Positions 1 through 64,000 of a stretch of 64,000 nucleotides of DNA are shown piece after piece. Numbering within the stretch: position 1 is the first letter of the stretch; every line of letters starts with the position of its first letter. The position numbers were made by a program, and so were the translations under genes. This stretch comes from Haladaptatus caseinilyticus (lineage in GTDB: Archaea; Halobacteriota; Halobacteria; Halobacteriales; Haladaptataceae): assembly GCF_026248685.1 (NCBI RefSeq), contig NZ_CP111040.1, forward strand, positions 62,001 through 126,000, in the 5' to 3' direction. Under the pieces are notes generated by a model. The model saw nothing but the letters and a program-made list of their open reading frames with translations. It was not told where the DNA came from and searched no databases.

Positions 1-2
1 AC

Positions 3-1247
3 AGTCTCGTCTACCCCGCAGACTGTGAGGGCTCAGTACCGCTTGCGAGCGACCCCGACGACCGCTATCCCTACGCCTATCCTCGCGACATCGCGTCGAT
101 TACAAAGGCGTGGCTCGGCGCGACCGAAGCTGGAATCCGTCCGTCGGAGTGCCGACGTCACATCGTCGATTCCGCCCGATTCCTCCTCGCCGCACAGGAC
201 GAGATGGGCCGGTGGCGCCAGCGATACGCCCTCGATGGAACCGACAGCGGAATCTACCAACAGGAGGACAACGTCGGACACGGTCTCCGCGTACTTGCCC
301 ACGCGGTGTTCGCGCTCGACGAAACTGACTCGCTTAACGACATCAACGACGCATTTCGACGAAACCTCATCGACGCGGTAGAGCGGGCCGTGACGCACGT
401 TCGTGACGACCTCTTTGACCCCAACGCGCATCTCGTGGAGAGCACGACGAGTATCCACGAGGGGCGTATCGAATCGGGCTATACACTCTGGGTCAACTGT
501 GTATTCGTCGCTGCCCTTCGGCAGGTTGGTCGAGCACTCTCGTTGCTTCCAGAGGAAACGGCCGATATTGAATCGTCCATCGAATCGTTCCGGTCACACC
601 TCGAAGGAGGTGTCGAGCGAGCGTTTACGAGCCCTGCGCAGGTTCCGAGACGTTACTCGCCAACCGGCGATATCGATATGCGGCCGGACGTGACGCTGTT
701 CGCACCGTTTTACTTCGGATTGGCCGATCTGTTCGGCGATCACCTTCACGAGGCCGCCGGACGAAGTGCGACTGCCCTTGAAGACCCAGAAATCGGTGGT
801 ATCCAGCGATTCCTGGGATTTTACGGCGATTTCGAAGTCCACCAGCACGGCGGAAACGGGCCGTGGCTGCAGTATACGGCGTGGCACGCGCAGTACCGAT
901 TCAAAAACGGCGAACATGACCACGGCAATGAGATTCTAGCAACGATTGCCCGGTACGCGGACGAACAGGGTCACATTCCGGAACACCTGACGACCAAGCG
1001 ACGGTTTGAGGCGTTCATGGAAGAAGAGTGGAACACCGGCGTCGATTTCGAAAAGGAGTTCGACGAGGAGGTGTTACGGGACGTTTCGTTCGACTTTGTC
1101 GCCGAGGAGTTGGGTCACATGAAAGCGGCGTACCGTGACTTGGAAGCCCAGACGAAAGAGCACGACGTCGTCCGGTTCGCAATGCCGTTGGCGTGGTGTC
1201 ACGCAGAGTATCTGACCGCGCTACTCGCTCGGCGGGTGACGGAGTAA
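3..1247 (+). CDS. GH15-like (glucoamylase-type) protein, 5' end outside window
   Basis: The reading frame is open from the first bases, so the start lies upstream of the window and the internal ATG at 204 is not the real start. The visible part is about 414 residues. It carries an Arg-Asp motif after aromatic residues (YPRDIASITKAWLGA, near residue 30), a QEDNVGHG stretch, and a repeated helical pattern typical of (alpha/alpha)6-barrel glycoside hydrolases such as family 15. A specific substrate cannot be read from it. The next gene starts 3 bases after its stop, so it is the first visible member of a sugar operon. The family call rests on motif similarity only; it could be another six-hairpin glycosidase or phosphorylase. 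Confidence 0.6.
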   Translation, partial: SLVYPADCEGSVPLASDPDDRYPYAYPRDIASITKAWLGATEAGIRPSECRRHIVDSARFLLAAQDEMGRWRQRYALDGTDSGIYQQEDNVGHGLRVLAHAVFALDETDSLNDINDAFRRNLIDAVERAVTHVRDDLFDPNAHLVESTTSIHEGRIESGYTLWVNCVFVAALRQVGRALSLLPEETADIESSIESFRSHLEGGVERAFTSPAQVPRRYSPTGDIDMRPDVTLFAPFYFGLADLFGDHLHEAAGRSATALEDPEIGGIQRFLGFYGDFEVHQHGGNGPWLQYTAWHAQYRFKNGEHDHGNEILATIARYADEQGHIPEHLTTKRRFEAFMEEEWNTGVDFEKEFDEEVLRDVSFDFVAEELGHMKAAYRDLEAQTKEHDVVRFAMPLAWCHAEYLTALLARRVTE

Positions 1248-1250
1248 TCA

Positions 1251-2090
1251 ATGAAGCACAAGTACGGACTCAATCAGGCCGGGTTTCCGGCATCGGAAAT
1301 CGAGGAGACAAGTGCGATACTATCGTCAGCAGACTACGATGGACTCGAACCAAACTACATCGTTGACGGGCTGTTGACGACCCCGGACGGATGCGAGCGC
1401 GTTCGAAGAGCCGCGGACGAACACGACCTGTCCGTTCCCGCCGTCTCGACCACACTGCATTGGGAATACCCTCTTTCGAGCGCAGATGAAGAACGACGTC
1501 GACAGGGAATCGACGTTGCGACATCGATGGTGGATGCAGCGGTAACGCTTGGCGCGGACGAGATTCTCATTGTCCCTGCCGTCGTTACGCCCGGCTCGAA
1601 GTACAACGACCATTACGACCGTGCGGTCGATTCGGTTCGTGAAATCGTGGGCTACGCGGCGGATGCGGACGTCGGCGTCGCAATAGAGAACGTCCAGAAT
1701 AACTTCCTCTACTCACCACGCGAGTTCGCCGAGTTCTTGGAACGCGTCGAGGACGCTGGGTCAGTGACCGCCTACTTCGACATCGGAAACGGGTTTCGGT
1801 CCGGTCTCCCGGACCGATGGATTCGCGCGCTCGGCGACTGGATTTCGAAAATCCACGTAAAGGACTGGATGACGAACGCACATCGCCCGACGTACCCGCT
1901 GCAAGGGAACATCGATTGGGAGAGCGTCATCAACGCGCTTGACGATATTGGGTATCGGGGTTGGATTACCGGTGAGGTTCCGCCTTACAACTCCGCCCCA
2001 CATCGAATGCCGAGCCAGTTGCTTGAGACCATGCAGTATCTGTTCGAAACGAATGAAAACGACTGCCGGTCCGAACTTACCGGGGCGTAA
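1251..2090 (+). CDS. sugar phosphate isomerase/epimerase (TIM barrel, AP-endonuclease family 2)
   Basis: A 279-residue cytosolic enzyme of the xylose-isomerase-like TIM-barrel superfamily, which interconverts ketoses and epimers with a divalent metal. The metal ligands are visible in order: Glu in AIENVQNN (about residue 148), Asp in YFDIGN (about 176), His in KIHVKDW (about 203) and Glu in TGEVPP (about 244). The size is normal for the family. The ATG follows the upstream stop by 3 bases, implying translational coupling. Neighbouring dehydrogenase and AGE epimerase genes suggest a role in catabolism of an uncommon sugar or sugar acid. Exact substrate unknown. Confidence 0.8.
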   Translation: MKHKYGLNQAGFPASEIEETSAILSSADYDGLEPNYIVDGLLTTPDGCERVRRAADEHDLSVPAVSTTLHWEYPLSSADEERRRQGIDVATSMVDAAVTLGADEILIVPAVVTPGSKYNDHYDRAVDSVREIVGYAADADVGVAIENVQNNFLYSPREFAEFLERVEDAGSVTAYFDIGNGFRSGLPDRWIRALGDWISKIHVKDWMTNAHRPTYPLQGNIDWESVINALDDIGYRGWITGEVPPYNSAPHRMPSQLLETMQYLFETNENDCRSELTGA

Positions 2091-2132
2091 CGACTGATAC
2101 CACAACACCATCGACTCACCACAGCTACAATT

Positions 2133-3152
2133 ATGACCCGCACAATCGTTGTCGATCCGCTGTTCGAAGACGTATGGCCGCTCGCCGCAGACCACCTGCA
2201 CAAACTCTGGAACGGAACCGATACCGAAGTCGAGTTCATTCGACTGTCAGAAACGAGGGAGACGAGCCTTCGCGATGCCGTCGATTCGCCGGAAGCAGTC
2301 GAACAGCTCGTTTCGCTCGGCGTGCGAACTTCCGAAGCCGGCCTCGATGAGTTTACAAACTTAAAAGAGGCATTCGTGATGACCACGTCGATGTATGGTC
2401 CCGATGAAGCACTCACTGCCTCCCTAACCGACCGAGGCGTGACCGTACATGATCACACCGGCGAGGGGTTCTGGAGCGAGTCCGTTGCCGAGTTCGGTAT
2501 CGGCCTCACAATCGACGCTCTCAGGCAAATCCCACAGAAATACGAGAAAATGAAACGGTCACACGATCCGTGGGATGTCGATCTCTTGGACAACGAGATT
2601 CCGGGTGCCCGCGGTCACCAGTTTGCCGACGACCCGAATTTCGTTACCGGAACCATCGCAAGGAAGAACGTCCGCGTTGCCGGTATCGGAAACATAGGAA
2701 GTCGGTACGCGTCCACCGCTGACCACCTTGGTGCCGACGTCGCCGCATACGACCCGTTCGCGGACGAATCGTGCTTTCACAGCACCGGTTCGCGTCGCGT
2801 CTACGACCTCGACGAGCTGGTCCGCGATGCAGACATCTTTGCCCCGACGATTCCGCTTACTGACGCGACGGAGGGTGTGATAACCAAATCCCATATCGAT
2901 GCGCTTCCGACCGGGTCGATACTCGTGTTGATCACTCGTGCGGGTATTTGCGATATGGATGCGGTTCGAGACCGAGTGCTCGCGAACGAACTCGTCCTCG
3001 CCGCAGACGTATGGGACGAGGAACCGCTCTCACTTGACGACCCCCTACTCGATCGTGACAACGTGGTTCACACACCGCATATTGCGGGTCGGACGCAGGA
3101 TGCGAACGAACGATGGGCAGAACACCTCGCTGCACACTTCGACTCAATTTAA
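2133..3152 (+). CDS. D-isomer-specific 2-hydroxyacid dehydrogenase family protein
   Basis: 339 residues. The central Rossmann domain has a glycine motif GIGNIGSRYA (about residue 188) followed by an acidic residue in AAYDPF, which favours NAD. The late PHIAGRT motif near the C terminus contains the family's catalytic His. Arg and Glu catalytic positions are plausible in LITRAGICD and DVWDEEPL. The family reduces 2-oxoacids or oxidises D-2-hydroxyacids. Forty-two bases separate it from the upstream isomerase, and it belongs to the same plus-strand sugar gene run. The Arg motif (TRAG, usually ARG or SRG) is slightly atypical, so the substrate is open. Confidence 0.8.
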   Translation: MTRTIVVDPLFEDVWPLAADHLHKLWNGTDTEVEFIRLSETRETSLRDAVDSPEAVEQLVSLGVRTSEAGLDEFTNLKEAFVMTTSMYGPDEALTASLTDRGVTVHDHTGEGFWSESVAEFGIGLTIDALRQIPQKYEKMKRSHDPWDVDLLDNEIPGARGHQFADDPNFVTGTIARKNVRVAGIGNIGSRYASTADHLGADVAAYDPFADESCFHSTGSRRVYDLDELVRDADIFAPTIPLTDATEGVITKSHIDALPTGSILVLITRAGICDMDAVRDRVLANELVLAADVWDEEPLSLDDPLLDRDNVVHTPHIAGRTQDANERWAEHLAAHFDSI

Positions 3153-3219
3153 AACAGATGCTCCGTACGATCGATGCGAACCAGTAGTTTCAGATATCGC
3201 TCTCACGCGCTTTACTAGC

Positions 3220-4401
3220 ATGATGACTTCACCGAACTATCACGACCCATGGGTACTCCGACAGCAGATGCACCGTGTGTTGAACTTCTACTATCCCGAC
3301 TGTATCGATAACCGATACGGCGGCTACATCGCCCAGCTTGACGAACGGGATGGGTTCGTATACGACGGACGAACAAAACACCTCGTTGCAACCGCCCGGG
3401 CGGTCCATAACTTCAGCGTCGGCACCCTCATCGATGGGCCGGTGTGGTGTCGAGCGGCGGCAGAACACGGGCTTCAGTTCCTCTCAAACCATCACTGGGA
3501 TGAGGCGAACAAGGGATACGATTGGCTTCTCGAGGGTCGCAACACCGCGGACGCGACTCGGTTTTGCTACGGTCACGCGTTCGTTCTTCTCGCGGCCGCA
3601 CGGGCGGTCGAAGCGGGTATTCCCGGCGCGAGCGATGAACTTGAACGCTCGTTCGACGTCATCGACGACCGATTCTGGGAACCGGAACACGGATTATGTG
3701 CTGACCGTGCTGACGAATGCTGGGACATCGCCACGTATCGCGGACAGAACGCAAACATGCACGCTTGCGAGGCCTTCATCGCGGCTTACGAAGCAACCGA
3801 GGAAAAACGCTATCTGGACCGGGCGTACTCCATCGCCGAGGGGCTCGCCAAGACTCTCGCCGCCGAGACCGATGGCAAAATTTGGGAACACTACGACCGG
3901 AATTGGGGCCACGACATGTCGTACAACGAGGACGAGCCTCGACATCAGTTCCGTCCGTGGGGATATCAACCGGGGCACCACGCGGAGTGGTCGAAACTTC
4001 TCTCGACCCTTGCGACACACCGCTCCGAATCGTGGCTCCAACCAACAGCAAGAGACCTCTTCAACATCGCAATCGAGGACGGTTGGGATGACGACTACGG
4101 CGGGTTCTATTACACCGTCGATAGCGACGGGCAGCCGGTCATTCCGGACAAGTATAGTTGGCCGGTTACGGAAGCTATCGGTGCCGCGGCGCTACTTGGG
4201 CGGACGGATGAGCAATATCTCGATTGGTACGACCGCTTGTGGGAGTATGCAGCACGGCACTTCATCGATCCGAACCACGGAAACTGGTACGAACGGCTGA
4301 CACGGGAACACAAACGCGATGGGCCGAACCGAGGTGTGGCAGTCGAACCTGGATATCATCCGCTCAACAACGCTTACGTCGCACTGGACGTTGTCGAGTA
4401 G
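3220..4401 (+). CDS. AGE-family (N-acylglucosamine 2-epimerase / mannose isomerase-like) epimerase
   Basis: About 393 residues from the ATG at 3220; a second ATG at 3223 is equally possible. The longer open frame upstream overlaps the preceding gene and lacks family similarity. Motifs typical of the AGE (alpha/alpha)6 barrel are present: GGYIAQLDERDG near the N terminus, RGQNANMHACEAF (about residue 180), WGYQPGHHAEWSKLL (about 250) and a C-terminal stretch ending PLNNAYVALD. The clustered histidines are the expected acid/base residues. Such enzymes isomerise free sugars, including N-acylglucosamine, mannose and sulfoquinovose. The operon context suggests degradation of a hexose released by the GH15-like protein. 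Confidence 0.8.
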   Translation: MMTSPNYHDPWVLRQQMHRVLNFYYPDCIDNRYGGYIAQLDERDGFVYDGRTKHLVATARAVHNFSVGTLIDGPVWCRAAAEHGLQFLSNHHWDEANKGYDWLLEGRNTADATRFCYGHAFVLLAAARAVEAGIPGASDELERSFDVIDDRFWEPEHGLCADRADECWDIATYRGQNANMHACEAFIAAYEATEEKRYLDRAYSIAEGLAKTLAAETDGKIWEHYDRNWGHDMSYNEDEPRHQFRPWGYQPGHHAEWSKLLSTLATHRSESWLQPTARDLFNIAIEDGWDDDYGGFYYTVDSDGQPVIPDKYSWPVTEAIGAAALLGRTDEQYLDWYDRLWEYAARHFIDPNHGNWYERLTREHKRDGPNRGVAVEPGYHPLNNAYVALDVVE

Positions 4402-4877
4402 CGTATTTGGTCATCTGGTTCGGGCTTTCCATCGTCTCGTGACAACTTCCGAAGAGAAGGAAAACGACGGCCAATTCGGTGGTTTGGGTGTGGCCCTGAT
4501 CGGTCGGTCGAAAACGAACCGACGACCACGAATCGGTCAGTCGTTCATGGGGAGATAATTGAACAGTTAACGCCCGTCTTCTAACTTCGTCAGTTCGATT
4601 GGAAAATGCCCTTCGTCCATTAGTGCCTGCAAGGGTGTGAGTTCGGTGAGACGACCATGATAGCAATACCGTTGCTACACAGCGCCCATTGGATGTCCCG
4701 TACCGTTCAATGGCAATGACACTGTCTGCCATTTCGTAGGAGTCACTTGGTCGATGTCCTTTCGGGTTGGTGGTCGTTCATGTCTATAGCACTTGGCGGT
4801 TTATGATCGTGGCTCCAGTGCCCTCTATCTGACTGTGCTCGCCAGAGCTTCGAAGCTTTGTTATCGTCGTGATTATC
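4402..4877. other. intergenic region with no supported gene
   Basis: This 476-base stretch lies between two convergent genes. A minus-strand open frame (about 4364-4732) has no recognisable domain and no good start signal, so it is not called. The stretch may contain decayed sequence, but nothing identifiable was seen. Confidence 0.5.
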
Positions 4878-6308
4878 CTATTCCGTCGGTTTGAGCGATC
4901 CAGAAAGCACTTTTGCAGCCACCAATATTGGGTCCCAGACGGGGCTAAACGGCGGAGCGTACGCGAGGTCTAAGCGCTCTAACTCCGTAACCGTGAGTTC
5001 AGCATCGATCGCGGTCGCGAGCGTGTCGATTCGTATCGCGGCCCGATCCGTTCCGATGATGCTTCCGCCGAGTAATCGATGCGTTCCGGTGTCAGCCGTC
5101 AGCGTCACGGTCGTCTCTGCCGCACCGGGATAGTATTCGGACCGCGACGATGCGGTGATGGTTTCCGATATGGGGTCAAATCCGGCTGCTCTCGCCTCCT
5201 CGTGATGGACAATTCCTGTTTTGCCACACTCCAGTTCGAAGGCTTTGACGACGGCGGTTCCGGCGACGTCGCCGACCGGTGTCGTATCACCGGCGACCGT
5301 CTGACCGATGGCTCGACCGGCACGGTTCGCGGTGAGTCCGAGCGGTATCCACGTTCGTTCACCGGTCACTGCGTGGTACATCTCCGCACAATCACCGGCC
5401 GCATATACGTGATTTCGATTCGTTTGACCGAATCTATCCGTTGCAATCGCTCCAGAATCGCCGAGTTCGATGTCCGTCTTCGACAGGATATCGACGTTCG
5501 GACGAATGCCGACCCCAATAAGTGCACAATCAGTAGCAACCGTTTCATGGCGACATACAACCGATTCGACATGCCTGTCTCCGTCGAGGCGCTCGATTTC
5601 CGTGTCGAGATGGAGGTCGATACCCTTTTCGCGAAGTGTCTCCTCGACTCGTGTTCCGATAGCATCCCCAAAGGCTGGTAATAATCCTCTGGATCGCTGA
5701 AAGAGGTGGATGGAAACATCGTATGCACTGATTGCCTCTGCCATCTCAATCCCAACATAGCTACCGCCGACGATTGCGACTGACTCCGGTGGTTCGAGAG
5801 TTGCGTATCGCTCGATATATGCCGTATCGGCATATCCACCGTCGATTTCGATCGATAACGATTCCGCTGGTCGGGTGAGATATGCTCGAAGCGCCCCCGC
5901 AGAATCCATGTGGTGCATCGTGAACACACCCTCGAGTGATGTCCCTGGTATCGACGCCGTGAGTGCGCTTGCCCCCGTCGCTATTAGTAGATCCGAGTAC
6001 GGCTGGTCGAACTCCGTATTGTCGGTACGGACGGTTACCGACTTTTGGTCGGGATCGATGCTGACGACTTCGTGGTTCCGACGAAGATTGATTCCTCGTT
6101 CGTCTATCTGCGTCGGCGAGAGCGAGAGCAAATCGGTCAACGACTCAATATCACCCTTTACGTAGTACGGCATTCCACAGTAAGCGAACGACACCCACTC
6201 GCCGCGTTCGAAAACGACGACTTCGCGATTCGGTCGCTCGCGTTTGAATTTGCTCGCCGCGCTGAGCCCTGCTGCATCTCCCCCGATGACGACGAACGGG
6301 TCGGTCAT
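4878..6308 (-). CDS. FAD-dependent pyridine nucleotide-disulfide oxidoreductase (CoA-disulfide reductase / NADH oxidase type)
   Basis: 476 residues. The N-terminal FAD motif (VVIGGDAAGLSAAS) is followed by SFAYCGMPYYV, whose single Cys near residue 44 is the redox cysteine of the CoADR/NADH-oxidase subfamily. A second nucleotide motif (VAIVGGSYVGIEMAEA, about 180), YAAGDCAEM (about 300) and a C-terminal dimerisation domain ending LAYAPPFSPVWDPILVAA complete the architecture. The length is normal. The lack of a CxxxxC pair argues against dihydrolipoamide dehydrogenase, so this is not the missing E3 of the nearby dehydrogenase genes. Likely substrates are CoA disulfide or polysulfide, or O2 as NADH oxidase. 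Confidence 0.85.
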   Translation of the reverse strand: MTDPFVVIGGDAAGLSAASKFKRERPNREVVVFERGEWVSFAYCGMPYYVKGDIESLTDLLSLSPTQIDERGINLRRNHEVVSIDPDQKSVTVRTDNTEFDQPYSDLLIATGASALTASIPGTSLEGVFTMHHMDSAGALRAYLTRPAESLSIEIDGGYADTAYIERYATLEPPESVAIVGGSYVGIEMAEAISAYDVSIHLFQRSRGLLPAFGDAIGTRVEETLREKGIDLHLDTEIERLDGDRHVESVVCRHETVATDCALIGVGIRPNVDILSKTDIELGDSGAIATDRFGQTNRNHVYAAGDCAEMYHAVTGERTWIPLGLTANRAGRAIGQTVAGDTTPVGDVAGTAVVKAFELECGKTGIVHHEEARAAGFDPISETITASSRSEYYPGAAETTVTLTADTGTHRLLGGSIIGTDRAAIRIDTLATAIDAELTVTELERLDLAYAPPFSPVWDPILVAAKVLSGSLKPTE

Positions 6309-6388
6309 GCGAAAGGATACGGCGTACTAGTATGTAGTACTGAAAGTGTGTTTCACGTAACTTACCTCGTACCCCTCTATAAACCGTA

Positions 6389-6601
6389 TTACGAAATCTG
6401 CGGTCGAGCGAGTTTCTCAGCCTGCTCTACGTCGTTCGGTTTCTCTGCTTGTGCGTAGAGAAGTTGTCGAATTGACGGGTCGAAAATACCGTTTTTGTCG
6501 AATATCTCGCGTACCTGGCCGGTGATATAATAAAATTTGTACGGTCCCTCATCCACCCGTTGGCCTTCGGGAAACTCTACGCTATCGATATCTGAACAAT
6601 T
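6389..6601 (-). pseudogene. C-terminal fragment of an unidentified protein
   Basis: Minus-strand codons with coding-like composition read about 70 residues, including GPYKFYYITGQVREIFDKNG and LLYAQAEKPNDVEQAEKLAR, then stop. Upstream in frame a TGA is reached without a convincing start codon, so this looks like the surviving 3' end of a longer gene. The parent family is not recognised. Confidence 0.4.
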
Positions 6602-6822
6602 TCATGTCACAAACCAGTATTTCGTCTCACTCTCGCTCTGGCTGACTTTTTTATCCATCGCCTTCAAAGGGAGAATTGCGGTTATCGTATCAGTATACGG
6701 CGTGGCTCCGATGCCCCTACCCAACCTTCCATGCCGTGTATTTCTTTGTATCCCACCAATTGCAAGGCGAGTGTATGCTTTGTCCCGAGGATTTACGTTG
6801 GTAGTAACCATCCCTGCTTGTA

Positions 6823-7053
6823 TTGATGATTTCGAATCGGCGATCGTCACTCACACCACTTGCGCAAAAATCACTTGATGCACTCGCGAAGGAATTGCCA
6901 AGTGAGGGGAAGCTCACGTATGAGCAAGCGTACGCTATTCTCAATGACAGCGAGGAGCTTGAGCAGTCTGCTGCCGAAGCTATTATCGAACGGCTCTATT
7001 TGCGGGGCCACATTTACGAAGTCGAAGGAAAACTTCGACTTACTGATCACTGA
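6823..7053 (+). CDS. small winged-helix-like hypothetical protein
   Basis: A 76-residue protein of unknown function. The sequence is predicted to be mostly helical and ends with a wing-like strand pair (YLRGHIYEVEGKLRLTDH). The arrangement of helix, helix with LTYEQAYAILND, recognition-like helix and beta wing resembles a minimal winged-helix fold. It stands alone, convergent with the ArdC-like gene. Coding bias is good. The start could be the first or second ATG at 6823/6826. Functional assignment beyond a possible DNA-binding fold is not justified. Confidence 0.5.
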   Translation: MMISNRRSSLTPLAQKSLDALAKELPSEGKLTYEQAYAILNDSEELEQSAAEAIIERLYLRGHIYEVEGKLRLTDH

Positions 7054-7111
7054 CCTGAATCGCAGGGGCCGCCTCGATCCTAAAGCTGATATTTACGCCT
7101 GTGTGTTCGTT

Positions 7112-8053
7112 CTAACTACACTCTCGCCTTGTTTCGACAGCTTTGATAATTTTTGCCGCCGTCGTGCGAATCCGGCCAAGTCGGTCCTGAATCCCATCCT
7201 GAGTATTGTCCTGCCATGCTGCGAGGTAGAACGCTGAGCCACTCGTGTCCAACCCAACGTATCGACCAACGATGTACGCGACGGCTTCTGCTTCGACTTC
7301 ACGTTTCGATCGCTCACACGCATCGTCAACATCGAAATGTAGCAGTGCGTGCGCGTATTCGTGGATTAGCGTCACCGCGAGATCCGCGTGATTTGCCCGT
7401 GCTTTCACTTCGACGATGGGCTGGAGATCGTACAGACTCCGCTGTTTGCAGACACCCCTTGCCTTACCGTGTTCCCAGTTGTCGGCATTAACGATACGAA
7501 CCGTTACACCGAGTTCATCGGCTGCATCTTGAAGGGAAGACACGAGATTTTCAGCATTTCCATTTGCTTCGGTCTCCAATTCGGGAAGTGGTTCACCCTC
7601 TGTTTGGGACACATCGAACACAGCCGTGGGTTTGAATCCAACGAGTCCTTTTGACCACGCTTCAGGCGGTGTCTCGTCGTATTCACACGCGCTTTGCTCG
7701 TGGTAGCTCGGTGAATTCTCGCAGTTAGGACACTGCTTTGTGATGATCGGCGCCCAGATCCAGATCCCCTGCTCGCCTTCCTTCACATGGCGATCGAACT
7801 CAGTTCGCCACGTGTTGTAGCCCGCCACCTTCGTCGCATTTGGACATTGGAGCGTGATCAAGAGCGTGTTCCGGTGGGAGTAGTCGTGGAATTTGGATTG
7901 AACAGTTAACCACTCCTGGAATTGCTGACTCGCTCGTGCCTCGTCGATCAAGGCAGTGAGGTCGCCAATCCATTGTTCGATCGCGCTGTGCATTTCGTCA
8001 CGTCGGGTGTCGTATTCGTCGAACGACACCGCAGAGTTGGTACTCAAAGCCAT
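7112..8053 (-). CDS. ArdC-like antirestriction protein / zinc metallopeptidase
   Basis: 313 residues. The N-terminal half (about 40-130) has the ArdC ssDNA-binding-domain pattern (FHDYSHRNTLLITLQ, AGYNTWRTEFDRHVKEGEQGI), with an inserted four-Cys zinc loop (CPNC and CEYD region, about 112-128). The C-terminal half has a zincin motif HEYAH (about 232) with a downstream glutamate in VEAEAVAYIVGRYVGL. ArdC-type proteins protect incoming plasmid DNA from restriction. An internally deleted copy lies at 34742-34930, and both genes share the same upstream hairpin element. This points to an origin in a mobile replicon. The start ATG is supported by that conserved spacing. Confidence 0.75.
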   Translation of the reverse strand: MALSTNSAVSFDEYDTRRDEMHSAIEQWIGDLTALIDEARASQQFQEWLTVQSKFHDYSHRNTLLITLQCPNATKVAGYNTWRTEFDRHVKEGEQGIWIWAPIITKQCPNCENSPSYHEQSACEYDETPPEAWSKGLVGFKPTAVFDVSQTEGEPLPELETEANGNAENLVSSLQDAADELGVTVRIVNADNWEHGKARGVCKQRSLYDLQPIVEVKARANHADLAVTLIHEYAHALLHFDVDDACERSKREVEAEAVAYIVGRYVGLDTSGSAFYLAAWQDNTQDGIQDRLGRIRTTAAKIIKAVETRRECS

Positions 8054-8082
8054 TATTTTTCGAACACGGACGCTTCTATTGA

Positions 8083-8113
8083 GCGCCCCGTACCCCTTTG
8101 GGGCCCAAAAAAA
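8083..8113 (-). promoter_or_regulatory. conserved upstream hairpin element, copy 1 (ArdC-like gene)
   Basis: In gene orientation this is a T-rich run, then a GC hairpin formed by GCCCC and GGGGC arms, ending 29 bases before the ATG at 8053. Related elements occur at the same distance upstream of genes starting at 34930, 37515 and 39326. The flanking bases (CGCTTCTAT to the left on the plus strand) are shared with copy 2. Confidence 0.6.
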
Positions 8114-8244
8114 TCCCCCAGAAGAGTCGTTTAATATAGATTAATTGTCTCTCTTACTGCATTTTTGACTTTTTGTACCATGTTATTTAATATTGGATCA
8201 AAAAGCCGAATTTTTATTATGCTGAGTCAGAGAGGACAGATACC

Positions 8245-8394
8245 ATGGCCCTCCCGATAATAGTGCGACAGTGGCTCTCTTTAGATGAGAGTATCATTCA
8301 CGAGTGTCGTCACTGCGGGATGTCACTTAAGAATACTGAACATCCATGCCCAACCTGTGGATCGACTGAAATCGTAGAATTCGACGTTTCCTAA
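8245..8394 (+). CDS. 49-residue zinc-ribbon protein
   Basis: The ATG at 8245 opens a 49-residue frame with two knuckles, CRHCG and CPTCG, spaced 14 residues apart, the pattern of a rubredoxin-like zinc ribbon. Haloarchaea encode many such very small zinc proteins of mostly unknown function. An AT-rich box (TTTTTATT, about 8211-8218) lies about 30 bases upstream, consistent with a short leader or leaderless transcript. Another tiny zinc ribbon at 38998-39144 in this window has a similar layout. Too short to assign a partner or process. Confidence 0.65.
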   Translation: MALPIIVRQWLSLDESIIHECRHCGMSLKNTEHPCPTCGSTEIVEFDVS

Positions 8395-8513
8395 CGCGTC
8401 CCACCGTGGAATAGACTCTCACATGACCTCTAATTCTAATTGCAAGTAAATCAATTACAGTCGTGATCACAAAATTGATCGCCCACTCGAGACTCTCTAC
8501 TCCCGATGTCTCA

Positions 8514-9269
8514 TCAGCTCGCACGTGCCCAATGGCGAAGTTCGATGCGGTCATATAGTTGGTAAGTTGTAGCGATGGCTGCCAACCCGGGATACTCGGT
8601 ATCGAGGTCGGCATAGACATATGTTGTAAATAAATCTTCATTCGATCGATTGCGCTGACGCAGATATGATTGTTGATCGGCTGTCAGCGTATCCAACTGC
8701 TGCTGTATCGACGTAAGTCGATCAGTGCACTCATCGAAAGCGAACTCACGTCGCTCGATTGCAGCTAACTCCTCACCAATATCATCAAGCGACCTCTGGA
8801 GCTTCTTCAGTTGTTGCCGTTCTTTTGCTATCAACGAGTACGATTGCTGGCGGGTTTTGATAGCCTCCTCACTCGCATGCCTGAGTTGATCCAACAACGG
8901 GTGTGACCACATCGTTGACCCGCCTGTCAAGCCAGCTGCCACCTCAGGACTGAATTCATTTGTAATGCTCTCCAGGGCGGTGTTCTCACCATACTCGTCT
9001 TCCCAATGATCTACTGCAAGGACAGTTTCACGGTAGGCTTCCTGAACCGCACTCGAGAACATGTGTGAGGAGGGCGACCGTGATTGAATTGTGTCATGTA
9101 CTGACTCATTTTCAGTTCGATCGAGATGCGACGGAATCTCCTCGAGTTGGTCGAGAAAGTCCTTGAACGCGTCTATTTCAGCTTGAACTAGGGACTCTTC
9201 GTTACTAACGAGTTGCTCTGCGTTTGACAGTGACGAGCGGTTGAATAATAGACTCCTGCTCTGTACCAT
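8514..9269 (-). CDS. coiled-coil hypothetical protein (haloarchaeal)
   Basis: 251 residues, acidic, without membrane segments or signal peptide. Long helical stretches dominate: AEQLVSNEESLVQAEIDAF near the N terminus and an extended coiled coil (about residues 135-215) with QQLKKLQRSLDDIGEELAAI and LTSIQQQLDTLTADQQSYL. The layout resembles the haloarchaeal DUF7260 family, but that link is from memory and unverified. The gene is monocistronic, with about 120 bases to its zinc-ribbon neighbour. Function unknown. Confidence 0.6.
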   Translation of the reverse strand: MVQSRSLLFNRSSLSNAEQLVSNEESLVQAEIDAFKDFLDQLEEIPSHLDRTENESVHDTIQSRSPSSHMFSSAVQEAYRETVLAVDHWEDEYGENTALESITNEFSPEVAAGLTGGSTMWSHPLLDQLRHASEEAIKTRQQSYSLIAKERQQLKKLQRSLDDIGEELAAIERREFAFDECTDRLTSIQQQLDTLTADQQSYLRQRNRSNEDLFTTYVYADLDTEYPGLAAIATTYQLYDRIELRHWARAS

Positions 9270-9357
9270 TATTAATAACTAACGCATAGGACGGCGGCTA
9301 TTATACTTTATCGCCCATAAATAAACGGTATATTATTACTGAACTCGCACCATCCTA

Positions 9358-10614
9358 TCACATTCGACGCATCGCGAGAAAAGCGACGGTGCCGACGGTA
9401 CTCACACTGGCTACGAACGGGAAAGCCATGCCCATACCGAATCGCTCGGCAACAATCCCGAATAACAGCGGTCCCACCGCTCCACCAAGTGATCCTGCTG
9501 TTAGCATCACACCAAAAAGACTTCCACTGAATGATCGCTCGGAATACTCCGAGGTGATCGCATTCATCGTTGGGATGGCTGCCCACATTACAAGTCCAAG
9601 CAAAAAGAACCATATGAACAGTGCAATCGGTATTGGTGGAATGAAGACAGTTGCACCCAAGATAACTGTCGAAATTCCCATCGCTACAACTCCGAGTGTC
9701 TGCCGATCTACAGCATCTGCGAGGGTCCCAGCACCGAGCGAGGAGATACCTGCACCAACGAGCATTATGAAGAAAATTCCGTTGGCGACAGTGGCAGACA
9801 GTCCTATGTGCTCAACAAGATACGAGGTGATGAAGGTACGAACTGCGCCAATTTCGGTCGCGATAGCAAGATTGGCAAGAAACAATACTGCGACCCATCG
9901 CTCAAGTGGTACTGAGATAAGCGTGGTCAGACTCGACCATCGCCTTGCTGAGTCGTCAGTAGTCTTCTCAGAGACTTTATTCGTATCAGTTCCCCCATCG
10001 GATTCTACCGCAGGCGTGTCCTCGGCGCGATCGATATCGGGAAACAAAGTTAGGAACACCAACGCATAGGTAACACCAACGGCTGCGCTGACCGTGAGTG
10101 CAAGTCGCCAGTCAACAAGTGTCGCAAGACCGCCGACAAGGGCCGGAGCAAGAGCAGTTCCAACAACGCCGCCAAGACCGTGTATTCCCATGGCTTTTCC
10201 CTCGGTATCGCCACTCTCCAGATCACTAATCAAGGACATCCCTGATGGATGGTAGGTGCTCCCCCCGACGCCAGCAATGATTTCGGCGACTACAAGAGTC
10301 GAATAGTTTTGGGCTCCAGCAGCAACAAGAATGCCTGCAGCTAATACGACCATCCCGCCTGCAAGTAGCCATCGCTGGCCGATCCGATCTGCAAGGACAC
10401 CTGCAGGTAACTGGAAGATCGAGTATGTGGCGAAAAATACCGTGAGCAATGCTCCTGCCTCTCCATACGAAATAGCAAAGTCGTTCACCAATAATGGGAG
10501 AATTGGTGGAAGTACGACACTATAGAACTCATTGACTGCATGGGCGACTGTGATGAGCCACACTTCACGGGGATTTGTGACTGAGAATATTCTCTGGCGG
10601 ATTGAGGACAACAC
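9358..10614 (-). CDS. MFS transporter
   Basis: A 418-residue integral membrane protein with about 12 hydrophobic helices and the major-facilitator signature after TM2 (GVLADRIGQRWLL, about residue 75). A hydrophilic linker of about 40 residues (VESDGGTDTNKVSEKTTDD) separates the two six-helix halves. A second weak signature, GTLADAVDRQTLG, follows in the C-terminal half. Substrate cannot be inferred from the sequence. It is a single gene on the minus strand with a decayed gene behind it, so the context gives no operon partner. Confidence 0.85.
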   Translation of the reverse strand: MLSSIRQRIFSVTNPREVWLITVAHAVNEFYSVVLPPILPLLVNDFAISYGEAGALLTVFFATYSIFQLPAGVLADRIGQRWLLAGGMVVLAAGILVAAGAQNYSTLVVAEIIAGVGGSTYHPSGMSLISDLESGDTEGKAMGIHGLGGVVGTALAPALVGGLATLVDWRLALTVSAAVGVTYALVFLTLFPDIDRAEDTPAVESDGGTDTNKVSEKTTDDSARRWSSLTTLISVPLERWVAVLFLANLAIATEIGAVRTFITSYLVEHIGLSATVANGIFFIMLVGAGISSLGAGTLADAVDRQTLGVVAMGISTVILGATVFIPPIPIALFIWFFLLGLVMWAAIPTMNAITSEYSERSFSGSLFGVMLTAGSLGGAVGPLLFGIVAERFGMGMAFPFVASVSTVGTVAFLAMRRM

Positions 10615-10726
10615 ACATTCAGTCGGTTCTTTTATCCAATGTCAATTGTGTTTGCGGCAGTGCTGGCAGTCTTTTCACCAAGAGTGGAAAATTCGTGTGC
10701 TGTCCTAACAGTAAACTCCCACTAGA

Positions 10727-10947
10727 ATGATCCACGCTTGCTCATCGGCCTTGAGTACATGATCGGAATATTCACAGATTCATATCGCATCACCGAATTC
10801 GATAAACAGGTAGCGCGACGCCCCACAATATAACCTCGAGAGTGTCACAGGCGTGGCGGGCGAGATCGCTATCGTGCATGAGATCATCGTTACTGAACTT
10901 GGTGACTGTCGTTCGCACCCGTTCGAATTCCGCGACAACTTTGTTTC
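10727..10947 (-). pseudogene. decayed copy of the gene at 35107-35598
   Basis: On the minus strand the translation includes FSNDDLMHDSDLARHAC, nearly matching FSDDELMHDKDLARHAC of the intact gene at 35107-35598. After a frameshift it continues with FIEFGDAI and ADEQAWII, matching TEFGDAI and ADEQLWII. Similarity is also visible in the DNA, for example the shared AGGCGTGGCGGGCGAGATC. The N-terminal half is missing and there are frame breaks, so it cannot encode the full protein. Confidence 0.65.
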
Positions 10948-11016
10948 AATCAGCCGAAAACGTGTTCCTGCACCGGCGGTGGAGATTTAATACAACCGAG
11001 ATTGTCTTTCTCTGTC

Positions 11017-12615
11017 ATGGGATATATTATCAAGATGCCCAAATTGGGACTGGAAATGGACTCGGGGACACTCAACGTTTGGACCGTTTCTGAAGGCGAA
11101 ACGGTGGAAGAGGGTGCCGTTGTCGCCGAAATCGAATCGGAGAAGACGACAGCTGAAATCGACGCGCGCGAGGATGGTGTGCTTCGACGGGTTTTCGTCG
11201 AGGAGGGCGGCGTGACCGAACCGGGGGAACCACTTGGCATCGTCGCCGCACCGGATGCGGATATTGACGACTTGATCGCGGACGTTGAGGGTGAATCTGC
11301 GGAGTCCGTATCCGAGACGTCTGCCGAGGCCGGGGGTTCGAATGCCCCACAGGAGGGCGACTCACAGGTTGTTACCGACGGCTCGACTGCATCGATGAGC
11401 GAAGTCAAGGCGACGCCGCGAGCAAAGCGACGGGCTGAAGAACTCAATGTGGATCTCACGCTCATCGACGGCACCGGCCCGCAGGGTGCTATCGCCGAAA
11501 GTGACGTCGAAGCAGCCGCCGAGGATGAATCGGCCGATGCGACTGACGACATAAAGGCGACACCACGAGCGAAACGTCGGGCAGCGGAGTTGGACGTAGG
11601 GCTCCATTTGGTCGAGGGAACCGGGCCACAGGGAGCCGTGACCGAAGGCGACGTGGAGACCACAGCGGAGTCGATGGAAGACGAAGCGGCTACAGCCGAA
11701 TCGATGGACGAGGAAGCGACTACTGCCGCGGTCACCGACGAACCTGAGATCCCCACGGAACGGGTGTTCGCTACGCCGAGCGCTCGCCGACTCGCGCGCG
11801 AGTTGGGTGTTGATGTTGAATCCGTCGGAGCGGAAATCGACGACCGTCTTACGGAAACCGATGTTCGGATGGCAGCTGAGGAGATGACGAGCGACGAAGC
11901 CGAGACGGTACCCGGAACGCGGGAAGAAGAACGACCACTGACAGGGATGCGTAGTACCATCGCGGAGCGTCTCGGACAGAGTGACCGCGAAGCAGTTCAC
12001 GTCACTGAACATCGGTCGGCCGATGCGGAGGAACTCCTCGCTGCCGCGACGGCCGCGGATGAGGCACTTTCTCCCGACGTGTCTGTGACTGATATCCTGT
12101 TGGCAGCACTATCGGCAACGCTTGACGCTCATCCGGAGTTCAACGCCACCTTCGAGGACAACGTTCACCAGTTACACGAAGCGCACAACATCTGTGTTGC
12201 CGTCGACATCGACGCCGGACTCATCGCACCCGTCATCCCGGATGTGGATTCGCTCTCAGTTCCCGACCTCGCGGCAAAGCGCAAGAAAGTGACTGACCGG
12301 GCGCTTTCCGACGAGTATACGATGGACGACCTCACGGGTGGAACCATAACCGTCTCGAATCTCGGTGTTCTCGGCGTGGAGCGTTTCGATCCGGTCATCA
12401 ACCCGCCACAGATTGCCATTCTCGGCGTCAACACCATTAAACGCGAAGTGGTTCCAACCAATGACGACGATGTCGCCGTCCGCAAGCGTATTTCCTTTTC
12501 GCTCTCATTCGACCACCGTATCGTGGATGGCGCGGACGCCGCGCGATTCCTCGGGACGCTCGTTGAACACGTCGAAAACCCGTGGCCGCTCGTGATTGCG
12601 GCGGGCGAAAAGTAG
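11017..12615 (+). CDS. dihydrolipoamide acyltransferase (E2) with three peripheral subunit-binding domains
   Basis: 532 residues from the ATG at 11017, where MGYIIKMPKLGLEM begins the lipoyl domain directly; an earlier ATG would add five residues. The lipoyl lysine is in ESEKTTAEI (about residue 42). Three E3/E1-binding motifs follow: KATPRAKRRAEEL (about 129), KATPRAKRRAAEL (about 182) and FATPSARRLAREL (about 248). The catalytic domain ends with the active-site motif SFDHRIVDGADAA (about 505). It acts as the core of a 2-oxoacid or acetoin dehydrogenase complex. It converges on the acoX-like/E1 genes, which likely supply its partners. No dihydrolipoamide dehydrogenase (E3) is in the window. 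Confidence 0.9.
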   Translation: MGYIIKMPKLGLEMDSGTLNVWTVSEGETVEEGAVVAEIESEKTTAEIDAREDGVLRRVFVEEGGVTEPGEPLGIVAAPDADIDDLIADVEGESAESVSETSAEAGGSNAPQEGDSQVVTDGSTASMSEVKATPRAKRRAEELNVDLTLIDGTGPQGAIAESDVEAAAEDESADATDDIKATPRAKRRAAELDVGLHLVEGTGPQGAVTEGDVETTAESMEDEAATAESMDEEATTAAVTDEPEIPTERVFATPSARRLARELGVDVESVGAEIDDRLTETDVRMAAEEMTSDEAETVPGTREEERPLTGMRSTIAERLGQSDREAVHVTEHRSADAEELLAAATAADEALSPDVSVTDILLAALSATLDAHPEFNATFEDNVHQLHEAHNICVAVDIDAGLIAPVIPDVDSLSVPDLAAKRKKVTDRALSDEYTMDDLTGGTITVSNLGVLGVERFDPVINPPQIAILGVNTIKREVVPTNDDDVAVRKRISFSLSFDHRIVDGADAARFLGTLVEHVENPWPLVIAAGEK

Positions 12616-12647
12616 CATAGAAGACGGGCTCCCTTTCGGAAATCGCA

Positions 12648-13646
12648 TCACTCTATGCGAAACAGCTCCTTTTTTGCGGCGCGTTCTACCACCGCATCGA
12701 TTTGGACGAACCGTGGACCGTCACTGACAGGTTGCAATCGGACGTCTGCATCGCGGACTTCGAGTTCACGTTCACCGTCGGCGCTGACGACGGCGGTGGC
12801 GACGTCGAACGCGAACACTTCGCCGTCGTCGAGTACGCGATACTCCTCGATAGGGATACGCGAGAGGACGCCCGGAACGGTGACCGCATGTACCTCCTGT
12901 TGGGGTTCGCTGGTCGTCCCGAGTCGAAACCCGACACCGCCAGGGTCGTCGGGACGGCAGGCTGCGAGTCCACCGGCGATGCCAGAAAGACCGATTTCAT
13001 TTGATGAGGCCCGTGAGACGACGCCCCCGATGACGTCTTCCGGGTCGAGAATAGCTCGAGTTCCGACGAACTGCTGATCCAACAGCCCGAGGGTCGCGAG
13101 CCCTCGAATGCGGCGTTCGCCGCTCCCGTCGGCGACAACCGCTTCGACGGTTCCGTGTCGAACTGTCGTCTCGTCGGCGGATACTGCTCTGCTTGCGATG
13201 AGTCCTGTGGCAATACCGGCAACGGTTCCATCGACCGCGGTGGGCACTACGTTGTTCGTTCCGGTCGAAATGCTGACGACAGGGACGTCCCCAATTCCGT
13301 GGGCGACGTCGCGATTGGTGCCGTCGCCACCAAGTACAACCACGGCATCGGCAGCATCCGAGAATCGTTTTGCCGCGTTTCGTGCGTCTTCACCGGACGC
13401 CGTGACCGTCATATCCAGCAGGTCGACCGTCAGATCCTCTGGTGCGCCGTCCACGATTCGGTCGGCGAGGCCGGCATTGTCCGGCATGACGAGAACTTCG
13501 GCGTCGTCCGCCATCGTCACCCCTTCGAGGACACAGGCTGCCGTCCGACGCTTCGCGTAGTTGCTACTAACGCTCGCACCACCCGTCAGTCGCCGAATAT
13601 CGCGGCCGGCGACCGGGTTGACGATGAGTCCGACTGTCGGGGACAC
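12648..13646 (-). CDS. acoX: AcoX-like ATP-NAD kinase-family protein
   Basis: 332 residues with the NAD-kinase/diacylglycerol-kinase-like fold. The N terminus is VGLIVNPVAGRD and the GGDGTNRDVA motif lies near residue 104, followed by STGTNN. AcoX proteins are encoded in bacterial acetoin dehydrogenase operons; their reaction is not settled. The start is a GTG at 13646, immediately abutting the stop of the E1 beta gene, so the three genes (E1 alpha, E1 beta, this one) form a tight minus-strand operon. That neighbourhood is the main reason for choosing AcoX over a generic NAD kinase. Confidence 0.75.
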   Translation of the reverse strand: MSPTVGLIVNPVAGRDIRRLTGGASVSSNYAKRRTAACVLEGVTMADDAEVLVMPDNAGLADRIVDGAPEDLTVDLLDMTVTASGEDARNAAKRFSDAADAVVVLGGDGTNRDVAHGIGDVPVVSISTGTNNVVPTAVDGTVAGIATGLIASRAVSADETTVRHGTVEAVVADGSGERRIRGLATLGLLDQQFVGTRAILDPEDVIGGVVSRASSNEIGLSGIAGGLAACRPDDPGGVGFRLGTTSEPQQEVHAVTVPGVLSRIPIEEYRVLDDGEVFAFDVATAVVSADGERELEVRDADVRLQPVSDGPRFVQIDAVVERAAKKELFRIE

Positions 13647-14657
13647 TTATACGACGCGGTCAATGGCCGCTTTCACGTCGTCAGCGTCTGGCAGGACTTC
13701 TTCCTCCAACGTCGGACTGAACGGGATATGTACGTCTGCGACGCCGACGCGCTGAATCGGTGCATCGAGGCTGAAGAACGCATTCTCCATGACGCGTGTC
13801 GCAATCTCCGCGTGAGTTCCGTATGAGAGCGGGCTTTCGTCGGCGATAATGAGACGCCCCGTCTTGTCCACGCTCTCGACGAGTGTGTCGGTATCAAGTG
13901 GGTAGAGCGACCTGAGGTCAATGACCTCAACGCTCGTCTCGCCGGCGAGTTTGTCCGCGAGTTCAAGCGATTCACCGACCAACCGTTGTGTCGCGACAAC
14001 GGTTACGTCGTCACCCTCGCGTTCGACGTTCGCCGTTCCGAGCGGGATGGTGAAATCTTCGTCAAGCGGAACGTCGCCCGTCTGTTCGTACATCGCCTTG
14101 TTCTCGAAGACGAACACCGGGTCGTCAGAACGGATGGCTGACTTCAACAGCCCCTTTGCGGCTCGCGGCGTTCCGGGGGCGACGGCGATGATGCCCGGGA
14201 AGTGTGCGAACCACGTGTGCAGCGTGCCGGAATGCTGACTTGCAGCACCCATTCCGCCGCCCTCGGTCGTTCGAACCGTCACCGGCATCTCGGTCTTGCC
14301 GCCAAACATATAGCGGTTTTTCGCCATCTGATTGATTATCTGCTCCGAGCAGACGCCAAGGAAGTCCGCGAACATGATTTCCACGACGGGCCGCGTTCCA
14401 GTCGCCGCGGCACCGACCGCCGCGCCCATGAATCCGGCTTCGCTTATCGGCGTGTCCCGAACTCGGTCCTCCCCGAACTCGTCCACGAGACCGCTCGTCA
14501 CCTCGAAGACGCCGCCGAACTCGCCGACGTCCTCGCCGACGATGAAAACGTCCTCGTCAAGGTTCAGTTCTTCCTGCATCGCAAGGCGAATCGCCTCCCG
14601 AACTGTCATCTCCTCGGTGTCTGACGGTCCCGAAGAGGGCATGCTCTCGGTACTCAT
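13647..14657 (-). CDS. 2-oxoacid/acetoin dehydrogenase E1 component, beta subunit (set 1)
   Basis: 336 residues. Characteristic transketolase-like beta-subunit motifs are present: GEDVGEFGGVFEVTSGL (about residue 41), RVRDTPISEAGFMGAAVGAA, the SQHSGTLHTWFAHFPG loop, and the C-terminal EVIDLRSLYPLDTDTL. It pairs with the alpha subunit to bind thiamine diphosphate. Its start ATG overlaps the alpha subunit's stop (ATGA at 14654-14657), and the AcoX-like gene follows without a gap. Together with the E2 at 11017 this suggests an acetoin or pyruvate/branched 2-oxoacid dehydrogenase complex. Confidence 0.9.
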   Translation of the reverse strand: MSTESMPSSGPSDTEEMTVREAIRLAMQEELNLDEDVFIVGEDVGEFGGVFEVTSGLVDEFGEDRVRDTPISEAGFMGAAVGAAATGTRPVVEIMFADFLGVCSEQIINQMAKNRYMFGGKTEMPVTVRTTEGGGMGAASQHSGTLHTWFAHFPGIIAVAPGTPRAAKGLLKSAIRSDDPVFVFENKAMYEQTGDVPLDEDFTIPLGTANVEREGDDVTVVATQRLVGESLELADKLAGETSVEVIDLRSLYPLDTDTLVESVDKTGRLIIADESPLSYGTHAEIATRVMENAFFSLDAPIQRVGVADVHIPFSPTLEEEVLPDADDVKAAIDRVV

Positions 14658-15688
14658 CGGTCTTCACCTCCGTCAGTCCGCATCTGTTGTGCAAAGTCGT
14701 TTATCTCGGGTACGCTCGCGTTGAACATGTCGTCGTAGGCCTCGTTCGGGTCGGGATACTTCGCTTCCTTGGCTGTCTTCGCCGCCGCTTCCACCTGTTC
14801 GCTGATTTCCGATTCCATCTCGTCAAACTCCGATTCGGTGATGGTTCCGGCGTCGATGAGCCGTTTCCTGAACTGCTCTATCGCGTCGTTCTCCTTCCAA
14901 ATCGCAATGTCCTCGTCGGTTCGGTACGGTTGTTGGTCTCCTTCAAAATGACCGCGATAGCGGTAGGTGTCCGCTTCGATGAACGTCGGCCCATCCTGTG
15001 CGAGCGCACGTTTGCGGGCCTCTTTCACCGCTTCGTAGACGGCCGTGACGTCCATCCCGTCCACCGTGAATCCGGGGATATTGTACGCCTCTGCTGTCTC
15101 ACTTAGGTTCTGGAGATTATGCTGTTTTTCGACCGGTGTCCCCTCGCCGAACTGGTTGTTCTCGACCAGGAATATTGCCGGGAGGTCCCACGTCGCGGCG
15201 AGGTTGATGCTTTCGTGAATTTGCCCCTGTGCGACGGCACCGTCGCCGAAGAATGCCAATGCGACGGTATCTTCGCCTTTGATCTGTGAGGTGAGAGCAG
15301 CACCCGTCGCAAGCGGCGGCCCGGCGCCGACAATGCCGTTCGCACCCAACATGCCCGCGTCCACATCCGCGATGTGCATCGAGCCACCTTTGCCGTTACA
15401 GTAGCCGTTCGCTTTGCCGTACAACTCAGACATCATCTCCTCTAATTCGAGTCCCTTCGCGATGCAGTGGCCGTGGCCTCGGTGCGTACTCGTGATGTAG
15501 TCGTCTTCTTCCAACGCCGAACACGCGCCGACACCGACTGCCTCCTCGCCGATGTAGAGGTGGACGAACCCCGGGAGTTCCCCGTCACCGAACAGTTCGC
15601 CTGCTTTTGTGTCGAATGCCCGTATTGTTAACATCCGACGTAACGCTTCTTTTTGTCCGCTTTCTGTTTCGATGTCAATTGATACCAT
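14654..15688 (-). CDS. 2-oxoacid/acetoin dehydrogenase E1 component, alpha subunit (set 1)
   Basis: 344 residues from the ATG at 15688, where MVSIDIETESG precedes the conserved LRRMLTIRAFD; an upstream extension has no conserved features. The thiamine-diphosphate motif is FFGDGAVAQG ending in VENNQFG (about residues 165-195). The phosphorylation-loop region THRGHGHCIAKG and YRYRGHFEGD are also present. These resemble acetoin dehydrogenase alpha chains as well as pyruvate dehydrogenase, so substrate is undecided; the adjacent AcoX-like gene favours acetoin. First gene of a three-gene operon. Confidence 0.9.
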   Translation of the reverse strand: MVSIDIETESGQKEALRRMLTIRAFDTKAGELFGDGELPGFVHLYIGEEAVGVGACSALEEDDYITSTHRGHGHCIAKGLELEEMMSELYGKANGYCNGKGGSMHIADVDAGMLGANGIVGAGPPLATGAALTSQIKGEDTVALAFFGDGAVAQGQIHESINLAATWDLPAIFLVENNQFGEGTPVEKQHNLQNLSETAEAYNIPGFTVDGMDVTAVYEAVKEARKRALAQDGPTFIEADTYRYRGHFEGDQQPYRTDEDIAIWKENDAIEQFRKRLIDAGTITESEFDEMESEISEQVEAAAKTAKEAKYPDPNEAYDDMFNASVPEINDFAQQMRTDGGEDR

Positions 15689-16475
15689 TGTCCATGTTAT
15701 GGTTGACTTATCGACCATTAACTATTATGATTGTATCATGATATGTGGTGGTTCTAACTCGGGCTTCGGTTGTTTCTGGGATGCGTACAAATATAATTCT
15801 ATCTTACATTGCTCAAGTCTAACCAACATAATCATACCTCTGGATGGTTGGCTGTCGGTTAATTAGGCATCACGGCGGTGCTGGAACCAACTAACCCTAC
15901 AGTCTCCGATTTGCTCCCAAAATACATCATTGAAGACCTGATAGCAGGATTGTGAGACGTTGTGAGCCATTGCCTACTATGCACAAGAACTTCGAGCCTA
16001 TCGTGCTCCCAATCGGTGGCCGACCGCACGGCTGTCGCCACTCATATCGAACAGACAACGGTCAATGATTCGCTATAAAAGCACAAACGAAGAGGACTCA
16101 AGAAGATGCTGCAGATTGAAACACGATCGTAGAATAGGACCCCCGGGGAAAGCAATGATCGTAATCAAGACGATCAACGACAACCAGTGTTACTATTTCA
16201 GTGGGAAAAAGGTGATCGTATCAAATCTAAATACCTCTGCAAAGCGAGTTTGGAGTAACGATAATCGACAAAATTTCACATCGTTCCAAGAAGACACAGG
16301 TCGATATTAACCAACAAAATCAGTATCAAATTTGTTGGTTATATTCGAGAATAGCGTACAACAACACTGTGACTAAAACCTCTTCCTCGTTTTTCTTTCT
16401 GATTCCTTCTATCTGAGTATGAATTTTCTCCTCGAATCCTCCGTAACGTAGGATTCGACGTGGCTACTACTTAGC
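15689..16475. other. intergenic region between the two E1 sets
   Basis: About 790 bases without a supported gene. The part next to 15688 is AT-rich and should hold the promoter of the set 1 operon. A short minus-strand frame at 15859-16041 (60 residues, no domain recognised) may be decayed sequence. A hairpin at 16308-16341 is listed separately. Confidence 0.5.
16308..16341 (-). terminator. hairpin TAACCAACAAA ... TTTGTTGGTTA, possible terminator
   Basis: An 11-base perfect inverted repeat with a 12-base loop lies about 135 bases downstream of the minus-strand E1 beta stop at 16476. Related inverted repeats occur 3' of minus-strand genes at 34642-34684 and 35030-35070. A role in termination or mRNA 3'-end protection is an inference from position. 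Confidence 0.35.
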
Positions 16476-17441
16476 TCAGTAGTCGAGCACACGCCGAATT
16501 CCTTCTTCAATTCGAGGTGGATTGGGGAGGTAGTAGTCCTCCATCGAGAGCAAGGGGACTGGGATGTCAAAACCAGTGACTCGTTCAACGGGTGCTTCAA
16601 GGTACATCAGTGCATCGTCATTAATGCGAGCGACGAGTTCTGAGCCGAATCCGCCAGTTCGTGCTGCTTCGTGCACTATCATCGCCCGCCCCGTCCGCTT
16701 TACTGATTCAACGACTGTTTTATGATCCAGTGGTGAGATGGTGCGGAGATCAATTATCTCGGCGTCAACACCGTAATTCTCGACAGCCGCTATTGTCGGC
16801 TCCATCATGGCTCCCCATGAGATGACAGTTAACTCTGATCCAGTACGACGGACGGCTGCCTTTCCGATCGGTTCCTCATAGGAATCCTCGGGGAGATCCC
16901 CGCTGAACGACCGATAGATATGTTTCGGCTCCAAAAAGAGCACTGGGTCAGGGTCGCGGATAGCCGCGATGAGTAGCCCCTTCGCATCGTGTGGCGTGCT
17001 CGGGACGACTACTTTCAAACCGGGGATGTGACCGTATGCTCCCTCTAGGCTCTCGGAGTGATGTTCAAGTGCGTTGACTCCTGCCCCATATGGTGTTCGA
17101 ACAACGAGTGGTGCGGTCCACTCCCCACGTGTTCTCCACCGAATTCGGCTGGCCTGCGTGACAAGTTGGTCGAACGCCGGCGGGAGGAATCCTGAAAACT
17201 GAATTTCAGCTACGGGACGATACCCGTACATCGCGAGACCAACCGCACCGCCAACGATGGCAATCTCTGATAGGGGTGTGTCAGTGACTCGCTCCCCACC
17301 AAAACGATCTTTTAGCCCATCAGTCGCTCGGAAGACACCGCCGCTTTCCGCAACGTCCTCACCAAAGACTACAACCTGCTCATCCGTTGCCATCTCGGTG
17401 TGTAGCGCGTCGTTGATCGCTCCGACGATAGTTTCCTGCAT
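16476..17441 (-). CDS. 2-oxoacid dehydrogenase E1 component, beta subunit (set 2)
   Basis: 321 residues. It shares the E1 beta motifs GEDVAESGGVFRATDGL (about residue 28) and RVTDTPLSEIAIVGGAVGLA, then carries HHSESLEGAYGHIPGLKVV and EIIDLRTISPLDHKTV. The HSES segment and FLEPKHIYR resemble branched-chain and pyruvate dehydrogenase beta subunits of archaea and Gram-positive bacteria more than acetoin dehydrogenase, so this set probably has a different substrate from set 1. It follows the alpha gene by six bases. No E2 or E3 gene adjoins it, so it may borrow the E2 at 11017 or one elsewhere. Confidence 0.9.
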   Translation of the reverse strand: MQETIVGAINDALHTEMATDEQVVVFGEDVAESGGVFRATDGLKDRFGGERVTDTPLSEIAIVGGAVGLAMYGYRPVAEIQFSGFLPPAFDQLVTQASRIRWRTRGEWTAPLVVRTPYGAGVNALEHHSESLEGAYGHIPGLKVVVPSTPHDAKGLLIAAIRDPDPVLFLEPKHIYRSFSGDLPEDSYEEPIGKAAVRRTGSELTVISWGAMMEPTIAAVENYGVDAEIIDLRTISPLDHKTVVESVKRTGRAMIVHEAARTGGFGSELVARINDDALMYLEAPVERVTGFDIPVPLLSMEDYYLPNPPRIEEGIRRVLDY

Positions 17442-17447
17442 GATTGT

Positions 17448-18599
17448 TCACCCTTTCACCCGTTGTTCGATGTGATCGTACGCATCAGGGCGTTCCTCGA
17501 GGAACGCCTTGAACTCAACCAGTTGCCGTTGGAGGTATGGTGGTAGTTCGTCATATAGGTACTCGAATATCTCGTCAACACTCCGCTGTTCGTATTCATC
17601 CGCCGCCGCCAGTGCGGCGTCGAACTCATCATTAATCTCTTCAACCAGCGTTTCCCGATCGATTTCGCTCCACAATCCCTCCGATCGGAGGAACGACTCG
17701 TACCGAGCAATCGGGTCACGTTCTTGCCACTGTTCCACTTCTGACTCGTTGCGGTACCGACCCGGATCGTCACTGGTCGTGTGGGCGTCTCGGCGGTATG
17801 TCACCGACTCTACAAGCGTTGGATTTCCAGCACGAGCAGCCTTGCGTGCCTCAGAGACAGCCTCGTAGACAGCTAATACGTCGTTTCCGTCCACACGGAT
17901 GCCATTGATTCCATATCCGATAGCTCTCTGCGCTACGGAGCGTGCATTTGTTTGCTTCTCGAATGGCGTTGAAATTGCGTACTGATTATTCTGGCAGAAA
18001 AATACCGCCGGCACATCGAGCACGCCTGCGAAGTTCACTGCCTCATGGACGGCACCGGTACTGCTCGCTCCGTCACCGAAGTACGCTGTAACGACGTTGT
18101 CCTCGTCGGCAAGTTTCATGCCCCACGCGGTACCGGTGACGAGCGGGAGATGCGACCCAATGGAAATGGCGATCATTTGGTTGTGTTTAGCCATCTCTCG
18201 GTTCGCGTCCTCAAGGCCACGCCAGAACAGTATCAGATCCCGTATTGGCAATCCCTGAAGGAACATTGCGCCCGCTTCACGCCCCATCCCGAGTAGCCAG
18301 TCATCGTCTTTGAGTGCGTATCCGGATCCGATAATACTTGCCTCCTGACCGCGCCCGGAGCCGAAGGTTCCTATCTGACCGCGTCGCTGAAGTTTCACCA
18401 TCCGCTTGTCGAATGTCCGTTCTACGAGCATCCAGCGGTAGAGCTCGCGAAACGCATCGTCGTCGAGACTTGGAACTGCTTCGGAATTGTATGAACCGTC
18501 GGGGGCAAGAATTTGAAACAATCCGATCTCGAGATTCTCCTGCGAGATTCGACCTTGATCTGCACCAACCGATGCTACTAACTTATGATCATTATTCAT
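17448..18599 (-). CDS. 2-oxoacid dehydrogenase E1 component, alpha subunit (set 2)
   Basis: 383 residues from the ATG at 18599 (MNNDHKLVASVG); 25 further upstream codons are open but unconserved in appearance. The thiamine-diphosphate motif is AYFGDGASSTG ending in CQNNQYAIST (about residues 175-205). The loop THTTSDDPGRYR-like segment (DAHTTSDDPGRYR) is typical of branched-chain/pyruvate dehydrogenase alpha chains. The protein is longer than set 1 alpha by an N-terminal extension containing LAPDGSY, also seen in this subfamily. It is the upstream gene of a two-gene operon. Confidence 0.9.
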   Translation of the reverse strand: MNNDHKLVASVGADQGRISQENLEIGLFQILAPDGSYNSEAVPSLDDDAFRELYRWMLVERTFDKRMVKLQRRGQIGTFGSGRGQEASIIGSGYALKDDDWLLGMGREAGAMFLQGLPIRDLILFWRGLEDANREMAKHNQMIAISIGSHLPLVTGTAWGMKLADEDNVVTAYFGDGASSTGAVHEAVNFAGVLDVPAVFFCQNNQYAISTPFEKQTNARSVAQRAIGYGINGIRVDGNDVLAVYEAVSEARKAARAGNPTLVESVTYRRDAHTTSDDPGRYRNESEVEQWQERDPIARYESFLRSEGLWSEIDRETLVEEINDEFDAALAAADEYEQRSVDEIFEYLYDELPPYLQRQLVEFKAFLEERPDAYDHIEQRVKG

Positions 18600-18809
18600 G
18601 CTCGTGGAGCACCTTTGTTCGGGAATACAATGGTCGGGAGATAAATCCATCGGGAACTCCACTCTCGCCGACACCTGAAGCGATGATCATTTAGAATTGA
18701 CTGACGGAGCACAATAGACGGTGCATTAATCCGCCCACCTACATTGACCGAAATGCAGCATAGACCAACACCGCCATATTTTATATTGGTGCTATACAGA
18801 CATGCAGGT

Positions 18810-19688
18810 ATGCGATTCGTTCGATTCGACGAGGACCGACTAGGATTGCTTACCGACGACGATACTGGCGTCATCGATCTCAGTGACCGGCTGGATCTTA
18901 TCACCCGTGATCCGCTGTTGGAATTTATCCGCAGTGACTATGACGCGAGCGAGTTTACCGATGCAAATCCAGATTATGACATCGAGGACGTTCACATCGG
19001 CGCCCCTATCAAACGGCCAGGGAAGGTTATCGCCGCCCCACTCAACTACGAAAATCACATCGAGGAAGCTATCGCCGACAAAGACATTACAACGGATGAG
19101 TGGTTCTCGATCGAGGACAAAGGATACTTCCTAAAAGCGCCCTCGAGCGTTGTCGGGCCAGATGACGGTGTCAAACTTCCGTTCTCGGATCGTCGTGTTG
19201 ACCACGAGATCGAACTCGCGTTCGTGATGGAGTCGGATGTCAAAGACATAGATGCCGAGGAAGTATGGGATAACATCTTTGGGTACACCATCCTGCTCGA
19301 CATTTCCGTTCGCGGTGATCAAGACCGCTCCAATAGGAAGTCCTATGACACATTCACAGTCATCGGGCCATGCGTCGTCACACGCGACGAGATTGACGAC
19401 CCGCAGAGTCTCGATATGGAACTCCAACTCAATGGCGAGACGAAACAACGGGACAATACGAGTGACATGGTATACACGTGTGCTGACGTTGTGCAGTATG
19501 CCTCTCTCGGAACGACTATCGAGGCCGGAGACGTCATCACGACGGGAACTCCGGAGGGTGTGAGTGCCCTGTCGGATGGCGACACCATCGACGCTGAAAT
19601 CGAGAATGTTGGTTCCATGACCGTCGATGTAACGGCCCGTGACACTAGTTTTGAGGACGTAGACGTTCAGAAGGGCGGCCAAAAATAG
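18810..19688 (+). CDS. fumarylacetoacetate hydrolase (FAH) family protein, probable fumarylpyruvate/acylpyruvate hydrolase
   Basis: 292 residues from the ATG at 18810 (MRFVRFDEDRLGLL); a longer upstream frame is not conserved in character. The FAH fold is shown by the metal-binding acidic residues in VDHEIELAFVME (about 132) and the later Asp in YTILLDISVRGDQDR (about 165). The C-terminal signature is DVITTGTPEGV (about 244). FAH-family hydrolases cleave fumarylpyruvate to fumarate and pyruvate at the end of the gentisate pathway. The gene is convergent with gentisate dioxygenase, which supports that role. Other FAH reactions such as decarboxylation or isomerisation cannot be excluded. Confidence 0.8.
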   Translation: MRFVRFDEDRLGLLTDDDTGVIDLSDRLDLITRDPLLEFIRSDYDASEFTDANPDYDIEDVHIGAPIKRPGKVIAAPLNYENHIEEAIADKDITTDEWFSIEDKGYFLKAPSSVVGPDDGVKLPFSDRRVDHEIELAFVMESDVKDIDAEEVWDNIFGYTILLDISVRGDQDRSNRKSYDTFTVIGPCVVTRDEIDDPQSLDMELQLNGETKQRDNTSDMVYTCADVVQYASLGTTIEAGDVITTGTPEGVSALSDGDTIDAEIENVGSMTVDVTARDTSFEDVDVQKGGQK

Positions 19689-19789
19689 CGACGTTCGACT
19701 TAGTTTCTTCATCCAGTTTATACTGATTTCTGTGAACTAATGTGCAGAAGCTGGCTTAATACCGCAAAACTACACACTATGATTCGGCG

Positions 19790-19915
19790 ATGTCCCGTCT
19801 CGAAATCGACGCTATCGACGTCGCAGACGGAACTATCCAGATTTGCTGTAATGTGCCCTTCTTGCTCAAGAAAGTCGAAGCTACCACTTTTGCTGAGTCA
19901 ATGGATCTGAATTAA
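19790..19915 (+). CDS. 41-residue ORF, possible gene remnant
   Basis: The frame starts MSRLEIDAIDVADGTIQICC and runs to a stop 41 codons later. Composition looks coding, with acidic residues early and a CCNVPFLLKK segment, but no domain is recognised. It sits between the converging FAH and dioxygenase genes. It may be a remnant of a longer gene rather than functional. Confidence 0.25.
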   Translation: MSRLEIDAIDVADGTIQICCNVPFLLKKVEATTFAESMDLN

Positions 19916-19946
19916 TAGTGAAAACAAGCCGTTCTCGGCGATAATA

Positions 19947-21029
19947 TTAGGACGGTTGTGCCTCAGCGTAGAAATTAAAGGCCTCGAACACTGGCCGGTC
20001 GGAGATGCCGAGAAGGATAGCCTCGTCGTCAGGCTCATGATGATGGATCTCGTCCGGCGGCACGACGAAGATATCCCATTGACTCCATTCTAGCGCCTCG
20101 TCGCCGACGTGAGTCGCTCCTTCGCCCTCAATAACGAAGTATACCTCCGTCGCATTGTGGAAGTGCGGATCGGTCGGACCCTCGTTCAGCAACTGCGCTC
20201 GGAAGGACATTGTTGGGAATAGCGGCTCTTTCCCCGTCGCCGGATTAATGTAAGCGAGACTGTAGCCGTCGTGTGGGTCTGGATCATCGTTGTCCGCACG
20301 CTGACGAAGGGCTTCGAGCATCTCGTCCCAACCAAAGCGATATGGCGGCGTCGCCTCACGAATTCCCTCGAATGGACCGGGGATGGATCCGTCAGTCTTC
20401 TCATTTGCTGGGCGACCGCGACCATACTGGCTGTCCCAGTACCCCTGGGTCTTGGTGACTGGCTGGCGTTCGAGTTCGTGATTCTCGAAAACCTGTCGTT
20501 TATTTAAAGAGTCCAAAAACAGCGGCAGATCGAGAACGTCGAGCCATGCAGCTGTTTCATCAGAGTCGTTGATGTGGTCATGCCATTCCCACTGTGGGGT
20601 CGTGATAAGATCGTTATCCCGCATAGGGAATTCCTCGCCTGCAACGACTGTCTTCATGTCCTCGTTCCCATCGATGGTAAACCGCAGGGCGTTAGCAGAA
20701 TGTCGATGAGAGGGTGCGGTTTCCCCTGGGGAAACAGTCTGAACACCAACGTAGATCGTATTCGATATCGCGTTCCCAATAGAGGTATTGATTGGAACAG
20801 CGACACGTCGCTGAAATCCAGGGGGCAGATCTGCAATCGGGACGTCTTTTTCGATGCTGTCGATAGCAGTCTGGATATCCTCCCATTTCCAGATATCCGG
20901 TTGAAGATCATCGATGACGTTGCCGAAGTCGTCTTCTACCTCCCAGAGCGGGCGGAGACCATGCTTTTCAAGGATACCACGTGTTTCGGAACTCAGTTCT
21001 AAGAGTTCCTCTGGTTCTTGATGGGCCAT
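19947..21029 (-). CDS. gentisate 1,2-dioxygenase (bicupin)
   Basis: 360 residues from the ATG at 21029. Two cupin domains are visible. The N-terminal one has APSHRHSANALRFTIDG (about 110), with the two iron-ligand histidines and the Leu-Arg-Phe typical of gentisate dioxygenases. The C-terminal one has DPHFHNATEVYFVIEGEG (about 285) and EIHHHEP. The enzyme opens the gentisate ring to maleylpyruvate using Fe(II) and O2. It ends the run 22087-19947 on the minus strand, behind a zinc-ribbon protein, a hotdog thioesterase and a 93-residue protein, which fits production of gentisate from a CoA thioester. The closely related 1-hydroxy-2-naphthoate dioxygenase is the main alternative. Confidence 0.88.
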   Translation of the reverse strand: MAHQEPEELLELSSETRGILEKHGLRPLWEVEDDFGNVIDDLQPDIWKWEDIQTAIDSIEKDVPIADLPPGFQRRVAVPINTSIGNAISNTIYVGVQTVSPGETAPSHRHSANALRFTIDGNEDMKTVVAGEEFPMRDNDLITTPQWEWHDHINDSDETAAWLDVLDLPLFLDSLNKRQVFENHELERQPVTKTQGYWDSQYGRGRPANEKTDGSIPGPFEGIREATPPYRFGWDEMLEALRQRADNDDPDPHDGYSLAYINPATGKEPLFPTMSFRAQLLNEGPTDPHFHNATEVYFVIEGEGATHVGDEALEWSQWDIFVVPPDEIHHHEPDDEAILLGISDRPVFEAFNFYAEAQPS

Positions 21030-21145
21030 AGTCAATTATTAGCACAGACTCACCATAAGTGTAGTGGACACATCTAATCCATAGTCGCTCAAGTAGTTCC
21101 TTCCTGGTTGTTTGTACTCCCTGGGTTACATATGATCTACGCGCA

Positions 21146-21316
21146 CTATGACTGTGCGTCGAAAACCTCGGTAGTCGGAAAGACCGCCCGGCAGTCCTCA
21201 CAGACCATCTGTCCCTGAATGGCGTATTCCCAGAGTTTGCCGCCGCAGCTTAAGCAGTCGAAATGTGCTTTGACGAATGGATTCTCCTCGGCGTAAATGT
21301 TGTCAAACTCGGCCAT
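21146..21316 (-). CDS. 56-residue zinc-ribbon protein of the gentisate operon
   Basis: The start is the ATG at 21316 (MAEFDNIYAEENPF). Two knuckles, CLSCGG and CEDCRA, separated by a WEYAIQGQMV strand, make a plausible zinc ribbon. It lies between the thioesterase and gentisate dioxygenase with gaps of 84 and 116 bases, and on the same strand. Possible roles are an adaptor like the rubredoxin-type domains that bind acyl-CoA enzymes, or a regulator. No function is known from the sequence alone. Confidence 0.65.
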   Translation of the reverse strand: MAEFDNIYAEENPFVKAHFDCLSCGGKLWEYAIQGQMVCEDCRAVFPTTEVFDAQS

Positions 21317-21400
21317 GTGAATACATTGCGAATGACATCTCAAAAGCGTATTGCCTGCCTGACCGATATCTTCTTGCTCACGAAGTACCAGCAGAGGCGG

Positions 21401-21802
21401 TTAGTCTTCGGCGTACTCTTCCATTGCTGCTCGCAGGTCGTCAGGAATCTCTGTTGCCCCCTCACCACCGGTGCGAGCGCAGACGCGTTGTTCATACCCA
21501 TGGAACGCTACTTTATCATCACAGCGAGCAACGTACTCAAGTCGGACGCTTCGGTTTCCAATCGTTGGCGTTAGTTCAATGGTAACACCATCTCCGGCCT
21601 CGACGGGATTCTCAAACTCAAAATTCATTTCTACGAGCGGCAATCCAAATCCATGCTCCTCAGTGATTTCCCAGTATGGCCAGCCGATTTTCTCCATGAA
21701 CATATCAGATGTCTCGTGGATCGCATCGACGATACGGGGGTAGTGGGCAATGCCGAAGGGGTCAGTATCCGAAAATCGTACTGTCCACGTTCGTTCGTAC
21801 AT
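21401..21802 (-). CDS. hotdog-fold acyl-CoA thioesterase (4-hydroxybenzoyl-CoA thioesterase type), candidate gentisyl-CoA thioesterase
   Basis: 133 residues. The N terminus has the 4HBT signature: VRFSDTDPFGIAHYPRIVDA, in which Asp after Thr is the usual catalytic residue, followed by the helix MFMEKIGWPY. Length and motif order fit the 4-hydroxybenzoyl-CoA/YbgC thioesterase family. It starts 3 bases after the preceding 93-residue gene. In the characterised Brevibacillus pathway for 4-hydroxybenzoate a thioesterase of this kind releases gentisate from gentisyl-CoA (PhgC). That role is inferred here from the accompanying ligase, flavin hydroxylase and gentisate dioxygenase. Confidence 0.8.
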   Translation of the reverse strand: MYERTWTVRFSDTDPFGIAHYPRIVDAIHETSDMFMEKIGWPYWEITEEHGFGLPLVEMNFEFENPVEAGDGVTIELTPTIGNRSVRLEYVARCDDKVAFHGYEQRVCARTGGEGATEIPDDLRAAMEEYAED

Positions 21803-21805
21803 ACG

Positions 21806-22087
21806 TTACTCCCCCCAGAGAGTGACGGAGTTTCGTGCCATGGCCCTGGTATCTGTCCTCACCATGGAATTGCTCTCAACATTTGCAGTCATATCGTTCC
21901 TGCGCACACAATCGGCGACGCGGTCAGCCACGGTTGTGAGTGCCGACACACCAATCTCACTTACGTCCGAAACGCCAGTTTTTGCGAATATCGATCGTTC
22001 CTTATCAAATAGGAAATGACAGTCGTGGCCACTACTATTGCGAAGAACAGTCCCACTGTACACGTCGGATCGACTCTCTGATCTCAT
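21806..22087 (-). CDS. 93-residue conserved-looking protein, first gene of the gentisate operon
   Basis: The ATG at 22087 opens a frame with acidic haloarchaeal composition, including CHFLFDKERSIFAKTGVSDV and a C-terminal MARNSVTLWGE. Its stop lies 3 bases before the thioesterase start, so the two are probably translationally coupled. No family is recognised. The compact alpha/beta pattern could be a small subunit or an accessory protein. A TATA-like box upstream (22100-22125) makes it the likely first gene of the operon. The start is uncertain; a longer frame to 22204 exists but overlaps the promoter. Confidence 0.5.
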   Translation of the reverse strand: MRSESRSDVYSGTVLRNSSGHDCHFLFDKERSIFAKTGVSDVSEIGVSALTTVADRVADCVRRNDMTANVESNSMVRTDTRAMARNSVTLWGE

Positions 22088-22099
22088 GCTTGTGTGATG

Positions 22100-22125
22100 G
22101 ATTAACGTACAGAAATAAAACGTTT
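22100..22125 (-). promoter_or_regulatory. probable promoter of the gentisate operon
   Basis: Read on the minus strand the stretch has a purine-rich BRE-like CGAAAAACG and a TATA-like TTTTATTT about 25-30 bases before the ATG at 22087. This matches the expected position for a nearly leaderless haloarchaeal transcript. Assigned by position and composition only. Confidence 0.4.
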
Positions 22126-22210
22126 TTCGAAGGAAACATTCATCCCGATCCAATACTTTCGGAACAATCATTGTAGTTGGATGAGAGATAGCACAGACCC
22201 ACATCTCAAC

Positions 22211-22597
22211 ATGGGTTTTTCGTTGAATCTCGTTTGGTTTTCCATGCCTGATCTTGACCAGTCGTGGATCTCGCTGCCGGCAGGACTCAGCATGGTAGGT
22301 GCCATCCTCTTGTACGCGCCAGTATCAGGAAACGTCATGACATTGATTGCTATCACTCTTGTCTGTGTTAGTCTTCGGATCGGAACGTCCGTTGAACTTT
22401 GGTTCACTGCACTTGTCTGTATTGGTCTCATCGGCATTACGCTCTCAACGAAGATCTCGCACGGTCAACGTTCCAATCAGATTTCAGTCACAGACCCGGA
22501 GCTTTATGTAGTATATATTCGCTATTACCGTGTATGCTCTTATCGCAACTATTTCATCAATCCGTTGCCCGAGCACCCGATACGGTCGCCGTCGTAA
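22211..22597 (+). CDS. possible small membrane protein (weak call)
   Basis: An open frame of 128 residues from the ATG at 22211 has two or three hydrophobic segments: ISLPAGLSMVGAILLYA, VMTLIAITLVCVSL and LWFTALVCIGLIGITL. Its tail overlaps the start of the ligase gene in another frame, and the last 40 residues do not look natural, so it may be a remnant of a transporter subunit. The hydrophobic segments are the only support. Confidence 0.3.
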   Translation: MGFSLNLVWFSMPDLDQSWISLPAGLSMVGAILLYAPVSGNVMTLIAITLVCVSLRIGTSVELWFTALVCIGLIGITLSTKISHGQRSNQISVTDPELYVVYIRYYRVCSYRNYFINPLPEHPIRSPS

Positions 22598-24048
22598 ATC
22601 TCGGATCAGGACGGGAATTGACGTACCAAGAGCTATCTGATCGTGTATTTTCGCTTGCCAATGGGTTACGCAAGCATGGTATTGGTCACGGTGATAGAAT
22701 AGCGGTCTGTATGGGGAACCGTCCGGAAACAGTCATGACCTTCCTTGCAACTCAGTTTATCGGTGCCATCCCAGTTCTATTTAACTTCAGAGAGACTGCC
22801 GATGGGGTTACGTACCATGTCGATGATTCGAATGTAGACACATTGTTGTACGATGCCTTGTCCGCAGAATCGGTACAGATGGCGGTCGATTCAATCGACT
22901 GTGACCTCATCTACGTTGGGAATGAAGAAACGTCTGAAGCAAAGCCGTTCGGTTCACTCCTCGATGCGCCGCCAGATAAGCCAGATGTCAATGTATCTGC
23001 TGATGATCCAAGTGTTATTCTCTATAGTTCTGGGACAACCGGTGACCCGAAAGGAATTCCGCTGGACCATCGTGCAACGACTACTCGAACGTTGGTCAAT
23101 GCTATGGGCCAGCGATATTATCTCGATGAAACGCTGATCGGCATAATGCCCCTGTATCATACCATCGGACTTCACGGTATTCTCTGTAACGTTCTGAGCG
23201 TGTCCGGAACATATCTCTGTATGCCGAAATTCAATCCGGAACGATGTGTCGAAGCGATCTCTGAATGGGAGGTTACTGGCCTTCACGAAGCACCGACGAT
23301 CTTCAGTCAATATCTCGCCACCAACGCAATAGACGAAGTCGACGTCAGTAGCGTTCGAGCAATAGGGTACTCGGGGGCACCGATGAATTCAGAGCTATTC
23401 AACAAAGTTGTTAATGCATTTAATCCAGATCACATTGCAAATCTATATGGGACGACCGAAGCGTTCGGTACAACTGCACACGTAGGGCTAAACGAGAATG
23501 ACGACCCGAGGATAACGGGACCAGCAAATGTTTTCTACGAGATTCGGATCGTCAACCTCGAAAACGATCCCAACGACGAGGTTGAGCATGGTGAAGAAGG
23601 AGAGCTCATAGTCAATATAGAGTCACCACTCGCTTTCGACGGATACCTGAACAAGCCAGAGCACACCGAGGAAGTTATTCATGACGGGTGGTTCTTCACC
23701 GGTGATGCAGCCTATGAGACAGATGAAGGGTATATTGTGATTACCGGTCGAACTGACGACATGATCATAAGTGGCGGCGAGAACATTCATCCAGTGAATG
23801 TGGAAGACATCCTTACTTCCCATTCGGAAATTCGTGATGCTGCCGTTGTTGGCGTTCCGGATAAAGAGTGGGGAGAACTTGTTAAGGCGTACATCGTTGC
23901 TGATGACGGTATGACCTCGGATGATATTGATAAATGGTGTATGAACAACGATGCCCTTGCGAACTTCAAGCGACCACGAGAATACGAATTTCTCGACGAA
24001 CTTCCTCGTAACCCGAGTGGGAAAATACTCCGGCATAAGCTTCGCTGA
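22534..24048 (+). CDS. AMP-dependent acyl-CoA ligase, candidate 4-hydroxybenzoate-CoA ligase
   Basis: 504 residues from the ATG at 22534, chosen because a TATA-like TAGTATAT lies about 20-25 bases upstream and the protein then begins just before the conserved APDTVAVVN segment. ANL-superfamily motifs are complete: the P-loop YSSGTTGDPKGIPLDH (about 167), LYGTTEAFG (about 306), TGDAAYETDEGYI (about 390), GRTDDMIISGGENI (about 408) and the catalytic Lys in PSGKILRHKLR at the C terminus. It would activate an aromatic or aliphatic acid as its CoA thioester. Divergent from the thioesterase operon and close to the flavin hydroxylase, it fits the first step of CoA-dependent 4-hydroxybenzoate conversion (PhgA-like). 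Confidence 0.85.
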   Translation: MLLSQLFHQSVARAPDTVAVVNLGSGRELTYQELSDRVFSLANGLRKHGIGHGDRIAVCMGNRPETVMTFLATQFIGAIPVLFNFRETADGVTYHVDDSNVDTLLYDALSAESVQMAVDSIDCDLIYVGNEETSEAKPFGSLLDAPPDKPDVNVSADDPSVILYSSGTTGDPKGIPLDHRATTTRTLVNAMGQRYYLDETLIGIMPLYHTIGLHGILCNVLSVSGTYLCMPKFNPERCVEAISEWEVTGLHEAPTIFSQYLATNAIDEVDVSSVRAIGYSGAPMNSELFNKVVNAFNPDHIANLYGTTEAFGTTAHVGLNENDDPRITGPANVFYEIRIVNLENDPNDEVEHGEEGELIVNIESPLAFDGYLNKPEHTEEVIHDGWFFTGDAAYETDEGYIVITGRTDDMIISGGENIHPVNVEDILTSHSEIRDAAVVGVPDKEWGELVKAYIVADDGMTSDDIDKWCMNNDALANFKRPREYEFLDELPRNPSGKILRHKLR

Positions 24049-24297
24049 GAAGAATACTGCTCATATTTCCGCTCACCATTGCTGTCTGGATGTCGATCTT
24101 CTCACTGCGAGCGTCGGTGGGGTAAGGTGAATTCACACTTGACGAACGTCATACTAAAATATCAATTACTTGCTATTACTGACTCGTTCAGAAATCTGAC
24201 GCAGTCAACTCCGATGACATTGAATCCAATCTCGATGGTGCCCTGGGAGCGGTCAGGAATGAAATAGATTTACAAGGTTTCGACAACAATTGAGACT

Positions 24298-24621
24298 ATG
24301 ACGCGAGAGGTGGATATTGAAGCAGCTGTGGAACAGCGTAAGGAAATTCCAGATGTCGATACTGTGTATGAACCCACTGAAGAAATTTCCATCACCGACT
24401 TATTTGATACCACGTTTGTCCGAAATCGCACTGAATTTGACTCATTCAGTGAGCTGGTCGCAGCAAGCCCCAGTAATGCCGACTCCGCCGCCGAACTCGA
24501 TAGAGTATCTCACGGTGAGTGGGACGAATTCGTGGCCGAAACAACCGATTTCGAGGACGAGAAATCGCTGGTGATGGCCGCCCGGGATCACTGGGTCGCC
24601 CAAACATTGGATTTAGCTTAA
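24298..24621 (+). CDS. 107-residue hypothetical protein beside the aromatic cluster
   Basis: The ATG at 24298 starts MTREVDIEAAVEQRKEIPDV. The protein is strongly acidic (segments EISITDLFD, SHGEWDEFVAETTDFEDEK) and predicted largely helical, without Cys motifs or membrane segments. An AT-rich GATTTACAAGG stretch about 30 bases upstream may be its promoter. It lies between the ligase and the flavin hydroxylase genes, so it may belong to the same pathway. No family is recognised and no function is proposed. Confidence 0.55.
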   Translation: MTREVDIEAAVEQRKEIPDVDTVYEPTEEISITDLFDTTFVRNRTEFDSFSELVAASPSNADSAAELDRVSHGEWDEFVAETTDFEDEKSLVMAARDHWVAQTLDLA

Positions 24622-24708
24622 AAAACGTGCAGAGTTCTTGCTGTCTATCTAGCGATAGAGTTGGGCACTGTCACCATCTGTTCCCTAAACCGTACTGCTG
24701 AACGTAAT

Positions 24709-25938
24709 TCAGTAATTCCCTGTCGAGACGATTGGCGGGGTTCCGTGGGGTCCGTATGGTGCATCGTCGAGCCACTCACCAGCTACTTCGAAGTGATCTG
24801 CCAAGGTGGCGGCTGCTTCTTTTTGAAGGATTGTCGCCGGATTCTCGCCCTGGAGGTATTCCAGTGCCTGACCGGCCGCATTGAGGTTGAATTCGGCAGC
24901 CGTTTCGCGGCGAGCAGCATACAACTCGACCTCATCGCGGACAACCGCATCAGTCTTGGCGTTGATTGCGGCCGCAATTGCCGAGGCAGCCTCATCTGCA
25001 TCGGCAATTCCGGAGTTCATTCCTCGAGCACCGAATGGCGCCAACAGATGGGCTGCTTCTCCTGCAAGTAACACACGGCGGTGTTTGTCTACGAACGTAT
25101 CTGCCATTACTTGGAGGAAATAATAGCTCGAGACCCACTGTAGGTTGTCCGCATACTGTTCTCCCATTATATCACGGACAAATTCACGCATTCGCTCGTC
25201 GCTGCAGAGCTCTTCGGGATCGTCGCCTTCGATACACTGGATGTCGAGCCGCCAGCCACCAGCAAAGGGAACAAGCAGTACGTTCCGCCCGTCAGCTGCT
25301 GGCGCATCGTAATGGAACACTCGTTCGAACGGACGTGGGTTATCTTTGACTTCCCCGACGTCTGCGATGATGAAGGCGTTCTCGGACTGGTCGCCATCGA
25401 AATCCGCGCCGATTTCTTTTCGGACAGTCGAGCCACCGCCGTCAGCACCAACCAAGAATTCTCCCACCCATTCGCGACCGTCGGCTGTTTCAACTTCGAC
25501 TCCGCTGGGAGACGTCTCTACTGATTCTACTTCAGCGTCCCAGTGGATGTCAATGCCAGCTTCGTCTAAGGCTCGATGCATGTGTTCCTCGGTTACGACC
25601 TGTGGAATGCTAGTGAAATGGGGGATATCGCCGGATCCACCGGGCGAATCATACGTTCGACTGAACACTTCTTTTCCCCGGAAAAGCGTTCGTCTCGTTG
25701 GCCAGACGAGACCCTCGGCAACGAGATCAGTCCCAAGTCCAGGATGGATGCGTTCGAGAGTTCGGAGAGTCGATCCGTGGACGTAGATGGCACGACTCCC
25801 CGACCGATCGCGATCTTCGGATTCGGCTTCAAGTATCGTCGCATCTACCCCACGTGCGTGTAAAGCTAATGCAGTGGACATTCCAACTGGACCTGCACCA
25901 GCTATCAGTGCTGGCGCTGCTGTCGTATTACCGGTCAT
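24709..25938 (-). CDS. FAD-dependent aromatic monooxygenase, candidate 4-hydroxybenzoyl-CoA 1-hydroxylase
   Basis: 409 residues from the ATG at 25938 (MTGNTTAAPALIAGAGPVG); longer starts only add an unconserved leader. This is a group A flavoprotein hydroxylase: Rossmann GAGPVGMSTALAL (about 11), the FLVGADGGGSTVRKEIG motif (about 153) and the FAD ribityl motif LLAGEAAHLLAPFGARGMNSG (about 280, shown in part). It would use NAD(P)H and O2. With the neighbouring ligase, thioesterase and gentisate dioxygenase it fits PhgB, which hydroxylates 4-hydroxybenzoyl-CoA at C1 and triggers migration of the thioester side chain. A direct 3-hydroxybenzoate 6-hydroxylase is the alternative. Confidence 0.82.
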   Translation of the reverse strand: MTGNTTAAPALIAGAGPVGMSTALALHARGVDATILEAESEDRDRSGSRAIYVHGSTLRTLERIHPGLGTDLVAEGLVWPTRRTLFRGKEVFSRTYDSPGGSGDIPHFTSIPQVVTEEHMHRALDEAGIDIHWDAEVESVETSPSGVEVETADGREWVGEFLVGADGGGSTVRKEIGADFDGDQSENAFIIADVGEVKDNPRPFERVFHYDAPAADGRNVLLVPFAGGWRLDIQCIEGDDPEELCSDERMREFVRDIMGEQYADNLQWVSSYYFLQVMADTFVDKHRRVLLAGEAAHLLAPFGARGMNSGIADADEAASAIAAAINAKTDAVVRDEVELYAARRETAAEFNLNAAGQALEYLQGENPATILQKEAAATLADHFEVAGEWLDDAPYGPHGTPPIVSTGNY

Positions 25939-26159
25939 GGTCGTATCGTTGGAGTAAATCATGATAACGGTTATGGTCACGGCATCGCGTCGGGTTTGCC
26001 ACAGGGATCACGTGTTTTCAGCCGCTCCAATAATTTTATTTCATAAACTCTAATTTATATTTTGTTATTATGCTAAACCATTAATAGAATACCATGAAAT
26101 ATGTCCAAACCACATATATGACCGGTATCTTTATTATCTATGAAAAATACGGTCGAACC

Positions 26160-27620
26160 ATGTTTGGGAGTACCACGTGGGAGAATGACGAGCATATGTC
26201 CGGCGAAAGTGTCGAATCTAATACAAAAACTATCAAGGATGTGAGATTGATAAAAAAACGGCCAAAGCCTGTACTGAGGTTCCTTCTCGCGTTCGGAATC
26301 GGTTCGTTCTTCTTTCTGTTTCCGATACAGTGGAACGGCCAAACTACGATTCCACTCGATGTGGCTGTAAGTCTCATACAGGAAGCGTTTCCAGCTTTCG
26401 TGGAATTCTTTACGTTCAGCCTGATATGCGCCGGTGGTATTCTGACGACGCTTTCAATGGCCAATCACCATGGAATCGTGACGATATCCGAACAAACGGT
26501 CGACCGGTTCGAACTGGATTACTGGCAAACGTCGAATGTGTTTTGGATTTTCCGGATCGTAGGAATCTTTCTTGCGATCCCGATCCTAATCGGTCAGGGT
26601 CCACAGTGGCTACTTAGCGAAAATACATCGGGCATCGTCTGGGGGGGCCTTCTCCTGACGATTGCACTTGTGATTCCAATCGGTGCTGTTTTCGTCAACT
26701 TACTCGCCGAACTCGGAGGATTACAATTCGTCGGCACGCTCTCCCAGCCGGTAATGAAGCCGGTATTCAACTTACCCGGCCGTGCTGCCCTTGATAGTGC
26801 AGCGTCATGGCTCGGATCATTCAGCATCGGTTACTATCTGACACGAAACGTCTTTGATCGTGGCGGCTACGACAAACAGGAGGTTTTTGTCATCTGTACC
26901 TGTTTCGCGACCGGGAACCTCGGAACAGTCGGAGCGATCGCCGCTGTCCTCGAGATATTGCATGTCTTTCCGGTCATCGTCCTCTTGTATCTACTCAGCG
27001 TAATTATTACAGCCATCATTCTCGTTCGAATCCCACCGCTTTCGACCGTCCCGAACGAATTCATTGCTGAACCCGATCCAGAGCCAGAATTCAATGGATC
27101 ATTGGGGGACTATTTTCGATTTGCGTTCAACGAAGCCGTTAAAACTGCTGAAAAAGGAGCCTCACTCCCACGATCTGCGATCGAAGGCTTCATCGATGGA
27201 CTGAAACTGACTGGAATGATGCTCGGCACGATTCTCACGATTGGGATGACCGCCGTTATTCTCAACGAATATACGTCGGTCTTCGAGGTGCTATCGACAC
27301 CGCTCGTTCCTATCTTGTCAGCGTTCGGTATCCCGGATCCACAGATGGCCGCTACATCGGTGATCCTTGGCGGTGCCGAGATGTTTATCGGTGCCACGTT
27401 CGCCGTCGGCGCTGACCTGATTACGAAAGTCTACGTTGTAATCGTAGTGAGCGGGCAAGCGATTTTCTTTGCCGCCTCAGCGCCGATGATGGTCGATATG
27501 TTTGACGATATTCCGATCCGATTCCGTGACCTGTTCGTACTGTTCGTGATGCGAACTGCCCTTCTCATCCCAATTACCGCTGCATTGGTTCATGCCGCGG
27601 TGCTTTTAGGGCTCATCTGA
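26160..27620 (+). CDS. YjiH-type nucleoside-recognition (Gate) domain membrane protein
   Basis: 486 residues from the ATG at 26160, which has a TATA-like TTTATTAT about 25 bases upstream and is probably leaderless; the ATG at 26196 is an alternative. About ten hydrophobic helices are visible, with Gate-domain-like segments: FATGNLGTVGAIAAVLEIL (about 262) and TSVILGGAEMFIGATF (about 400). Family members are presumed transporters with unknown substrates. The gene begins about 220 bases from the start of the divergent flavin hydroxylase gene, so it may import the aromatic substrate, but that is only positional inference. Confidence 0.65.
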   Translation: MFGSTTWENDEHMSGESVESNTKTIKDVRLIKKRPKPVLRFLLAFGIGSFFFLFPIQWNGQTTIPLDVAVSLIQEAFPAFVEFFTFSLICAGGILTTLSMANHHGIVTISEQTVDRFELDYWQTSNVFWIFRIVGIFLAIPILIGQGPQWLLSENTSGIVWGGLLLTIALVIPIGAVFVNLLAELGGLQFVGTLSQPVMKPVFNLPGRAALDSAASWLGSFSIGYYLTRNVFDRGGYDKQEVFVICTCFATGNLGTVGAIAAVLEILHVFPVIVLLYLLSVIITAIILVRIPPLSTVPNEFIAEPDPEPEFNGSLGDYFRFAFNEAVKTAEKGASLPRSAIEGFIDGLKLTGMMLGTILTIGMTAVILNEYTSVFEVLSTPLVPILSAFGIPDPQMAATSVILGGAEMFIGATFAVGADLITKVYVVIVVSGQAIFFAASAPMMVDMFDDIPIRFRDLFVLFVMRTALLIPITAALVHAAVLLGLI

Positions 27621-27688
27621 CCAGATCTAGCTCTCTAACAAACAGCGTTCGTCGCCTTCTTCAACTTCTAAAGATCCGGTTATTCTAT

Positions 27689-28084
27689 TCACTCGCTCAC
27701 AGAGCAGAACAATACCGGTAGTTCCGAACGGAGTGTAACTTGCTGAGCAACGCTTCCGAAAAGTGCCTTCCCAGTGGGAGACCGTTTTCGCCCGGCGATA
27801 CTGATCATATCGGCATCCACCTCAGCAGCAGTATCAAGGATTTTCCGTACGGCATCACCATTTGACTGGATTACTTCCACATTGAACCCTGCTTCTGTCA
27901 GTAGCTCGGTTGCATGCGTTACTGACTTCAAATTACTAGCATCTATCTCGTCGTCATCGGTGCGAAAGACATGATAGACGAAGATCTGAACAGCATTCGT
28001 CTGCAACGGTAGTGTAGTGATCGATGCTACCTGACTTGAAATCCGTTCAACATCGGTATCGGCGCATAGCAGTATCGTTGTCAT
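27689..28084 (-). CDS. universal stress protein (UspA) domain protein
   Basis: 131 residues from the ATG at 28084 (MTTILLCADTDVERI). The C-terminal ATP-binding motif is recognisable as GRKRSPTGKALFGSVAQQV, followed by SELPVLFCS. The first strand carries CADTD in place of the usual VDGS, so nucleotide binding may be altered. Small haloarchaeal UspA proteins often lie next to transporters, and here the gene converges on the Gate-domain membrane protein with about 70 bases between them. Confidence 0.8.
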   Translation of the reverse strand: MTTILLCADTDVERISSQVASITTLPLQTNAVQIFVYHVFRTDDDEIDASNLKSVTHATELLTEAGFNVEVIQSNGDAVRKILDTAAEVDADMISIAGRKRSPTGKALFGSVAQQVTLRSELPVLFCSVSE

Positions 28085-28400
28085 GGTTGTCAACGTAACG
28101 TTCAGAGGCGGGGTGACCTGGTGACCGACTGCTTTGTTTGATCGCCAGGAGCGGCACACCGAACGTCTGTTCTATGTCTTATTCAGTGGGTTCAATGGTA
28201 TAGTTGTTCGTATCATTTCGTATCACGGTGAAGAACGGTGAATAGACGATCTGAGAACAAAGAAAGATACTATTTCGAAGATGCACGCTTGCAACCTGGG
28301 ATTTCCAACAAGATAGTAACATGATTTCAAATAATTAACTGTGTGTCGAACGTTTTATTGGTGGGTGATGCGTGTCGACTATTTGAGCGTTGAATCGAAG

Positions 28401-31400
28401 ATGACTACGAACTCCAATACAGTATTCGAGGGAGGAGACGATACCGCTGTTCACAAGTCGCCATCTGATTTCGTCTCGGACGAGATAGATCAACCGGCGC
28501 TCGTGAACGACATCCGCGACCGAGTTGCTGGTGACGTTCGGTTCGATACCTATACACGGCAACTGTATGCAACCGATGCAAGCGCGTACGAAATAACACC
28601 GATTGGCGTTGTTTTCCCAAAATCAACCGATGACGTCGCGACAACCGTCGCATATTGTGCTGAGCGAGGGATTCCGATTCTTCCACGTGGTGGTGGGACG
28701 AGCTTGGCAGGACAAGCAGTCAACGAGGCCGTCGTGCTTGATATCACTCGGTATATGGACGATATCGTGGCAATCAACCCTGGTGAGCAACGTGCTCATA
28801 TTGAGGCGGGAACGGTTCTTGGCGACCTCAACGAGGCACTTTCTCCTCACAATCTGAAATTTGCGCCCGACCCGGCTGCTGGTGACCGCAGTGTAATCGG
28901 GGGGGCAATCGGAAACAATTCAACCGGAGCACATTCGCTCGTCTATGGCAAAACCGACGCGTACATTGAGGAATGTACGGTCGTATTAGCCGATGGAACA
29001 ATCACCACACTCGGCGAGATAAGCGTAGAAAACCTCCGTCAATCTGCCGATTCTAACGGAACACTTCTTGAACAGGTGTATGCGGAAATCATCCATATTA
29101 TCGATAATAGAGCCGATGAGGTTCGGGATCGGTTCCCCGAGATGAAACGTAACGTCTCGGGCTACAATCTCGACGTACTCATCAAGGAGGCTGAAACAGG
29201 GACAGTCAATCTCGCTCGCTTACTCGCAGGAAGCGAAGGTACCCTTGCTATCGTCACCGAAGCCGAAGTGTCACTTGAGCCTGTTCCGGCAACGAAAGCA
29301 GTGTCATTGCTGTTCTACGACAGCGTCCTCGATGCTGTGACTGATGTCCAATACGTACTTGAACACGACCCTGCTGCGGTCGAACTCATCGATGATGTGC
29401 TTCTCGGGCTCGCCAGAAAGACGACTGAGTTTGAAGAAGCAGCCTCAATCGTCCCGAATGAGGCAGAAGCAGGGCTCCTCATCGAATTTTACGCCGATGA
29501 TAACGACCACGGTCGGGAACAGACTGCAGCCCTCCTCGCCGATAGGACTCCAATAGCTACTACGGAAGCAATCCCTTGTGATGAGCGACTAACTAACAGC
29601 GAAACGTTCGCGTTTACCGGATTGGAGGCTCATGTTGCAGAAAAGCGTGCGATGTTTTGGACGCTCCGAAAGGCAGGCCTTCCGATCTTGCTCTCTCGAA
29701 CTTCCGATGAAAAGCATATTAGTTTCATTGAAGACTGTGCGGTTCCGCCGGAACATCTCCCGGAATTTGTCGATCGGTTTCAGTCATTACTTACCGAAAA
29801 GGATCGTGATGCCGATGCGGCATTCTATGCCCACGCGGGTCCGGGGGTTCTCCATGTACGCCCACTAATCAATACGAAGGCTACCACTGATCGCAAGGAC
29901 ATGGTCGCCATTGCAGACGAGGTGACCGATATGGTCGTCGAGTTCGGTGGCAGCGTTTCTGGCGAGCATGGCGACGGACGCGCACGCACTCAGTGGAATC
30001 ATAAACTGTACGGTGACGACCTTTGGCAGGTATTTCGCGACCTGAAGTCCGCGTTCGACCCCGAGTGGTTACTCAATCCGGGGAATGTTTGTGGTGACCA
30101 CGCTATGACCGAACATCTCCGGTATGATGGGGAGTATGAGTTCAACGCTGGATTTGAGCCATCATTGAATTGGAAGAACGAGAACGGAATGCAGGGCATG
30201 GTCGAACTCTGTCATGGATGTGGGGGGTGCCGTGGTTCCCAGGAAACCACGGGCGGAGTGATGTGCCCGACCTATAGAGCCGCTGAAGAGGAGATTACGA
30301 CGACCCGCGGGCGAGCGAACCTCCTTAGGCAGGCAATGAGCGGTGACCTGCCCGCCGATCCCACCGACGATGAATTCGCCGAGGACGTACTTGATCTCTG
30401 TATTGGATGTAAAGGGTGCAAACGAGACTGTCCAAGTGGCGTTGACATGGCAAAACTCAAAACTGAAGTCATGCACGAGCGGCATGAAAAATACGGTGCA
30501 AGCCTTCGCGACAAGTTTTTCGCCAATTTCGATACGCTCGCAATGATCGGAAGTGCATTGGCGCCAGTGTCGAACCTCATACAATCGCTTCCTGGAATGG
30601 GAACTGTCACAGAAAAAACAGTCGGGATTGCAAGCGAACGGTCGCTGCCAAAGTTTCACCGTGAGACGCTACAAGATTGGTTTGACGCACGCAAACCTCG
30701 TGTTCCAAAATCGGAAGCCGAGCGGAAAGTTGTCCTCTTTGCGGATACCTACACCAACTACAGTCATCCTGAGGTCGGAAAAGCAGCAGTACGCGTTCTT
30801 GAGGCTGCGGGTGTTCACGTCGACGTCGCCACCGAAACCGATAGCGGTCGACCGGCGTTATCGAAAGGATTCGTCGATATCGCTCGAGAGACCGTGAAAA
30901 GAGATGTAAAAGAACTTGAGCCGCGTGTTCGCGATGGATGGGAAATCGTCGTCGCGGAACCGTCCGACGCGGTGATGTTCCAATCTGACGCTCTTGATGT
31001 ATGCTCCGGTGACGCAGTCAACGCAGTTGCTGCGAACGCCTACGGACTCTGTGAGTATTTAGATACGTTCCGACTGGACGAGAACGTCAACTGGAACCCA
31101 CCCGCCGAATCACTCATTTACCATGGTCACTGCCATCAGAAAGCCGAGAAAAAGGATCATCACGCAGTCGGCGTCCTCCGACGAGCCGGGTATACTGTCG
31201 ATCCCCTCGACTCGGGGTGCTGTGGTATGGCTGGTACGTTCGGATACGAGGCAGAACATTACTCACTAAGCAAAGCTATCGGCAGGATCCTCTTCGATCA
31301 GATCGACGAAAGTGATGCTGAGGTTGTTACTGCACCAGGAACGTCGTGTCGAACCCAACTCGCCGATAGTTGGATCCAACCCGTTTCACCGAACAGCTCG

Positions 31401-31475
31401 CTTGCCGGCACATCGCTCGACAGAGACGAACCCCCGACACCAATAGAACTACTTGCACATGCACTTCCGCGGTGA
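28401..31475 (+). CDS. FAD-linked oxidase / Fe-S fusion: D-lactate or 2-hydroxyacid dehydrogenase
   Basis: 1024 residues from the ATG at 28401; upstream starts exist but a TATA-like TTTTATT at 28353-28359 places transcription start after them. The N-terminal FAD_binding_4 domain has LPRGGGTSLAGQAVN (about 95) and GGAIGNNSTGAHSLVYGK (about 170). The FAD-oxidase C domain ends with SGEHGDGRARTQWN (about 520). Then come two ferredoxin-type motifs, CHGCGGCRGS (about 595) and CIGCKGCKRDCPSG (about 665), and a CCG domain with HGHCHQKA and GCCGMAGTFGYE (about 910-940). It probably oxidises D-lactate, glycolate or 2-hydroxyglutarate and passes electrons to the respiratory chain. All modules of the GlcD-GlcF type are fused in one chain. 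Confidence 0.85.
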   Translation: MTTNSNTVFEGGDDTAVHKSPSDFVSDEIDQPALVNDIRDRVAGDVRFDTYTRQLYATDASAYEITPIGVVFPKSTDDVATTVAYCAERGIPILPRGGGTSLAGQAVNEAVVLDITRYMDDIVAINPGEQRAHIEAGTVLGDLNEALSPHNLKFAPDPAAGDRSVIGGAIGNNSTGAHSLVYGKTDAYIEECTVVLADGTITTLGEISVENLRQSADSNGTLLEQVYAEIIHIIDNRADEVRDRFPEMKRNVSGYNLDVLIKEAETGTVNLARLLAGSEGTLAIVTEAEVSLEPVPATKAVSLLFYDSVLDAVTDVQYVLEHDPAAVELIDDVLLGLARKTTEFEEAASIVPNEAEAGLLIEFYADDNDHGREQTAALLADRTPIATTEAIPCDERLTNSETFAFTGLEAHVAEKRAMFWTLRKAGLPILLSRTSDEKHISFIEDCAVPPEHLPEFVDRFQSLLTEKDRDADAAFYAHAGPGVLHVRPLINTKATTDRKDMVAIADEVTDMVVEFGGSVSGEHGDGRARTQWNHKLYGDDLWQVFRDLKSAFDPEWLLNPGNVCGDHAMTEHLRYDGEYEFNAGFEPSLNWKNENGMQGMVELCHGCGGCRGSQETTGGVMCPTYRAAEEEITTTRGRANLLRQAMSGDLPADPTDDEFAEDVLDLCIGCKGCKRDCPSGVDMAKLKTEVMHERHEKYGASLRDKFFANFDTLAMIGSALAPVSNLIQSLPGMGTVTEKTVGIASERSLPKFHRETLQDWFDARKPRVPKSEAERKVVLFADTYTNYSHPEVGKAAVRVLEAAGVHVDVATETDSGRPALSKGFVDIARETVKRDVKELEPRVRDGWEIVVAEPSDAVMFQSDALDVCSGDAVNAVAANAYGLCEYLDTFRLDENVNWNPPAESLIYHGHCHQKAEKKDHHAVGVLRRAGYTVDPLDSGCCGMAGTFGYEAEHYSLSKAIGRILFDQIDESDAEVVTAPGTSCRTQLADSWIQPVSPNSSLAGTSLDRDEPPTPIELLAHALPR

Positions 31476-31642
31476 CCGCTCTGTGATTCATTACGAGAAC
31501 GGTCGACTGGCTATTAGGCGGATAGTCCAGTACCATTCGGCGCGGCAAGCGTCAATAGATTACTCATAAATGAATACGGTAGTGTGAAGACCAATACGGC
31601 AAAACCCGGAAACTTAAGAGACAACGTTTAGTTTAACCCAAT

Positions 31643-32977
31643 ATGGGCGTGTCAGCTCTCTTCGACCCAGACGGCATCGCCGTCATCGGAGCATCGAACA
31701 CACCGGGTAAGCTTGGGAACGACGCAATGTCAAACATTGAAGCGTACGACACCGAGATTTACCCTGTAAACCCTTCGAGTTCGGGGACTGTCTTCGGATA
31801 TGAATTCGTCGACTCGGTCCAAGAAACGGACGCGGACTTAGCTTTCTGTTGTGTTCCCGGATCGCTGCAGCCAGAGGTGCTTGAAGAATGTGGTAAAGCA
31901 GGCGTAGATGCTGCCGTGATCTTTGCTGGTGGATTTGCCGAAGCCGGTGATGAGGGAAAAGAACTCCAAGAGGCAGTTGCAACGATCGCAAACAAGTACG
32001 ATATTACGGTTCTCGGACCGAATACAGCTGGATATGCGATCCCACACAACGATCTATATGGGTCGTTTGTCCCACGTATTCGTGATGTCAATCCCGGGAA
32101 TATCGGACTCGTTACGCAGAGTGCTGGCGTCGGCATTACCATGTCGTTCCAGCTCACACGTGAAGGATACGGTATTTCAGCGATGTTCGGTCTTGGAAAT
32201 CGGATGAACACAGAATTCGCCGACGTTATTCCACTGCTCGACGCAGATCCGAAAACTGATGCTATTGTTATGCATGTTGAAGGGACGGAGGACGTTGATG
32301 CACTTTTAGACGCCTGCCAAAGCTCAGAGACCCCAGTTGTTGCATACAAAGTCGGCAAGCATGACATCGCCGATCTCGCCCAGGCACACACGGCAGCTCC
32401 AGCACAGGAGAACGCAATTTATGAAGATGGATTTGATCACCCCGGGTTAGTCACTGTTTCTTCGACTACAGAGCTGATCGATGCTGGTAGAGTCTTAGCT
32501 GACTCGCCGACACCGAATGGAACAAACGTGGGAATTGTGACGGCTCAGGCCGGCCCCGGGATCATCATTACGGACTACCTCAAAGGTACAGATGCAACCT
32601 TCCCAAATCTGACCAACGAAACACGAGAACAGTTAGATGACATCCTTCCCGGAATCACGTATACGGAGAACCCTGTCGATACGGGTCGACCAATGCCGGA
32701 GTTCGGAGAGGTTGTCGACATAGTTGCACGCGATGACCGAATCGATATCATCCTCGTCTACGAAATATATGAAGATTCATTGGGCTACCCAGTTGATGAA
32801 CTGTCGAAACTTTCAACGGAGGTCGACAAGCCGATTCTTTTTACCGTTGCTGGCCCCGACCACGCACTTGAACACGAACGGCAACAGATGGAGAATCTTG
32901 GGATTCCGACATTCGATACGCCTGAACGTGGAGCACAAGCAGTCACAGCACTTATCGACTCAATCTCAGATACCTAA
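31643..32977 (+). CDS. ADP-forming acyl-CoA synthetase, alpha-subunit type (stand-alone)
   Basis: 444 residues. The N-terminal CoA-binding domain begins FDPDGIAVIGASNTPGKLG and continues with IYPVNPSSS. Two ligase-CoA-like domains follow, with GLVTQSAGVGITMSF (about 155) and the TAQAGPGIIITDYL region (about 302). A His in QAHTAAPAQ (about 250) occupies the place of the phosphorylated His of the usual SHTG motif. The catalytic ATP-grasp beta subunit is not fused and no beta gene is next to it. It lies about 170 bases downstream of the D-2-hydroxyacid dehydrogenase and may process a CoA thioester from the same substrate. Confidence 0.75.
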   Translation: MGVSALFDPDGIAVIGASNTPGKLGNDAMSNIEAYDTEIYPVNPSSSGTVFGYEFVDSVQETDADLAFCCVPGSLQPEVLEECGKAGVDAAVIFAGGFAEAGDEGKELQEAVATIANKYDITVLGPNTAGYAIPHNDLYGSFVPRIRDVNPGNIGLVTQSAGVGITMSFQLTREGYGISAMFGLGNRMNTEFADVIPLLDADPKTDAIVMHVEGTEDVDALLDACQSSETPVVAYKVGKHDIADLAQAHTAAPAQENAIYEDGFDHPGLVTVSSTTELIDAGRVLADSPTPNGTNVGIVTAQAGPGIIITDYLKGTDATFPNLTNETREQLDDILPGITYTENPVDTGRPMPEFGEVVDIVARDDRIDIILVYEIYEDSLGYPVDELSKLSTEVDKPILFTVAGPDHALEHERQQMENLGIPTFDTPERGAQAVTALIDSISDT

Positions 32978-33160
32978 TTAGTGCAACTTGCAACATGAAC
33001 AGGTCGTACATTCGGATTGTAACGTACCGATCTCCTCCAAAGAGACGCTTAGTCTTCCCAAATAGGATTTTATACCCACGAATGACAATTTAATAATGGG
33101 GATATATTGTGGAGTTGCTGATATATGGGCTTCTATACTACATTTGATTTCGTGTGATCT

Positions 33161-33177
33161 TTGCGAGATACTCGCAA
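33161..33177. promoter_or_regulatory. 17-bp palindromic operator, copy 1
   Basis: Sequence TTGCGAGATACTCGCAA. It has TTGCG/CGCAA arms and matches two other sites upstream of the IclR-type gene that starts at 33701. Inferred to be the binding site of that regulator. Confidence 0.6.
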
Positions 33178-33479
33178 TTAGTGCTCGCCATGAGAACAAG
33201 AATGTGTTGTGTGCTAACGGTAGATATTCTATCAAACCATGCTCACACACGCTATTGCTTACAAATCTAGTGATGTAATACGATGCCCGATAAAGCCACC
33301 GTCCGTTAATTTGACTGATTAATAACTTACAATTGAATAGTAGCGAGGATGGTTACAAGACAATTGTCTGTCCTTTTGACGATTAGGCTTGGACTCAATA
33401 GAATTCAACAAAGACCGTATCGTGGTGTAACACCAACAGTGGTTGATGAGCAGCTTTTCATGAATAATAATGTCTTCAT

Positions 33480-33496
33480 TTGCGGTATACTCGCAA
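33480..33496. promoter_or_regulatory. 17-bp palindromic operator, copy 2
   Basis: Sequence TTGCGGTATACTCGCAA, the same half-sites as copies 1 and 3 with the central bases changed. It lies about 205 bases before the regulator start. Confidence 0.6.
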
Positions 33497-33651
33497 TCTT
33501 GATTCACTATTCAACATAATTATCAATAATTATTCTTCACATTTTATTGAGCTTCCTATTCGTATGGTGGATGGCTCATTCATCTTCGATCTCTACAACC
33601 TGACAATTCGAACTACCGCATTTATTGGACGCAAAAGAGTGTGAGAATTGA

Positions 33652-33668
33652 TTGCGAAATAATCGCAA
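33652..33668. promoter_or_regulatory. 17-bp palindromic operator, copy 3 (promoter proximal)
   Basis: Sequence TTGCGAAATAATCGCAA. It ends 32 bases before the ATG at 33701, where the BRE/TATA region should lie, so bound protein would be expected to repress the regulator's own gene. Confidence 0.65.
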
Positions 33669-33700
33669 ATTACAAGTGGACTTTGCAACTATTGCTGCAT

Positions 33701-34462
33701 ATGTCTGATGACGCTATACCGCTCAAAACAGTTCACAGGGCGTTCGAGATTATCGAGATACTCTGGGAGCAAACTAGTGCAACTACATCCGAACTTGCGG
33801 CACAACTGGACATCCCAGAAAGCACAATCTACGACTATCTTCAAACCCTTCAGTCGATGGAATACGTTACACGGACAAAAGGCGAATATCGGCTGAGTTA
33901 CAAACCACTTACTATCGGAGGACGGGTTAAGTATCGGAGTCGCTTGTTTAGAGTTGCACAGAGAGAACTCCAGCAGGTGGTCACAGAGACTGGTGAAGTG
34001 GCAGACATCAATGTCGAAGATAGTGGACAAGCAGTAATTCTGCACTACGAACGCGGTGAACAAGCATTGGATCTTGGGATGTATCCCGGCATGCGGACAC
34101 CACTTCATACTCACGCTTCTGGAAAAGCTATCCTAGCACACCTCCCCGACTCCCGCGTCGACGAAATCATTGATAGTCATGGGTTGGAGTCAATGACTGA
34201 CCAGACTGTTACCAGCGTTGAAACTCTCAAGAATGAACTTGAACATATTCGGGAGGAAGGATATGCAGCCGACTGGGATCAACAGGTCAGCGGTATGGGC
34301 GTTATTGCTGCTCCAATTCTTGTTAATGATGACATTTTAGGTGCTGTAGGCATCATTGCACCAAGCGATCGTGTGCAGAATGAATCGTATCAGGAACAAC
34401 TTCAACAGAGGGTTCGTGAAGCGTCAAGTACGATTTCGATCAACTACCAGTATAGTCAGTGA
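33701..34462 (+). CDS. IclR-family transcriptional regulator
   Basis: 253 residues from the ATG at 33701. The N-terminal winged helix (about 8-70) has TVHRAFEIIEILWEQ, TSELAAQLDIPESTIYDYLQ and a wing TRTKGEYRL. The C-terminal effector domain shows LHTHASGKAILAHLPDSRVD (about 140) and GVIAAPILVNDDILGAVGI (about 205), standard for IclR. It is a dimeric DNA-binding protein that senses small acids or aromatics. Three palindromic sites precede it. The upstream hydroxyacid dehydrogenase and acyl-CoA synthetase genes are plausible targets besides itself. Confidence 0.9.
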   Translation: MSDDAIPLKTVHRAFEIIEILWEQTSATTSELAAQLDIPESTIYDYLQTLQSMEYVTRTKGEYRLSYKPLTIGGRVKYRSRLFRVAQRELQQVVTETGEVADINVEDSGQAVILHYERGEQALDLGMYPGMRTPLHTHASGKAILAHLPDSRVDEIIDSHGLESMTDQTVTSVETLKNELEHIREEGYAADWDQQVSGMGVIAAPILVNDDILGAVGIIAPSDRVQNESYQEQLQQRVREASSTISINYQYSQ

Positions 34463-34641
34463 TTTACCCTTCCCTACGTACTTTGCACACTGGGGATAGA
34501 ACTTCCCATTCTATGTCATGACTTGCAGATACAACACGGGTATCCGTAGCGGTCGGGTTTTTTATCACCACTACACCATAGGTTGGAACGTAGTAGTGGA
34601 CGAAGAGGCGCTTAGTTGATTTTAGTATCTATAGTGGCGCT

Positions 34642-34684
34642 TTAACCAACGACCGAAGCTAAAAGCACTACTAATGTTGGTTAA
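34642..34684 (-). terminator. inverted repeat TTAACCAAC ... GTTGGTTAA, possible terminator
   Basis: Nine-base arms with a 25-base loop lie about 60 bases beyond the stop of the minus-strand ArdC remnant. The same arms recur at 35030-35070 and, slightly changed, at 16308-16341. Confidence 0.3.
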
Positions 34685-34741
34685 CAACGCTAGTATATTT
34701 TAATACATTTTCATTTAAGGTTTTATTTTGACAGGATTAAC

Positions 34742-34930
34742 TTACTCACGTCTCGTTTCGACTATCTCGATAAAATTCGCTGCTGTCGTCCGGACTCGTC
34801 CAAGTCGATCTTGAATTGCGTCCGAATCATCGTCCTCCCAGTCGATCCAGTGTTTGATCGTGTTGTGCAATTCGTCACATCGGGTGTTGTACTCGTCAAA
34901 TGATACCGCAAAGTTGGTACTCGTAGCCAC
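34742..34930 (-). pseudogene. internally deleted copy of the ArdC-like gene
   Basis: The 62-residue frame joins an N-terminal piece like that of the gene at 7112-8053 (ATSTNFAVSFDEYNTRCDEL versus ALSTNSAVSFDEYDTRRDEM) directly to its C-terminal piece (AIQDRLGRVRTTAANFIEIV versus GIQDRLGRIRTTAAKIIKAV). About 250 residues, including the ssDNA-binding domain and the HEYAH zinc site, are missing, yet the frame is kept. The upstream hairpin element is retained. It is either a fossil or, less likely, a micro-protein that still uses the original promoter. Confidence 0.8.
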
Positions 34931-34958
34931 TGGTTTTCGAGACGGACGCTTCTATCGA

Positions 34959-34987
34959 GCGCCCCGCACCTTGTGGGTCCGAAAAAA
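34959..34987 (-). promoter_or_regulatory. conserved upstream hairpin element, copy 2 (ArdC remnant)
   Basis: On the plus strand GCGCCCCGCACCTTGTGGG, then an A run. It ends 28 bases upstream of the ATG at 34930. It is closest to copy 1, sharing the flanking CGGACGCTTCTAT, with partly degraded hairpin arms. Confidence 0.55.
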
Positions 34988-35029
34988 TCTTCTTTTGTTA
35001 CTTGAGTTCTGCCTTGGTATGGTGCCATC

Positions 35030-35070
35030 TTAACCAACACAACTCACACTACAGGAACTATGTTGGTTAA
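35030..35070 (-). terminator. inverted repeat TTAACCAACA ... TGTTGGTTAA, possible terminator
   Basis: Ten-base perfect arms and a 21-base loop lie directly downstream of the stop at 35107 of the minus-strand gene. Position suggests a 3' end signal, though it is also just upstream of the ArdC remnant and could be an operator. Confidence 0.35.
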
Positions 35071-35106
35071 TTACTGAACAAGGGAAATTCCCTAGCAGAT
35101 GTTTTC

Positions 35107-35598
35107 TTAATAATGGACATCCCCCGGGATGATCCACAGCTGCTCGTCGGCATCGAGTATATGCCCAAGGTGTTCCCGATTACGAATCGCGTCGCCGAAT
35201 TCGGTGTAGAGGTAGAGCGACGGGCCACGATACATGCCGAGATTGTAGCAGGCGTGGCGGGCGAGATCTTTGTCGTGCATGAGCTCATCGTCACTGAACT
35301 CGGTAACCGCCGTTCTCACCCGCTTAAGATTGCGTTCAAACTCCTGCTTGGTTGCTTCCCACCCACGTTCGAGGAGTTCCGCTCCGTCTTCGGAGTCGAC
35401 TGGTGCAACAACCGGAAGTTCGCCCCACCGAGCTTTCCCGGCGCCGGATGATCTCTCGTCATCGAACGTCACGTAGTAGTCAAAGATGGCAGCGTTGTCG
35501 GGACCAGCGCCAACCAATCGGTCAAACGCTGCTCTTCCGCATGCAAGCGCAGCGTCTTCAGTCGATGCTTCTACGAGTGCGTAAATTACCTGGTGCAT
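35107..35598 (-). CDS. hypothetical protein of the accessory island (duplicated family)
   Basis: 163 residues from the ATG at 35598 (MHQVIYALVEASTEDAALACG). It starts like a ferredoxin-fold domain, continues with FDYYVTFDDERSSGAGKARWGELPVV, has a helical middle (GWEATKQEFERNLKRVRTAV), and ends with DADEQLWIIPGDVHY. A decayed relative lies at 10727-10947. No catalytic motif is recognised. Repetition within plasmid-like regions suggests a role linked to replicon biology. The longer frame to 35715 runs into repeated flanking DNA and is not preferred. Confidence 0.6.
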   Translation of the reverse strand: MHQVIYALVEASTEDAALACGRAAFDRLVGAGPDNAAIFDYYVTFDDERSSGAGKARWGELPVVAPVDSEDGAELLERGWEATKQEFERNLKRVRTAVTEFSDDELMHDKDLARHACYNLGMYRGPSLYLYTEFGDAIRNREHLGHILDADEQLWIIPGDVHY

Positions 35599-35655
35599 AT
35601 CGGTCACCTCGCCAACGCATTGATTCGACACAACTCCATCACACAACACTTCATC

Positions 35656-35806
35656 TGTGCGCCGGCACCTATCGCCGGCGCCAATAAAATCACTCTGCGA
35701 AAGGAGCAGACGCATACGTAATTCGCACTACTCTTCCCGAAGTTCCCACCGACCAAATCGCACAGGATCAGCACGGAAAGCCACCAAACCAATCGCAGAT
35801 TTTCAT
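35656..35806. repeat. degenerate direct repeat, copy 1 (with 37006-37150)
   Basis: Both copies share a GCGCCGGCACC- or TGCGCCGGCACCC-like start, an AATAAAATC segment, a GGAGCAGA segment, and CACGGAAAGCCACCAA. Translated on the minus strand, the end of this copy reads ICDWFGGFPC and then a stop, a remnant of the C-terminal CDGLGGFPC tail of the SWIM protein at 37078-37515. The repeat is therefore a decayed duplication of that gene's 3' end. Confidence 0.6.
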
Positions 35807-36252
35807 GCCCAGAATGCTTTGATTCGGTCGTCTAAGTCTTCCAGAACACGTGAAAGTACATCTCGCCAATCGCGTGCATAGTCTGCATCGGTTCCCGGTG
35901 TCGTTGCATTCGGTGGTGGATGGAAATGTGAGTGGGTATTGTGGCTGTTCGGATGGCGATCCCACCTGCACTCCCACTGGTCACCGTCCGTGTATTGTTC
36001 GGAGTAGTGGACGTTGAAATCATTTGTCTCGTACCACCGAATCTGGAGATACGCACGATCGATGGCTGCTGGAAAGTATCCCGTATCATATTCTGCCACG
36101 ACTGAGCTCGGCGCATACTCTGGCTGAAACACGATCTCTGAGAACCGATGGCTTTGTCTAAGATGCTGTCCGATTTGTTCGAGAACCTCGGTATCGATCC
36201 CACCGACGTTCTCCGCGACGGTATCGTCATCATCCGACCGGTCTTTAGGCAT
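35803..36252 (-). CDS. TumE-like (DUF6516-type) putative toxin
   Basis: 149 residues from the ATG at 36252 (MPKDRSDDDDTV). The core has the pattern FPAAIDRAYLQIRWYETNDF, followed by QWECRWDRHPNSHNTHSHFH and a C-terminal helix DVLSRVLEDLDDRIKAFW. Aromatic and His-rich strands in this order resemble DUF6516/TumE-type toxins. It overlaps the upstream wHTH gene by 8 bases, the arrangement expected for an antitoxin-toxin pair. The family call is from memory and not verified. Confidence 0.55.
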   Translation of the reverse strand: MPKDRSDDDDTVAENVGGIDTEVLEQIGQHLRQSHRFSEIVFQPEYAPSSVVAEYDTGYFPAAIDRAYLQIRWYETNDFNVHYSEQYTDGDQWECRWDRHPNSHNTHSHFHPPPNATTPGTDADYARDWRDVLSRVLEDLDDRIKAFWA

Positions 36253-36856
36253 CGACTCTTGCCCCACCACTTGACGGATGGCCGTTCTGGCGCGCCGCAT
36301 CTAACAACTCTGCACGCTGCTCAAGCGTCTTCCACTCACTCACCGCTTCCCACAGCTCTTCGACCGATGACTCTCCACTCTCATCCACAAGTGAGACATC
36401 GTCCGGACTACTAGTATCGAATCGCGCTCGATATTCTTCGAGTTGCGCCATCGTCTCTTTGAGTTCCTCGACAATTTCACTATCCGAATACTGCTCTCGA
36501 ATCCGTTCGATTCTGCGCCACCGCAGATACGACTCGTTCCGCTCATACCTCACAGGTCGTCCCGGAATCTCGCGCGTCATCCCCATCGAGGTGAACCATT
36601 CCAGGTAGTCTCGGGCGGTTTCGGTATCGCAGTTGGCTTGTGCTGCGATTCCGGCTACTTTTGTTGGGGTACGAAGTTGCAAGATTACTCCGAGGAGTCG
36701 TTCTCGCGTTGGGCCACCTTTTAGAACCTCTTCGGGTGTATCCCAATCGGTGAAATCAGGCGGTTCCTCGTTCGGTTCTCGAACATCGTCAGGGATGTCG
36801 GTCAAATCCATCACCATCCACCGTGTGTTTTCTAAGCTAAGGTGATTATCGGTCAT
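36245..36856 (-). CDS. DUF7342-like winged-helix protein, putative antitoxin/regulator
   Basis: 203 residues from the ATG at 36856; later ATGs at 36817 or 36811 are possible. The winged helix is clear: GPTRERLLGVILQLRTPTKV, IAAQANCDTETARDYLEWF, and the wing PVRYERNESYLRWRR. A helical C-terminal half (YSDSEIVEELKETMAQLEEY) likely mediates dimerisation. The stop overlaps the start of the TumE-like gene, suggesting antitoxin function by DNA and toxin binding. A related winged helix heads the frameshifted gene at 42369-43378. Confidence 0.6.
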   Translation of the reverse strand: MTDNHLSLENTRWMVMDLTDIPDDVREPNEEPPDFTDWDTPEEVLKGGPTRERLLGVILQLRTPTKVAGIAAQANCDTETARDYLEWFTSMGMTREIPGRPVRYERNESYLRWRRIERIREQYSDSEIVEELKETMAQLEEYRARFDTSSPDDVSLVDESGESSVEELWEAVSEWKTLEQRAELLDAARQNGHPSSGGARVDA

Positions 36857-37077
36857 ATATCTATCGCACACTGAATTATTTCTGTTCCACTTTCTTCATA
36901 GAACGTTACGTGGGAATTGAACGCGGCACCAGCGTATGGGATAGCTCCACTTCAACGATCGAATTCCCTCTGCCAACGCATGGACTACATGTTGTGTTAC
37001 TGTGTGATGCGCCGGCACCCATTCCCGGTGCTAATAAAATCCTTCTACGAGAGGAGCAGATTCACAAGTGATTCGTC

Positions 37078-37515
37078 CTACTCCTCTGGGAGATCACGAC
37101 GCCCGGATCGCACACAAGGCCAACACGGAAAGCCACCAAGACCATCACAGTCACAGTCGGCTGGCTGGTTACTGTCGCTGTCTTCTGCATAGGTTTCAGT
37201 TTCATTCTCAAATTGTATCCCGCCGTCTGCGGCAAGGGAATGGTCAGTCACTGCCTGCAGGATTGGGGTTCGAATTGCGACGCCAACCCGATGTTTGCAT
37301 GCACCGTCGTAGCGATCGTCCGCAGGACACTCACAGGCAATCGGTATCCCATCGTGAACAGTGACGAGATATTCATGCTCCGCTGGTTTTGCGTGACTGG
37401 TATTCCGAACGAGGACACCCCTCGTTGTGAGTGAAAATTCGAGGGCTTCGTACTGGGTGCGCTTTGCAACTCGGTTCGTGAACGTCAGGTGGGACAGGAC
37501 GTTGTTACTGGACAT
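37078..37515 (-). CDS. SWIM zinc-finger protein
   Basis: 145 residues from the ATG at 37515 (MSSNNVLSHLTF). The SWIM motif is visible as ACECPADDRYDGACKHRVGV (C-x-C-x(n)-C-x-H, about 65). After an acidic linker, the C-terminal tail CDCDGLGGFPCWPC adds a Cys-rich knuckle. SWIM domains bind DNA or proteins, often in recombination or transposition-related factors. The promoter region has hairpin element copy 3. Tails of decayed copies lie at 35715-35806 and 43629-43817. Confidence 0.75.
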   Translation of the reverse strand: MSSNNVLSHLTFTNRVAKRTQYEALEFSLTTRGVLVRNTSHAKPAEHEYLVTVHDGIPIACECPADDRYDGACKHRVGVAIRTPILQAVTDHSLAADGGIQFENETETYAEDSDSNQPADCDCDGLGGFPCWPCVRSGRRDLPEE

Positions 37516-37539
37516 ACTCGATCCACGAGGCACGCAGTG

Positions 37540-37567
37540 TGCCCCGCACCCCTCGGGGGCACAAAAC
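37540..37567 (-). promoter_or_regulatory. conserved upstream hairpin element, copy 3 (SWIM gene)
   Basis: On the plus strand TGCCCCGCACCCCTCGGGGG, then C and ACAAAAC. The GCCCC/GGGGC arms are perfect here and the element ends 24 bases before the ATG at 37515. The best-preserved hairpin of the four. Confidence 0.65.
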
Positions 37568-37658
37568 AACGTTCCTGAGAGTCATACCTCTCTTCTCATC
37601 GTTGGTAACTCATCGAGTGACACAACGCTTGTTATACCTTGTTGCATTGTGTCGAACA

Positions 37659-38250
37659 ATGATTGATGAGGGGCAACGAGGCATAAGGGCATGTATACAG
37701 ATTCATCCAGGCGATGATACCAGGATTTTCCGACTCGGCGCCGCTGACGACATTCTCCGTATATTGATGCTCATGAGACAGAATTCACGCTAAAGAACTT
37801 GGTCGAGAAACCGACTATTCCCGATCAACCGTCTGACGAGCACTTGAGTTACTCACTGAGTTGGGAGTCATTCAGATCCGAGAGACCACACAGCGAAAGT
37901 ACGTTTCCATTGACACAGAGCACATAGAGAAGTCAGATCCCATCCTCGCCATCGAACAACCAGAGTATCATCAACCGGTTCGGACATATGTTCAGCGGAT
38001 CAAAGACGCTCTCGGTGACACTGATGGGTCCAGGACATCATTGGCGTCCTTGTGTTTGGAAGCGTTGCACGGGGAGAAGCAGATCGGAAGAGTGAAATAG
38101 ATCTCTTCGTCCTCGTTGAAGGGGATCGAACTGTCGTTCGACGAATTGTCACAGAGGTCGTTGCTGAGCTGGGAGACGAACAATTCGACGGTGATCGCTA
38201 CGAGTTTGAATCGTATGTCGAATCCGTAGAGGATGGTCGATGTACAATTG
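37659..38250 (+). pseudogene. frameshifted HTH-nucleotidyltransferase (MNT-domain) gene
   Basis: Three frames together spell one protein. The N terminus from the ATG at 37659 reads FRLGAADDILRILML. After a frame break, a winged-helix end reads LGVIQIRETTQRKYVSIDTE (37861 on). After a second break near 38045 comes the nucleotidyltransferase motif VFGSVARGEADRKSEIDLFV. The GSxxRGxxxxxSxxDL signature is intact but out of frame. The 3' end runs into the convergent PIN gene. An intact ancestor would have been a wHTH-MNT fusion of about 220 residues. Confidence 0.65.
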
Positions 38251-38659
38251 TTTCGAGTTCGTCGAGATCTTCGAAGTCACTATTTCCCGTATGAAGGGTT
38301 TCACAGTCGGTAAGAACAGCTGTTGCGAGGTGAATGGCATCTGCATACGACAGCTCGCGCTCTCGGCGCTGATAGTATTTCGTGCGGAGCCGTGATGCGT
38401 ATAATGCAATTTCACTCGTGACAGGAACGACGTGGATCTGCTCAAAATCCTCGATTGCACTCGTAACAAGATCTGCTGTTTCACTGCTAACCTCGCGATT
38501 GAGGATATAATCAACCTCTGTCAAGGTAATCGTTGAAACGATGCCACCAGCGTCCCGCGCATCGTGAATTGTTTCTTCGGCGATATCCGACAGCGTCCCA
38601 TCAAGACCATATTCAAGCCAGACCCACGAGTCGAGATAGATCACGCGTGTCTGTTCCAC
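38198..38659 (-). CDS. PIN-domain toxin (VapC-like)
   Basis: 153 residues. The PIN nuclease acidic residues are in place: Asp in VIYLDSWVW (about 10), Glu in LTEVDYIL (about 48), Asp in SYADAIHLATAV (about 105) and acidic/polar residues in TGNSDFEDL (about 124). VapC toxins are Mg-dependent RNases cutting tRNA or rRNA. The start overlaps the preceding AbrB-type antitoxin gene by 19 bases, standard for VapBC. Its 3' end overlaps the decayed MNT gene on the other strand. Confidence 0.85.
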   Translation of the reverse strand: MEQTRVIYLDSWVWLEYGLDGTLSDIAEETIHDARDAGGIVSTITLTEVDYILNREVSSETADLVTSAIEDFEQIHVVPVTSEIALYASRLRTKYYQRRERELSYADAIHLATAVLTDCETLHTGNSDFEDLDELETIVHRPSSTDSTYDSNS

Positions 38660-38892
38660 TCGCGTCGTTCACGCTCTAACAACTCTGCTGCGTCGAGTTT
38701 AAGTGGAGCGGCACGCTTTCGGGCGGTTTTGAGACGGTCCATCGGGTTATTTGGAACGCCGATCATTCGAACGCCACCGTCCTCATCGAACCGAAAGAGG
38801 ACCTTTTGCCCTTCTGTAAGCTGGAGTCGCTCTCGAACTTTCTTAGGGATGGTGATTTGTCCCTTACTGGTGATTGTTGCTTCGTACGACAT
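38641..38892 (-). CDS. AbrB/SpoVT-type antitoxin (VapB-like)
   Basis: 83 residues. The swapped-hairpin DNA-binding domain is clear: TITSKGQITIPKKVRERLQL (about 6-25) followed by EGQKVLFRFDEDGGVRMIG. The C-terminal helix (LKLDAAELLERERREWNRHA) is the expected toxin-wrapping segment. It is the first gene of the pair and should autoregulate the operon together with the PIN toxin. Confidence 0.88.
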   Translation of the reverse strand: MSYEATITSKGQITIPKKVRERLQLTEGQKVLFRFDEDGGVRMIGVPNNPMDRLKTARKRAAPLKLDAAELLERERREWNRHA

Positions 38893-38997
38893 CGTCTGTT
38901 CTCCTTACAAAATAGTTGCTTGTAATGCGTATATCTGTTTCGCATACCCCTGTACTATCGTCTGACTACGGACCAAACCAATATCAATGACTATCGC

Positions 38998-39144
38998 TTA
39001 ACCGAATCGGTAAATCGCGATCCCATCGTGGTTGCATTCCGGGCACACGTTTGTTTCGACCTCGACCGTGGTTCCACACTGGCGACACTCGGCGATGATG
39101 GTGCTGTATGATCGGCCAGTAAACTGTATCAGGAGGTCTTTCAT
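38998..39144 (-). CDS. 48-residue zinc-ribbon protein
   Basis: The ATG at 39144 starts MKDLLIQFTGRSYSTIIAEC. Knuckles CRQCG and CPECN sit 15 residues apart, followed by HDGIAIYRFG. The start overlaps the stop of the upstream TFB-like ribbon gene (ATGA), so the two are translationally coupled. The length and layout resemble the ribbon protein at 8245-8394. Function unknown; it may act with the TFB-like ribbon in transcription. Confidence 0.7.
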   Translation of the reverse strand: MKDLLIQFTGRSYSTIIAECRQCGTTVEVETNVCPECNHDGIAIYRFG

Positions 39145-39326
39145 GCGAACTCCGGCCTGTGATTAGTTCGCTGTTCCTCAATGATGAGTCCACAGTCCTC
39201 ACAGACTGTTTCGATCACGTTGGTAGTGACCAGGCCGCCACATCTGGGACACTGGTTGATTAGTTCGCTCGGTACGTCTTCGTCAAAGCCGTTTGCATAG
39301 TTGTCGCTGCGTATCATCGAAATCAT
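39141..39326 (-). CDS. free-standing TFIIB/TFB-type zinc-ribbon protein
   Basis: 61 residues. The motif INQCPRCGGLVTTNVIETVC, then EDCGLIIEEQ, closely follows the N-terminal zinc ribbon of archaeal TFB, where CxxC pairs are separated by about 14-15 residues and followed by GxVIEE. The cyclin-fold core that contacts TBP and DNA is absent. It could bind RNA polymerase's dock domain and compete with TFB, or be a remnant. Hairpin element copy 4 lies upstream. A shorter start at 39317 is possible. Confidence 0.7.
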   Translation of the reverse strand: MISMIRSDNYANGFDEDVPSELINQCPRCGGLVTTNVIETVCEDCGLIIEEQRTNHRPEFA

Positions 39327-39352
39327 TCCTCATCAAGACGCTCACACTGGAA

Positions 39353-39382
39353 CGCCCCGCACACTTGAGGGGCAGAAAAAAC
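39353..39382 (-). promoter_or_regulatory. conserved upstream hairpin element, copy 4 (TFB-like ribbon operon)
   Basis: On the plus strand CGCCCCGCACACTTGAGGGG, then CAG and an A run. Arms GCCCC/GGGGC are separated by a longer loop. It ends 26 bases upstream of the ATG at 39326, the same spacing as in the other copies. Confidence 0.6.
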
Positions 39383-39536
39383 CCCCGGCGGTCGAAGCAT
39401 ATCGATACGCAACAGAGGAATCAGATCACGCTCATCGACATCAATTCTCCCAATAGTTTAACAGAGAATACGTGCTTTGACATCGAATCACTGACAGGCT
39501 GTCAACGACGGTCGAGGTTGGGATCGGTGGCCGAAC

Positions 39537-39944
39537 TTACTCTGGCCGTTGTGCGTTTTCGTATTTGACCATCTTTTCGGGTTTGTCAGAGATCGTCTCA
39601 TAGATGCGTTGTAGGGTCTCTTCAGCGTCGAGGAGATTGTGTGTCTTGAGGAACTTGCGCCCCTCGTCTGTCAATCCATAGAACTTCCAGGGATATCCTT
39701 GTCGGCGCTGGTCGTCGGAAAGTGCGACCTCCTTCACGATACCTGCCTCGATCAACTTTTGGATGTGTTTGTACACGGTAGCGTCGCTGACGCTCGGATT
39801 GAGCTGTTCGAGCTCGTACATCGACGGGAGTTGTCGTGGGTGTTGAAGGATATTGGTGAGGAGTGCAAACCGAGTCTGTTGGGTCACAAAATGTACCAGT
39901 TCGCGGTTGTTCGCACCGTCACCAGTTCCCAACTCTGTACTCAT
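39537..39944 (-). CDS. winged-helix transcriptional regulator (PadR/PhiH1-repressor-like)
   Basis: 135 residues from the ATG at 39944 (MSTELGTGDG); a TTG nine codons upstream is less likely. The winged helix spans about 20-95: QTRFALLTNILQHPRQLPSM, the recognition helix DATVYKHIQKLIEAGIVKEV, and a wing PWKFYGLTDEGRKFL. A C-terminal helix probably dimerises. It is divergent from the 40072 gene, and a 35-bp palindrome lies 29 bases upstream of its start, probably its own operator. Haloarchaeal phage PhiH1-type repressors have the same size and layout. Confidence 0.78.
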   Translation of the reverse strand: MSTELGTGDGANNRELVHFVTQQTRFALLTNILQHPRQLPSMYELEQLNPSVSDATVYKHIQKLIEAGIVKEVALSDDQRRQGYPWKFYGLTDEGRKFLKTHNLLDAEETLQRIYETISDKPEKMVKYENAQRPE

Positions 39945-39973
39945 ATCACTAGCTACGAACTGGTGACTCAAGT

Positions 39974-40008
39974 AGTTTACTCTGAGGTAAATTACCCCAG
40001 AGTAAACT
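39974..40008. promoter_or_regulatory. 35-bp palindromic operator between divergent genes
   Basis: The arms AGTTTACTCTG and CAGAGTAAACT are perfect complements and the centre GGTAAATTACC is itself palindromic; only the bases flanking the centre mismatch. It lies between the wHTH gene (start 39944) and the gene at 40072. This is an expected binding site for a dimer, or two dimers, of the wHTH regulator. Confidence 0.75.
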
Positions 40009-40071
40009 GAACCTCATTATTCGGTAAATTACTTAATAAACTCTTTATTCCCTGCGTAATATAAGTCCTGT

Positions 40072-40620
40072 ATGCCAGACGAGGAGTCACCGATTCCAGA
40101 GGACATTCTCAAAAGCGCTACGTCACAACTCAAGCAAGAAGAGATCTCGCTGGCTGATAACGAAGAGATCACTCACACGCTGAGTGAATTGACACCCGTG
40201 TACGAGAACGACCGCTCGTACTTCGTTCTCGGAAACTATGATCGAGAGTCAATTCGACGATTGAACCTAGTCACCGATCGTTTGAATCGTCGGGAGGACG
40301 CCTACGCGTTTCGAATGGTTGATATCCGTGGCGAGTGGGACAATAGCATCCAGAAATTCTGTCTTATCGCCGACCTCGTCACATACCTCGTCGGTGTTGC
40401 TGAGAAAGATCCCAGCGATTTCCTCGTCGAACAGGGGCTGCTCGTCGGAACCACCGAGTACTTCTCGAAAAGCTATGTTCTCAAACGCGAGTATGACGAC
40501 GAAGAGCATCCGTTTGGGTGGATGCAAGATGGTGTCTTCGATCTCTTCGAGAACGAGGGACGGTTGTATCGGTGGCGAGTGGACGATGATCTTCTCGAAG
40601 CTGCCGAGTCACTTCCGTGA
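40072..40620 (+). CDS. hypothetical protein under palindromic operator
   Basis: 182 residues, acidic, no membrane segment. It begins MPDEESPIPEDILKSATSQL and contains RSYFVLGNYDRESIRRLNLV and WDNSIQKFCLIADLVTYLVG. A TATA-like TTTATT (40043-40048) lies 24 bases before the ATG, so it is probably leaderless. It is divergent from the wHTH regulator and shares the 35-bp palindrome, so it is likely the regulated target. No catalytic motif recognised; C-terminal half may be a small alpha/beta domain. Confidence 0.6.
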   Translation: MPDEESPIPEDILKSATSQLKQEEISLADNEEITHTLSELTPVYENDRSYFVLGNYDRESIRRLNLVTDRLNRREDAYAFRMVDIRGEWDNSIQKFCLIADLVTYLVGVAEKDPSDFLVEQGLLVGTTEYFSKSYVLKREYDDEEHPFGWMQDGVFDLFENEGRLYRWRVDDDLLEAAESLP

Positions 40621-40759
40621 CCTGACTAAAGATACCGAGAACCAGATCGCCTTTTACCAATAACATGTGACTCGAACTCGGTAGACTACGTCGGGCAAGC
40701 AGACGCGGTCGTGAATAGTCTGCTTTGCGATCAGTGATTTACACGCGGTTCCGACCACG

Positions 40760-41072
40760 CTACTCTCTGGCAACCCCGTCTGTGGTCGGATTATCGTTTG
40801 TGTTCTCCGCCGAAACTTCACCGGGAAGCTCCACATCGGCTTTCAGGACAATACCCTCCGTTTCCTTCTGAGTTGGCTTCGTCAGCTCGCATCCATCCCG
40901 CGAGGTCGGGATGAGCGAACGTGATCTCGATATGGTGACCACCGACGCCCGTTGCATTGTCAATTGACAGCGTTCGCGATTCTTTGTAGGTCACACCGGG
41001 CACCCGTTCGGCCATTTTTCTCCATGACGCGATAGCCATCGTTTGTCTACGCACAGCCGTAATGCGTCGCAA
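40760..41072 (-). pseudogene. decayed gene sharing a C-terminal tail with the gene at 42369
   Basis: The last part on the minus strand reads VLKADVELPGEVSAENTNDN and ends TTDGVARE, matching VLKADVKLPGEVNSKTTDDT and STDGVAGE at 42369-42470. Upstream, in another frame, TYKESRTLSIDNATGVGGHH and ITFAHPDLAGW look coding. A frameshift separates them, so no complete protein is made. The parent families are not recognised. Confidence 0.5.
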
Positions 41073-41107
41073 CCTCTCGGTAGTCTAACTGTGCAACTTT
41101 TGGTTGG

Positions 41108-41539
41108 TTACGTGGCGCTCTGTTGCTGGAACCACTGTGCCAACTCTTGTTGAAACCGCTCAAACCACTGGAGGTCGTCGTGAAGGACGTCAAATACGAC
41201 CTCCTGATCAACGTCACCATAACGATGGGCGAGAATATTGCGGAACCCAACGGCTTCTTCCATCTTTACCTGTGTCTCACTCGTGATGACCCCTGCCTCA
41301 CCGAGGGCCTGTATCTCTTGCTTTGCGGTTTCACTTGCTGAGAGATCCTCTGTAGAACGGATATGCTGGGCAATATCGATACACGCTTGAATGAGATTCA
41401 TCAATGTTCGCTCGACTGCCCGCTGTCTAATCATATCGGTCAAATACTGGTCTCGTGACTGTCCACGCATCTGCCGCAAATCATCGGTGTATTGGTTTAT
41501 ATACTGGAGCTTATCGACGAAGATCTCTTCATCGACCAT
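41108..41539 (-). CDS. hepT: HepT-like toxin (DUF86 family)
   Basis: 143 residues, all-helical. The HEPN RNase signature R-x(4-6)-H is visible in GFRNILAHRYGDVD (about 100-112), with the conserved Tyr three residues on, which is the known site of AMPylation. The N-terminal helices carry QYLTDMIRQRAVERTLMNLI and the family's QACIDIAQH. It directly follows the MntA-type nucleotidyltransferase without a gap, the canonical MntA/HepT module, in which the antitoxin adds AMP to the toxin Tyr. Confidence 0.88.
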   Translation of the reverse strand: MVDEEIFVDKLQYINQYTDDLRQMRGQSRDQYLTDMIRQRAVERTLMNLIQACIDIAQHIRSTEDLSASETAKQEIQALGEAGVITSETQVKMEEAVGFRNILAHRYGDVDQEVVFDVLHDDLQWFERFQQELAQWFQQQSAT

Positions 41540-41974
41540 TCACACGTCACCGCTCGCAAGTCGGTCGATGAACTCTTGCCGTTCTCGTTTTCGCTCATCG
41601 ACGGTTGCACCGTACTCTTGTTCGACTTGCTTCCGATAATCGTCTACGACTGTTTCATCTCCGACGAGGAGTATTCCATCACGAACGGCTGAATGAAGGA
41701 CGTTCAATGGAAGCTGTTCGATGTCGCTTACGTCCACAAAGCCCTCGGCATATGCTTGGAGGTCAGCATCGATGCGATTCCGTCGTTGAAACCGCTCACG
41801 GGCGTCAAGTTGATCCGGGAAGTGGAGCGCAATATCGACATCGGATGTCGGTGTGGCCGTCCCTCGTGCATGGGATCCAAATAATAGAGCGAACGTGACT
41901 TCAGTTTGGGAAAGATATGACTGGAGCCGAGTGACATCAACACCGTCGATGTCCGGGTCGCTCGTCCGCTTCAT
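41540..41974 (-). CDS. mntA: MntA-like nucleotidyltransferase antitoxin
   Basis: 144 residues. The minimal nucleotidyltransferase motif is complete: LLFGSHARGTATPTSDVDIA (about 31-50), with two Asp for Mg binding. A third acidic residue is plausible in FVDVSDIEQLPL (about 80-90). The C-terminal helix DERKRERQEFIDRLASGDV may contact HepT. Its stop abuts the HepT start at 41539, so the pair is one operon with the antitoxin first. It resembles the nucleotidyltransferase relic at 37659-38250 but lacks a winged helix. Confidence 0.88.
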   Translation of the reverse strand: MKRTSDPDIDGVDVTRLQSYLSQTEVTFALLFGSHARGTATPTSDVDIALHFPDQLDARERFQRRNRIDADLQAYAEGFVDVSDIEQLPLNVLHSAVRDGILLVGDETVVDDYRKQVEQEYGATVDERKRERQEFIDRLASGDV

Positions 41975-42368
41975 GGGTTAGTGTTTGCGAGCGATGACTA
42001 ATATACTTACGTTGGGTCCATTCCGGACGAGTACAATCGATATAGAACATAGGGGGATGGGGCTCTTCTGTGATCTCTCCCAAGCAGAAAACGCGAACAT
42101 GGTTGTCAGAATCAAATCGCATTCTCCTGACGGTCACATTCTCGGCTGATTCAATCACGAGCTTCCGACCACAGACGCGGTGGTCGGTACCAGCTCTCTT
42201 CCTCCCGCTTGTTTGTAGCCGATAGTTGCCGATACAACTGCCGTACTTACGAGTAGCCGGACGACGTCTGTCCTGAGCTGTGTCAATTCGGGACGTCCAC
42301 AACCGCGGTCCTGGTGGTGTTTGTGTTAGAGTCGTGTCCCTCTCGAGTGTGTTTTCGTCCCGACCACG
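41975..42368 (-). other. region between mntA and the frameshifted gene
   Basis: A minus-strand frame (about 41937-42302) includes a natural-looking segment KLVIESAENVTVRRMRFDSD and VFCLGEITEEPHPPMFYID, but its end overlaps mntA and the first part is not protein-like. It may be a decayed gene. Nothing else was seen. Confidence 0.35.
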
Positions 42369-43378
42369 CTACTCTCCGGCAACCCCGTCTGTGCTCGGAG
42401 TGTCGTCCGTAGTTTTGCTGTTCACCTCACCGGGAAGTTTCACATCGGCTTTCAGGACAAGGCGTGTTTCTTGGTAGATCAGTCCGTCTTTGGACCGTTG
42501 GCGTTTGATTTTCCCAAGGCGGCCATTCGAGAGTTCATGTATTGCGTCTATCGTCCGTCGAGCCAGCTCCTGGCTATATTTCTTGCTCACGCCGCACTCC
42601 TTCAGTCGAATCCACTTAGCAAGCTCTGAGGCATCGAGATACGCACGAATCTCGCCACTGTCGGTCGACCAGATCGAATACCGACCAGCATCATCGCGCT
42701 CGCGCCACGCCTTGCTTGCGAGTTCGTCCGGTTTGCGATTGGTCACCGACATAAACATTTCATCGTCATAGCGAGCCAATCGCTGTATTGGGAGGTGATC
42801 GGCTATCGAATGCGCGACTGCACCACCGCGACCGAGGACATCTTCCTCACCGGGGAGACGGAAGTAGGTCTTCCGGTCGTCTTTGATGATGCGTTCGAGT
42901 TCGTTGCCACCGACAGTGATCCGGTCTTCGTTGACGTTCTCGGCGAGCAGGTAGGCACCTTTCTCGAACTCGCGGGCTTGGAGTTCTTCGATGCGGTCAT
43001 CACAGGACTGATTTTTTGGAAAGTTAGCTCTCGGTGGGCTTCCAGTCGCTGAACTCGCTCGATGATCTCATCGACCGTGAAGTCGGTCGCGATACGACTG
43101 GCTTCCTGCCATTCGAGATAGCCTTCGTTGCGCTCGTATCGAGCCGGGCGACTCTCGCTTTCATTATGGGCGATACCCATTTCGACGAGTCGTTCAAGAT
43201 GCTTTTTCGCGGCGTTTGGTGAACACTCGGCGGTCTCTGCGATATCAGCGTAGGGGGTCGGCGCCGTAATCCCAAGGATCGTATCGTAAACACGCCCGAA
43301 TGTGTCGGTATTTTCCCGCCACCGCTGTCGGATATTGTCGGTGGCGTCTCGGTTGGGAGTGGGATCGAACTCGGTCAT
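42369..43378 (-). pseudogene. winged-helix protein gene with a -1 base frameshift in an A/T run
   Basis: From the ATG at 43378 the frame reads a DUF7342-like winged helix (PTPYADIAETAECSPNAAKK, PARYERNEGYLEW). At the T6 run 43012-43017 (A6 in the gene) it leaves the natural frame. One extra base there would join it to a long natural frame: SCDDRIEELQAREFEKGAYL, then TYFRLPGEEDVLGRGGA, YSIWSTDSGEIRAYLDASEL and the tail LVLKADVKLPGEV. That downstream frame has no start codon of its own before an internal ATG. The intact protein would be about 336 residues. The shift could be a mutation, a sequencing error or programmed. Confidence 0.65.
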
Positions 43379-43628
43379 TGGTGATACTACATGCCGTTTC
43401 ACAACATATATTTGGAATTTGAAAATATTATGAGGGGGTATCGAGAATCGACAATTTCTCGAAGACCACGATGTTAGTATTGAATACTAACATCGACGAG
43501 TTTCACTTCGGAGTACAGCGAGTGGGCCTCTCCCGTTTAGATCGCTTATCGTTCCATGGCTCAAGAGATCGGCTTGATCAGCTGTATGAAGTCCCAAATC
43601 GACGAGCCTGATCTCCTAAGAGACCTCT

Positions 43629-43817
43629 ATGAACCCTCGACGCTCATTCTGCAAGCATATAGCCCCTGTCAAAACCGTAACGAACGACGGGACGCTCCAG
43701 AAATGTCTATGCGAGGACGACGACGATGTCGAATCAGAAGACTGCGACTGTGACGGCGTCGGTGGTTTCCCGTGTTGGACATACGCGCGAGCGGGACGAA
43801 AAGAACTGCCGAACTAA
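43629..43817 (+). pseudogene. C-terminal remnant of a SWIM zinc-finger protein
   Basis: The plus-strand frame ends CDCDGVGGFPCWTYARAGRK and then ELPN, matching CDCDGLGGFPCWPCVRSGRR and DLPEE of the protein at 37078-37515. The SWIM domain itself is mostly lost. The upstream part (KHIAPVKTVTNDGTLQKC) may hold the last SWIM cysteine/histidine. No promoter element was seen. Confidence 0.6.
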
Positions 43818-43833
43818 CCACCGATCCCGGCGT

Positions 43834-44601
43834 TTATTGGTATGTAAGATTCACTTCAACCATCTTTGTAGCTCGCTGGAGCAACTCTGGGATGTCTTCT
43901 CGAAACCAATCACCGTGAACACGATGAGTTGGTCCAGCAACTGTAAGCGCACCAAAAAGAGCACCCGTTTCCTGATTCACTATCGGAGCAGCAACACCTC
44001 GCATTCCTTCTAATCGCTCTTCATCATCGAATGCAACGCCAAGTTGACGTATACGTTTTAACTCAGCGTCCAACTCATCCCGATCTGTGATTGTTTGTGG
44101 CGTTCGCTTCGGCAGTCCATGCTGTTCAATGATTTGGTCTACTCGTTCCTCCGGAAGATGAGCTAAAATTGCTTTTCCCGTTCCGGTACAGTGAAGATAT
44201 AAACGGATTCCCAATCGTGCGTCTGTTTTGACTGCTTGATCCGTTCGATTATAGTAGAGATATACTGCTTGTCCGGCCTCTTCAACGGCAATGGCAGCTG
44301 ACTCCCCTGTTTCTTTTACCAGATTATTCACTACCGATTTTGTAACCGGATAGACGAGATGGCGATTGAGTGCATTTGCTCCGAGACGAAGCGCTTTCAA
44401 TCCAACAAAATATTCCGTGCCATCATTTTGGACATATCCACGATTCTCAAGTGTCTTAAGATGGCGATGGACTGTACTCTTTGGCCGATCAATCTCGGCA
44501 GCGAGCGTTGAGACCCCTGCTCCATTTAAATCCCCAAGTTTCTCCAGAATTTCGATACCTGTATCGAGTGCTTGGATTGGTGGCTCAGGTTGGTCAGCCA
44601 T
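43834..44601 (-). CDS. IclR-family transcriptional regulator
   Basis: 255 residues from the ATG at 44601 (MADQPEPPIQALDTG). The winged helix has ALDTGIEILEKLGDLNGAGV, then LAAEIDRPKSTVHRHLKTLE, and the wing YVQNDGTEYFVG. The effector domain shows LYLHCTGTGKAILAHLPEER (about 140) and GVAAPIVNQETGALFGALTV (about 205). TATA-like TATTTATAC on the minus strand about 25 bases upstream fits a leaderless transcript. It is divergent from the permease-HyuA operon, and two identical-type operators lie between them. Confidence 0.92.
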   Translation of the reverse strand: MADQPEPPIQALDTGIEILEKLGDLNGAGVSTLAAEIDRPKSTVHRHLKTLENRGYVQNDGTEYFVGLKALRLGANALNRHLVYPVTKSVVNNLVKETGESAAIAVEEAGQAVYLYYNRTDQAVKTDARLGIRLYLHCTGTGKAILAHLPEERVDQIIEQHGLPKRTPQTITDRDELDAELKRIRQLGVAFDDEERLEGMRGVAAPIVNQETGALFGALTVAGPTHRVHGDWFREDIPELLQRATKMVEVNLTYQ

Positions 44602-44636
44602 TGTGTTTGTGTATGTGGCCTGTTTGTATAAATACC

Positions 44637-44653
44637 GTTCCACTCTGTGGAAC
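44637..44653. promoter_or_regulatory. 17-bp IclR operator, copy 1
   Basis: GTTCCACTCTGTGGAAC. It sits just upstream of the regulator's TATA-like box, overlapping the BRE position, and shares form with copy 2 at 44751-44767. A shorter palindrome GGAACGTTCC at 44671-44680 repeats the half-sites. Confidence 0.7.
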
Positions 44654-44750
44654 ATCATTATCCGCTGCATGGAACGTTCCCTTCTTTCATTTAATATTAT
44701 TATCAATCATAATAATCCACCTATAAGCATAGCGGTCTTCCTCGGCTGCC

Positions 44751-44767
44751 GTTCCATTCTACGGAAC
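44751..44767. promoter_or_regulatory. 17-bp IclR operator, copy 2
   Basis: GTTCCATTCTACGGAAC, the same GTTCC/GGAAC arms and seven-base centre as copy 1, 114 bases away. It lies about 280 bases before the permease ATG and may serve looping or upstream activation. Confidence 0.7.
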
Positions 44768-45047
44768 AATGGCAATAAAGACAGAGTTTTATAGTAAACT
44801 TCCAATAATATTGTCTCCCCACTGAATAGGTCGATTTAGGAAATACCAATAGTAGGTCTATATCCTTGAATACTCCTTTTTCTGGCCTAAATACTGTATT
44901 TTGCTAAATCCTATCTTCTCATCTTCGAAGCGACAATCTCTCTCATCCGGCTTCATTATAGCTATATTCTGATATAGAATTTATAATAATATATTAAATA
45001 GAATTATATAGTGTCTATCACCACGTTGAGTCGGTGATTTAGACCAC
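44768..45047 (+). promoter_or_regulatory. AT-rich upstream region of the permease-HyuA operon
   Basis: No gene is visible. The last 60 bases before the ATG at 45048 contain several TATA-like stretches (for example TTTATAATAATATATTAAAT, about 44980-45000, and ATTATATAG about 40 bases upstream), so the operon promoter lies here. Confidence 0.45.
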
Positions 45048-46358
45048 ATGGGACTCATCGGAGCAATTGGAATTCTCGTTGTGTTCGCAGTTTTCGGGAT
45101 TCTAATGATGACAGAGCTTGTGCCTACTTTCGTTGCATTGGCTGCAATGGCACTGAGTATCGCCGCTGTCGGTGGACTAGGAACAGATCAAATAATTAAT
45201 ACGGTAATTGTAGACGGTTCAACGAAGCTTGCAGCAGCGTTCGTTGCCGTGTTCTTTGGTGCTGCACTCGGCGCGATCATCGAACAAACCGGTATCGCCG
45301 AGGAGATCGTCAAATCCGCGGCGGAACTCGGTGGAGACAATGCGATCGTCGTTTCGATACTGCTCTACCTCGCCGTCACAGTCATTTCAACCAGCATTTC
45401 AGGATTGGGTGCGTTCATCATGATCGCGACTATCGTCTTCCCAATCATGGTTAGCATCGGTTTTCAGCGGAAAGTTGCCGCAGGTATCGTTCTCCTGGGA
45501 TATGGCAACGGAGTCATGTTCAATCCAGCTAACTGGGTGTTCTATGCTGACGTCACGGGGATTGACCTACAGCAGGTGTTGGTATGGGCGCTTCCAACTG
45601 GTTTCGCTGCGTTGATCGCGGGACTCGCGTATATCGGATTCCAGACAAAAAGGGGCAATATTCAGGCGACCTGGGCGACGAACGCCGAAGACGTCGGATC
45701 GACGGCAGACGAAATCGAACAACAGTTCGAATCGATCGTTCCAACATACGCGCTTCTTGCCCCAATTCTCCCGGTTTTGCTGGTTATTGCCGGCAGTCCC
45801 GTCCTGCCTGCCTTCGTAGTCGGTATTCTCTACGCGGCTGTCACGAGCAAACCCGGACTCAAAGCATTCAAAAACATGAAACAGACATTAAATCAGGTTA
45901 CATACGCATTCCATGAGGGGATTTCGGACGCCGCACCAGCAATCGCGCTGATGGTATCGATCGGGTGGCTCCTCCAAGCCGTCTTCGCCAAGCCCGTGGC
46001 AACGACAATGGAGCCTCTACTTAGACTTATCATCCCGCAGAATATGATGCTCTACGCCGCGATGTTCATCGTCCTGGCCCCCCTTGCGCTGTACAGGGGG
46101 CCACTGAACCTGTGGGGCTTGGGAAGCGGTATTATCGGTGTTCTCGCCGCAATTGGAATTAATCCAGCTCTCATTACCACCACCGCAGTGAGTGCGCTTC
46201 GGGTACAAGCACCAGCTGACCCAACGAACACGCACAATGCGTGGACTGCAGACGAAATGGAAATCAATGTTAATGACATCACTAAAAGCATTCTTCCATT
46301 CGCATGGTTTACCGCTGGAGTGGGTGTTGTTGTTTCAGTGTATCTCTTCGGGCTCTAA
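45048..46358 (+). CDS. permease of the ion-transporter (citrate/gluconate/arsenite) superfamily
   Basis: 436 residues with about 11 hydrophobic helices. There are two similar halves, each with a re-entrant-like segment: VISTSISGLGAFIMIATIVF (about 112) and a C-terminal APLALYRGPLNLWGLGSGII (about 345). GNGVMFNPANWVFYADVTG (about 150) is a likely binding loop. It starts the operon, with HyuA following after 3 bases, so it probably imports the substrate hydrolysed by the HyuA enzyme. GntP/CitMHS-type transporters are the nearest comparison; exact family is uncertain. Confidence 0.75.
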   Translation: MGLIGAIGILVVFAVFGILMMTELVPTFVALAAMALSIAAVGGLGTDQIINTVIVDGSTKLAAAFVAVFFGAALGAIIEQTGIAEEIVKSAAELGGDNAIVVSILLYLAVTVISTSISGLGAFIMIATIVFPIMVSIGFQRKVAAGIVLLGYGNGVMFNPANWVFYADVTGIDLQQVLVWALPTGFAALIAGLAYIGFQTKRGNIQATWATNAEDVGSTADEIEQQFESIVPTYALLAPILPVLLVIAGSPVLPAFVVGILYAAVTSKPGLKAFKNMKQTLNQVTYAFHEGISDAAPAIALMVSIGWLLQAVFAKPVATTMEPLLRLIIPQNMMLYAAMFIVLAPLALYRGPLNLWGLGSGIIGVLAAIGINPALITTTAVSALRVQAPADPTNTHNAWTADEMEINVNDITKSILPFAWFTAGVGVVVSVYLFGL

Positions 46359-46361
46359 TCC

Positions 46362-48506
46362 ATGACACAGATACGAATCGGTATTGACGTCGGTGGAACG
46401 TTTACAGATGCAGTTGCGATTGATACCACGACCTTCGAGGTTCTGGATCAAGTGAAAGTCCCAACGACTCACGATGCGGGTGCCGGAGTCGCCGCAGGGA
46501 TTGTTGAGGCAGCCTCGACAATACTCGAATCAGTCGAAGCCACTCCTGCTGACGTTGTGTTCATCGCACACGGAACGACACAAGCGACTAATGCGCTTCT
46601 AGAAGGCGACGTCGCAAAGGTCGGCGTACTTGGGATGGGACGCGGTCTGAAAGGTCGACGCGGTCGGTCCGAAACCCAAATCGACACCATCTCACTAGAT
46701 AATGACCAAACGATCGAGACTGAACACGGATTTGTGATGCTCGACGACGGGGTACCAACTGATGAGATCGAACCAATTCTCGAGCGGTTTGCGGACAAGA
46801 ACGTTGAAGCCGTCGTCGTAAGTCAGGCGTTCGGCGTCGACGACCCGACTGCGGAAAACGCGGTCTGTGACCTTGTGACCCGAGATGGGCTTGCTGCCAT
46901 CGGTGCGAATGTTGTTTCAAAGCGCTATGGCCTCAAGGTTCGAACCCGGACAGCGGTCGTTAACGGGAGTATCCTTCCACGGATGATAGAAACATCGCGC
47001 TCGACCGTTGAGAGCATTGGTGGAATGGGGATCGATGCCCCGCTCATGATAATGCGGTCAGACGGTGGCGTGATGGAAATAGAGGAGATGCAACGACGTC
47101 CTATCCAGACGATTCTTTCTGGCCCGGCGGCAGGCGTTGCCGGCGCGTTGATGTATGAAAACATCACCGACGGTATCTTTATCGAAGTTGGTGGCACCAG
47201 CAGCGACATCAGCGTCATTGAGAAGGGACAACCGAAATGGAAAGCGGCCGAAATCGGTGGTCATACAACTTTCCTCCGGACGCTAGACATTCGAACTGAG
47301 GGAATTGCCGGTGGATCGATGATTCGTCTTGATGGCGACAAAATCGCAGAAGTCGGCCCTCGAAGTGCTCATATTGCCGATATTCCGTATGCGGTATATG
47401 CTGACCCCGACGAAATCCAGTCACCCTCGCTTGTCCGCCTTCGCCCAAAACCGAACGATCCCGAATACGTTGGTATCGAAACGGCGAATGGGAATCGATA
47501 CGCGCTGACGCCGAGCGGTGCAGCAAACTTGCTCGGGTATGTCGACGAAACAGCCTATGCAGCCGGAAATCCAGAGGCAGCCAGACGTGCGTTCGAACCA
47601 CTTGCTGACGAATTGGGGGTAGACGTTGAGACGGCCGCTGAGATGGTGCTTGATGCAAGCATCGGAAAGATTATTCCTGTTATTGAGTCGATCGTAGAAG
47701 AGTACGATCTTGACCCAAAACTTCTTGAATTAGTCGGCGGCGGTGGCGGGAGTGCTGCCTTGGTTCCATATCTGGCCGCAACAACCCCCTACGAAGCACG
47801 GCTTGCTCACAACCATGAGACAATCAGTACAATTGGTGTTGGGTTGGCGATGGTTCGCGACGTCATCGAGCGAAACGTCATGGATCCTGGTGAGGACGAA
47901 ATCCAGCAGCTACGACGGGAAGCCATCGATTCTGTTGTCGGTATGGGAGCGAGTCAAGAAACGGTTGAAGCAAAAGTCGAGTATGATAGCTCCCGAAACC
48001 TGCTTCGCGCGGAGGCTGAAGGGTCGACCGAACTTCAAACGCGTGACCTCTCCCAGGGAACAGTTGATGAGGCGGAACTCCGGGAAACAGCGGCTTCAAG
48101 CCTCGATGCCGAGGCTGAAACCATTGAAAAGTTTGCTTCAATTGGGGGGCTGTCGGTGTATCAATCCCAAGAGACAAGTTCAAAATTCTTCGGTCTTATA
48201 TCCAGCAGTACTCAACGACTCGCTGTTCTCGACGAAAGTGGCGTCGTCAAACTCAAGCTTAATGATGCGGAGGTGTACAAAGCGACTGGTGAACTTCTTA
48301 CTAAGGTGGTCGACAAGGTTCTGGACGAAGAATCCGTCTTTAGTAACGCTTCAGCCAAGTTGCCGAACCTCTACATCTGTCATGGTAATCAACTGTTAGA
48401 CGTTAGCGGCATCTCGTCACGTGAACAGATCCACTCGCTGCTCGACGTTGAATTCGAGGAGATACCGGACTCAGAACAACTCCTGATTCTAGCGGAGAAG
48501 CCATGA
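46362..48506 (+). CDS. hyuA: HyuA-type ATP-dependent hydantoinase/oxoprolinase subunit
   Basis: 714 residues. It has the actin-like ATPase start IGIDVGGTFTDAVAID, then VVFIAHGTTQATNALLEGDV (about 66), LSGPAAGVAGALMYE (about 248), IFIEVGGTSSDISVIEKGQP (about 267) and a C-terminal GGGGGSAALVPYLA (about 463). This is the A subunit of N-methylhydantoinase, 5-oxoprolinase or acetophenone carboxylase families. Family enzymes usually need a B subunit, which is not encoded next to it. It is coupled to the permease (3-base gap) and to the zinc peptidase (4-base overlap). Confidence 0.88.
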   Translation: MTQIRIGIDVGGTFTDAVAIDTTTFEVLDQVKVPTTHDAGAGVAAGIVEAASTILESVEATPADVVFIAHGTTQATNALLEGDVAKVGVLGMGRGLKGRRGRSETQIDTISLDNDQTIETEHGFVMLDDGVPTDEIEPILERFADKNVEAVVVSQAFGVDDPTAENAVCDLVTRDGLAAIGANVVSKRYGLKVRTRTAVVNGSILPRMIETSRSTVESIGGMGIDAPLMIMRSDGGVMEIEEMQRRPIQTILSGPAAGVAGALMYENITDGIFIEVGGTSSDISVIEKGQPKWKAAEIGGHTTFLRTLDIRTEGIAGGSMIRLDGDKIAEVGPRSAHIADIPYAVYADPDEIQSPSLVRLRPKPNDPEYVGIETANGNRYALTPSGAANLLGYVDETAYAAGNPEAARRAFEPLADELGVDVETAAEMVLDASIGKIIPVIESIVEEYDLDPKLLELVGGGGGSAALVPYLAATTPYEARLAHNHETISTIGVGLAMVRDVIERNVMDPGEDEIQQLRREAIDSVVGMGASQETVEAKVEYDSSRNLLRAEAEGSTELQTRDLSQGTVDEAELRETAASSLDAEAETIEKFASIGGLSVYQSQETSSKFFGLISSSTQRLAVLDESGVVKLKLNDAEVYKATGELLTKVVDKVLDEESVFSNASAKLPNLYICHGNQLLDVSGISSREQIHSLLDVEFEEIPDSEQLLILAEKP

Positions 48507-49024
48507 ACCCGGTAGTTAACCCCTCTGGAGCTGAAATAACAGCCTCGGATACCGAGCATTTGTCATGGATCCAGCGTGCGAACGCAACTGGACAAACCCG
48601 TGCCCGAAATATTCGCGACAAATATGGAACGAACAACCCATTTCAGATTGCCATCGAGGAAGATATTGAGATTAACCAGGATCACTGGAACGGTTTCGAC
48701 TCAGTTCAGTTACTTGGGGCGTACTCGGGTGGTGCTATTACCCTGTACGAGGGACAGATTGACCGAGTTGCCAACATTGCTGACATTGACCGGAATATTC
48801 TCCGAAAAGCCGTTTGCAGCCACGAGCTAGCTCATTATCTGTTAGAACAGAATCCGCCGGAGTGGCGAGAGCAATATAGTCCAATTAAACGCGCACTACG
48901 GTGGCTTCGGCGCAAAAAAACATCCAGACCATCGAGACGTAGCCTCGAAGAGTGTGCCGCACACTCATTTGCTACTACATTGATTCCTGAATCTGTTGCA
49001 TCGTTCGCTCAGCAATCCCAATAG
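48503..49024 (+). CDS. ImmA/IrrE-like zinc metallopeptidase in the hyuA operon
   Basis: 173 residues. A zincin motif is clear: RKAVCSHELAHYLLEQ (HELAH, about 107), followed by a downstream acidic residue in SLEECAAHSFATTLIP (about 150), likely the third ligand. No signal peptide or membrane segment is seen. The ATG overlaps the hyuA stop by four bases, so it is co-translated with the hydantoinase subunit. This context is unusual; it may process a partner protein or act on a peptide-like substrate. Confidence 0.75.
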   Translation: MNPVVNPSGAEITASDTEHLSWIQRANATGQTRARNIRDKYGTNNPFQIAIEEDIEINQDHWNGFDSVQLLGAYSGGAITLYEGQIDRVANIADIDRNILRKAVCSHELAHYLLEQNPPEWREQYSPIKRALRWLRRKKTSRPSRRSLEECAAHSFATTLIPESVASFAQQSQ

Positions 49025-49050
49025 AAATCGATCAGAATACTCACACAGCT

Positions 49051-51039
49051 ATGACTGAAGATCACTACCCAATCGTCGTCGTCGGAGGAACCGCAGGTGG
49101 AATTGCAGCTGCAGTACGTGCTGCACGAAACGGTGAACAAACATTACTCGTTACCTACAACCAGCATCTCGGCGGGATGATGGCTGGGGGATTGAGCTAT
49201 ACGGACACACTGATTAAAAAATCTCGAGCACCGCTTCTCGACGAGTTCTTCTCATCAGTTCGTGACCACTATCGAACAGAATACGGGGAGAACTCAAAAC
49301 AGTACGAGTTCTCCGAGGATGGCTATATCTGTGAACCTCACGTCGCAGAGGAGATTTTCGAGGAGTTTGTCGCGAATGAGCCGAACTTGACAGTCTCCCG
49401 TGGATATCGTCCGACATCGGTTACGCGAAATGGATCGATTATTCAAAAAGTTACGTTCGAAGCGTTTGACAGCGATTCAACCTTCCAGGCTACTGGTTCG
49501 ACGTTCATCGAAGCGACGTACGAGGGAGATCTCATGGCGATTGCTGGTGCGGCGTACCGTGTCGGTCGAGAGTCACGCTCGGAATACAATGAACAATTCG
49601 CAGGGCGGTTGTTCACTGGAATTCGTGGTGACCGATACTATCCGCGGGCCGCGGTCGGTGATGGCGATGACACCGCACCGATGGATCGCCGTGGCCCTCT
49701 TCATGTGCCAACAGATAAACAGCAAGGCGATCTCGACATTGTACCGCATCCAGCGGGCCTTACAGAGATTTATCCGAGGAGCACTGGCGAGGCGGACAAC
49801 GCTATTCAAGCATACAACTATCGCCTCTGTTTAAGCCGGGATCCGGAAACAAGGCGGCTCCCGGATAGACCTGACGGATACGACCGAGCTGAGTATCTTG
49901 AAGAATTAGACGAGATCATCGAGAGCGGTGTTCGTCAGTATCTGTTACTCCGATACCTCCCGAACGAAAAAGCCGATATGAACTCGGCTGACCTCCCAGG
50001 CGAAAATCATGATTATCCGGATGCAGGGTGGGATCGGCGCGACGAAATCGCAACACGACACCGCAATTACGCGCTTGGACTTCTGTATTTCTTACAGAAC
50101 GATGATGCGGTTCCTGATGAAATTCAATCGTATGCTCGCGAATGGGGTCTTGCCACTGACGAATTTACGGATACGGACAACTTCCCGTGGCAGCTTTACA
50201 TTCGAGAAGCACGACGATTAGAGGGGCGAACTGTCTTCACTGAAAATGATGCACGCCATGCCCCCGGATTGGACCGCACACCGATCAAGTCGGATGCGGT
50301 TGCCATTGCTGAGTATCCACTGGATTCTCATGCCTGTCATACCGAGCGACAATTGGGTAGCCAGCCAGAGGGATTCTTTTATGCATCGCAGGTTACACGC
50401 CCTTCACAGGTTCCCTACCGATCTATGCTACCGAAAGGCATCGACAACTTACTAGTCCCCGTCCCATTGTCAGCAACACATGTCGCCTATGGTACGATTC
50501 GCTTAGAGCCTACTTGGATGCACATCGGCGAATCGGCGGGTTTTGCGGCTGCACTTGCCGAGCAACAGCAGGTTCCACCTGCCGATATCGATAGTGAAGA
50601 ACTTCAACAAACGCTCGGTGAGTCTGGTGTTGTGTATTCGTTCTTTAATGATGTTGACCGTTCTGAATTCGGTTCTGAATCGTGGATTCCCGCGGTTCAG
50701 TATCTCGGCTCGAAAGGGTTCTTTGATTCATATGATGCCAACCTAGAGACAAAACTGACAAAATCGCGGGCTGAACAGTGGAGCAAGAATACCGCTGCAT
50801 TGTTATCTAATACCGGTAAGGAGCCAACTGTATTGGCCCAAGATCTGCCCGATAGTGAACCAGACACTTCTTCGCTCACAACGGGCGATTTTCTCCAGTT
50901 GCTACGAACTGAGCTACACAAGGATGAATTACCGCCATCAGTTCTTCCGTCGGATCTTGAACCAAGTGATCCCATTTTAATAGGCCATGCAAGTGTTATT
51001 TGCTACCAGCTTCTCAGGAATCATGGTGATGGTGAGTAG
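49051..51039 (+). CDS. FAD-dependent oxidoreductase (FAD_oxidored family)
   Basis: 662 residues. The N-terminal dinucleotide motif is PIVVVGGTAGGIAAAVRAAR, followed by NQHLGGMMAGGLSYTDT (about 38) and FIEATYEGDLMAIAGAAYRV (about 153), typical of the PF12831 family. It ends the flavin part with LEPTWMHIGESAGFAAALA (about 495) and has a C-terminal tail that may bind a partner. No Fe-S cysteines are seen. It follows the zinc peptidase by 26 bases and closes the operon. Its reaction is unknown; oxidation of the hydantoinase product is possible. Confidence 0.8.
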   Translation: MTEDHYPIVVVGGTAGGIAAAVRAARNGEQTLLVTYNQHLGGMMAGGLSYTDTLIKKSRAPLLDEFFSSVRDHYRTEYGENSKQYEFSEDGYICEPHVAEEIFEEFVANEPNLTVSRGYRPTSVTRNGSIIQKVTFEAFDSDSTFQATGSTFIEATYEGDLMAIAGAAYRVGRESRSEYNEQFAGRLFTGIRGDRYYPRAAVGDGDDTAPMDRRGPLHVPTDKQQGDLDIVPHPAGLTEIYPRSTGEADNAIQAYNYRLCLSRDPETRRLPDRPDGYDRAEYLEELDEIIESGVRQYLLLRYLPNEKADMNSADLPGENHDYPDAGWDRRDEIATRHRNYALGLLYFLQNDDAVPDEIQSYAREWGLATDEFTDTDNFPWQLYIREARRLEGRTVFTENDARHAPGLDRTPIKSDAVAIAEYPLDSHACHTERQLGSQPEGFFYASQVTRPSQVPYRSMLPKGIDNLLVPVPLSATHVAYGTIRLEPTWMHIGESAGFAAALAEQQQVPPADIDSEELQQTLGESGVVYSFFNDVDRSEFGSESWIPAVQYLGSKGFFDSYDANLETKLTKSRAEQWSKNTAALLSNTGKEPTVLAQDLPDSEPDTSSLTTGDFLQLLRTELHKDELPPSVLPSDLEPSDPILIGHASVICYQLLRNHGDGE

Positions 51040-51484
51040 CTGGATTGACCCGATTATGGGTTAGTCAAAGAGTCCACTCTCTTGGCTGCAGCCAATTCTT
51101 GACGGACAACGGAACGCTCTCGATACAACGCAGTACTGCGAAGGTTTACTGCGCCAAAGTGGTGGCTCGTCTGCGAAAACTTCGATGCTCGAATTGCTCG
51201 ATATCGATGCTCAAAGATAGCTCACAACCCTGAACAGCACTGTTGTAGTGAATACGGTGGGTCACTTCGCGTCGAGAAGATCGATTACTAACCAATTCTC
51301 GTTTAAGTAGTTCTCGCGATAAGCAATAGATACGAGGAAGATTTTCGCGGACTGCTGCATTCTGTGTGAGTCATTTCTATCGCTCTTGCTTCGGAATATG
51401 GAGCGACAGTTGGTTAGTAGATTATACTAACTCTAATCCCTCGTGAATTCTCTCTTTTACGTAACCCTCCAAAATTCGTTGAAA
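51040..51484. other. intergenic region before the tRNA gene
   Basis: About 445 bases. A short plus-strand frame (51045-51233) has an odd composition rich in Cys and Ser and looks like shadow or decayed sequence. No repeat of the tRNA end (att site) was found in this stretch. Confidence 0.5.
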
Positions 51485-51558
51485 AGCCTCGGGAGAGATT
51501 TGAACTCTCGACCGGCTCCTTACAAAGGAGCTGCTCTGCCAGCCTGAGCTACCAAGGC
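51485..51558 (-). tRNA. tRNA-Thr (anticodon TGT)
   Basis: Read on the minus strand, the acceptor arms GCCTTGG and CCGAGGC pair (with one G-T), the D arm has AGCTCAG, and the anticodon stem GCTCC/GGAGC closes the loop TTTGTAA with anticodon TGT. The T arm is GAGAG-TTCAAAT-CTCTC. No CCA is encoded, as usual in haloarchaea. No intron is seen. The gene lies about 160 bases from the small membrane protein and could be an integration target. Confidence 0.93.
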
Positions 51559-51720
51559 ATGACTGGTATCGATACGCTCCCAACAAAGGTCTTCTCCTTT
51601 CGAATTCTCCACAAACGAAGATGGTAGTCTGCGTATCTTCTTCTGTGAGTTCGCATCGTTTGACTCCAACTCCGTATGGGCAATTTATACGCTAACCAAA
51701 TCTCTTCTTTTCTCCCTATC

Positions 51721-52020
51721 TTACTCACTACAGCGATCGACACTGATGTATACCCTGTATCGAGCGAATGACCCTGCTAAGAGCCCATCTCTGATGAGCA
51801 CCCACGAAAGCCCAGCAAGCAAACCAAAAATCACAGCAGTGTTGCTCCATCGTCCACCCGTCACTAAGACATACGCGGTCAGAATCGCTGTGAGCAATTC
51901 ATAGATTGCCCAGACTAAACGCGGACGGTGGAGCGTCCTCATAACTGAACGTACCACTATCTCACCGAGAATTCCACTCGAAACTGGTTCTAACAGCGGG
52001 AACGATCCAGTAGCTTCCAA
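51721..52020 (-). CDS. small two-helix membrane protein
   Basis: 99 residues. Two hydrophobic helices are visible: LVWAIYELLTAILTAYVLV (about 36-54) and NTAVIFGLLAGLSWVLI (about 60-76). No known motif. The first 30 residues are amphipathic with no clear signal. It is the gene upstream of the tRNA on the same strand. Coding bias is fair. Function unknown. Confidence 0.45.
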   Translation of the reverse strand: MEATGSFPLLEPVSSGILGEIVVRSVMRTLHRPRLVWAIYELLTAILTAYVLVTGGRWSNTAVIFGLLAGLSWVLIRDGLLAGSFARYRVYISVDRCSE

Positions 52021-52211
52021 GGCATCTTTGTCCCTTGATCGTCACTCAGGATAGCAGTTTCCTGCTGACGCTGGAATGACTGTCCACAATAGAATAGACC
52101 TGTTCTCAAGGTCGTGGCTGCGCGCACAGCAACGCGAGCACGGAGCGGAGGGTGGGGTGGCGGGGCCTGGGTCGGTCCGGCACACAATAAAAAGGAACCT
52201 CTACTATCCGA

Positions 52212-53072
52212 CTACTCCCACCAGCGCCCGCGCTCGAGACTGTGAATATCGCTCCAGCCAGTGACGGCTACTGAGACACGCCCCTCGTACCAATTTGTTG
52301 CAACTGATCGCAACTGCACCCTTTCACCTTCCTCAACCATCGTCTTTTGCGATGCTCGCCATACGGTGAATTTGATGCGACCACTGTCGTCTTCGATCAG
52401 GCCGACTTGTTGGATCTTCGGACTGCCAGGAGTCCACAGCTGGGTAACTTGCCCCTCAATGCTTACCTCCTTTCGATTCACGTCCTGCACATCCGCGATT
52501 GAAATCACCTGCCCAGGGGCCGTCCGCAATTCCTCGTACACACCCACGACTGCACTCATCACACTTGTCCCATCCACAACCCGTTCAGCTAACCGCCGAC
52601 TGATTGCTGCTCGCGACCACTCATCGATTTTTGTCGTTAACCGCATTGCTTGTTTGTTCACTGCCGCCAACTGCTCTTGAGCCAACTCCTCACGAGGATC
52701 TCCTCGCTCTGGATCACACCACGGATCCACACTTGCCGCTCGCTCCTGGAACGCACAGCGCCGTTCTTGACTTCCCTCGACCGCCACTCGTCGACATTGT
52801 GCTTCTCGCTCTGAATCTTGTGCTCGATCCCACCGCTCACGCGTTCGTGTGATCTCCATCTCTCGTGCCACCAATCGCTCTTCTGCCGCCAACGTCAGTC
52901 CACGGCCAACCCCATCTGGATGATTCGTATCCACTTTCCCTTGGATGGTCTGTGCAACCGACGGCTGTAGCTCGGGTGTTTCCTCAACAACCTCATATTG
53001 TTCCGCTTCATCACATTCAATCGCCTGTTCGTCAACCGAAACTCTTTGATCAATCGTCTGTTTACTACTCAT
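52212..53072 (-). CDS. OB-fold ssDNA-binding protein (RPA/SOSS-like)
   Basis: 286 residues from the ATG at 53072 (MSSKQTIDQRVSVDEQ); the longer frame upstream is unlike natural protein. The C-terminal third is an OB fold: IADVQDVNRKEVSIEGQVTQ, LIEDDSGRIKFTVWRAS (about 215-235) and RVQLRSVATNWYEGRVSVAV. The middle contains an amphipathic helical region (TLAAEERLVAREMEITRTRE). Haloarchaeal plasmids often encode such RPA-like proteins. It may protect ssDNA during replication or transfer. No neighbour is co-transcribed. Confidence 0.75.
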   Translation of the reverse strand: MSSKQTIDQRVSVDEQAIECDEAEQYEVVEETPELQPSVAQTIQGKVDTNHPDGVGRGLTLAAEERLVAREMEITRTRERWDRAQDSEREAQCRRVAVEGSQERRCAFQERAASVDPWCDPERGDPREELAQEQLAAVNKQAMRLTTKIDEWSRAAISRRLAERVVDGTSVMSAVVGVYEELRTAPGQVISIADVQDVNRKEVSIEGQVTQLWTPGSPKIQQVGLIEDDSGRIKFTVWRASQKTMVEEGERVQLRSVATNWYEGRVSVAVTGWSDIHSLERGRWWE

Positions 53073-53398
53073 TGGAACTCTACCACGTTCCGAAGGCGCG
53101 TCCACTACCGCGTCTTTTCCGACACTTACCTCTGCATGAGTCACAACGCTACATTGCACAACGCATCCATCTCCTGCGCGCTCGCTTGCGCCTTCGCGAG
53201 CGTCCCCCTGGGCGCGAAGCGAGCGCGCGTTTTCGAAGGGACACAACCAGCACCGCGCGGCGACCCGCCCGGAGCAAGCGTCCAGCACACAAGCCGGTTT
53301 CGTGTCCGTCGACCAGCGAGAGACGCAACCGAACGTGCGCTTGGTGCTGGCGTCGAAACCAGATGCCCGGAACGGCCGCAGGCCGCACGCCCGGACTG
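53073..53398. other. GC-rich noncoding stretch upstream of the OB-fold gene
   Basis: Rich in CG-containing inverted repeats such as GCGCGCTCGCTTGCG. Large open frames on both strands here are by-products of the high GC content and show no protein-like pattern. The base composition contrasts with the flanking coding region. Confidence 0.5.
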
Positions 53399-53512
53399 GT
53401 CGGTCGCGAGCGACGCGGAGGTCTCGTGAGCAAAGCGAACGAGACGTCGGTGAGCTTGCTCACCGAAAGGCGGCAGCGGCGAGCGGGACGGGCCGTAACG
53501 AAGCACCTAAGA
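53399..53512. repeat. dispersed repeat, copy A
   Basis: Contains GAGACGTCGGTGAGCTTGCT, then CACCGAAAGGCGGCAGCGGC. The GGTGAGC/GCTCACC arms form a tight hairpin. Copies B (56200-56275) and C (58860-58975) share the core; A and C also share the flank GGTCGC-AGCGA-GCGG. Confidence 0.7.
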
Positions 53513-53645
53513 ACGACTGATCCGCTTTCTCCGGCAGGTCATACACTTCGATGACTCGGTTCATGCAGAGGGCACTCTCGACGAAGCGAGTATCGTTGGG
53601 CCAGTCGGGCCACTCGGCAAGTCACTGCTTGAACGCGTCGTTATA

Positions 53646-54332
53646 TCACTCAGTGGACCGCGAAGAACCTGAAACGCCGACGAGCCGTGGCATCAGACGA
53701 GACTCTGCACGCCGTAGAAGTTCAGAGGCAGTCGAATTCGCAACCTCCAGTTCACTCGCGACAGCATCAAGAGACGCCTGCCGCGGGACAGCATAATAGC
53801 CCATCTCGGTCGCCGTCTCGATCGCTTCTGCCTGGCGACTGGTCAAACAGCCAGTCACCGACCCTAGTCGACGGTCGAGCCGGCCAATCTCTCTGACGTC
53901 GACGCCGATGTCCGACCGGGCTTCGAGCGCGTCCACCAGGTCCGACAATGAGTCACCGCTCCCCACGACGGTCACATCGACCCAGCCGTCTGTGCCGTAC
54001 ACAATCGGTGGGACGACGACGAGTTGCAGGTCGATGAATGCCCGAGTCAATCCTCGTTCCGACTCAGTGTACTCCTGGCAGACGTACGAATAGAACCCGG
54101 TCTCGTCAAGGGGAGCAAGTTCGAACCATCGAATGGGTTCGACGGTTTCGATGCGGTCGCGATACGCGTCGATGTCGCCGTCGATGTAGAGTAACGCGAA
54201 CTGGACAGTTTCGAACGACTGATTCCACGCGTGGAGTTCTGCGCGATTCATTGCTTCTGAGTCTGCGACGAACGATTGCAGCGGGTGGCGCATCGCCGCG
54301 GGAACGTCGAGGCGAGCGTGGAGGTAGCGCAT
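53646..54332 (-). CDS. Bat-type HTH_10 transcriptional regulator
   Basis: 228 residues. The C-terminal HTH_10 domain is typical: LTSRQAEAIETATEMGYYAV, then PRQASLDAVASELEVANSTA and SELLRRAESRLM. The N-terminal two thirds form a bacterio-opsin-activator-like sensing region (residues 1-150) with no cofactor-binding Cys or His signature. The gene is divergent from the cytochrome P450 gene with only 73 bases between starts, and an AT-rich box lies there. It likely controls the P450 and itself. Confidence 0.85.
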   Translation of the reverse strand: MRYLHARLDVPAAMRHPLQSFVADSEAMNRAELHAWNQSFETVQFALLYIDGDIDAYRDRIETVEPIRWFELAPLDETGFYSYVCQEYTESERGLTRAFIDLQLVVVPPIVYGTDGWVDVTVVGSGDSLSDLVDALEARSDIGVDVREIGRLDRRLGSVTGCLTSRQAEAIETATEMGYYAVPRQASLDAVASELEVANSTASELLRRAESRLMPRLVGVSGSSRSTE

Positions 54333-54405
54333 TAGCAGTTATCGAAACGTCTCACTCGACCCACATAAATAGGCGAGATATCTCGGGACAACGTTCGTTC
54401 CGGTC

Positions 54406-55815
54406 GTGGCCGTTTTTTCACCTATGTGCCCGCAACACAGCGAATTCGATGCGTCGTCCGAGCATTCATCCGGCCGTCGCGGTACCGCCCTCCCCACTGA
54501 GACGCCGCCCGGGCCAGCTGGCCTCCCGATACTTGGGAACGCTCGCTCACTCATCGGCGATACGCGGGCGTTCTTTGACGAGATGAGTACCTACGGCGAC
54601 GTCGTCAGCTATCGCCTTCCGCGGATGGACTTCTGTACGGTGTTGCATCCCGACCTCATCGAGCAGATTCTGCTGGTCGATTACGCACAATACGAAAAGT
54701 GGGGGCTCGAAGACTTCGGTGGCGAGTTCGCCCCCAATGGCGTGCTCATGACTGACGGCGACCAGTGGCGACGCCAGCGCACGATGCTTCAGGACGCCTT
54801 CACAGTCGAACGCATCCGGAGTTACGGCGAGACGATGGCCCAGTCCGCAGAGGAGCTAGTTGCCGACTGGGACGATGGCGAGGAGATTGCGCTCAATCGC
54901 GCGTTCTCGACCCTCACCCTCGACATGTTGACCCGGTCGCTGTTCGATTTAAAACTCGACGAAAGCGGGAGTATCGTGACCGAATTTGCAGAGACCCTCA
55001 ATGACCGAGGCAGTTTAGACGGCCTTTCTACGTTCGTGCCAATGTGGATTCCGACACCGGAGAACCGCCGCTACAACCGCGTGCTCTCCGAATTTCGGTC
55101 ATTCATCGAGGGGCTTATCGACGACCGTCGCGGGCAGGAAGACGAGTACGACGACCTGTTGTCACTGTTGCTCACCGTCGAGGACGCAGACGGCAACACG
55201 ATGTCGGAAACCGAGATTCGCGACCAGATGATAACGTTCCTGTTCGCCGGTCACGAGACGACGTCGCTGGCGCTGACCTACACGTTCCTTGAACTCGCGA
55301 AAAACCGGTCTGTACGCGACAAACTGGATGCAGAACACGACGCAATTCTCGGAGGGCAGGCGCCCACGCTTGACGATCTCGCCGAACTCACGTACACGGA
55401 GAAAGTCATCCGCGAATCGCTTCGGCTGTACCCACCCGCATTCACCATGTTCCGCAAGACTACTGAGGACGTCGCACTCGGAGGCTATCGCATTCCGGAA
55501 GGGACCAGAATCACGCTCCCGCAGTTTTTCGTGCACACGGACGAACGCTGGTACGACGATCCCGGAACGTTCGATCCCGACCGCTGGACGGAGGAGCTCG
55601 AGGACTCGCGTCCGGATTACGCCTATTTCCCGTTCGGGGGTGGGCCGCGCCACTGTATCGGGATGCGCTTTGCCATGCTCGAACTGAAGACGATGCTGCC
55701 CACAATCGCCCAATCAGTCGAATTCGAATTGCTGTCCGACCCAAATCCTGATTTGGAGATGGCAACGACACTTCGCCCGGCCGAGGATATCCGTGCTCGC
55801 GTGAAACGACGGTGA
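54406..55815 (+). CDS. cytochrome P450
   Basis: 469 residues if the first ATG is used; the ATG at 54424 would give 463. A short Pro-rich PPGPAGLPILGN (about 35) is followed by a normal P450 core. The I-helix is FLFAGHETTSLAL (about 280), the ExxR motif is IRESLRLYPPA (about 342), and the heme loop is FPFGGGPRHCIGMRFAM (about 408), Cys being the heme ligand. Haloarchaeal P450s of this type resemble CYP174. No ferredoxin partner is adjacent. It is divergent from the Bat-type regulator. The substrate is unknown. Confidence 0.92.
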   Translation: MAVFSPMCPQHSEFDASSEHSSGRRGTALPTETPPGPAGLPILGNARSLIGDTRAFFDEMSTYGDVVSYRLPRMDFCTVLHPDLIEQILLVDYAQYEKWGLEDFGGEFAPNGVLMTDGDQWRRQRTMLQDAFTVERIRSYGETMAQSAEELVADWDDGEEIALNRAFSTLTLDMLTRSLFDLKLDESGSIVTEFAETLNDRGSLDGLSTFVPMWIPTPENRRYNRVLSEFRSFIEGLIDDRRGQEDEYDDLLSLLLTVEDADGNTMSETEIRDQMITFLFAGHETTSLALTYTFLELAKNRSVRDKLDAEHDAILGGQAPTLDDLAELTYTEKVIRESLRLYPPAFTMFRKTTEDVALGGYRIPEGTRITLPQFFVHTDERWYDDPGTFDPDRWTEELEDSRPDYAYFPFGGGPRHCIGMRFAMLELKTMLPTIAQSVEFELLSDPNPDLEMATTLRPAEDIRARVKRR

Positions 55816-55895
55816 TAAACGCGGTCAGACATTGTTTCCGTCCTTCCTCACGGGAGTGAGAATAGTCTACACATGAACTGGCCGGTATCAGTGAT

Positions 55896-56111
55896 ATGAA
55901 TCGCAGTCATCCATCGTCGATGTCCTCGTCAACGCCTTCGATATCCGCGAGTGACGCACCCAATGTCTCCGACATCGAAGTGTTCGAGGACCACGGACCG
56001 GAGCGCCTGCAGGACAATTTCGAACTCGGCAACAAACGCCATAGGTTCGCGATGTGGCTAGCCAAGACTGTCAATTCCGATCCGTTTTTAACTTTGGACA
56101 CAGTGCGATAA
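55896..56111 (+). CDS. 71-residue ORF, weak call
   Basis: The frame contains a plausible segment VFEDHGPERLQDNFELGNKR and HRFAMWLAKTVNSDPF, with a Ser-rich start. The acidic and aromatic pattern is protein-like, but no family is recognised and it may be a decayed or chance frame. An alternative start is the ATG at 55920. Confidence 0.3.
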   Translation: MNRSHPSSMSSSTPSISASDAPNVSDIEVFEDHGPERLQDNFELGNKRHRFAMWLAKTVNSDPFLTLDTVR

Positions 56112-56199
56112 GCGGATTGAACACGGGCTCCGTCACTCGCGAAGGGAGACGTCGCCATAGAGAGCGTCTCAACACGCAAGTAAACGAGGAGAAGGCGAC

Positions 56200-56275
56200 A
56201 GCGGTGAGCGAGACGTCGGTGAGCTTGCTCACCGGTAGGCGGCATGCGGCGAGCAGGGTGGGCCGGAGAGAACCA
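56200..56275. repeat. dispersed repeat, copy B
   Basis: Carries GAGACGTCGGTGAGCTTGCT, CACCGGTAGGCGGCATGCGG, then GAGCAGGGTGGGCC, matching copy A in most bases. It is the shortest copy and lacks the upstream flank. Confidence 0.65.
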
Positions 56276-56783
56276 CCAGTTAAACAGTGAGCACCAAATA
56301 TCGACTATCCCCTCTGGGTGGGATTGAAAGGGGCCGTGCGCTCGTCGAACGAGACCACATAAGCACCGCAACAGAGTGAACAGCAGCGAGACGCAGCCGT
56401 CGAGCGTGCAGGGGCTTTCGAGGCTATTAGCTGCGGAAACATTGCTCACTGCATTTGTCTCTATCCCTAGCCGAGTATCGTCTGTTATTCATTCGATGAC
56501 TGTCGACTCCATCCCCTCCTGTCGCCCAGTGTGCAGACATAGTGTTCCCCCACCCGATCTCCTATTCAGCTAGTGGTGCTTCAACTGTCGATTGATTGAT
56601 CCGGATTCTATATGTCGGGGAAAAGAGTAAAAACCTGACAAAATTGACGTGCAAGATATAGAAGATGTAGACAGTATCTCCAGTACTGCACATACCAATC
56701 ACATCCCTGTCATTGACTTCGAATAAGGTTAGGCTTCAATGACCCCAACAATGATGCCATGGCCGAGCGTTACCCTAGAAGTT

Positions 56784-57329
56784 ATGCTCAAAGATTCGCT
56801 CGAGGAGGCATTGAACAAACAGATCAACGCTGAACTCTACTCGGAGTACTTGTACCTCTCGATGGCGGCCTACTATGAGGATGAAGGTCTGCCCGGGTTC
56901 GCGTCGTGGATGCGGGCCCAGGCCGACGAGGAGCGTGCTCACGCGATGCGAATTTATGACTTCGTCATCGAGCGAGACGGACGGGTTACTCTGGATACTA
57001 TTGACAGTCCGCCAAGGGAGTGGTCCGGTCCGTCTGACGCCTTCGAGGCAGCCTACGAACACGAGGTCGAAATAACCGGGATGATCAACGACCTCGTCTC
57101 ACTCGCCCGTGAAGAGAACGACAATGCGACCGAAAACATGCTCCAGTGGTTTGTTGCGGAGCAGGTTGAGGAGGAAGCGACAGCACAGGCCGTTCTGGAT
57201 AAACTCAAGCACGTCGGTGACGACGGTCCCGGCCTCCTGATGGTTGATCAGGAACTCGGCCAGCGCGGTGGCACCGGAAGGGACTCGGGCGGGAACGGAG
57301 CTTCCACATCTGAGCCCATGGGTGAGTAG
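56784..57329 (+). CDS. ferritin (FtnA-type)
   Basis: 181 residues from the ATG at 56784 (MLKDSLEEALNKQINAELYS). The four-helix bundle has ferroxidase ligands in NAELYSEYLYLSMAAYYED and DEERAHAMRIYDFVIERDGR (E, E, H), with a further Glu in EHEVEITGMINDLVSLA and Gln in WFVAEQVEEEATAQAVLDKL. It stores iron as a ferric core in the cytosol. The Gly/Ser-rich C-terminal tail is longer than in E. coli FtnA. No co-transcribed gene is seen. An upstream in-frame start at 56739 looks less natural. Confidence 0.92.
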   Translation: MLKDSLEEALNKQINAELYSEYLYLSMAAYYEDEGLPGFASWMRAQADEERAHAMRIYDFVIERDGRVTLDTIDSPPREWSGPSDAFEAAYEHEVEITGMINDLVSLAREENDNATENMLQWFVAEQVEEEATAQAVLDKLKHVGDDGPGLLMVDQELGQRGGTGRDSGGNGASTSEPMGE

Positions 57330-57523
57330 TCAGAGACGGTGGCGTCGGACTTCCTATCGTCACCTGATGAATAAGCGCTCTGTAGCTCTCACACCGTAAG
57401 AGAACTATCTGCTATCGGGCATCAGAGCGTAGAACTTTGAATCCATCAGTCCATGGTTGACGGACCACTAGATTCACATCGAGAACAGTATCTCAATGCT
57501 AGCATCCCCCGAATAACAGTCAC

Positions 57524-58054
57524 TCAAATCAACCGCAGTGAATCGCCGGGATCATCGCCAATGATATCTGCGACCCCGTACACGGAAATCGCATCTGCGT
57601 ATCCTTGTGCGCCAACAGCCCGTTCAACACCTTTCCTGGCTGGTTTGTCGTCGGTAAGCACAGTAATACCGGCGGTCGACCGGTCTCGAAGGTATTGAAC
57701 AACTAGTCCTGCAAGAATCGCATCCGCCTTCTCAACCTCATGTTCAGGTCGGCCAGTCTCATTCGCAATCGTCCGTCTCGCGATATCGCTCGCTGCGACG
57801 GCATCTCCGTCCGTTGGTGCTGGGGCGTCGATGACCTCGGCCCAGCCCTCCTCAAGGGCGATACGGACACGATCTGTGTCTGGCCCACCGATCTCACCGA
57901 TAACGCGGTGAGGCAGTTTGAGTACGACGCCAGCGGCCTGCACCGCTTGTCGGAATCGTTTGTACCGCTGGTTTGTCGGATGCCCAATCGCGATAAAGAT
58001 GTTCGCATCGACGAGGACATCCGTCTCTGCGGACAGCGGCGTATCTTGATCCAT
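57524..58054 (-). CDS. PIN-domain protein
   Basis: 176 residues. The first acidic residue is in VLVDANIFIAIGHP (about 14), a second in VIGEIGG (about 52), a third in VEKADAILAGLVVQ (about 108) and a fourth in ITVLTDDKPARKG (about 131). The order fits the PIN nuclease fold. Its start lies 9 bases after the stop of the upstream wHTH gene, so they form an operon of toxin-antitoxin-like type. The size is larger than typical VapC. Confidence 0.8.
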   Translation of the reverse strand: MDQDTPLSAETDVLVDANIFIAIGHPTNQRYKRFRQAVQAAGVVLKLPHRVIGEIGGPDTDRVRIALEEGWAEVIDAPAPTDGDAVAASDIARRTIANETGRPEHEVEKADAILAGLVVQYLRDRSTAGITVLTDDKPARKGVERAVGAQGYADAISVYGVADIIGDDPGDSLRLI

Positions 58055-58063
58055 CTGTCCTAC

Positions 58064-58774
58064 TCACTCGTCGCCTAGTGGTGGTTCGACCGGCGACGTC
58101 TCCATCTCCTCAAGATCAGGAAGATCCATCTCATCATGAACATCTGGGAACAGATAGTCGAAGTAGGGATCGTGATCACGGCCGACAGCAAGGGCTGGCA
58201 CGAGAGCATACACGATGAGCATCGCTTCTGTATTACGGACATCGATATCACTCCCAACCATTCGCTGTGTTGTTTTACCTGCAAAATGCAGACCAGCACC
58301 GCGCAATGCTGCGACGAGCTTCCCAATTCGATACCGCTCAACGAAATATTCGATATCTTCGTCGACTTCTTGCAGCGCAAAAGCATGCAGTACAGTCGGC
58401 GTAATGATGATCGGGAGGTGCTTCTCGATGAGCACAATCGGATCGGCAGTCAACTGCTGCGGACGGGTTGAGTCATCACGCTTCACGAGACCAAGCGCGA
58501 CGAGCCGGTCGACATACTCGTACGTCGTCGATTTGGATAGCTCGAGTCCGTCCATCACCTCCGGTGGCGACACTGGCCCCCAGTAGCAGATATACACATA
58601 GACACGGGTGAGAGCTGGGTGGTTGAGGAGTTCAACGATGGTTTCTAACCTGGGTGCGTTCTGTGCGAGTGCTTCCGGGGCAAGCGTTTCCTCGTTCAGT
58701 GCGTCAGTTGGTGGGTCGAGCGTGTCAATGCCTCCATCTGGGAGGATCCGACCGGAATCAGGTATCTGAGTCAT
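58064..58774 (-). CDS. DUF7437-like winged-helix protein, partner of the PIN protein
   Basis: 236 residues from the ATG at 58774 (MTQIPDSGRILP); an upstream ATG at 58795 is possible. The winged helix is visible in LNHPALTRVYVYICYWGPVS, MDGLELSKSTTYEYVDRLVA and LGLVKRDDSTRPQQLTADPI. A second helical domain (LHAFALQEVDEDIEYFVERY) follows. The fit with DUF7437 is from memory. It precedes the PIN gene by nine bases and is probably the antitoxin/repressor. Confidence 0.65.
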   Translation of the reverse strand: MTQIPDSGRILPDGGIDTLDPPTDALNEETLAPEALAQNAPRLETIVELLNHPALTRVYVYICYWGPVSPPEVMDGLELSKSTTYEYVDRLVALGLVKRDDSTRPQQLTADPIVLIEKHLPIIITPTVLHAFALQEVDEDIEYFVERYRIGKLVAALRGAGLHFAGKTTQRMVGSDIDVRNTEAMLIVYALVPALAVGRDHDPYFDYLFPDVHDEMDLPDLEEMETSPVEPPLGDE

Positions 58775-59129
58775 AGTTACTAGTCCGAAGTCCATGTACT
58801 TCAGACTACCGCTGGTTCTAGGGGGACATACTTGGCGTACCACTATCCCATATAGACTGATCGGTCGCAAGCGATGCGGCGGTCTCGTTCGCCTCGCTCA
58901 CGAGACGTCGGTGAGCTGTGCTCACCGGAAGGCAGCAGTGGCGAGCGGAGTGGTCCATAACGACCGCCCACCTAACTGTCAGAAAAAACCTGCTTATAGT
59001 AGACTTAGAATAGATACGGCCGTTGTCGAGCTATCATTCATACAAGACAATGTAAAAACCGACTCCTTCGAAATTGCCGCAGGTTCGAAAGCAGTTCAAA
59101 ACACGACATCAGCGGACGACTGAGTCTCT
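58775..59129. other. intergenic region with repeat copy C
   Basis: Contains the repeat copy at 58860-58975 and an AT-rich remainder. No gene is supported. Confidence 0.5.
58860..58975. repeat. dispersed repeat, copy C
   Basis: Has GAGACGTCGGTGAGCTGTGC, TCACCGGAAGGCAGCAGTGG, then CGAGCGGAGTGGTCCATAAC. It shares upstream GTCGCAAGCGATGCGGCGGT with copy A, and the CATAACGA- and CACCTAA-like end. Hairpin arms GTGAGC/GCTCAC retained. Confidence 0.65.
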
Positions 59130-60194
59130 TCAGTCATGTGAGTCGATATCTCGACGTTCAACGCCAGGAAAGGTGAGCACATAGTCAGAACCGAATGCTT
59201 CACCGGGCGTCAGGAATCCTGCCTCTACTCCATTGTCTAGAACACGACGAGCTGATTCGATGGCTGTCTTTGCGGTTAGGTCATACGTATCCGGCGTCTG
59301 TAAGTGCGCACTCACTTGTTCACCATCATCAGTTTCGACCTCCCCGACGACCCGCGTTACATTTTGTTCACGTTGTGCTGCAGTTGGGCCAGAGACCATG
59401 TTGTCAATAAGGGTCTTTAACCCCGCTTGAACGGGTTTCGATCCGAGAACCCGCGTGAATTTTCCCGACCGCTTCATTACCTTAATTGCGTACTCAGGAA
59501 CCGTCGCATACGTTTCGATGTTTGGAATATTCGTCGCGTAAAAGGCGGTCGAGACATCGCCCCACGGCACTGTGACTGCCTTTTTATGCATCCCGTCAAA
59601 TGCGAACGTACGGGTTCTCCACGCCGGAGGTACATCTCGTATCTCACCGTTCTCGTGGACTGCTCCCGGCCGATGGAGTCCCTCAACGATTGATTTCCCT
59701 GTGCCTGGTGAGAACGTCTGTAAACCGTCAAGTGCAAGCCGTAAGCGAGTCGGGTTATCGACCTGATCGGCGAGATAGACAGCGAGGCAGTCTGTCGGAA
59801 CGACATCGAATCCGACTGCCGGAAGAAGTGTCACATCTGCCTCAATGGCGTCATCATCTCGCTCAGCGATGGATTCAAGCACATCAATCTGGCCTGTAAT
59901 GTCAAGATAGTCAGTTCCGGTCTCCAGACAGGCGTCGATGAGCGGAGTCGCCGTCGACGAGAACGGTCCGGCACAGTTCAATACCGCATCGAAGTGGCTC
60001 ACAGACTGCTCGATAATTGCTGGATGCTCGAGACTAAACGTCTGGTGATCAAGCCCGAGCTCGGTTGCCTGTGCCTCAACTGCTTCAGCTTGTCGCCCAG
60101 CCAGCACTGGTGACTCTCCCTCGTCAACCGCAGTTTTGGCGACTAAGGCCCCAGTATAGCCGTACGACCCGTAAATGAGCAACTCGTCGGTCAT
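59130..60194 (-). CDS. saccharopine-dehydrogenase-like (trans-acting enoyl reductase family) protein
   Basis: 354 residues from the ATG at 60194 (MTDELLIYGSYGYTGALVAK). The N-terminal Rossmann motif YGSYGYTGALVAKTAVDEG (about 9) is followed by VLNCAGPFSSTATPLIDACL (about 75) and DYLDITGQIDVLESIAERDD, typical of saccharopine-dehydrogenase-like reductases. VTLLPAVGFDVVPTDCLAVY (about 125) continues the family pattern. It probably reduces a C=C or C=O using NAD(P)H. Substrate unknown. Single gene on the minus strand. Confidence 0.75.
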   Translation of the reverse strand: MTDELLIYGSYGYTGALVAKTAVDEGESPVLAGRQAEAVEAQATELGLDHQTFSLEHPAIIEQSVSHFDAVLNCAGPFSSTATPLIDACLETGTDYLDITGQIDVLESIAERDDDAIEADVTLLPAVGFDVVPTDCLAVYLADQVDNPTRLRLALDGLQTFSPGTGKSIVEGLHRPGAVHENGEIRDVPPAWRTRTFAFDGMHKKAVTVPWGDVSTAFYATNIPNIETYATVPEYAIKVMKRSGKFTRVLGSKPVQAGLKTLIDNMVSGPTAAQREQNVTRVVGEVETDDGEQVSAHLQTPDTYDLTAKTAIESARRVLDNGVEAGFLTPGEAFGSDYVLTFPGVERRDIDSHD

Positions 60195-60397
60195 ATATCC
60201 ATTAGCGAGCCCCTCCGTCAAAATTCTCGTGGCAGTTGGTATCGAGACGAATATCTGGTCGCAACCCATCACACTGGGAGGAGTAATACTCTCATCGAGG
60301 CCAGAGCGATTGTGGCCTTGCTACTGTCATTATTTGAACACTGCTGATACGTCCTGATGACGGACGAACTGGAGCGGTGATAACCTGGAGACCGTCA

Positions 60398-61219
60398 TCA
60401 TTGGAACATCTCTCGGAGACGATCGATCACCCCTCCGGTGACCGCAAAAATCGCATCCATCTCGTCGTCGGTGAGTTTGAAGTCAAAGACGTCGAAATTT
60501 TCCTGCAAATGTTCGCTCCGAGAGGCTTTAGGGATCGCGATAACGTTCGACTGCTGGAGTAACCACCGTAATGCGACCTGTGCACCGGTCTTGCCGTACT
60601 GTTCGCCGATCGTGATGAGCGTTTCGTTGGTCGCAACGCGGCCCTTTGCCAACGGCGTATACGCTGTGAGACTCACGTCGTGCTGGATGCAAAACGCAAG
60701 CAGGTTGTCCCGGCGATGGTATGGATTGTACTGCACCTGGTTCGTGACGATCGGCGTCCGTGATGCCTCCATTGCGGCCCGCGTCTGCTCGACCGAAAAA
60801 TTGCTCACCCCAATATGATGCACGAGACCACGGTCTTGTAAATCATTCATCGCTCCGATCGTGTCTGTAATCTGAACACGATTACTCGGCGCGTGGATCA
60901 ATAGCAGGTCGATATATGTTGTGTCGAGTCGGTCGAGACTTGCCTCGACTGAGGACAACACCTTCTCTGGCGCCACGTTCCCGCGGTTGAGTTTCGTCGT
61001 GACGAAGACATCCTCCCTGTCGACAGCAGCAGCGGTGATGCCCGCTCCGACCGCGTCTTCGTTGTTGTACATCTGTGCTGTGTCCACGTGACGATATCCC
61101 AACTCCAACGCTTGTTCGACAGCCACGCGGCATTCTCGACCAGTCATAGGGGCCGTTCCGAGGCCGAGGGCCGGGATAGTGACGCCATTGATGGTCACGG
61201 CTTCTGTCGTCGATGCCAT
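60398..61219 (-). CDS. aldo/keto reductase
   Basis: 273 residues. It shows the TIM-barrel AKR pattern: IPALGLGTAPMTGRECRVAV, then GYRHVDTAQMYNNEDAVGAG, where Asp and Tyr are catalytic. A Lys is in VFVTTKLNRGNVAPEKV, and His in DLLLIHAPSNRV. The C-terminal NADPH site is NVIAIPKASRSEHLQENFDV. It reduces carbonyls. It resembles haloarchaeal 2,5-diketogluconate reductase-like proteins, but the substrate is not readable. A short open frame (61298-61492) lies upstream. Confidence 0.92.
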   Translation of the reverse strand: MASTTEAVTINGVTIPALGLGTAPMTGRECRVAVEQALELGYRHVDTAQMYNNEDAVGAGITAAAVDREDVFVTTKLNRGNVAPEKVLSSVEASLDRLDTTYIDLLLIHAPSNRVQITDTIGAMNDLQDRGLVHHIGVSNFSVEQTRAAMEASRTPIVTNQVQYNPYHRRDNLLAFCIQHDVSLTAYTPLAKGRVATNETLITIGEQYGKTGAQVALRWLLQQSNVIAIPKASRSEHLQENFDVFDFKLTDDEMDAIFAVTGGVIDRLREMFQ

Positions 61220-61297
61220 AGCCTCACCACGATGTGTAGCTACACGTGTGTTCGGGCGATACCTAACAAGATCAAAAGAGATGAGTGAGCTGTTTGT

Positions 61298-61492
61298 TCA
61301 GGGAGACTCCTCGTCCGTACTACTATAGGCCTCGTTGAAGTCCCATTCACGGCGGAGAAGTTCCTCAACACCATGTTCGAGAATGATCTCACTGAGGGCG
61401 GTCGCCCTGTAGTAGGTATTGTGACTGCCACGGTACCGCGACTGCGGTGCGTCGACACCATCAGGGCGGGCTGGGAAGCAGGCGGTGGACAT
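61298..61492 (-). CDS. 64-residue ORF upstream of the aldo/keto reductase
   Basis: The frame ends AATALSEIILEHGVEELLRR-like (ATALSEIILEHGVEELLRRE) and EWDFNEAYSSTDEESP. The C-terminal half looks natural and acidic, while the N terminus is Pro/Arg-rich. It ends 78 bases before the reductase start and may be a small gene or the 3' end of a lost gene. Confidence 0.35.
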   Translation of the reverse strand: MSTACFPARPDGVDAPQSRYRGSHNTYYRATALSEIILEHGVEELLRREWDFNEAYSSTDEESP

Positions 61493-61588
61493 GCCACTCG
61501 ATCCTCCCGAGGCCCTCGAACGCGGAGCCAGAGCCGACTGTCTCTCCTTACGCCAAAATGCTAAGCTACTCGCTATCCTACATCGTAT

Positions 61589-62401
61589 ATGAGCGCAGGT
61601 ATCGACAACATCCAGTTCTTGGCCACGTCGGCCCACCGAGTCGGCGTCCTCGAAGCGTTGCGCGACGGCCCGACCGACCGTCAAGAGCTGTGTGAGGCCA
61701 CCGGTGCCTCCTCGCCGACCGTCGGGCGGGTGCTCGCCGACTTCAGCGAACGTCAATGGCTCGTTAGGGATGGCCCCACGTACGGACTGACCTCTCTCGG
61801 CGAGTACGTCGCCGATCGATTTCTGGCTCTCCGGGACGTGATGGAAATCGAAGAGAAGCTCCGCGACGTCTGGCACTGGCTGCCGGTGGAGATGCCGGGT
61901 TTTTCCGTCGATCTCTTCGCCGACGCGGTGGTTTCCTACCCCGGGCCAGGGTACCCCTACGAGCCCGTCGAGCGTCTCAGCCAGCTCATTGCGTCTACCT
62001 CGTCGTTGCGTGGGTTCGACAACATCGTCTACAAGTCGAGCAACCTGGAGACAGCCTGCGGCGCGGTTCTCGAGGGAATGACATTCGAGTACGTGTTTAC
62101 GCCCGAGGCCCTGGAGGGTACCTTCGCCTGGAACCCAGACCGGATTATGGAGGTTACTGCCTGCGAGAACGCGGCCATCTTCGTCCATGACAACCTTCCC
62201 GACGGCGACCGCTGCGGCCTCGGCATCGTAGACGACCGGGCTGGCATCTGCTGCCACGACACCGAGACCGGGGCGCTCGTGGCTGTAATCGACACCGACG
62301 CCCCGAAAGCCCGTGAGTGGGCCATCTCGGTCTTCGAGGAGGTTCGTGTGGAGGCGACTCCGTTAGACGCCGCCGCCTTCGATTCCACCGCGCCATCGTA
62401 A
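61589..62401 (+). CDS. winged-helix regulator with FilR1/MmpX-type middle domain
   Basis: 270 residues. The N-terminal winged helix reads LATSAHRVGVLEALRDGPTD, RQELCEATGASSPTVGRVLA and a wing LVRDGPTYGLTSLGEYVADR. The middle region (about 130-230) contains EYVFTPEALEGTFAWNPDRI and DRCGLGIVDDRAGICCHDTE, as in haloarchaeal FilR1-type regulators. It probably senses a ligand. It is divergent from the reductase side and lies 160 bases before the flavin monooxygenase gene on the same strand, a likely target. Confidence 0.82.
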   Translation: MSAGIDNIQFLATSAHRVGVLEALRDGPTDRQELCEATGASSPTVGRVLADFSERQWLVRDGPTYGLTSLGEYVADRFLALRDVMEIEEKLRDVWHWLPVEMPGFSVDLFADAVVSYPGPGYPYEPVERLSQLIASTSSLRGFDNIVYKSSNLETACGAVLEGMTFEYVFTPEALEGTFAWNPDRIMEVTACENAAIFVHDNLPDGDRCGLGIVDDRAGICCHDTETGALVAVIDTDAPKAREWAISVFEEVRVEATPLDAAAFDSTAPS

Positions 62402-62561
62402 CGCCACTGACGACGACCGCCGCTATCGAACTCGCAAACTAATCAGCTTGGATCCACTGACGTAGCGGGCCCTCGGCCTACCCGAGATTTCAAGGCGTGA
62501 AATCCTGCATGCGGCATCATCACTTCCCTCGGGCGCGTACGTTTAGCCGAGGAACGAACAC

Positions 62562-63701
62562 ATGACCGAGCGATACGACACCATCGTCATCGGTGGCGGT
62601 CAGGCTGGACTGGCGACCGGGTACTACCTGCAACAGTACGATCAGGACTTCGTCATCCTCGATGCGAGCGACCGCGTCGGCGACGCATGGCGAACCCGCT
62701 GGGACTCCCTTCAAGTATTCACGCCAGCCCGCTACTCGACCCTGCCGGGGATGGACTATCCGGGCTCACCGTACGCCTTCCCCACAAAGGACGAGGTCGC
62801 CGACTATCTAGAAACCTACGCCCTGCATTTCGACCTGCCCGTCGGACTCGGCGTCCGAGTGGACGGGCTGGAACGGAGCGGCGATGGTTTCCTTGTGAGC
62901 GCCGGCAACCGGCGGTTCGAGGCGGACAACGTCATTGTGGCGATGGCGAGCTACCAGGTCCCAAAGATTCCTGAGTTCGCGTCGGAGCTCTCTGACGACA
63001 TCGTTCAGTTGCACACAAGTGACTACCGCAATCCCGATCAGCTCCAGGACGGGGACGTGCTCGTCGTTGGGGCGGGTAACTCCGGTTCCGAGATCGCCCT
63101 CGACGTCGCCGACGAACACGAGACGTGGTTGTCTGGCCGGGACGTTGGCCACGTGCCGTTCCATATCGACTCGTGGTTCGGCCGTCACTTGGGTGTCCCT
63201 TTCGTGATGCGCGTGCTCTTTCACAGAATCCTCACGACGGGGACGCCCATCGGGCGTCGGAAGCGCCCGCAGATACTGTCACAGGGCATCCAGATGGTTC
63301 GAGTCAAACCAAGTGACTTGGCCGCGGCTGGCATCGAGCGAGTGCCTCGCACGACCGGCGTCCGAAACGGTCGCCCAGTCGTTGGGGACGACGACGTCCT
63401 CGATGTCGAGAACGTCATCTGGTGCACTGGCTTCCAGCCTGACTTCTCGTGGATCGACCTCCCGATCTTCGACGGGAAAGAAGAGCCCAAGGAGCCCGTC
63501 CACCTGCGCGGCGTCGTCCCGGACGAACCTGGCCTGTATTTTGTCGGCCTGTTTTTCCTATACGCGATGACGTCGGGGCTGTTCACCGGCCTCGGAAGGG
63601 ATGCGGAGTACGTCGTCGACCACCTGACGTCAAGGACGCGACAGCAGCACCCCCATCCGAGTTACACCGGATCGGTGGACGAAGCCCCAGATCAGTCGTA
63701 A
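62562..63701 (+). CDS. flavin-containing monooxygenase-like NAD(P)/FAD oxidoreductase
   Basis: 379 residues. It has an FAD Rossmann motif TIVIGGGQAGLATGYYLQQY (about 6), RVGDAWRTRWDSLQVFTPAR (about 42), and an NADPH motif VLVVGAGNSGSEIALDVADE (about 165). VIWCTGFQPDFSWIDLPIF (about 285) matches the conserved FMO/YUCCA-type ATG-like region. It probably oxygenates a small substrate or oxidises NADPH. The FilR1-type regulator lies upstream on the same strand. Ends before the window edge. Confidence 0.85.
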   Translation: MTERYDTIVIGGGQAGLATGYYLQQYDQDFVILDASDRVGDAWRTRWDSLQVFTPARYSTLPGMDYPGSPYAFPTKDEVADYLETYALHFDLPVGLGVRVDGLERSGDGFLVSAGNRRFEADNVIVAMASYQVPKIPEFASELSDDIVQLHTSDYRNPDQLQDGDVLVVGAGNSGSEIALDVADEHETWLSGRDVGHVPFHIDSWFGRHLGVPFVMRVLFHRILTTGTPIGRRKRPQILSQGIQMVRVKPSDLAAAGIERVPRTTGVRNGRPVVGDDDVLDVENVIWCTGFQPDFSWIDLPIFDGKEEPKEPVHLRGVVPDEPGLYFVGLFFLYAMTSGLFTGLGRDAEYVVDHLTSRTRQQHPHPSYTGSVDEAPDQS

Positions 63702-64000
63702 TCGAGTTCGGCGTCGGCCCTATGTCTAAGAGAGGCCAGTCTCGAACACGTCGCCATCTCACACGGTCTTATTCATTCTACTTGGAGACAGATCACCCGT
63801 AGTGACCGATACGTTCTGTCTGCAGTACGTAGTTCCTATCAAGTACTGGGGGTCTCAAACAAAGCTACCATCCATCTCTGATGACAGTCTAACCAGGATA
63901 AGTGCTGTCACGTTTTGTTGGCCCAAAATAGACTTTCTCTGTATAATATGCATTTGACATATGATGATGAACGCCGGCGATTGTACTACTTACGATACTG
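63702..64000. other. AT-rich window end, no gene seen
   Basis: No frame of protein-like composition was seen in the last 300 bases. A gene may begin beyond the edge. Confidence 0.5.

Follow-up and report, generated by a model that had tools for sequence, protein, structure and literature searches.

The DNA analysed here is a stretch of 64,000 nucleotides (the window) within a 607-kb contig; the haloarchaeal genome, from the genus Haladaptatus, measures 4.8 Mb. A group of genes in this stretch probably serves the CoA-dependent catabolism of 4-hydroxybenzoate, including a shift of the acyl group. The initial annotation had placed five enzymes at 18810-25938: an FAH-family hydrolase, a gentisate 1,2-dioxygenase (GDO), a hotdog thioesterase, an AMP-forming aryl-CoA ligase and a group A flavin monooxygenase (FMO). 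All five are present, with Pfam family matches at these positions, and both ends of the region coincide with likely ATG starts (18810 for the FAH gene and 25938 for the FMO gene). Comparison of neighbourhoods revealed two conserved small genes that had been overlooked, encoding a 56-aa zinc ribbon and a 107-aa protein. The thioesterase, zinc-ribbon and GDO genes are consecutive on the minus strand, which also carries the FMO gene; the FAH, ligase and 107-aa genes lie on the plus strand. Gene identities and family placements, as given below, were obtained by computation:

18810..19688, plus strand: FAH-family hydrolase, probable maleylpyruvate hydrolase, 292 aa (FAA_hydrolase, 7.4e-53)
19947..21029, minus strand: gentisate 1,2-dioxygenase, double cupin, 360 aa (two Cupin_2 domains; solved relatives)
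21146..21316, minus strand: 56-aa zinc-ribbon protein (CxxC...CxxC), between the thioesterase and GDO (neighbourhood comparison)
21401..21802, minus strand: hotdog thioesterase, proposed gentisyl-CoA thioesterase, 133 aa (4HBT_2, 1.7e-10)
22534..24048, plus strand: AMP-forming aryl-acid CoA ligase, proposed 4-hydroxybenzoate-CoA ligase, 504 aa from the ATG (AMP-binding, 3e-70)
24298..24621, plus strand: 107-aa acidic protein, family-less, candidate FMO partner (co-occurrence with the main FMO clade)
24709..25938, minus strand: group A flavin monooxygenase, proposed 4-hydroxybenzoyl-CoA 1-hydroxylase with acyl shift, 409 aa (FAD_binding_3, 8.1e-43)
26094..27620, plus strand: nucleoside-recognition/Gate membrane protein (Gate, 3.5e-8)

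From these genes we infer a substrate, an acyl migration, an order of reactions and roles for both small proteins. The ligase (22534-24048) would use ATP to produce 4-hydroxybenzoyl-CoA, 4-hydroxybenzoate being the likely substrate. The FMO (24709-25938), with FAD, NAD(P)H and O2, would then hydroxylate the ring at C1, which is para to the phenol OH, and the acyl-CoA group, unable to leave, would move to C2, yielding gentisyl-CoA. The hotdog thioesterase would release gentisate, whose ring would be cleaved by GDO to maleylpyruvate, and the FAH protein would hydrolyse the latter directly, giving maleate and pyruvate. Of the small proteins, the one of 107 aa would aid the FMO, and the zinc ribbon would aid GDO or the thioesterase. 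Taken as a whole, the interpretation first put forward for this locus is partly supported and more likely right than wrong: its CoA-thioester route into gentisate is supported, while the later steps, which it left open because no maleylpyruvate isomerase was visible, would not require that enzyme. The set provides candidate genes, in many haloarchaeal genera, for the archaeal 4-hydroxybenzoate pathway that physiologists described in 2002; in the literature searched, we found no hydroxylase gene assigned to the NIH-shift conversion of Haloarcula D1.

The distribution of these genes was surveyed in 293 haloarchaeal genomes. The FMO was found in 48 of the 293 and GDO in 46, with both present in 45, so that the FMO occurs without GDO in three genomes and GDO without the FMO in a single one (Fisher p ~3e-48, a value that ignores shared ancestry and the horizontal transfer of whole plasmid segments). 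Within Haladaptatus, plasmids of H. pallidirubidus and H. salinisoli also bear the FMO gene. The thioesterase was present in 41 genomes, namely 40 of the 45 that carry FMO and GDO (it is missing from the other 5) plus one other genome, which bears GDO. An AMP-forming ligase of either of two types, with about 31% mutual identity, was found in 39 genomes; 38 of these are among the 45, of which 7 have neither type. Furthermore, we compared neighbourhoods of ~20 kb at some 45 loci, and in most of those read the same parts recur, reshuffled between loci. The FMO gene pairs with the 107-aa gene, and the GDO gene with the zinc ribbon, often together with the thioesterase and AcdBA genes and with the FAH gene close by; in many loci GDO, thioesterase, AcdB and AcdA genes lie near one another. 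The coincidence of FMO and GDO in 45 of 293 genomes and the recurrence of the set in most neighbourhoods read demonstrate that the clustering is not due to chance. No second ring-hydroxylating oxygenase recurs over the FMO loci within ~10 kb of the FMO gene, which argues that the substrate must already bear one OH.

Ring hydroxylation at the CoA level, to gentisyl-CoA, is very likely. The thioesterase and the AMP-forming ligase track the FMO and GDO, as described above, and together they imply a CoA route, because an acid that can be hydroxylated while free would need neither. Solved relatives of the thioesterase include the 4-hydroxybenzoyl-CoA thioesterases 5wh9 and 1bvq, and an SDTDP motif with the catalytic Asp is found in all 16 copies examined. 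By our reading, residue 29 is His where 4HBT has a second catalytic Asp, which counts against the proposed pathway, as do the five genomes with FMO and GDO that have no thioesterase and the seven with neither ligase type. The route is further supported by a plasmid locus of Natrinema salinisoli in which GDO, zinc ribbon, thioesterase, AcdBA and FAH genes are present and the FMO gene is absent. In the same stretch, ~0.3 kb beyond the zinc ribbon, this locus encodes a 699-aa homologue of salicylyl-CoA 5-hydroxylase (a full-length family match of 562 bits, below the model cut-off of 1078), close to a ligase resembling 2,3-dihydroxybenzoyl-AMP synthase. Salicylyl-CoA 5-hydroxylase gives gentisyl-CoA in the Sdg route. 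Since Natrinema salinisoli thus swaps the FMO for a homologue of this enzyme, the thioesterase and GDO look like an exit for gentisyl-CoA that is supplied by hydroxylases acting at the CoA level, of which the FMO can be read as the usual one at such loci. Three more genomes carry 5-hydroxylase homologues beside ligases 60-62% identical to that of Natrinema salinisoli. Four genomes carry such a homologue in addition to the FMO, which speaks against simply equating the FMO with the salicylate enzyme. A 45% homologue of the salicylyl-CoA 5-hydroxylase-like protein is also encoded in the window genome, elsewhere on the same contig.

The FMO, a single-component enzyme of the group A flavin hydroxylases, is tied by co-occurrence and synteny to the ligase, thioesterase and GDO. 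Its AlphaFold (AF2) model (mean pLDDT 90) shows the group A flavin hydroxylase fold, and the nearest solved structure is PnpA, a p-nitrophenol 4-monooxygenase; VibMO1 was also listed, and 3-hydroxybenzoate 6-hydroxylase is absent from the 50 best structure matches. PnpA is an ipso para-hydroxylase, that is, it hydroxylates the carbon bearing the para substituent. The FMO did not fall into the PRK08255 family (salicylyl-CoA 5-hydroxylase): this family is absent from the 25 best NCBIfam matches of the FMO and BLASTP showed no meaningful similarity between the FMO and the salicylyl-CoA 5-hydroxylase homologue. The other strong group A FMO of the genome is an oxidoreductase of the PRK06185 type. 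In our tree, haloarchaeal FMOs form a single clade (support 96/97), sister to actinobacterial FMOs; both groups are joined at 100/100, with other relatives outside. Eight of these actinobacterial FMOs, which include the closest bacterial relatives, lie within a conserved PabB-ligase-ligase-FMO-PabC cassette. The first of its two ligases, tested in one locus, has matches to the families of FadD22 (a p-hydroxybenzoate-AMP ligase) and of benzoate-CoA ligase. PabB and PabC are genes of 4-aminobenzoate synthesis. Because the actinobacterial FMOs adjoin these genes and a p-hydroxybenzoate-type ligase, para-substituted benzoyl substrates are indicated, pointing to the same kind of substrate for the FMO of the window.

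What the ligase activates was approached through its relatives. It carries the C-terminal domain in addition to the AMP-binding domain, and its best solved relative is 4-chlorobenzoyl-CoA ligase (34% identity over 488 aligned residues), a weak pointer since many ligases match that structure. The CBL pocket, which we take to be formed by His207, Phe249, Ala280, Val208 and Gly305, is partly kept in the window ligase: His207 and Gly305 are conserved, and Phe249, Ala280 and Val208 are replaced by His, Ser and Thr. The ligase would take aryl acids. Its pocket is compatible with a para-OH, although this is a weak reading and not a diagnostic one. Orthologues of the window type (at least 58% identity) were found in four other genomes, each with FMO and GDO. 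The ligase nonetheless varies by genome, being of the window type, of the 31%-identical type or AcdAB, and as a consequence the acid activated may differ among genomes, a further point against the proposed pathway.

Other substrates would also be compatible with parts of this evidence. The ligase might make 3-hydroxybenzoyl-CoA, from 3-hydroxybenzoate or on a route from benzoate, cinnamate or phenylpropionate, and the FMO would then hydroxylate C6 with no acyl migration. The flavin chemistry would be the same, since C6 of 3-hydroxybenzoate is likewise para to the OH; the cluster often includes AcdAB genes, and in Haloferax D1227 the breakdown of benzoate, 3-hydroxybenzoate and phenylpropionate passes through gentisate (PMC4005966). 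We nevertheless regard this possibility as unlikely. Ligase and thioesterase would be idle, because known enzymes 6-hydroxylate free 3-hydroxybenzoate without CoA, the benzoate route requires the second oxygenase that does not recur within ~10 kb of the FMO, and the bacterial FMO relatives adjoin genes for 4-aminobenzoate, a para-substituted acid. A salicylate route would involve a ligase forming salicylyl-CoA and 5-hydroxylation by the FMO, and the known reaction from salicylyl-CoA to gentisyl-CoA would indeed share the same thioesterase and GDO. Haloarchaea, however, have a separate and unrelated pair for it, the salicylyl-CoA 5-hydroxylase homologue with its own ligase type; this hydroxylase coexists with the FMO in the four genomes mentioned above and shows no meaningful similarity to it by BLASTP. 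We consider this route highly improbable.

A different kind of explanation dispenses with CoA at the hydroxylation step: the FMO would be a common type of 3-hydroxybenzoate 6-hydroxylase (or salicylate 5-hydroxylase) acting on the free acid, with the ligase and thioesterase on a separate branch yielding free hydroxybenzoate. Group A flavin hydroxylases mostly use free phenolic acids, and the induction pattern reported for Haloferax D1227 speaks for it as well: in the 2006 work of Fairley, acdB and tieA were reportedly induced by benzoate and not by 3-hydroxybenzoate, and gdoA by both. That work reportedly linked the CoA genes with benzoate degradation and named no hydroxylase. Against the free-acid reading, the thioesterase is confined to genomes with GDO and is almost always accompanied by the FMO, and the sole genome with GDO and thioesterase and no FMO has a homologue of a CoA-thioester hydroxylase. 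Together with the lack of a 3-hydroxybenzoate 6-hydroxylase among the structure matches cited above, this makes the free-acid function quite improbable. Fairley's 2006 data on Haloarcula D1, in which acdB and tieA were reportedly not expressed on 4-hydroxybenzoate, count against a role of the thioesterase in that organism, where an AMP-forming ligase and another thioesterase could serve.

The reading that we prefer, 4-hydroxybenzoate to gentisate through CoA thioesters, has precedents among known systems. In the phgABC route, 4-hydroxybenzoate is first esterified with CoA, then hydroxylated with a 1,2-shift, and the thioester is finally hydrolysed to gentisate (PMC7862547). The enzymes PhgA, PhgB and PhgC come from Brevibacillus laterosporus PHB-7a (Zhao et al. 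2018); they are of the same kinds as those of the window, namely an aryl-CoA ligase, a flavin hydroxylase and a thioesterase, and likewise lead into gentisate. In contrast, the window genes lie on both strands, together with GDO, a maleylpyruvate-hydrolase relative and both small proteins; in the haloarchaeal set, moreover, different genomes use different types of ligase. Among haloarchaea, gdoA/acdB/tieA of Haloarcula D1 and Haloferax D1227 (Fairley et al. 2006) likewise combine GDO with a thioesterase and a CoA synthetase, the window having an AMP-forming ligase in place of AcdAB. The SdgABC salicylate route (PRK08255 type) also proceeds through CoA-level ring hydroxylation to gentisyl-CoA, but its hydroxylase is unrelated and larger, and its ligase is different. 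Closest in kind to the thioesterase is BH1999, a gentisyl-CoA thioesterase of the hotdog fold with a catalytic Asp, encoded within the gentisate cluster of Bacillus halodurans (PMC516016); the window enzyme differs from it by the His at the position of the second Asp. At the level of physiology, degradation of 4-hydroxybenzoate by haloarchaea via gentisate, as stated in the initial annotation, agrees with reports on Haloarcula D1, which uses this route with an NIH shift (Fairley 2002, as cited in PMC10815724 and PMC4005966). Furthermore, a Haladaptatus isolate uses 4-hydroxybenzoate for growth and removes it (PMC10635022).

Downstream of gentisate, the best solved relatives of the double-cupin GDO are gentisate dioxygenases, six of the seven being deposited as gentisate 1,2-dioxygenase (2d40, 3bu7, 2phd and others). 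Among NCBIfam models, TIGR02272 (gentisate 1,2-dioxygenase) scores best, with 210 bits against a cut-off of 442.1, and the protein belongs to a divergent archaeal branch with 77-94% identity among haloarchaea. The best solved relatives of the FAH protein are the maleylpyruvate hydrolase structures 6jvv/6jvw (163 bits, residues 1-281), the only ones at E<1e-35, and we consider it a probable maleylpyruvate hydrolase. Since such an enzyme allows direct hydrolysis of maleylpyruvate, no isomerase would be required, and the pathway could finish without one. A search of the genome for a maleylpyruvate isomerase gave no MDMPI match; four GST_N_3 matches are present in it, all on another contig.

Both small proteins follow their neighbours closely. 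The 107-aa gene has exactly the same distribution as the main FMO clade (at least 69% identity to the window FMO): both occur in the same 32 of the 293 genomes, one of which holds two copies of each gene (a further match of 31% identity to the 107-aa protein was excluded from the count). The 107-aa gene nearly always adjoins the FMO or GDO gene. The protein has no Pfam match at E<5, and its model, built from a two-sequence alignment, reached a pLDDT of 46, too low to carry meaning. Judging from its distribution, it probably assists the FMO. The zinc ribbon probably assists GDO or the thioesterase: copies at other loci, 71-95% identical to the reference copy, adjoin GDO. Its match to Trm112p is weak (0.0065) and below the cut-off.

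The flavin hydroxylase clade is common to haloarchaea and actinobacterial natural-product clusters, and the small family proposed as its partner is new. As a tentative and rather speculative extension, the clade may constitute a cross-domain family whose members hydroxylate activated para-substituted benzoates at the carbon bearing the acyl group, which then shifts. Haloarchaeal members would convert 4-hydroxybenzoyl-CoA to gentisyl-CoA, those of actinobacterial natural-product clusters would convert activated 4-aminobenzoate to a 5-aminosalicyl thioester (or a decarboxylated product), and the main archaeal branch would depend on the new 107-aa partner. Lastly, the Gate membrane-protein gene adjoins the FMO gene in several further loci, and uptake of the aromatic acid is a possible function of its product.

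Further features lie in and around the gene set proposed for CoA-dependent conversion of 4-hydroxybenzoate to gentisate:

24298-24621 (+), a 107-aa acidic protein without any Pfam match
21146-21316 (-), a 56-aa zinc ribbon
22181-22597, a fragment with similarity to the N-terminal end of an SLC13 permease (E 5e-5)
11017-18674, two gene pairs for 2-oxoacid dehydrogenase E1, plus one gene for E2 and one resembling NAD kinase
31643-32974, a lone gene resembling the alpha subunit of an ADP-forming acyl-CoA synthetase, with no beta subunit gene seen beside it

In our survey of 293 haloarchaeal genomes, the 107-aa protein and the main clade of the flavin monooxygenase (FMO; at least 69% identity to the window protein) occurred in exactly the same 32 genomes, one of which carries both genes in duplicate. 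The second FMO copy of genome G117 (C3:375716-376984) contains two in-frame TGA codons and still has a 107-aa gene of its own beside it; this FMO copy is probably a duplicate in decay.

The zinc ribbon is strongly conserved and adjoins the gentisate 1,2-dioxygenase gene in the other loci read. The second E1 pair keeps its place beside the FAH-family hydrolase gene in related genomes. Several other haloarchaea have an SLC13 permease gene close to the cluster ligase, and the fragment found here is probably the leftover of a rearrangement.

At eight actinobacterial loci (L045, L092, L094-L097, L099 and L100), a relative of the FMO sits in a PabB-ligase-ligase-FMO-PabC cassette, which suggests that an activated form of 4-aminobenzoate, the acid whose synthesis involves PabB and PabC, is oxidised in natural-product clusters.

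A salicylyl-CoA 5-hydroxylase homologue (L205, 4620-6716) lies near the gentisate dioxygenase gene in Natrinema salinisoli, and the window's own genome encodes a 45% homologue on the same contig as the window (C5:327852-329969). In Natribaculum luteum, genes with the annotations paaA and paaC (L047, 12725-14805) lie near the FMO and may encode a second aroyl-CoA oxygenase.
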